The notes beneath the pieces are model-generated. The model saw only the letters and a list, made by a program, of their open reading frames with translations. It was not told where the DNA came from and made no database searches. A DNA stretch of 21,955 bases. Origin: a virus. The stretch lies in IMG/VR virus record IMGVR_UViG_3300031977_001186, positions 1-21,955 of that record. One strand, given 5' to 3'. Shown one piece after another: positions 1 to 21,955 of this stretch (position 1 is the stretch's first letter; the number at the start of each line of letters is the position of its first letter). The position numbers and the translations under genes were made by a program.

Positions 1-304
1 CGCTCACGCGCCCCAGCCCCAGTAAATACTAGGGCTCACGCCCCTAACTTTTTTTATAGCGTACTGTCCTACGATCCATACCCACACCAAAAAAGCTCTA
101 GAAAAAATTAAGTATAAATACCTATTGCAAGGTTTAGAGCTATGTTGCTTTTTGTCAATACTTAGATACTCACGTAGTGAGTACTAGTACTAGAGTAGTA
201 GCGTAAGCTACTTACTACCTACGGTAGCGTAGCTTCCACTACTACTAGTAACTTAGTTTAGTTCTAGACTAAGAAAAAAAGAAAATCAAGAAAAGAAAAA
301 AAGG
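1..304. other. Non-coding region after the lysis genes, palindrome-dense
   Basis: No convincing gene is seen; only peptides of about 11 codons could be read on the minus strand. The stretch 160-270 is full of palindromes: TACTCAC-GTA-GTGAGTA (167-183), AGTACTAGTACT (180-191, perfect), AGTAGC-GTAA-GCTACT (197-212, with a GNRA-type loop) and GCTAC...GTAGC (207-233) with an inner TACC-TAC-GGTA. CTTAGT...ACTAAG lies next to an A-rich run at about 270-300. None has the U-run after a stem on the minus strand that an intrinsic terminator needs. The region could be a processed 3' end, a regulator-binding region or an origin. Confidence 0.5.
103..130 (-). promoter_or_regulatory. Candidate leftward Bacteroidota-type promoter
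   Basis: On the minus strand TTG (128-130) is followed after 17 bases by TAATTTTT (103-110), which fits the TTG-N17-TAnnTTTG pattern at all positions but the last. It would read toward position 1 and out of the window, starting near base 95. The local sequence is AT-rich, which raises the chance of a false match. No gene begins inside the window downstream of it. Confidence 0.3.
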
Positions 305-718
305 CTAGCGCAGTAGAGCGCGGCCAACAGCCAGCGCGAATACGAGCAGCCCTAAACCTACAGCTGGCTTAAACCACCAAGGCACCCGGGTAACCACTTT
401 GGTTTTGGTGGGGAGCGTTACCGTGTTGGTTACTATTACCGTGTCAGCTTTGCACTCAGCTTCTACGCTGATAGTGTCGTAAGATCTAATAACCCTGGCG
501 CTCACGCGCTCAGTCTCGATAACGATAGTATCTACCGGCAGGGTTACGGCTATAGTGTCTACTGTAACTTGAGGAAGGTAAATAGTATCTACTAGGGTTA
601 CTTCCGTTTTAAGAGGTGTTAGAGCGTTTCTAAGAGCTTTACACCCCGTGAGTATGGGTAACATACCACCGAGTAAAAGAAAAGCCCTTAGAAGGGCTCT
701 ATTTAGTTTAAGCGTCAT
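305..718 (-). CDS. Probable unimolecular spanin (lipoprotein with C-terminal membrane anchor)
   Basis: Length 137 residues. The N-terminus MTLKLNRALLRAFLLLGGML leads to a lipobox L-T-G-C with Cys26 as lipidation site. Residues 27-112 are beta-prone and periplasmic. Residues 116-132 (FKPAVGLGLLVFALAVG) form a C-terminal membrane helix with a short basic tail. An outer-membrane lipoprotein anchored also in the inner membrane is the u-spanin architecture described for phage T1 gp11, which fuses the membranes during lysis. The periplasmic part has a repeated V-D-T-I motif (43-46, 53-56, 62-65, then DTI at 81 and DTV at 92). It is the last gene of the operon here. Confidence 0.8.
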   Translation of the reverse strand: MTLKLNRALLRAFLLLGGMLPILTGCKALRNALTPLKTEVTLVDTIYLPQVTVDTIAVTLPVDTIVIETERVSARVIRSYDTISVEAECKADTVIVTNTVTLPTKTKVVTRVPWWFKPAVGLGLLVFALAVGRALLR

Positions 719-911
719 TAGTCTTACCTTTTAGTTCTATATCGCGGTAGAGCACATAGAGCGCCTTTAGCTCCTCAGCAGATAAGCTTAGGAATATCTT
801 CCCGTCCTTCATAGCGTAGATGGGGCCGCCCTGCTCGATGTCCCAAACTACCGCTACCTCTACCTCTATACCTTTGTGCTCCAGGTGCAGGGTACCTGCC
901 TCTACCTGCAT
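708..911 (-). CDS. Small acidic protein in the lysis block (67 aa)
   Basis: Begins MQVEAGTLHLEHKGIEVEVA and ends RDIELKGKTNDA. It is predominantly beta for the first 45 residues (VVWDIEQGGPIYAMKDGKIF), followed by one helix (LSAEELKALYVLYR). It has no signal sequence or membrane segment, so it is likely cytoplasmic. The start is immediately after the holin-like stop, and the end overlaps the spanin start by 11 bases. No family is recognised; it may regulate the lysis genes, which is only a guess from position. Confidence 0.72.
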   Translation of the reverse strand: MQVEAGTLHLEHKGIEVEVAVVWDIEQGGPIYAMKDGKIFLSLSAEELKALYVLYRDIELKGKTNDA

Positions 912-1082
912 CTACTTTGTAGGCTTTGGATCCTTAACAAAGAATAGGGTAAAAGCTACACCTAAGAAAGCTCCCGCCTCCGTTAGTGTAGCCTTTTCCC
1001 ATAACACAAAAGCAAAGCTAGCGCACATTAGAATAGCTCCTAGTACGCTAGTCTTCCAGTTGTTAAAAATTCTATCAAACAT
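912..1082 (-). CDS. Holin-like two-segment membrane protein (56 aa)
   Basis: MFDRIFNNWKTSVLGAILMC and FFVKDPKPTK bracket two hydrophobic stretches, about residues 12-27 (VLGAILMCASFAFVLW) and 36-49 (AGAFLGVAFTLFFV), separated by a charged turn EKATLTE. The 'NWKT-(S/T)-x-L-G' start and 'F-x-K-D-P' end are common in small Bacteroidota phage membrane proteins next to spanins, where a holin or antiholin role is inferred. The TAG stop is directly adjacent to the next ATG. A holin would open the inner membrane for lysis; no endolysin is present in the window. Confidence 0.75.
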   Translation of the reverse strand: MFDRIFNNWKTSVLGAILMCASFAFVLWEKATLTEAGAFLGVAFTLFFVKDPKPTK

Positions 1083-1101
1083 TGTATTTATTTTTTAAGG
1101 T

Positions 1102-1206
1102 TTAGCTGCCGCAGGCTTCGCAGTCCTCCGGGTTTTCAAGGTTGCAGCTGGGCTGCTCTTTCTCCTCTAATTCTTTTATAAAATCGTTAAAGCTTTCTTC
1201 GCTCAT
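1102..1206 (-). CDS. Cys-rich 34-residue peptide
   Basis: An open frame beginning at an ATG that overlaps the previous stop (TAATG). The N-terminal half is an acidic helix MSEESFNDFIKELEEKEQ. The C-terminal half has three cysteines in CNLENPEDCEACGS: C-x7-C-x2-C. The arrangement could bind a metal with a fourth ligand or form disulfides. No signal peptide is seen. Function unknown. The coupling to neighbours and the cysteine spacing support a real gene, but its size limits certainty. Confidence 0.55.
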   Translation of the reverse strand: MSEESFNDFIKELEEKEQPSCNLENPEDCEACGS

Positions 1207-1496
1207 TAGTTGCGTTTTAATATATCTATTTCTCTTCTTAAAAAGCTGTTCTCCGTTTCAAGCTTTGCTACCTTTTCGGTAAGCGCTAAGAGCTCTTTAT
1301 GTGCCTCCTTTAAGGCTCTATCCATTTCCTCTACGCGGTTCTTTAAATCGTCGCGGTAAAGTATTGTATCGTTAGCGCTTTGCTCCTCTTTCTTTTGCTC
1401 GGCCTTAACCTTTAGCCTAGTCTCAGCGTAGCGCCAAATACCGGCGGAGCCTAGTAGGGTTACTACTGCTAAAATTATCTGCGTGCTATTCTCCAT
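1206..1496 (-). CDS. Membrane-anchored coiled-coil protein
   Basis: Length 96 residues. An N-terminal segment TQIILAVVTLLGSAGIW (5-21) is one membrane helix with a short outside N-terminus; residues 25-95 form a long charged helix with heptad-like leucines (KNRVEEMDRALKEAHKELLA, LTEKVAKLETENSFLRREID). The N-in/N-out orientation is not certain, and no lipobox is present. This architecture is shared by inner-membrane spanin subunits (Rz-like) and by small phage proteins of unknown function, so it could pair with the lipoprotein at 305-718. It shares TAATG with the next gene. Confidence 0.8.
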   Translation of the reverse strand: MENSTQIILAVVTLLGSAGIWRYAETRLKVKAEQKKEEQSANDTILYRDDLKNRVEEMDRALKEAHKELLALTEKVAKLETENSFLRREIDILKRN

Positions 1497-1911
1497 TCTT
1501 TCTATGTAGCTCCTCTTTTTTTATTCTCTTTAAACTGCCGAAGCTGCTAACGGATAACAGCACCCATCCCCAATAACTGGCACCCTCGAAAAGCTTACCG
1601 CAGTAGAGGTACATTACAGCTGCCAATAAATAAAAGCTAAAGGTTACAAAGCTGGCGCGTACTCTACAGCTTAAACATTTACCGCTCACGCAGTAGAGCT
1701 GGTACAGTCCCGCAATAGGAGCGAGCACTTGCATTATAGGCGCATAGCCTAGCTCTAAATAGGTAGCCGTAGGATAGAGAATAACCAAAGCTACCGCTAG
1801 CGTAATCTCCGTGGGTTGGCTGTCGCTGTACTGCCATATAACGCGCAGAGAATCAAAGCGGGCTTTTAGCTCCGCCTTGATCTCTTGCGCTTTACTCTTT
1901 AGCCGCTCCAT
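1486..1911 (-). CDS. Four-segment membrane protein, possibly lysis-related
   Basis: Length 141 residues. The first 33 residues are a charged amphipathic helix (MERLKSKAQEIKAELKARFD). Four hydrophobic stretches follow: about 36-52, 58-74, 85-103 and 110-125. A Cys cluster YCVSGKCLSC (C-x5-C-x2-C) sits in the loop between the second and third. The C-terminal tail SLKRIKKEELHRKNGE is basic and probably cytoplasmic. It is upstream of a membrane-anchored coiled coil and a holin-like protein, so a holin or antiholin role is possible, but no family is recognised. It overlaps the next gene by 11 bases. Confidence 0.78.
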   Translation of the reverse strand: MERLKSKAQEIKAELKARFDSLRVIWQYSDSQPTEITLAVALVILYPTATYLELGYAPIMQVLAPIAGLYQLYCVSGKCLSCRVRASFVTFSFYLLAAVMYLYCGKLFEGASYWGWVLLSVSSFGSLKRIKKEELHRKNGE

Positions 1912-1914
1912 TGG

Positions 1915-2280
1915 TTAGAGCTGTGCTTCGCTGTTAGCTAGAATAAAAGCTCTAGCTTCCTCTGCTGTCATTACAGTATAGTTAGGCTCCGCCTGGCCAC
2001 TACCTAAAGCTACTAGGGCGCTTACCTCGCTATCTTTCCAGCTCGCCGTAAGCTCGTATACGATATACTCTACCTCGTCAGCTGTAACGCTTACCGGTGC
2101 GCCGTAATCAGCCTTATACTTCTCTCCGTACTGTGCCCAAGTAGGGTGTACTGTGTTAGAGCTTTCTACTTCGCCCTCCTCATTATAGGTATTCTCTACC
2201 CAATCGTAGCGAGTAATAGAAGCAGGAATAGCTTTAGCCTTGTCCGCAGCTGGTACGCTGATATATAAATTACCTCTCAT
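1915..2280 (-). CDS. Small tail-associated protein, unknown function (121 aa)
   Basis: Begins MRGNLYISVPAADKAKAIPA, then a charged, tyrosine-rich middle (TRYDWVENTYNEEGEVESSN) and a C-terminal segment with the helix MTAEEARAFILANSEAQL. The composition is acidic and soluble; no signal peptide or membrane segment is visible. No family is recognised. Its CTAG content is like the phage core, so the adhesion block ends between this gene and 2304. It lies three bases before the ATG of a membrane protein, and could be either the last tail gene or the first of the lysis block. Confidence 0.78.
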   Translation of the reverse strand: MRGNLYISVPAADKAKAIPASITRYDWVENTYNEEGEVESSNTVHPTWAQYGEKYKADYGAPVSVTADEVEYIVYELTASWKDSEVSALVALGSGQAEPNYTVMTAEEARAFILANSEAQL

Positions 2281-2303
2281 TTTCTTGATCTTGTTTAAAG
2301 TTG

Positions 2304-4151
2304 TTAGTCGTTAGTGTAGATGTACTTACCTGCCGTGTAATTACGCTCCACCTCCTCGGCGGTCAATGCGCGGTTATAGATGCGCGGTTGCGCGATTTGG
2401 TTTTGATATGAAGCAGCCGCTCCCGAACCACCATATTTACCTATTTCAATAGGTTTGTCGCTTGTTGCTAATGGTGAATTGTAGGCCGTACCGCTTCCGA
2501 TTTCTTGACCATCTATATATATTCTACGAGATACTAAATCATAAGTGCCTATAACGTGCTTCCATCCCGTTCCCGAAATTGAAGCGGCTGAACTACTTGT
2601 GTTTGTATAGAATAATAATTGACCAGCGTGAGCATAAATCATATAAGATGTAGCACCGCTAAACCACCGCCCTAAAACGCCATCATTGTTTGCCGTACCA
2701 TCCCAATACACCCACGCCTCTAACGTAATCGCATCGCTAACATCTACCGACGCGTTATCGTGCACCTCTGCCCAGCTATTCCCGTCAAGATTGAGCGCGC
2801 CTTGTTTGCGCACGTTTTCGAATAGATTCACGCCCGTAATGTCGCGGCCAGTTGTGAGGCCTTGAGGTGCTAAAATTTGCGTAGGGCTTCCGCTTATGGT
2901 CATATCATACGAACCGCTTTCGCTTTTGAATCCGCTGGCGTTTGTCCATTTCTCCTCGCCTACTACCTCGAAATAGTTTATTATACCTTTGAGGTAATAT
3001 GCTGATACCCTTGCACCTAAACACAAACCATTGTTTGCGGTGTCAAGTCTTGCGCTTACGCTCCCATCACTCGCTACGCCGTTAAGGGTTGCGCTTGTTA
3101 TGCTTTCCGCATCCCAATCAATAGTAAATTCTAATTCGTAAAAAGTGTTGTTTGTTAAACCGCTCCACGACGTATTATCAAAAGAAGTACCCGAACCATA
3201 CCCACGGATTCCTAAAACACCGCTATTGGTTCCCAAAAAGTTGATGGTTCCACCCATACCCAAAAGGGTTGATGTGTTCCAAAATTGGAAAATTTGTTGG
3301 TCGGCTTGCGTTACATCGTGGCTATTGAAATGTATTTTATAAGTTTTTGTTCCAGTTGTGTCAACATAGGTTGAACTTACCGCCACATCGTTAACGCCGT
3401 CAAAGTCGTATAACTTATTCCAATCAATAACCGCCGATTGTGCGACGGGTGCGCCAACGCCATTAACGTAAGTGGCCCCGCTTATAGTGCCGTGGTTGCC
3501 ATTTCCGCTACCATCGTACGCCGTCGTTCCCGCGCCTTCCATCATTGGTAGCCATAACTTTAAAGCGGTATCTTCTACGCCCGTTGGGACAATCTTTTCC
3601 GGGTTGTTGTATAGGTCGGATACTTGGGCGGGGGTTAAGGCGGTGTTGAAGATTTTAAAGCCGGCGATTTTACCATTATACCAAGGCGAACCCGTTTGAT
3701 GGTAAGAGCCTAATTTAAATTCAGTTATAGCACTAAAATCAATTGCCGTTATAGTCTTGTCCCCACTTAATTGATGCCCGTTATAGTAGGCGCGTTGCGT
3801 TGTGCCATCGCTTACAATCACATAAAAACCCATCGTGGTCATATCGGTAGTATCGTATACCGTCCAAGCGTTATTGTTGTAAACTTGGAAACCTTGGGTG
3901 TTGTGGTTTTTAATTACTAAACGATTCGGATTTAAGTCTAATAAATAGCCGTCGTTATCGAATTGAGCATAAAAGCAAATAGTAGCAACATTGCCCGCCA
4001 TCGTAAACCCGTCAAGGTCTACATAATCATTAACCCCATCAAAATCCAAGGCTTTCCCCGTGTATAGTTCTGCGCGGTTGTACCCCTTCGGGCTTTGGTC
4101 GTTACCGCGTGGGTTGAGCGGCTTGTTTGTCTTTGTTGTAGTTACTGCCAT
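2304..4151 (-). CDS. Tail fibre/adhesin with three LamG domains
   Basis: Length 615 residues. A short N-terminal head (MAVTTTKTNKPLNPRGNDQS and PKGYNRAELYTG) precedes three concanavalin-like units: 34-181 (ALDFDGVNDYVDLDGF ... AGFKIFNTALTPAQVSDLY), 247-400 (LYDFDGVNDVAVSSTYV ... INYFEVVGEEKW) and 452-603 (ALNLDGNSWAEVHDNASVDV ... PRIYNRALTAEEVERNY). The linker LWLPMMEGAGTTAYDGSG between the first two is the usual LamG-associated repeat. This is probably a multivalent receptor-binding protein. The domains are divergent in sequence, so duplication is old or the units were assembled from different sources. It shares the low-CTAG composition of the block. Confidence 0.86.
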   Translation of the reverse strand: MAVTTTKTNKPLNPRGNDQSPKGYNRAELYTGKALDFDGVNDYVDLDGFTMAGNVATICFYAQFDNDGYLLDLNPNRLVIKNHNTQGFQVYNNNAWTVYDTTDMTTMGFYVIVSDGTTQRAYYNGHQLSGDKTITAIDFSAITEFKLGSYHQTGSPWYNGKIAGFKIFNTALTPAQVSDLYNNPEKIVPTGVEDTALKLWLPMMEGAGTTAYDGSGNGNHGTISGATYVNGVGAPVAQSAVIDWNKLYDFDGVNDVAVSSTYVDTTGTKTYKIHFNSHDVTQADQQIFQFWNTSTLLGMGGTINFLGTNSGVLGIRGYGSGTSFDNTSWSGLTNNTFYELEFTIDWDAESITSATLNGVASDGSVSARLDTANNGLCLGARVSAYYLKGIINYFEVVGEEKWTNASGFKSESGSYDMTISGSPTQILAPQGLTTGRDITGVNLFENVRKQGALNLDGNSWAEVHDNASVDVSDAITLEAWVYWDGTANNDGVLGRWFSGATSYMIYAHAGQLLFYTNTSSSAASISGTGWKHVIGTYDLVSRRIYIDGQEIGSGTAYNSPLATSDKPIEIGKYGGSGAAASYQNQIAQPRIYNRALTAEEVERNYTAGKYIYTND

Positions 4152-4153
4152 CT

Positions 4154-4531
4154 TTATTCTTCTATTTCTTCGTCCGGTGTCGGGAAGAACTCCGGATGTA
4201 ATTCTTTACATTTTTGAGTCCATTCAGCTATGGCTGAACTACTGCCAAACGTATGCACGCCGATGGGCGCACACCAGATCATATTGCCGTCCCAGCTTGC
4301 TACTGGATCACCCGACCAAAGTACATCTACTGAATAGTTGTCCGACAATACCGCCGGCGTCAATTCATTCCCTTGTTCATCCATCGTGGCGGGTGTCGTT
4401 ACGATGTGGCCAAGGTGGACGATGGCGTGTGGGTGGGTTGGGTTTCCTTCTTCATCTACGCCCAACGCTTCGACGGCGGCGTGTGCCGCGTCGGCGGTTG
4501 GGAATTCATATTTTCTAAATGTGCGCTTCAT
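4154..4531 (-). CDS. Small unknown protein between fibre genes (125 aa)
   Basis: Product starts MKRTFRKYEFPTADAAHAAV and ends in an acidic tail PTPDEEIEE. Tryptophans cluster in the middle (VLWSGDPVASWDGNMIWCAP). The pattern suggests a small alpha/beta fold: an N-terminal strand and helix, then beta strands. It lies one base after the fibre gene stop with a similar composition, so it probably moves with the fibre genes and may help them fold or assemble. I do not recognise a named family. The gap to the next ATG is two bases. Confidence 0.8.
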   Translation of the reverse strand: MKRTFRKYEFPTADAAHAAVEALGVDEEGNPTHPHAIVHLGHIVTTPATMDEQGNELTPAVLSDNYSVDVLWSGDPVASWDGNMIWCAPIGVHTFGSSSAIAEWTQKCKELHPEFFPTPDEEIEE

Positions 4532-4532
4532 C

Positions 4533-6326
4533 TTATAAGGTTGTTAGGGTTACACATTCGGCGTCGCTTAATGCTTCGTTAAAAAGTAATACCTCTTTAA
4601 CATCGGGCGAAGATACCGGCGGGCCAAGGTGTATCTTTTGTGCATCCATTCCCGTATCAATGGTAAATGTTTTTACTAATTCGCCGTTGTAGAATCCTTT
4701 GACCAATCCGTTCGAACATTGGAACAAACACTTTGCAGTATCTCCAACGCTTACTGGAATATAGTGGTTTTGTGAATTGTCATCCACTCTCATTCCCACC
4801 ATATTATTTTGGTTGCAGTATATTCTTAATTGACTGGAACCGCCAGCGTCTTTGAACGTAATCTCTCCGCCACCATTTCCAATTTCGGGAACGATGAACT
4901 CCACGAACCAAGTGTACGTCGCGTTTGATGTTAGCAAAGAATCTACATCGGACACTCCCGAATCCGCCCCTCTCGTAGCGGCTGACCCATAGGTCGGGAC
5001 GTACGAAGAAACGTGGGAGCCGGCTTCAAATTGGCATCCAAATACATACGTTCCTTTTACGCCATCTCCTACAACATTTGCTTCATTATCGCTACTTGCT
5101 AATTGAACACGACAAGCCGCAGCTGAATATGTAGCCGTTGCCGTTGCTACTGCGGTACATCTATACCAGCCGTTTCCGTAATCTTCTATATATCCGGTTT
5201 TTCCGCTGTCCTCGTGCCCTACCGAACCCGAAGATATATTGAAATAAACCGAACCAGCAGCAAAAGCACTACCGCTACCTTGAAATCTTAAATGAATGAA
5301 ATCGTAATCTTTCTTTTTTGCAAAAACTGAAAACGCATAACTCGTACCGCTTGTTGTAGATAGCGAACTGACTAACATTTGTTGCTCACTTGTTGCGTTT
5401 GCACTTGTTAAAAGTGTAGCGTTATAAACTCCTTCGGGGCTTTTCGTTCCGCTGGTATTTGTTGTTGTTGTTATACTTCCGTTTTTACTCCATCCGGTGC
5501 CGTCAAAGTAATTTCCAAACGGCACCAAATTGGTGCGCTGACTTTCCAAAAGAAGTGCCCCCGCTCCGCTTGAGTAGTCAATGCGCGGGGTGTTCTCCAA
5601 TACTCCGGCGGTGGCCGTGGTGGCTCCCGTTTCGATGTAGTCGGTGGCTACGAGGCCGTATTCCAGTTGGGCGTTTTGGATGTAGATGTTACCCGCATCA
5701 GCTTCTCCAAAGTCTGGATATACTTGTATTCTTGTTAAAGAACCATTATAAGTCAAGTGGTATCTTCTCCATCCGCTTCCTAAATCATCGCTTGAACCAT
5801 AGTCTACTAATTTAGAACTTGGGTCTAAAAACCCATATACGCTACCATCATCTAAATTAAAAATAGCTCGTGTTCCATCATCATTTACACGCAATGTCAA
5901 TTTACCAAGTGTGCCTTCTTTAGCATAAATACTAAATGTCCAAAGACCCGAAGCAGTTACATCTTGATATAACTTTTGATATGTGAAAGCACCTTTGGTT
6001 ATTAACCAAGCATCATTGCTACCATCATATCCCGACTGACCGCTTGTGTGTGTTATGCTTGAGTCATTCAACCACGTCGTGTCAAACTGATTCGACTGGA
6101 GCAAAAGATTCTCCCTTCCCTTCTCAATCAATCCGTTGGCGTTCACTCGCGTTGCCGCAAGGTTTGAACCACGGGAAAACGTAAAGTCCGCACGGGTTTG
6201 ATCGTAACCGTTATGTGATCCGGTTTCGTCCGGTGCTTTGTTTCCGCTTGGGAGTACGTTGTACAATGTGCCGTCTTCGTAGGTGCTTGGCACCATTAAC
6301 AAAGATGCTTTATCAATTAGTGCCAT
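4533..6326 (-). CDS. Tail fibre/spike protein with duplicated carbohydrate-binding units
   Basis: Length 597 residues. Residues 1-70 (MALIDKASLLMVPSTYEDGT, then FTFSRGSNLAATRVNANGL) are a head region common to Bacteroidota phage fibres. Two related jelly-roll units follow: 71-235 (RENLLLQSNQFDTTW ... WTFSIYAKEG ... WRRYHLTY ... AQLEYGLVATDYIETG) and 263-455 (RTNLVPFGNYFDGTGWS ... YAFSVFAKKK ... GWYRCTAVA ... CQFEAGSHVSSYVPTYG). A LamG-like domain, 465-595, ends the protein (LFNEALSDAECVTL). This should be a glycan-binding receptor protein. It starts two bases after the preceding stop. It contains no CTAG, unlike the phage core. Confidence 0.85.
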   Translation of the reverse strand: MALIDKASLLMVPSTYEDGTLYNVLPSGNKAPDETGSHNGYDQTRADFTFSRGSNLAATRVNANGLIEKGRENLLLQSNQFDTTWLNDSSITHTSGQSGYDGSNDAWLITKGAFTYQKLYQDVTASGLWTFSIYAKEGTLGKLTLRVNDDGTRAIFNLDDGSVYGFLDPSSKLVDYGSSDDLGSGWRRYHLTYNGSLTRIQVYPDFGEADAGNIYIQNAQLEYGLVATDYIETGATTATAGVLENTPRIDYSSGAGALLLESQRTNLVPFGNYFDGTGWSKNGSITTTTNTSGTKSPEGVYNATLLTSANATSEQQMLVSSLSTTSGTSYAFSVFAKKKDYDFIHLRFQGSGSAFAAGSVYFNISSGSVGHEDSGKTGYIEDYGNGWYRCTAVATATATYSAAACRVQLASSDNEANVVGDGVKGTYVFGCQFEAGSHVSSYVPTYGSAATRGADSGVSDVDSLLTSNATYTWFVEFIVPEIGNGGGEITFKDAGGSSQLRIYCNQNNMVGMRVDDNSQNHYIPVSVGDTAKCLFQCSNGLVKGFYNGELVKTFTIDTGMDAQKIHLGPPVSSPDVKEVLLFNEALSDAECVTLTTL

Positions 6327-6328
6327 AA

Positions 6329-7084
6329 TTATGATAGTGCGTTAATGGCCGCAGTTACTGCCGCCTTGTTTTCTATTGTTGCGTCTTTATCTACTGCGAG
6401 GGCTTCCATCGTCGCCAATGATGCCGCCGGGCTGGCTACATCGTCCAAAGAATACCACGCTTGCAAACCGCTTTTTTCATTGTCCGTTAGCGACTGGTAC
6501 CCTTTCCACATTACCGCGTTAATCTCATCGCTGGAAAGCGCGCGGTTCCAAAATGCTACATTAGATAAATTGCCGTCCATTAAAGCGGCCGAGGTATAAG
6601 AAGCACGACCAATTTTCGCATTTGTTGTGGTGCTAATTGTTTGGCTTGTGGTTGCGCTACCTACTTGTGAGCCGTCAACATATAGTCGTTGCGTTGTGCC
6701 GTCATAGGTGCCAGTAACGAAATGCCATTCATTTAAAGCAAAAGAATTTTCTATTACATCGCTGGCATTTACCGAATAACTCAAGTTGGTTGAGCCGTTT
6801 AACTCAAATCGTATACCATCATCGTTTGCATCACGATTGTCAAAAAAGTTTGAATCGTTCGCGTTAAAATAAACCCACGCCGCGATGGTGTGGTTCGTAT
6901 AACTAAACGGAGTGTCTAATTGGATGTAGTCACTCGACCCGTCGAACTCTGCCGAACCTTGGGCGGGGTGTGTGATCCCCGATAATTTAAACTTACTAGC
7001 TGCCATAACCAGTCCGTCTCTTACGAAGCCCCCGGCTCCAAGTAGGCCTCTGCGCAGCAGGTAAAAAAAAGTAGCCTTTCTCAT
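6329..7084 (-). CDS. LamG-domain tail adhesion protein with conserved N-terminal anchor
   Basis: Length 251 residues. Residues 1-35 (MRKATFFYLLRRGLLGAGGF and VRDGLVMAASK) are short and hydrophobic-basic and could attach it to the tail tip. Residues 44-192 are a concanavalin-like LamG_3 domain: AEFDGSSDYIQLDTPFSYTN, HTIAAWVYF, NEWHFVTGTYDGTTQRLYVD and LSNVAFWNRALSSDEINA. The last 55 residues are alanine-rich and helical. The role is presumably binding surface glycan. Codon use switches within the gene: the only CTAG of the adhesion block is at 6996-6999, near codon 29; after that the sequence looks like the LamG genes downstream. Confidence 0.85.
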   Translation of the reverse strand: MRKATFFYLLRRGLLGAGGFVRDGLVMAASKFKLSGITHPAQGSAEFDGSSDYIQLDTPFSYTNHTIAAWVYFNANDSNFFDNRDANDDGIRFELNGSTNLSYSVNASDVIENSFALNEWHFVTGTYDGTTQRLYVDGSQVGSATTSQTISTTTNAKIGRASYTSAALMDGNLSNVAFWNRALSSDEINAVMWKGYQSLTDNEKSGLQAWYSLDDVASPAASLATMEALAVDKDATIENKAAVTAAINALS

Positions 7085-7120
7085 TCATTAGTAGTATTTA
7101 ATATAGTATAAACTTAGTAC

Positions 7121-9547
7121 TTATTTCTCTTTCTTTTGGATTATAAACCAGTTGCTTCCCTTACCTAAAAGCGTTATACCGTCGTAGCTCCTATCCATTA
7201 AATAAGTAGCTTCTCCGTCTATACGCTCGCCGCTCTGCGGCTGTAAGGTTATCGTCTTATTAGCTAGTACTCGGTCATCCGTTTTGAAGCGCAGTATTAC
7301 GCCGTTCTCACTTGCCGGTAGGTTAATCGTATAATTACCGTTAGCCCCGCTGTAGGTTATAAAATTAAAGTGGTCGCGTAAGCTTATCGTCTCGCTACCT
7401 CCTGGGTTACCCGTGATCTCGTTTATAGTTACATTAACCCGGTCGGTAGTGGTAAACTCTCCTACGCTTGTAGTGGCTAAAGTACTCGCTCCGGTTACGC
7501 CTAACGTGCCCCCTACGGTGGCGTTAGCCGTTACCTTGCTCGTAGTAGTAGTAACCTCTACAGCGTTTATAATTTCGTCGGTGCCCTGCTGGCTGCTTAT
7601 CCTAGCCACAAAGTCCGAACCTCCGCCACTACCTACGGGGGTATCCGTAGTAATGTTCGTTAGGTCTTTTTGAATCTTAAACCATTCCGCTGACCACTCA
7701 TCCATATTGGCGTTATAGCTTCCCTGCATAGGAAGCCAGTAGGCGCCCTCGAAGCTGTACCTAACCCCAAACGGGTAAGGGCCTACTACCGTACCGCTAT
7801 ACCTTTCTATAGGTTTCTTATGCAGCGCTAGTACCTCATTGGTTAAAAGCTTTAGTAAGCTCGCATAGCTCCCGCTATTGCCTCTACGCCATTGGGTAGA
7901 AGCTACCCAGGCTGTACCGTTGTACACATAAAAGCTACCCTGCAAGCCGGTAGAATCGCTTACCCTAAGCTCGCCTAGATCTAGTATAAGGTTGCTATTT
8001 ATATTAGTGTCCGTATTGGTAGCGCTGTATACTGTAACGGCGCTAGCGCTTCCGTTATCGTTTAAATATAAAACTCTAAAATTCTTACTCTCTACGATTT
8101 GGGTAAAGTAACCGGGCACCGTTTGCGAGGCTCCGGTATTGTCGTACACGTCCTCAAAGTTTACGTCTAGCGTGGCGTCTCCTGCTACGGGTAGCGGTGG
8201 GGTAACTATGCCTACCGGAGTAGATAAGTAAAGGCCTCCTGCCTCGTTTACGCCTATGTCCCCATCTATATAGTAATAGCTTGGGGTCGTAGTCCAGCTC
8301 GTAGCACCGTACAGCTGTGCGCCCGTTAGTCCGGGCTGCCAGTTTCTCTTTAAGTAGTAGAAGGTTCCCGGGTTAAGCACATCCTCTACCCTTACCTCTA
8401 CCTGCCAAACCGGGCGCCAAAACTCAAAAGCTATAGCTCCTGGGTTTCCGTTGTGGTTCAGCTGGTAAATAAGATCTCCTATAATTTGTAAGCGGCCGTT
8501 ATTATCGTCGTTTACAAAGCCTAGGTCTTGTCTAGGGGTAGCCGTAGTAAATGTCATACCACTAGCTAGCAGGTTGTTTAGACGCTCCTGGTTAAACCCT
8601 ACTTGTACTTTCTTAAGTGCAGGTAGGAAGTTAAAGCTGTTGCCCGCTAACCTTGCACCGCCCGAGGTAGTACCGTCTAGGGTAATATCGTCGCTAACGC
8701 TAGAGCTAAAGGCTTTAGTCCCGTCCTTATAGTAAGCGCTTACGGTTCTGCTAGTTTCGGCACGCTCTAGGTATTGCTCGAAATAGTATACGCCTTCGCG
8801 CTGGTAGAACCTTGCGCCGAAGGCTATACAAAGCTCTTTAAGAATATCTAAGTAGCTAGAGTATACTAGGGTGCCGTCCTCTTGTTTATCGGCGTAGACC
8901 AAGGCGTTAAAACGCGTTAGCGTAGTAACATCGGTAGAGGCGTTATAGGTTTGCTGCGTGTCCCAAGTGTTTACACTTGTAGCGTACAGTAGATCGTCAT
9001 CAGCGTATAAGCTATCTATACCTATAGCATCTACAGCACTCTCTATAAAGCCTTCTATGGTTATGTTATCCGTGCTGCTGTATTCTTTACTAGCTAGGTG
9101 CCCTATGCCGTCTACTGCCGTTATTTGGAATACATACGGCTTATGTGTATCCTCTACGCTTACGAGGTCTTGCATTACAATACCGCACCAGTATAGCCTT
9201 AGGCCATTGTCCGGCGGTAGCTCCGTCTCGTAGAAGTCGAATACTAGGCCGTCCTGGATAGTATCCGCCTCGCCGTAGATCCGTACCGTAAAGCGTTTCT
9301 CTTGGTAGTTCTTTAGGGCGCTTATAAAAGTATCGAAAGCGCTACTATTATTATAGGCGCTTATCGTACAGCTAGAGCCAATAATAGGGCTTACTATATC
9401 GTCGGTCTCCCCGTTGTAGTTTAAGGTAAAGCCGTCGGAGGCTACAGTAAAAGCTTCCGCTTCTCCGGTATAATCTTCGTCGTGTATCTCTACCTTAAAT
9501 AGCTTGTCGGTTGAGCTGTGGAATTCGCTATATAATCTTAACGCCAT
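7121..9547 (-). CDS. Tail-tip / baseplate hub protein with C-terminal fold domain
   Basis: Length 808 residues. The N-terminal 150 residues (LFKVEIHDEDYTGEAEAFTV, then FTLNYNGETDDIVSPIIGSS) resemble the combined distal-tail and hub proteins of Bacteroidota phages. The central region contains the typical DILKELCIAFGARFYQREGV and YYFEQYLE. The last 90 residues, INLPASENGVILRFKTDD and TITLQPQSGERIDGEATYLM to GSNWFIIQKK, form the beta-rich terminal domain found on many tail spikes and tips. It lies two bases after the tape measure stop, where distal tail and tail-associated proteins occur. I see no lysozyme or peptidase motif. CTAG-rich codon use places it with the phage core. Confidence 0.82.
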   Translation of the reverse strand: MALRLYSEFHSSTDKLFKVEIHDEDYTGEAEAFTVASDGFTLNYNGETDDIVSPIIGSSCTISAYNNSSAFDTFISALKNYQEKRFTVRIYGEADTIQDGLVFDFYETELPPDNGLRLYWCGIVMQDLVSVEDTHKPYVFQITAVDGIGHLASKEYSSTDNITIEGFIESAVDAIGIDSLYADDDLLYATSVNTWDTQQTYNASTDVTTLTRFNALVYADKQEDGTLVYSSYLDILKELCIAFGARFYQREGVYYFEQYLERAETSRTVSAYYKDGTKAFSSSVSDDITLDGTTSGGARLAGNSFNFLPALKKVQVGFNQERLNNLLASGMTFTTATPRQDLGFVNDDNNGRLQIIGDLIYQLNHNGNPGAIAFEFWRPVWQVEVRVEDVLNPGTFYYLKRNWQPGLTGAQLYGATSWTTTPSYYYIDGDIGVNEAGGLYLSTPVGIVTPPLPVAGDATLDVNFEDVYDNTGASQTVPGYFTQIVESKNFRVLYLNDNGSASAVTVYSATNTDTNINSNLILDLGELRVSDSTGLQGSFYVYNGTAWVASTQWRRGNSGSYASLLKLLTNEVLALHKKPIERYSGTVVGPYPFGVRYSFEGAYWLPMQGSYNANMDEWSAEWFKIQKDLTNITTDTPVGSGGGSDFVARISSQQGTDEIINAVEVTTTTSKVTANATVGGTLGVTGASTLATTSVGEFTTTDRVNVTINEITGNPGGSETISLRDHFNFITYSGANGNYTINLPASENGVILRFKTDDRVLANKTITLQPQSGERIDGEATYLMDRSYDGITLLGKGSNWFIIQKKEK

Positions 9548-9549
9548 AT

Positions 9550-11742
9550 TTAAAAGCCTCTATATCTGCTTCGTGTTCTATTTGCTTTCTCGGTGCTTAG
9601 GAGGATGTCCTGCCCGCTTAGGCGGCCGTACACCTCTACAGCCCCGCCAGTAGCTCCTGCGATCTGCGGCAGCTTGCTTAGAGGTATTACTGCCTCACTC
9701 TCGCGGCCTTCTCCAATCATTGCCAAAGTAGGGCCGGTAACTATACCACCCTCTGCTAGGAAAGGTATTTGTATACCACTAGAGGCAGCTACTGCCTTCA
9801 TACCTACGCCCAAGCTCTGCAAGCTTAAACCGCCGAGTCCTCCGGTAGCTATAACCAATAAAGCAGCCAATACAGCTACTAAGGCTATAGTAGCGATTAA
9901 CTGCGCGGCCATAGCCTTAAGCGCAGTTATAAAGCTTTCGCTAAAGCTCTCACCGTGTACAATAGCGCCCGCTATAGCATTGCCCAAGTTTTGGCTAAAC
10001 TGTAAAGCTAACCCATCACTTAGATCTATAGCTTGCTTGAGTCCTTGGCTGGTAGTCTTCGTAAATTGTAAAGCGCTTTGTCCCGTTTCTACAAACTTGG
10101 CGCCAAAGGCTTCTAATGAAGAAGCAGCTGTAAGGTTTACTTTAGCTAGTCTATCTATAGTACTTGTTACAGTTACTAAAGTTTCGGTTTGTTTCTTAAC
10201 TACCTTTTCGCCTTCCTCGGTCTCTTTGTTAGCATCTCTTTGAGCGTCTCCGATCTTAGCTATACCTATAGCCACTTTCATTAACTCCCCTCTAAGGCTC
10301 TTTAGCCTTTCCTCCATTGCCTTATAACGGGGGTTTTCTGCTAAATCGTAGAATACATTACTATAGCCGTCGGCGAAGTCCTCCATAACCTTTTGCTGCT
10401 CGGCTATGGTGTTCTTTAATACATCTCTTCTCTCTTCGAGCTGCTTTAGTCCTTCTTCGTGGTTTGGGTTTAGTACTGCGTTATCTACTGCCTCTTGGGT
10501 TTTGTCTACCTCTTTACGAAGCGCTAAGTACAAAGCAGTAACCCCAGCTAACGCTATACCTAGTGGCCCCATCGCTGCCGTGAGCGATCCGAAGGCTAGC
10601 GTAAGAGAACCTACCGCTGCAATAACTAAAGGCACCATAGCGAGTAAGCCAGCTAGCATAGTCTTATTATACAGCTGGGCGTCGCTCATACCTCTAATAG
10701 CTTCGGTTATCTTACCCATAGTACGGGTAAGGCCTTGCAGTATATTCTTAAATATCTCGTTATTAGTGATGGCTTCGCCAAGCTCTATAAGCGCTCCTTC
10801 CGTTGCACTCTGCAAAGTCTTGAAGGCTCCGGCCGTGTTATCCATCATTTCCTCTGCCATAGCAGCAGCGGCACCTTGCGCATTTTGGTAGCTCTCAGTA
10901 AGTCCGTCTACTGTGCTCATCTGCTCCGTGAGGATCATTAAGGCACCTTTAGCGCGTTCGCCTACTAAGTCGTTAGCTTCTGCTAGGTTGATGTTTTGGC
11001 TAGCCAGCTCTCTAAAGGTTTGGCGCATTGGCTTACCTTCCTGGTGGAGCTCGCTAAGAATCTTCTTTAAAGCCGTACCAGCTATAGAGCCCTTTATACC
11101 GTTGTTCGCTAAAGCTCCGAGCATTGCGCTAGTCTCTTCCATACTAACGCCCGTAGCCTTAGCAATAGGGGCGGCAGTCTTCATAGCCTCCGCGAAGCTC
11201 TCCATATCTAGGGAGCTCGTCGCGAAGCTCTTAGCCATTACATCGGTAACTCTTCCGGTCTCTGCTGCCTCTAAGCCAAAGGCTCTAAGGGTAGCACCTG
11301 CTACCTCAGCAGCACGCCCGAGCTCTGCCCCTCCCGCTTGCGCTAGGTATAGGGTGCTCTCGGTTACCTTGTCTATCTCGCTAGCGGTAAAACCAAGCTT
11401 CGCAAATTCCGTCTGCAATCCTGCTACCTCCGTAGCTGTAAAGGTTGTAGTAGCCCCTAGCTCTTTAGCTTGGCTCTCGAGTCTTTTAAATTGGTCTGCT
11501 GTGGCTCCGGATACCGCCTTTACCTTGCTCATCTCAGCCTCAAAGCCGGAGAAGGTCTTAACGCTTATAGCACCGAGGCCAATAAGTGGAGCGGAAATAC
11601 TGCGGCTTAGGTTTGTCCCTAAGCTCTTGGCTTGTGATCCGAAGCGGCGCATTTTACTACTGGCTACTTTTAAGCCTCTCGTAAGTCCGCTAAGGTTAGC
11701 ACCTATCGCAATGTTAGTACTTATGTTGCTCTTTTTTGCCAT
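9550..11742 (-). CDS. Tape measure protein
   Basis: Length 730 residues. Sets tail length; at the usual 0.15 nm per residue it predicts a tail of about 110 nm (inference). The PhageMin_Tail/TP901 core lies at about residues 85-290 (VSGATADQFKRLESQAKELG, FTATEVAGLQTEFAKLGF, GVSMEETSAMLGALANNGIK). Two hydrophobic zones, 362-408 and 611-635, could form membrane-active helices at ejection. Residues 410-500 and 510-590 are helical. Near the C-terminus the common end motif appears: FLAEGGIVTGPTLAMIGEG, then EAVIPLSKL (to residue 691). The start lies within the end of the chaperone extension. Confidence 0.95.
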   Translation of the reverse strand: MAKKSNISTNIAIGANLSGLTRGLKVASSKMRRFGSQAKSLGTNLSRSISAPLIGLGAISVKTFSGFEAEMSKVKAVSGATADQFKRLESQAKELGATTTFTATEVAGLQTEFAKLGFTASEIDKVTESTLYLAQAGGAELGRAAEVAGATLRAFGLEAAETGRVTDVMAKSFATSSLDMESFAEAMKTAAPIAKATGVSMEETSAMLGALANNGIKGSIAGTALKKILSELHQEGKPMRQTFRELASQNINLAEANDLVGERAKGALMILTEQMSTVDGLTESYQNAQGAAAAMAEEMMDNTAGAFKTLQSATEGALIELGEAITNNEIFKNILQGLTRTMGKITEAIRGMSDAQLYNKTMLAGLLAMVPLVIAAVGSLTLAFGSLTAAMGPLGIALAGVTALYLALRKEVDKTQEAVDNAVLNPNHEEGLKQLEERRDVLKNTIAEQQKVMEDFADGYSNVFYDLAENPRYKAMEERLKSLRGELMKVAIGIAKIGDAQRDANKETEEGEKVVKKQTETLVTVTSTIDRLAKVNLTAASSLEAFGAKFVETGQSALQFTKTTSQGLKQAIDLSDGLALQFSQNLGNAIAGAIVHGESFSESFITALKAMAAQLIATIALVAVLAALLVIATGGLGGLSLQSLGVGMKAVAASSGIQIPFLAEGGIVTGPTLAMIGEGRESEAVIPLSKLPQIAGATGGAVEVYGRLSGQDILLSTEKANRTRSRYRGF

Positions 11743-12080
11743 TTCGCTAGTATTGCTTTAGCTTCCGCTTTAGTTAGTTGTGGCCCTGCTTTTTGTGTGT
11801 TGTCCCAAGGGAATTTATAGAGCTCCTTAGGCTTTACTCTTTTGCCTTTCGGCAGCTGGAGGTTTACTAGTGTTACCGTTTGGCTTCGCATTACTTCCCA
11901 AAGCTCGCGGCTCTCTGCTTCCCTCTTTTCGCTAAAACCCGCTACAGCGTTATTAAGGCTGCGCGGGGTAAGATCTAAATACTCGCTGTAGTTGTAACCT
12001 AGTAAGCCTAGTGCTATCTGCTCGCAGCGGTCAAAAGTAAGAGGGGCTTCGGGGCTTTTCGAGCCCCTAGCCCCCTCTAC
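11721..12080 (-). CDS. Tail assembly chaperone, frameshifted extension (T-like)
   Basis: Reached only by -1 frameshifting from the upstream chaperone; it has no good start of its own after the slip site. The extension is 119 residues, giving a fusion of about 219 residues that reads ...FTPAKK then VEGARGSKSPEAPLTFDRCE. It contains LGLLGYNYSEYLDLTPRSL, which matches the 'G-(Y/F)-S-x-x-E-(F/Y)-x-x-L-T-P-x-x-L' signature of the C-terminal chaperone part in siphoviruses. As in lambda gpGT, this part should recruit the tail tube protein. The open frame extends upstream to 12155, but those codons overlap the 0 frame and are not expected to be used. It overlaps the tape measure start by 22 bases. 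Confidence 0.88.
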   Translation of the reverse strand, partial: VEGARGSKSPEAPLTFDRCEQIALGLLGYNYSEYLDLTPRSLNNAVAGFSEKREAESRELWEVMRSQTVTLVNLQLPKGKRVKPKELYKFPWDNTQKAGPQLTKAEAKAILAKWQKRAT

Positions 12081-12086
12081 TTTTTT
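12040..12086 (-). promoter_or_regulatory. Programmed -1 ribosomal frameshift site with nested stem-loop
   Basis: The canonical heptamer A AAA AAG lies at 12080-12086 (minus strand) in the correct phase of the short chaperone, directly before its TAG stop. Downstream is an inner hairpin GGGGCTCGAAAAGCCCC (12051-12067; six base pairs, five-base loop) starting 12 bases after the heptamer. A longer outer stem pairs 12069-12078 with 12040-12048 (nine pairs with one bulged G). The downstream open frame is in the -1 register, so slip site, structure and frames agree. Confidence 0.92.
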
Positions 12087-12379
12087 GCAGGTGTAAAGCT
12101 TTCGGTAAAGATGGCTAGTACTTCCTCTAGAGCGCCTGGGCTTTCGTCTAACCAATCGGCCACCTCTTCCGGGGTAGCGTTAAACTTTTCGCCCTCTACT
12201 CTAGCGCCTTGCTTTAACCCAGCTCTAATAAGCTCGATAGCTTGGCTTAGTGTTAAGCTATCGCCCATAGTATCTAACTGCGCTAGGGTGTAGCCGGTGG
12301 CGTCCGTGAATTGCATTAACGCAGCGAAGCCGAACTTTACAGCTCTCTCTTCGCCTCCTATGTTTACCTTCTTTACCAT
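12077..12379 (-). CDS. Tail assembly chaperone, short form (G-like)
   Basis: Length 100 residues. Resembles gene-transfer-agent/phage tail chaperones: KFGFAALMQFTDATGYTLAQ (15-34), LTLSQAIELIRAGLKQGARV, then ATPEEVADWLDESPGALEEV. It coats the tape measure protein during tail assembly. The last codons are GCA AAA AAG followed immediately by TAG; these codons form a -1 slip site, so a fraction of ribosomes continue into the next frame. Most product should be this short form. Confidence 0.86.
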   Translation of the reverse strand: MVKKVNIGGEERAVKFGFAALMQFTDATGYTLAQLDTMGDSLTLSQAIELIRAGLKQGARVEGEKFNATPEEVADWLDESPGALEEVLAIFTESFTPAKK

Positions 12380-12400
12380 TTGCTTTATGTGTGTTTAGTG

Positions 12401-12808
12401 TTATACTGTAGCGTAAGTAATCGCTCCCGTAAGCTCAAACGTAGCCGAGTAAGTTACGTTATCCTCCATACCTGCGTTTACTTCCAAAGAAGTAACATAA
12501 GCTGAAGCGCTCCAGTAGTGATCTCCGGATACTTCAGTAGAGAACTTAACCGTAAGCGTAGAGCGTCCGCTCCAAGCTGTCATAAGGTCATCTACTCCGT
12601 AAGCTGCGTCTTCTGCGTAAAGAGCAGATACCGAAATAGTACCCGATTTAGTAGCCTCTAGTAAGTCGCGAGTACCGCTAGAGCTTTTAGTAGTTGCGTC
12701 TCTCGTATCCATTGATAGAGAAATAGAGCCCTCCGTAGCGTGAGCGATTAGGGTAGAGCCAGCGTATACGCCTAGAAGCGTACCGTTCATAATGCCAGTA
12801 GTTGCCAT
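12401..12808 (-). CDS. Major tail (tube) protein
   Basis: Length 135 residues. It forms the stacked hexameric rings of the tail tube. Landmarks of the TP901-1/Phage_tail_2-type tube proteins: NGTLLGVYAGSTLIAHATEG (8-27), SISLSMDTRDATTKSSSGTR (28-47), GTISVSALYAED and YVTSLEVNAGMEDNVTYSAT, ending in a strand ELTGAITYA. The size is at the short end for the family. Position between tail terminator and the frameshifting chaperone supports the call. There is a 21-base gap before the chaperone ATG. Confidence 0.9.
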   Translation of the reverse strand: MATTGIMNGTLLGVYAGSTLIAHATEGSISLSMDTRDATTKSSSGTRDLLEATKSGTISVSALYAEDAAYGVDDLMTAWSGRSTLTVKFSTEVSGDHYWSASAYVTSLEVNAGMEDNVTYSATFELTGAITYATV

Positions 12809-12809
12809 T

Positions 12810-12986
12810 TTAGTCTAATTTATTTATTTGTTCTTCAATTACTTGCGGAGCTTCTGCCCCATATTCTACGGCCTTACCTGCTTCTATAAGCTCTTGGCCG
12901 TATTCGTTTACTACCTCTAAAGTTAGACCTTTAGCTAGCTTCTTACCGCTAGGAGAGGTTACTTTTTTTGTTAGTGTTATTTTCAT
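12810..12986 (-). CDS. Small protein related to the capsid-adjacent one (58 aa)
   Basis: Begins MKITLTKKVTSPSGKKLAKG and continues LTLEVVNEYGQELIEAGKAV, ending EEQINKLD. The layout 'MKI/V-x-L-x-K-x-V-x(4)-G-x(3)-A-K-G-x-x-L-E-V-x(5)-G/A-x-E-L-I-E-A-G' matches the gene at 14799-14996, so the two look like paralogues of one short family with an acidic rather than basic tail here. It overlaps the tail completion gene (ATGA) and ends one base before the major tail ATG. Function unknown; a small tail-associated or regulatory role fits the position. Confidence 0.75.
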   Translation of the reverse strand: MKITLTKKVTSPSGKKLAKGLTLEVVNEYGQELIEAGKAVEYGAEAPQVIEEQINKLD

Positions 12987-13372
12987 CGTTTAACTCTTAT
13001 TATATACTCCGAGCTCGTTACATAAGTCTCCGTAGCTGGGTCGTTATCAGCGTCCAGGTCTATAAACTGGATGCTATCTATAACTACTCCCGCCACCGTT
13101 CCGGTGTAACGATCTAGAGCCGTTCGTACTTTATTAGTTAAATCGCTAGCCTCTGCGTAGGTTTCGCAAGCTGCTACAATATCGTAGCGTACTTCGTCTA
13201 AGGTGCTTACGCCGCTCTTAGTATCGCTTGGGCTAGTGTCTTGCAGTACATATACCAAAAAGGGAAAGGCTGCGCCCTGCGCTGCTACCTGCGGGTAAAT
13301 GCGAGTACCTACGATAGCGTTTACGTCGCTGTCGCTGCTCAATATCGAGTATATAGCTTTTCCTTCCGTCAT
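12983..13372 (-). CDS. Tail completion / terminator protein (DUF3168 family)
   Basis: Length 129 residues. The DUF3168 pattern is visible: GKAIYSILSSDSDVNAIVGT (4-23), RIYPQVAAQGAAFPFLVYVL, then YDIVAACETYAEASDLTNKV and a C-terminal beta strand YVTSSEYIIRVKR. Proteins of this family (SPP1 gp17-like) form a hexamer capping the tail tube where it meets the head. The TGA stop overlaps the following ATG by four bases (ATGA). Confidence 0.85.
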   Translation of the reverse strand: MTEGKAIYSILSSDSDVNAIVGTRIYPQVAAQGAAFPFLVYVLQDTSPSDTKSGVSTLDEVRYDIVAACETYAEASDLTNKVRTALDRYTGTVAGVVIDSIQFIDLDADNDPATETYVTSSEYIIRVKR

Positions 13373-13896
13373 TATCTACTAAGCTGGTATAAGCTTTGCT
13401 TTAGTATTTTTTCTACTTCTTTTTGTAGGTTAGCCTTTGCTTCGGCTATACCCTTAGCAAAACCTTTCTCAGCGTAGTTTATATTACGCTTCTCGTCCGG
13501 TTGAGCTTTCGCCTTACCTCTTGGTAAGCCGTAATTAACTATAGCAGCGTAATACCCGTCGAAGGTCTTACCTGCCTTTTTACCAAATCTAGCACCTACA
13601 TAACCCAAAAGGGCGCCCTTCTTTTTAGAGGGGATAAAAGCTATAGACCTTCTTAGGTTACCGCTCTTATTAGTTACTGTGCTTTCTTTGCTTTTCTTTT
13701 GTACTGTTCTAGTGCTTACACTAGTTTTATTAGAGTCCTTAATAGAGCTCTTTACAGCTTTTACTAGAGGCTTCGCCGCCTTGCGAATACCCGCCTTAAA
13801 TTGGCGTGCCTTCTTGCGGTCGATGTCTTGTAAGGCTTTAAGCTTTCTTAGGGCTTTCTCTAAATCCTTTACCTCGAAGTAAATACCCTGCTGCAT
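13372..13896 (-). CDS. HK97-gp10-like neck/tail completion protein
   Basis: Length 174 residues, strongly basic. Family HK97_gp10 is indicated by SGNLRRSIAFIPSKKKGALL (residues about 85-104), then AGKTFDGYYAAIVNYGLPRG, where family members read GNLR-S and YA-x-x-V-E-Y-G. The N-terminal helix VKDLEKALRKLKAL is also usual. Members sit between head closure and tail terminator genes and take part in joining head and tail. The order here fits exactly. It shares TAATG with the next gene. Confidence 0.87.
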   Translation of the reverse strand: MQQGIYFEVKDLEKALRKLKALQDIDRKKARQFKAGIRKAAKPLVKAVKSSIKDSNKTSVSTRTVQKKSKESTVTNKSGNLRRSIAFIPSKKKGALLGYVGARFGKKAGKTFDGYYAAIVNYGLPRGKAKAQPDEKRNINYAEKGFAKGIAEAKANLQKEVEKILKQSLYQLSR

Positions 13897-14216
13897 TAGT
13901 CCCTAAGTGTAGTATCTAAAATAAGGTAGCGCTCTCTTCCCTCTAAGCTCACGCCTTCCACTTCATAGGTGCCGCTATTCCAGCTTATTTTAGTGGTAGC
14001 GTCTACATCGCTACGGTAGCGAATAGTAAAGCGTACCTTATTTACGCTGGTTAGCTTGTCGGTCTCCTCGCCTTCTTTGGGTACGCCTCTATACTCTACC
14101 TTAGCCCATACCTTGCCTAGGTCGCTATATGTGCGTACGGCCTGGCCGAAGCCGTCCGTACTTACACTAGCGGAGCGTAAAGTAATTCTTCTATCTAGCT
14201 TACCCGGATCAATCAA
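13896..14216 (-). CDS. Head closure / head-tail joining protein
   Basis: Length 106 residues, typical of the Phage_H_T_join (SPP1 gp16-like) family. The N-terminal signature is present as LDRRITLRSASVSTDGFGQA (7-26), then VWAKVEYRG and RFTIRYRSDVDA. The C-terminus YEVEGVSLEGRERYLILDTT completes the small beta barrel. It closes the portal-adaptor channel and joins the tail. It overlaps the connector by eight bases and the next gene by one (TAATG). Confidence 0.88.
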   Translation of the reverse strand: MIDPGKLDRRITLRSASVSTDGFGQAVRTYSDLGKVWAKVEYRGVPKEGEETDKLTSVNKVRFTIRYRSDVDATTKISWNSGTYEVEGVSLEGRERYLILDTTLRD

Positions 14217-14799
14217 AGCGGAAAACTCTATAAGGGTTAAGGAGGTGCTCGGAAGCTGTAGGTAAGCGGTGTACGCTGTCTACTCTCTTCTCGTACATCT
14301 CGCCAATAATCAACAGCAGGGCTACCTTTATATTAGCCGGTACGTCGCTCGCTTGGGTATAGCCACAAGTATAACGCGCTATAACAGCGTTTACCGTGTC
14401 CTTTGTGCCCTTCCAGCCGTGCTCGGGCATTATACGCGCAGGCTCGCTTACTAGGTCGCTGCGGTAATCGTCCGTACTTACGGTCTGCTCGTCTCCGTTG
14501 CCGTCTATGTACTTTAAGCTTGTGATGCTTTGTACTGGCCCTCTGCTGAGGTATACTATATTACGGTCTCCCCTAAACGGATCTACGCCCGTTTGGTATA
14601 CTGGGAAAAAGTCGTAAAACTCTTCTATAACCGTAGTTAAAAGAAACCTTCCTAAATAATGCTCGGCCACTTGCGTAGCCGCGTCAATAAGTACCCCTAG
14701 TAGGGTATCTTCGTCGCTAGAGTCTACTCTTAGGTAGTCCTTAACTTCTTGAACCGTTAGAGCTTTTAAGCTCGCTGGGGTAATTACTGTATAGCTCAT
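14209..14799 (-). CDS. Head-tail connector (gp6-like adaptor)
   Basis: Length 196 residues. Adaptor that docks under the portal. Landmarks of the Phage_connect_1/gp6-like family: LTVQEVKDYLRVDSSDEDTL (14-33), LIDAATQVAEHYLGRFLLT (about 37-55), YRSDLVSEPARIMP, and the C-terminal helices DVPANIKVALLLIIGEMYEK followed by LLNPYRVFRFD. It has the extended beta insertion (residues 60-130) often seen in the longer members. The gene starts on the stop of the preceding gene and overlaps the next by eight bases, consistent with ordered assembly of the neck. Confidence 0.9.
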   Translation of the reverse strand: MSYTVITPASLKALTVQEVKDYLRVDSSDEDTLLGVLIDAATQVAEHYLGRFLLTTVIEEFYDFFPVYQTGVDPFRGDRNIVYLSRGPVQSITSLKYIDGNGDEQTVSTDDYRSDLVSEPARIMPEHGWKGTKDTVNAVIARYTCGYTQASDVPANIKVALLLIIGEMYEKRVDSVHRLPTASEHLLNPYRVFRFD

Positions 14800-14996
14800 T
14801 ACTTAGCTCGGGTATTTCTTTTAGGTGCTTTCTTGCTTACTGCTCTTTCTGCTTTAGCTTCTTTCTTTACCTCTACGGCATCGCAGAAGCCAGCATTTAG
14901 AAACTCTTGAGCAGTAGCTGCGGGCAGCTCTACTACCTGGCCAGCCAAGTAGTAGAAGTCTGCGCCGCTTACATTTTGGTTAAATAAAACCTTCAT
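14799..14996 (-). CDS. Small capsid-adjacent protein with SH3-like-looking N-terminus
   Basis: Product of 65 residues: MKVLFNQNVSGADFYYLAGQ, then VVELPAATAQEFLNAGFCDAV, then a lysine/arginine-rich tail ending NTRAK. The pattern 'MKV-hydrophobic-NV-x-G-x(4)-Y-x-A-G-x-V-V-E-L-P-x(3)-A-x(3)-L-x-x-G' is very common directly after major capsid genes in siphoviruses, where the product is usually left hypothetical. The basic tail suggests a contact with DNA or an acidic capsid face. A related protein is encoded at 12810-12986. Its stop overlaps the connector start (TAATG). Confidence 0.8.
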   Translation of the reverse strand: MKVLFNQNVSGADFYYLAGQVVELPAATAQEFLNAGFCDAVEVKKEAKAERAVSKKAPKRNTRAK

Positions 14997-15013
14997 ATAA
15001 CTACTGTCTAAGC

Positions 15014-16219
15014 TTACGCTTGGATCAAGTGCTTAATAGCTGAAGCTTGGAGTACGTTACCATCGACTCTACGATAGGCGATGAAGCCGGTCGAGAGGGC
15101 ATCAGCAAAACGCTCGTTAAGACGTAGCAATTGTACGCCGCCTGCTTCGTGTACATAGTACTGCTTAAGATCACCGAAAATAATAGACTTGTTACCAGTA
15201 GCGATACCGTCCATATCTTCGTTAACGTGTACTGGCTTACCGAAAAGCAAGTCTACACCGCCTACTTCCATCGCTGGTACGAATACCGGGAAGTCGTTTG
15301 AGCTGCCGAACCCTAGTTTTCTCACAGCTGCGAGGGTAGCCGAATTCATCATAAACCCAGCACCTGCTGCGTTACGGTAAGAAGCATCTACTGCGTACAT
15401 CAAATCTAAGATCTCTGCAATAGTTACAGCAGAAGCTGAAGCAGCAGTCTTACCCAATGAAGAACCAGTTACAATACCTTGAGGCTGTGAGCTGTTTGTA
15501 CCAGTTGTAAGGTGGTCGTTAATACCACGGTTCAAACGGTTGGCCAATTGACCACCTACGAAGCCTGCCAAGTCGAAAGCATTGTCTGCCATCAATTGGT
15601 TTGAAACCTTAACGATTTTTGAGCTGTAAGTGTAAGGCTCGAACTTCACGTTAGTGAAGGTCATATCGCTAACGCTCTCTGCTGTACCCTCGCCCAAGAT
15701 CGCCGCTACTACTGAAGTATCGTCGTTAGCTGGCAAATTGAAAGCTTGACCGTTAGAAGTACGGATAACTGTAGCTACTCGCTCAATGTCCGACTTGAAC
15801 AATTCAGTAGCGCTTACAAAGTCGCTCCAGTTTTCCGGTACCAAGAAACCACCTAGACCGTCGTTAGTAGTAACCTGCGTAGAAGTACCGCGTAGCTCTT
15901 CCATTGCGCGAACCTCGTTAGCGTTAAGGCCGTTCATACCTTTGCGTAGGTAAGCGTTAAACGCGTCGCGAGCTTCTACCTTTGCAGGTGCTGCTTCGCG
16001 TACCTCTTCAGCTTTAGAAGCCATCTCTTTTTTCAATTCTTCCGCACGCTCAATACGAGCAGCAGCTGAGCGTAGCTCGTCTACTTCGTTAGAAATTGCG
16101 TCGAATTTTTCGTTTTCCTCGTTTGAAAGGTTGCGGCCTTCTGCTTTTGCAGCCGCTACCATTCCCTGCATCTGCTCTACTAGAGCACCGCGCTTTTCGC
16201 GCATTTGTTTAGCATTCAT
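15014..16219 (-). CDS. Major capsid protein, HK97 fold
   Basis: Length 401 residues, family Phage_capsid. Residues 1-85 are charged and coiled-coil-like (MNAKQMREKRGALVEQMQGM and onwards), the delta/scaffolding domain that the upstream protease should cut off, probably near residues 100-115. The mature part begins around TTNDGLGGFLVPENW and includes GINDHLTTGTNSSQPQGIV and the C-terminal FADALSTGFIAYRRVDGNVL. Codon choice differs from the neighbours: fewer CTA leucine codons, more CGT/CTT/TTG-type codons, and only three CTAG tetramers in 1.2 kb, as expected for the most highly expressed gene. No separate scaffold gene is present. Confidence 0.96.
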   Translation of the reverse strand: MNAKQMREKRGALVEQMQGMVAAAKAEGRNLSNEENEKFDAISNEVDELRSAAARIERAEELKKEMASKAEEVREAAPAKVEARDAFNAYLRKGMNGLNANEVRAMEELRGTSTQVTTNDGLGGFLVPENWSDFVSATELFKSDIERVATVIRTSNGQAFNLPANDDTSVVAAILGEGTAESVSDMTFTNVKFEPYTYSSKIVKVSNQLMADNAFDLAGFVGGQLANRLNRGINDHLTTGTNSSQPQGIVTGSSLGKTAASASAVTIAEILDLMYAVDASYRNAAGAGFMMNSATLAAVRKLGFGSSNDFPVFVPAMEVGGVDLLFGKPVHVNEDMDGIATGNKSIIFGDLKQYYVHEAGGVQLLRLNERFADALSTGFIAYRRVDGNVLQASAIKHLIQA

Positions 16220-17498
16220 CTTTAGCTAGTTTAATTAAAGCATTATATATATTATAATTTACCTCCTCTTGAGGTGTCTCTCTTGCTTCCTCCGCTTCGC
16301 CTTCGCTGTGAGGCTCGGCGCTGCGTAGTCCGCTAGAGGCTGCTGTATAAGCTGGGTAAACTACCGCGCTTACATCAAATAAAGAGCTAACGCTCTCTAT
16401 ATATCTTACGTGCTGGCCTTCTTCCATTCGCCAGCTATCTTTATCTACAGTAAAGCCAAAGCTCGACTGCGTTAAATCTCCTCTTCTATACAATTCTAGC
16501 AGGTCGTTACCGTAGCTAGTGTTAGGCATCTCGAAGCGGTAGTAAAGGCCTTTATCGTCCTCCTTCAGCTCTAGGGTGCCGCTTGTAGTTCTAGCTAGTA
16601 AGTAGTTACTATCGTGATTGTATAAAGCTCTTACATCGTCGTTAAGAGCGTTCTTAAAAGCGCCCGGTAGGATAATCTCACGGAAGCCGCCCAGGTCTTC
16701 GCTCATACTATTAAATACGCTCGCGTAGCCTTCTACGGTTCTGCCCTCTACAGCTCTAGCCTCTCCGTTGTAGCTGCGTTTTTCTACTAGCTCGCTCTTG
16801 CTGCGAACCTCTGCGCCGTCTACCTTTCTTAAGGTGCTGAATAGGTGCGCTACTTTTAAAGGTGGCTTACGCTCTACAAAAGCCTCCTCTTCGCTGTCGT
16901 ATTCGTAAACACTAATAAGCGCCGCCGGATCTTCTGCCGTGCCGTTTACCTTAAAGCCGCTGTCGCTTTCTATTTGTCCGTTTCTCTCGATCTCTACTAC
17001 TACGCCTTGACTTCTACCGCCGGAGCTGTTCCAGCTTACGAAGTCCCCTACGCTTAACTCGTCCGCTTCCGCGCGCTCGTCTTCTTTATCGTAGCCAGCT
17101 TCTTCCATTGGTTCAGCTTTGCCGTAGGTTATAATAATCTCGGTATCCGTTTCTTCTACGCTCTTAATGTGGCGTAGGCTTTTCTCTTCTTCCATATTCT
17201 CTAGCTTGCGCTCTGCCCAGCGGTGCATCTCATCCCCGCCCCAGGCTGCGTACATTATACTTCCGCAGATCTGCTTACCGTCCTCATCCTTAAAGCTGCC
17301 TTGGTCGTAGGTCTTAGCTCTAGATAGAAAGCTATACACGCGCGGCAAACGCTGCGCCGTTATAGCTTCTCTATTGGCTATAATCCTAGCAGATTCCCAG
17401 CCTACCGGCGTACCGCAGTCGGTGCCCTCTTCCTCTCTAAGTTTTAGGGCGCGCTTCGCGTGGTCGGTTGCAGCTTGTGGGTAATCGGTAAAGCTCAT
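16209..17498 (-). CDS. Head maturation protease with two extra N-terminal domains
   Basis: Length 429 residues, about twice a stand-alone HK97 protease. Residues 1-105 form a module seen at the N-terminus of many phage head proteins (YPQAATDHAKRALKLREE..., ending MYAAWGGDEMHRWAERKL). Residues 147-226 are a Tudor/SH3-like, XkdF-associated module (LSVGDFVSWNSSGGRSQGVV ... EDPAALISVYEY ... HLFSTLRKVD). Residues 250-392 are the S78/U35 serine protease: VEGYASVFN, catalytic His295 in LYNHD, Ser345/346 in TQSSFGF, and an acidic partner probably Asp375 in LFDVSAV. The protease would remove the capsid N-terminal delta domain. The gene overlaps the portal stop by one base and the capsid start by 11. 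Confidence 0.9.
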   Translation of the reverse strand: MSFTDYPQAATDHAKRALKLREEEGTDCGTPVGWESARIIANREAITAQRLPRVYSFLSRAKTYDQGSFKDEDGKQICGSIMYAAWGGDEMHRWAERKLENMEEEKSLRHIKSVEETDTEIIITYGKAEPMEEAGYDKEDERAEADELSVGDFVSWNSSGGRSQGVVVEIERNGQIESDSGFKVNGTAEDPAALISVYEYDSEEEAFVERKPPLKVAHLFSTLRKVDGAEVRSKSELVEKRSYNGEARAVEGRTVEGYASVFNSMSEDLGGFREIILPGAFKNALNDDVRALYNHDSNYLLARTTSGTLELKEDDKGLYYRFEMPNTSYGNDLLELYRRGDLTQSSFGFTVDKDSWRMEEGQHVRYIESVSSLFDVSAVVYPAYTAASSGLRSAEPHSEGEAEEARETPQEEVNYNIYNALIKLAKDEC

Positions 17499-18718
17499 TA
17501 GTCCGCGTCTACGTTAGTGTTATCTTCTCCGCTCTGCACCATATTTAGAGGCTGTAGGTAGATGTCTCCACCCTCTACTGGGTTAAGGTTCTCTAGGTCT
17601 CTAATATCGTTTACACTTAGCCATCCCCATTGACGGGCAGTAGCGTAAGCGTCGTAGCGGCCTTTAAGGTCTCCACGCATTAAGCCCTCTACCGTAAAGT
17701 ACGCGTAGTAGTTCGCCTCGTCTTCTCTAAACAGCTTACGGTTTAGCTCTACTTCCATACGACGGACGTAAGGAGTAATACAGTCCCTAACGAACTGTAT
17801 AGCCTGCTGCTCTACATTCGCACGCGTTGAGCTGTTCTCAAGGTCTGCTAAGTAGCTCGGAGGTATTCTAAAGATTCTAGCGATTTCGTTTACTTGGAAT
17901 TTACGGCTTTGCAAGAACTGGGCAGCCTCCGGGTCTAGTCCGATTTTCTCGTACTTCATCCCTTCCTCAAGGATGGCCGTACCGTGGCTATTAGAAAGCG
18001 AAGCGTTAGCACGGTTCCAGCTTTCCTTTAAGCGCTTGATAGCTTCAATAGATAGACGGCCAGGCGCAGTAATAATACCGCCCGTATTCGCTCCGTTAGA
18101 GTAGAAGCGTGCGCCGTACTCTTGGGCCGCTAGCCCAATAGCTACGGCTTCGCGTGCTACTTGTATAGGGCTCTTACCGGTTAGACCGTTAAAGCTTAGG
18201 CCTACAAAGTGGAGTATCTCGTAATCTAAGTAGGTCTCTTTATCGTTGAATACATAAACCTTCTCCCCGTCTAATACCTTTACCTCTACTAGCATAGGGT
18301 TTAAAGGAATAAGGGAAGTAGGACGCCCTGCGGCGTTTAGCTCGATCTTAGCATAGGCGTTGCCGTGTAGTACAAGGTTCGCCGCCATAGCCTCACGGAA
18401 AGTAAAGCTAGAGCTTACGCCATTAGGCGCTTTAGCTAGTAGGTGCTGGATAGGGTGGCCGTCGGCCTTTACCCTTGTCTCACCGTCGTACTGGTATACG
18501 TTTAGGGGAATGCTAGCGATAGTCTCGCTAATAATTCTTACAGCTGCGTAAACAGCGCTAAAGGTTAGCGCGTTATCTTCGCTTACTTGTACTCCCGTTT
18601 TGCTAGTACCAAAAAGCCCCGTAAGCCACGCAGCAGGATTGCTTAAGCTAGTGCTGGGGTTTTCCGGGGAGCTTCTAAATAAGCGGCCTAGAAGGCCTGG
18701 GTTTTTATTTTCTGCCAA
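17498..18718 (-). CDS. Portal protein, HK97 family
   Basis: Dodecameric portal at the capsid vertex through which DNA is packaged and ejected. Length 406 residues, normal for the family. Family landmarks: TFSAVYAAVRIISETIASIP (52-71), HPIQHLLAKAPNG (88-100), LVLHGNAYAKIE (115-126), the stem/crown region GLTGKSPIQVAREAV (178-192) and QFLQSRKFQVNEIARIFRIP further on. The start is TTG: an in-frame TAA lies two codons upstream and no ATG, GTG or TTG occurs again in the first hundred codons, which would already be inside the conserved domain. Its stop overlaps the protease start (TAATG). Confidence 0.96.
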   Translation of the reverse strand: MAENKNPGLLGRLFRSSPENPSTSLSNPAAWLTGLFGTSKTGVQVSEDNALTFSAVYAAVRIISETIASIPLNVYQYDGETRVKADGHPIQHLLAKAPNGVSSSFTFREAMAANLVLHGNAYAKIELNAAGRPTSLIPLNPMLVEVKVLDGEKVYVFNDKETYLDYEILHFVGLSFNGLTGKSPIQVAREAVAIGLAAQEYGARFYSNGANTGGIITAPGRLSIEAIKRLKESWNRANASLSNSHGTAILEEGMKYEKIGLDPEAAQFLQSRKFQVNEIARIFRIPPSYLADLENSSTRANVEQQAIQFVRDCITPYVRRMEVELNRKLFREDEANYYAYFTVEGLMRGDLKGRYDAYATARQWGWLSVNDIRDLENLNPVEGGDIYLQPLNMVQSGEDNTNVDAD

Positions 18719-18725
18719 AACTTAG

Positions 18726-18768
18726 AAGTATATACTTTACGCAAATATACGAAAAAAAGTATTTACTT
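18726..18768 (-). promoter_or_regulatory. Promoter box between two operator-like palindromes, upstream of portal
   Basis: An exact TAnnTTTG box (TATATTTG on the minus strand, 18742-18749) lies between two 12-base sites: AAGTATATACTT (18726-18737, a perfect palindrome) and AAGTATTTACTT (18757-18768, arms AAGTA/TACTT). They are identical at 11 of 12 positions and 31 bases apart start to start, close to three helical turns, so a dimeric regulator could bind both on the same DNA face. No TTTG/TTG -33 element is present at the usual distance, which could mean a weak or activator-dependent promoter. The portal TTG start lies eight bases past the inner palindrome. Confidence 0.5.
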
Positions 18769-18786
18769 CTTGTGTGTTTAGCTTTT

Positions 18787-18963
18787 TTATTGTATAGGCA
18801 GTCTAGTAATTTTAAAGCGTTCGTTTTCGTAGTAGTTACAGCGGGCGTTTATAACCTTGGTTAAGGTGCTATAGTTTAGCTCTAAGGCCTTACAAGCTCG
18901 CGTAAGTGTTCTATATCCTTCTACCTTTTTAGAGCTCTTATGCTCTACTAGAATTACTCTCAT
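18787..18963 (-). CDS. Small HTH-like DNA-binding protein candidate (58 aa)
   Basis: The product starts MRVILVEHKSSKKVEGYRTL and has a helix-turn-helix-like segment at residues 19-40 (TLTRACKALELNYSTLTKVI), followed by a basic strand RFKITRLP. The pattern 'L-T-x-A-C-x-A-L-(x)3-Y-S-T-L-x-K-x-I' resembles the small HTH units found in NUMOD1-like and phage regulatory proteins. It is the last gene of the cassette and lies directly before a promoter box flanked by two palindromes, so autoregulation or control of the portal transcript is a reasonable guess. It overlaps the zinc-ribbon gene by four bases (ATGA). Confidence 0.68.
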   Translation of the reverse strand: MRVILVEHKSSKKVEGYRTLTRACKALELNYSTLTKVINARCNYYENERFKITRLPIQ

Positions 18964-19097
18964 ATAAATAGTATAGTATCTCCGTTATCGTGATCTTCCC
19001 CAGTAGCGCAGGCTGGGCAAATGTCTAGCGCTGTTATATCGCTTAAAGCTTCGGTATACGTTCCGCAGCTTTGGCAGTAGTACTCTACGTCGTTCAT
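18960..19097 (-). CDS. Zinc-ribbon miniprotein (45 aa)
   Basis: The product MNDVEYYCQSCGTYTEAL continues to a second knuckle DICPACATGED. Cysteines 8, 11, 27 and 30 form a C-x2-C...C-x2-C pattern with a 15-residue spacer, the arrangement of a zinc ribbon or rubredoxin-like knuckle. The C-terminus is acidic. Such miniproteins can bind nucleic acid or a protein partner; no partner can be deduced. The start overlaps the previous stop (TGATG) and the stop overlaps the next start (ATGA), so it is embedded in a tightly coupled cassette. The four intact cysteines make chance unlikely. Confidence 0.72.
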   Translation of the reverse strand: MNDVEYYCQSCGTYTEALSDITALDICPACATGEDHDNGDTILFI

Positions 19098-19237
19098 CAG
19101 CCTACTAGTATGTACTGTAAAAACTGCATAAGCTTAAACAGTAGGTTCATAGCTGGGAAGAATAGAAGGGCGCTAGCCGCTACTATAAGGAGCGCTCTAG
19201 CGTCCTTCTGCTCTTGGGTTATTACTTTCTTTGCCAT
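19097..19237 (-). CDS. Single-pass membrane miniprotein (46 aa)
   Basis: Starts MAKKVITQEQKDAR, a charged N-terminal segment, followed by one strongly hydrophobic stretch (about residues 15-45, ALLIVAASALLFFPAM then NLLFKLMQFLQYILVG). It probably inserts in the inner membrane with a short basic cytoplasmic tail. It overlaps the upstream gene by 16 bases and shares one base with the downstream ATG (TGATG). Small one-pass proteins in phage accessory positions can be superinfection-exclusion or toxin-like factors, or holin-related. Its position far from the lysis block argues against the last. Function unknown. Confidence 0.65.
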   Translation of the reverse strand: MAKKVITQEQKDARALLIVAASALLFFPAMNLLFKLMQFLQYILVG

Positions 19238-19383
19238 TGTCTTAAATAGTGTTTAGCTTTTTCTAAGCTGTTAAACTTGCGGCTTCCGTAGAAGCTCGGG
19301 GTATTCGGGAGGGCGGTAAATAAGCCCTGTGAGGTTTCTATAATCTCAGCGCCGTTAAATTGTATTACTCGCTTTAGTTTCAT
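19222..19383 (-). CDS. Small basic protein, unknown function (53 aa)
   Basis: Begins MKLKRVIQFNGAEIIETSQG and ends with the basic helix SLEKAKHYLRQWQRK. The first half reads as a small beta meander (RVIQF, AEIIET, LFTALP), the second as a single amphipathic helix. This layout is common in short phage proteins that make protein-protein contacts, but I know no named family. The start is ATG with the previous stop nine bases upstream; the last 16 bases overlap the start of the next gene, supporting coupled translation. The frame is open throughout and uses the same CTA/TTA-rich leucine codons as the phage core. Confidence 0.65.
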   Translation of the reverse strand: MKLKRVIQFNGAEIIETSQGLFTALPNTPSFYGSRKFNSLEKAKHYLRQWQRK

Positions 19384-19392
19384 AGGTTGCTT

Positions 19393-19596
19393 TTATTTTG
19401 CGCAGTACAATACCTCGCCGTCTACGTTAATAGTTTCTACTAAATCTTGCTTTACTAATTCGCTTAGGTATGCTTCTATAGCAGGTACGGTGCTTTCGTA
19501 GCCAGCGTAAAAGAATAATTTAGTAAAAGCCTCTGCCTTAAAGAATGTAGTTTTTTTAGTAAGAAAGTTTACGAGTTCGATAATAGTAGTTTTCAT
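19393..19596 (-). CDS. Small winged-helix-like protein, unknown function
   Basis: Product of 67 residues starting MKTTIIELVNFLTKKTTFF. It is predominantly helical through residue 50 (two to three helices, including AIEAYLSELVKQD), then a short beta hairpin TINVDGEVLYCAK, a pattern like a minimal winged-helix or MarR-like fold, so DNA or protein binding is possible. No family is recognised. The gene sits behind its own promoter-like element and nine bases ahead of the next gene. It is the largest member of a small-gene cassette between terL and portal, genes which are usually adjacent in HK97-like phages. A role in regulation or host takeover is inference only. Confidence 0.7.
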   Translation of the reverse strand: MKTTIIELVNFLTKKTTFFKAEAFTKLFFYAGYESTVPAIEAYLSELVKQDLVETINVDGEVLYCAK

Positions 19597-19627
19597 AGTA
19601 CAGTAGTTGTTGTTGTTATTACTGGTG

Positions 19628-19658
19628 TAAATATACGGCTATTTTCTTTCCGTGCAAA
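19628..19658 (-). promoter_or_regulatory. Bacteroidota-type promoter for the small-gene cassette
   Basis: On the minus strand TTTG (19655-19658) is followed after 19 bases by TATATTTA (19628-19635). This fits the Bacteroidota sigma-A pattern TTTG-N19-TAnnTTTG at every defined position but the last. A transcript would start near 19620 and read into the gene at 19393-19596, whose ATG is at 19596, leaving a short leader containing an AAC/AAC-rich stretch. It would let the small genes be expressed separately from the terminase transcript. No experimental support is available. Confidence 0.55.
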
Positions 19659-19815
19659 CTTTTCCGTAAAAATTTTCATTTTTTTTTAGTCTGTAGCACT
19701 TACCCTCGTATACAATACACACCGAATACCCGTCTTTACTGGGCTGCTCGATATAACTAATAAAGCCTAATTCCATTAAATGGAAGCATAAACTTAAAGC
19801 TTCTTCTCTATCCAC
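19639..19815 (-). CDS. Small unknown protein, first gene of the terL-portal cassette
   Basis: An open frame of 58 codons starts at a GTG that shares its G with the terL stop (TAGTG), which suggests translational coupling. The product begins VDREEALSLCFHLMELGFIS and ends in a basic tail GKVCTERK. A short amphipathic helix (residues 3-19) is followed by two probable beta strands (SVCIVYEG and KCYRLKK), an arrangement like half of a winged-helix domain. It has four cysteines without a spaced metal-binding pattern. I do not recognise a family. The gene could alternatively start at the internal ATG (residue 14). The downstream promoter box overlaps its stop region. Supported by position, frame and composition only. 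Confidence 0.5.
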   Translation of the reverse strand: MDREEALSLCFHLMELGFISYIEQPSKDGYSVCIVYEGKCYRLKKNENFYGKVCTERK

Positions 19816-21362
19816 TACAATATAATTAAGTCGCGCTCGTCGTAGATGCTGCCGCTATCCTCGTCCGTTCTATGCTTTACCAGCCATATCCCTACAGCCA
19901 TCGCCCAAGCTTGCGCGACGTCGATCTTATCCGAGCTTTTCGCTTTGTCAAACTTTAAATTACCTGCCGGGTCGCTTTTAGCTTGCACGTTACTAACGCA
20001 CCACCGCAGCAAGCGGTTACCGTTGTGGGCTATCTGCTGGCTCCTTATCCAAATCTCCAGCTGCTTAATAGCTGGGCTCATACTAGCGAAGCCCTGGCCG
20101 TACGGCTCCACCGGTAGCCCCTCCTCAGCTAACGCAGCAATAAGACTACTACTATTCCACCTATCAAAAGCGATGGCCTTAATATCGTACAAGCTAGCCG
20201 CCTCGTATATCGTCTGCTCTATGTAGCGGTAGTCCGTTACGTTGCCAGGGGTTACTATAAGCTCGTCGTTAGCTACGAAGTTGTTATAATCCGCTCCGCT
20301 TTTACCCTGCCTTCTATCTACTGCCGCCTCGCTTACCCAGCTGTATACGATAGTCTTAAAGGGCTCGTCTTCTTCTACGGGTGGGAAGATCAAAACTAGT
20401 GCCGTTAAATCCTCAGTACTTGCAAGGTCAAGCCCTGCGTAGCACTCCCTACCTTCAAGCTCGTAAGGTTGGTAGTCCCTGCCACAGCTTAAATAGTCCT
20501 CATCACTTACCCAGCGTACCTCGCTCGTGGTCCATTGGTTGAGGTGCAGCCTTCTAAAGGTATTCTCATAGGTTACCAGCGCTTTAGCTTTCTTGGCTTG
20601 TGCCTCTATATAGTCTTCCTTGATAGTTACCCCGTAGCCCGGATTAGCTATGCGCCAGGTTTCGGGGTCTTGTATATCGGCCTCAGCGTCCGCCTCAAAA
20701 ATATGCGGGTAAAAGGTCGGGTCTTCTATAATACCATCCCTAACCTTTTTAGCGTAGTCGTATACCTCGTAGCAAATGCTCTGCTTATTGCTGCCCGCTG
20801 TACTAATGCTAAAAAAGAGCGGCTGCCTTCTGGCTCCGCTCGCCGTTTTCATTACGTCGTATAACTCCCTATTTGGCTGGCTGTGCAGCTCGTCAAATAA
20901 TACCGCGTGAGCGTTGTACCCGTGGGCAGTATCAGCGTCCGCGCTCCGCGCTTGTATAAAACTGCCGTCCTTAGCTACTATACTATTCCGGTATACCTTT
21001 ACCTTATCCATAAGCAGCGGGGACTGTAGAACCATCTGCTTTTGTATTTCGTGAATCATTCCCGCCTGCCCGCGATCCGCAGCACAAACTATAATCTCCG
21101 CGCCGGGTTCATTGTCAGCTACCAAAAGATAGAGCCCTAGAGCTGCTAAGAAGTTGGTCTTACCATTCTTACGAGGCCAAAAGAGGAAGGCCTCGCGCGT
21201 GATGCGCAGGCCGTCCTCGTTTACGTTGCCGAATATGTCCCGGATAACTTCCTTTTGGAAGGGCTCCAGTATAAAGGGCTTGCGTGCTAGCTCGCCTTTT
21301 GTGTGGGTGGTAATCTTCTCTATAAAGTTTATTACCCGCTTTGCTTTGTGTTCGTCGTACAT
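19815..21362 (-). CDS. terL: Terminase large subunit, HK97-like (Terminase_1)
   Basis: ATPase-nuclease that pumps DNA into the prohead and cuts it. Length 515 residues, typical of the family. The N-terminal ATPase has the deviant Walker A FWPRKNGKT (residues 61-69), Walker B VLFDE (154-158) and a coupling motif FSISTAGS (about 184-191). The C-terminal RNase H-like nuclease shows its three acidic positions: D312 in GLDLAS, D400 in AIAFDRW and D481 in DKIDVAQAW. All key residues are present, so the protein looks functional. The gene follows terS by four bases. Its TAG stop overlaps the GTG of the next small ORF (TAGTG). The family as a whole is associated with cos packaging, which is an inference for this phage. 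Confidence 0.97.
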   Translation of the reverse strand: MYDEHKAKRVINFIEKITTHTKGELARKPFILEPFQKEVIRDIFGNVNEDGLRITREAFLFWPRKNGKTNFLAALGLYLLVADNEPGAEIIVCAADRGQAGMIHEIQKQMVLQSPLLMDKVKVYRNSIVAKDGSFIQARSADADTAHGYNAHAVLFDELHSQPNRELYDVMKTASGARRQPLFFSISTAGSNKQSICYEVYDYAKKVRDGIIEDPTFYPHIFEADAEADIQDPETWRIANPGYGVTIKEDYIEAQAKKAKALVTYENTFRRLHLNQWTTSEVRWVSDEDYLSCGRDYQPYELEGRECYAGLDLASTEDLTALVLIFPPVEEDEPFKTIVYSWVSEAAVDRRQGKSGADYNNFVANDELIVTPGNVTDYRYIEQTIYEAASLYDIKAIAFDRWNSSSLIAALAEEGLPVEPYGQGFASMSPAIKQLEIWIRSQQIAHNGNRLLRWCVSNVQAKSDPAGNLKFDKAKSSDKIDVAQAWAMAVGIWLVKHRTDEDSGSIYDERDLIIL

Positions 21363-21366
21363 TCGG

Positions 21367-21834
21367 CTACATCTCTATAATATCGTCTATGTCCAGCGTT
21401 CGGCCTTCCGGTCGCTCTAGCTTGGATCTACTCGCAGGGGTTAGCCCAAACTCTATGAGCATCATTCTAATACGCCGCCACGCGTCCGCGCTTTGAGCTG
21501 CGGCCGGGTGCGGCTTTAGAACCTTAGCCCCGTTAGCTGCGAAGGTTTCATATATACGGCCCTCCTTCATTAGCTTGAGCTCGGCGCTGTACCATTCCTG
21601 GTACGCCATTGCTAAGAGCTCTAGGCTGGTATCGTCTACCGTGCTTAGTAGCCCCATACTATGGAGGTGCCCTACGCTGCGCTCGTACATCATCTTACCC
21701 TTTGCTTTTAAAAAGCTCGGGGTAGTTTTCTTAGGCGCTGCTTTAGTAACCTTTACGGGGTTCTCCGGCGCCCTATCCTTGCGCGCCGTGCCTCGTTTCT
21801 TCTTCAATTCTTGAGGTACTGGTCTCCTCGGCAT
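21367..21834 (-). CDS. terS: Terminase small subunit, P27 family
   Basis: Product of 155 residues, the usual size for P27-type small terminases. Small terminase binds the packaging site on concatemeric phage DNA and loads it onto the large subunit. The N-terminus is strongly basic (MPRRPVPQELKKKRGTARK), followed by a helical region. The C-terminal third carries the family signature with residues PHPAAAQSADAWRRIRMML and EFGLTPASRSKL, matching the HP-(x)n-FGLTP-SR pattern of P27 proteins. The gene is first in the late operon; its TAG stop lies four bases before the terL ATG, so the two are probably translationally coupled. There is no recognisable Shine-Dalgarno sequence; an inverted repeat sits immediately before the ATG. 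Confidence 0.93.
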   Translation of the reverse strand: MPRRPVPQELKKKRGTARKDRAPENPVKVTKAAPKKTTPSFLKAKGKMMYERSVGHLHSMGLLSTVDDTSLELLAMAYQEWYSAELKLMKEGRIYETFAANGAKVLKPHPAAAQSADAWRRIRMMLIEFGLTPASRSKLERPEGRTLDIDDIIEM

Positions 21835-21955
21835 TTGTTAAATTTTTAACACTTTGTTATATATCGTACTTTTCCAATCGGAATTGGCATCGTAAAAAAG
21901 TGGCTCCGCGCGTCGAGGCGATGAAGCCGCCCAGTCGCTGCGGGCCTGTCCGCGC
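21835..21955 (-). promoter_or_regulatory. Leader of the terminase operon; possible operator and cos region
   Basis: There is no gene in these 121 bases upstream of the small terminase. Two inverted repeats are visible: GTTAAA-AA-TTTAAC (minus strand, 21837-21850), ending two bases before the terS start codon, and CCAAT-TCCG-ATTGG (21874-21887). The outer 50 bases (about 21903-21955) are much more GC-rich than the rest and contain a 7-base direct repeat TCCGCGC (21905-21911 and 21949-21955). In HK97-like cos phages the packaging site normally lies just upstream of terS, so a cos site here is plausible, but I cannot identify a cleavage site. I see no convincing promoter in this stretch. Confidence 0.35.

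Follow-up and report, generated by a model that had tools for sequence, protein, structure and literature searches.

A CTAG-poor adhesin block in an uncultured tailed phage, probably drawn from a gene pool shared by several phage lineages

Introduction

The exchange of receptor-binding proteins and the avoidance of restriction sites are each well documented in phages. Modular exchange behind a conserved N-terminal anchor has been described as domain shuffling (PMC10684548), a host-recognition module is common to the Alteromonas phages A5, V22 and P24 (PMC10579305), and phages are known to avoid restriction sites (PMC6286503). A partial literature search found no paper that combines module exchange with site avoidance as its tracer. 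Moreover, the direction and tempo of receptor-binding gene exchange can rarely be read from uncultured phages.

Here we analyse a virus record of 21,955 bp (the window), which covers part of the genome of an uncultured tailed phage and contains a block of adhesin genes. The block illustrates, with sharp boundaries and an unusually clear marker, the swapping of host-recognition parts that is known from phages. As in the shuffled proteins described before (PMC10684548), a near-identical N-terminus carries swapped distal domains, and exchange extends across distant phages; here, however, the exchanged part bears the restriction-site and codon fingerprint of another lineage, it consists of several LamG cassettes with conserved DNA islands, and the receptor role is one that we infer. 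As in the Alteromonas phages (PMC10579305), syntenic fibre and small partner genes are common to distantly related phages, but the adhesins are of the LamG type and do not belong to the fibre family of those phages, the 125-aa partner is only a candidate chaperone, and the junctions are resolved inside the first gene. Finally, as in known cases of avoidance (PMC6286503), short palindromes (CATG and, in some lineages, CTAG) are nearly or wholly eliminated; in contrast to those cases, avoidance here varies within one genome, between its backbone and a single block, and the restriction enzyme is a presumed one.

Results

The adhesin block and its surroundings

The genes of the window lie on the minus strand and comprise regions for the terminase, portal, protease and capsid, tail genes, tape measure (9550-11742), tail tip, the adhesin block and a downstream region. 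Upstream of the block lies a probable tail-tip gene with core-like composition (7121-9547; codon LLR -97). The first gene of the block (6329-7084) codes for a LamG adhesin made up of an anchor, a LamG domain (residues 45-179) and a helical C-terminus, as judged with Pfam, AlphaFold and Foldseek. Its match to Laminin_G_3 (PF13385) scores 91.4 bits (7.9e-26; cut-off 27.6), the strands predicted by AlphaFold over residues 45-179 form a lectin-like beta-sandwich, and Foldseek matches of the model to pentraxin and LamG domains reach E values down to 1e-9. Neurotoxin-domain matches in the Foldseek list were discarded, as they merely reflect the shared jelly-roll fold. Next come a CTAG-free 597-aa tail protein or fibre (4533-6326; phrog_5939 tail protein, 9.5e-47; codon LLR +61.8 for the block) and a 125-aa protein (4154-4531), which usually follows, and in many phages adjoins, the homologue of 4533-6326; we found no convincing PDB match for the structure of the 125-aa protein. 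The last gene of the block (2304-4151) codes for a CTAG-free 615-aa protein with three Laminin_G_3 (PF13385) stretches (111.5 bits, 5.1e-32; cut-off 27.6), and beyond it lies a core-like gene for a 121-aa protein (1915-2280; codon LLR -22.6). In sequence and predicted fold the LamG domains of the window resemble the Laminin_G_3/concanavalin A-like (PF13385), pentraxin and LamG folds; compared with the Laminin_G_3 family, the domain is here joined to a short phage tail anchor. Their fold and position suggest that the LamG proteins may bind the host surface or a receptor.

Megablast of the window against phage records gave no match, and the matches of the terminase and fibre proteins, all below 60%, are spread too widely to point to one host. 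Prophage relatives were sought in two genome scans: the tail-tip alignment found none, and the two weak capsid hits, which fell in uncultured genomes, were not taken as hosts. A Shine-Dalgarno-like sequence is present at 1 of the 21 starts in the window, a scarcity that would presumably fit a Bacteroidota host, as a hint at most.

CTAG content and codon usage change in a step

A preliminary description of this DNA had reported a single CTAG in 2304-7084, near codon 29 of the LamG gene, about 20 in the neighbouring gene at 7121-9547, and the return of the site in 1915-2280. Direct counts agree: the sole CTAG of the block (6996-6999) spans codons 29-30, the neighbouring gene has 21 and the downstream gene 3, and there is none between 2017 and 6995. 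When the four block genes were shuffled synonymously with their own codons, 8.4 CTAG were expected and 0 of 1000 shuffles were as low as 1; recoding them with core codon usage raised the expectation to 24.9. Thus, the deficit is not due to chance and is larger than codon usage explains.

Codon usage in the block also departs from that in the core, as seen in the shares of CAA among Gln codons (0.90 in the block, 0.54 in the core), GAA among Glu (0.69 and 0.38), AGC among Ser (0.32 and 0.61) and CTA among Leu (0.11 and 0.30). The G+C profile barely changes across the block, shows no step and is uninformative. An unsupervised one-segment fit of codon usage, given no location, selected 6991-2360 with an lnL gain of 151.5; when the sequence and 40 shuffles of it were compared on one grid, the gains were 147.3 for the sequence and at most 49.2 for the shuffles. 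The intervals within 3 lnL of the best edges are 6964-7042 on the left (best 6991) and 2247-2390 on the right (best 2360). The composition therefore changes as a step and not as a gradient, at both of the places predicted beforehand, and the segment and the CTAG deficit together uphold the earlier proposal that the block is foreign in composition. The tetranucleotide AGCT occurs 242 times in 17.1 kb of core (7121-21834 listed) and 7 times in the 4.8 kb of the block, because of the preference for AGC and GCT codons.

A resident anchor in front of the LamG domain

The cumulative codon log-likelihood turns at codon 31 of the LamG gene, which is the fitted left edge. The 31 codons before the turn (MRKATFFYLLRRGLL...; 6992-7084) have core-like composition and carry the sole CTAG of the block. 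At fourfold sites in codons 1-20, 16 of 25 match the core relatives (the clade) and 0 of 22 match distant CTAG-poor phages, the relatives in these counts not being independent of one another. From about codon 21 onward the fourfold sites of the block give no clear lineage signal; the signal is back in 1915-2280, where fourfold identity is 0.53-0.67 in the clade and 0.31-0.35 in the CTAG-poor phages L125 and L035. Both the turn in codon likelihood and the fourfold sites bear out the idea that a core-type N-terminal anchor is followed by an exchanged LamG part.

Clade N-termini read MRKA.F.YLLRRGLL and those of CTAG-poor phages mostly MKQS.FYYLLRRG, or are unrelated sequences; all of them converge on GSAEFxGxSDY. 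In the window this motif (GSAEFDGSSDY, 6926-6958) marks the start of the LamG domain, and it is the joining point of the cassettes of relatives. Residues 35-41 of the window protein (GITHPAQ) are already like the CTAG-poor type. The case for the junction in the window is built on about 30 codons and seven residues. Clade members mostly have the break at codons 42-55, about ten codons later. In the predicted structure a low-confidence N-terminal stretch precedes the first LamG strand, which is placed at residue 45, and the junctions thus lie just before or at the domain start.

Backbone and block have different relatives

Core proteins of the window are mostly 71-95% identical to those of the nearest spanning relatives, L005, L011 and L124 (the exceptions being the tape measure of L011 and a few small genes), whereas block proteins are 37-60% identical; full-length adhesins of relatives do not, therefore, change at the rate of the core. 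In L120-L123, tail-tip proteins are 31-41% and LamG genes 62-64% identical to those of the window. Across the 13 loci of the clade, the cores contain 904 CTAG in 124 kb and the blocks 4 in 29.9 kb, against 58 expected. LamG homologues are also found in lineages that are nearly CTAG-free throughout, such as L125 (1 in 20.8 kb), L035 (0 in 15.4 kb) and L126 (0 in 11.3 kb). The codon usage of the block is closest to that of non-homologous core genes of the CTAG-free L035, L126, L125 and L120 (0.016-0.022, versus 0.045 to its own core), and GATC depletion is common to the block and the CTAG-poor phages. Some block homologues of CTAG-normal phages (L017, L016 and L026) do contain CTAG.

In the tree of 7121-9547 homologues the clade forms one branch with full support. 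In the LamG domain tree the clade label is scattered (10 changes; shuffled mean 9.6), a tree constrained to keep the clade intact is rejected (AU p 7e-47), and four starred sister pairs each join a CTAG-normal and a CTAG-poor phage. The trees are quick searches without bootstraps, and the conflict is independent of any one branch. The nearest sequence to the window in the LamG tree is that of the CTAG-free L120, at 59% identity; with no recent twin for the LamG domain of the window, the transfer is not dated as recent. Because the trees conflict, CTAG and codon usage match those of distant phages, and cassettes occur behind unrelated N-termini (see below), the first 31 or so codons are best read as a resident anchor and the remainder as drawn from an exchanged pool. 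As expected of modular exchange, the anchor follows the backbone and the distal part does not (fourfold sites, trees and pair profiles).

The block is a mosaic

DNA comparison with relatives revealed conserved islands, 69-91% identical to the distant L125, at the end of the LamG domain of the first gene (about 6441-6576), in the N-terminal segment ahead of LamG 1 of the 615-aa protein (4026-4154), in the interval between LamG 1 and LamG 2 (3414-3677), in that between LamG 2 and LamG 3 (2706-2867; 91% over 2755-2867) and at the end of 2304-4151. The LamG cores between the islands mostly show no DNA-level alignment to L125. In the pair L008/L130, about 420 bases from the motif onward are 98-100% identical, with 23-42% identity ahead of it, and the cassette pattern is similar in L006/L145 and L020/L077. 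Near-identical LamG cassettes are thus found behind unrelated N-termini, with identity from codon 43, and the start motif itself is 87-100% identical in nucleotides in cross-lineage pairs with an unrelated flank on one side. In these three pairs individual cassettes have swapped on their own.

Whole genes are exchanged as well. In L005 the genes corresponding to 4533-6326 and 4154-4531 are absent. L208 and L223 agree at 99.2% along 12.4 kb, up to a break inside the 7121-9547 homologue, near the start of the tail-tip gene, and then have different tail tips and adhesins. It is this pair, and not the window itself, that exemplifies phages nearly identical in all but the recognition module. The C-terminus of the LamG gene (6329-6460) is of two types in relatives, ending in ...AAITAAINALS or in ...DSSGNGNDGTAN, and the type seems to correlate with what kind of gene comes next. 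The islands and alternating cassettes, the gene content of L005, the L208/L223 pair and the two C-termini together indicate that the block is a mosaic of repeated exchanges.

The earlier proposal of a single replacement of the whole block by two crossovers is therefore unlikely. In its favour, the composition shows a single segment whose two edges are sharp and lie where they were predicted, and the gene order 6329-4533-4154-2304-1915 is found also in CTAG-poor phages, L035 and L125 among them. However, islands and variable cassettes alternate within the block, lone cassettes swap, the gene content of the block varies among relatives, and we found no CTAG-poor phage that carries the whole 4.7-kb block at uniform high identity.

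CATG is absent from core and block alike

CATG does not occur in the window (about 33 expected) or in the 13 clade loci (0 versus 213 expected), in core and block alike; the clade zero was obtained by direct counts, single CATG counts elsewhere being an effect of joined fragments. It is also absent from the lineages L125, L035, L126, L120 and L062 and present in other homologous phages, and its absence probably represents restriction avoidance shared with those lineages. Depletion beyond composition and coding was found for CTAG in the block, and CATG is depleted in the window; the absence of both sites may reflect restriction in hosts. DNA methyltransferases were considered as the cause of CTAG tolerance and rejected, since C5 and N4/N6 enzymes occur in CTAG-normal and CTAG-poor phages alike, without a pattern.

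Discussion

We read the locus, with its composition step, its boundaries, its discordant ancestry and its cassettes shared across anchors, as a host-recognition module of about 4.7 kb, taken from an adhesin pool shared by several tailed-phage lineages and set on a resident anchor (probability about 0.88). The stretch from 2304 to about 6991 would have been drawn from this pool, and the module would consist of adhesins, both LamG-type and fibre, with a small partner protein, hung on the anchor of about 31 codons. The anchor would stay with the phage's own tail while LamG cassettes and whole genes are exchanged. Repeated exchange most likely proceeds by homologous recombination at the short islands that encode LamG domain edges, a pathway that we infer; no recombinase was found, RecT being absent from 20 records. 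The pool may circulate largely in CTAG-avoiding phages, most simply through hosts with CTAG-specific restriction, and net flow may run mainly from CTAG-poor to CTAG-normal phages. The block would then retain the CTAG absence, GATC depletion and codon usage of a CTAG-avoiding lineage inside a CTAG-normal genome.

It is very unlikely that there was no exchange and that the codon usage and low CTAG content of the adhesins stem from the amino-acid content of the proteins or from how strongly they are expressed. Within the core, the major capsid gene does form a second outlier segment in codon usage (15014-16219; gain 113), perhaps because of high expression, and the adhesins of all lineages are alike in codon usage. 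Thus, codon usage by itself is no proof of transfer, and we dropped that argument. The CTAG deficit, however, persists under synonymous shuffling of the same proteins, and CTAG-rich genes do exist in the adhesin position: the clade relative L021 has unrelated genes there (10402-11618), with 16 CTAG in 1.2 kb, which look native and may be an alternative module. Moreover, the conflict between backbone and LamG trees and the presence of cassettes of 90-100% nucleotide identity across unrelated backbones already refute an explanation without exchange.

An assembly artefact, in which the conserved motif led to the joining of contigs from different phages, seems highly improbable. The junction does lie close to a short stretch of conserved sequence, a place where assembly can go wrong, but an independent contig, L004, covers both edges with 99.97% identity over 12.5 kb, about a dozen clade contigs from different metagenomes combine the same CTAG-rich core with a clade-type anchor and a CTAG-free LamG part, and the composition change in the window sits upstream of the motif. 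Reshuffling of adhesins within the genome by dedicated variation machinery (a diversity-generating retroelement or an invertible segment) is scarcely conceivable, for although variable cassettes between conserved edges superficially resemble such systems, the region 1800-9600 contains no repeat of at least 18 bp, neither a reverse transcriptase (RVT_1) nor a serine recombinase was found in the window or in 13 relatives (partial records), and the cassettes are common to distant phages rather than copies within one genome.

With exchange from a shared pool as the preferred reading, a further-reaching proposal can be made, although it is doubtful: the adhesins may form a pool of their own, kept mainly in phages of CTAG-cutting hosts, from which CTAG-tolerant phages borrow so often that CTAG is never regained, in which case CTAG would be both a tracer of direction and a clock of residence time. 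Backbone and module differ in a countable mark, the split is replicated in many related contigs, and the junctions can be placed within tens of bases in the window and at the motif in relatives. Thus, residence time, donor lineage and crossover site become measurable from metagenomes alone, and restriction-site content could serve as a barcode of the host pool through which a phage gene last passed.

Mosaicism is also seen outside the block. Among otherwise close relatives the tape-measure gene falls into two classes of alleles, with identities of 70-84% or 23-28%, and the small genes next to it follow its class, which marks a further exchange point. Directly after the block, the genes 1486-1911 and 1206-1496 are 82-87% identical to those of L016 and L017 and have no match in L005, L011 and L124, which do share 1915-2280; a further mosaic boundary therefore falls in this region (1206-1911). 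Lastly, L025 is a hybrid whose tail part consists of window-clade genes (7121 homologue 87%, 12401 homologue 91%), together with the head region (capsid 48%, portal 51%) and anchor of another lineage.
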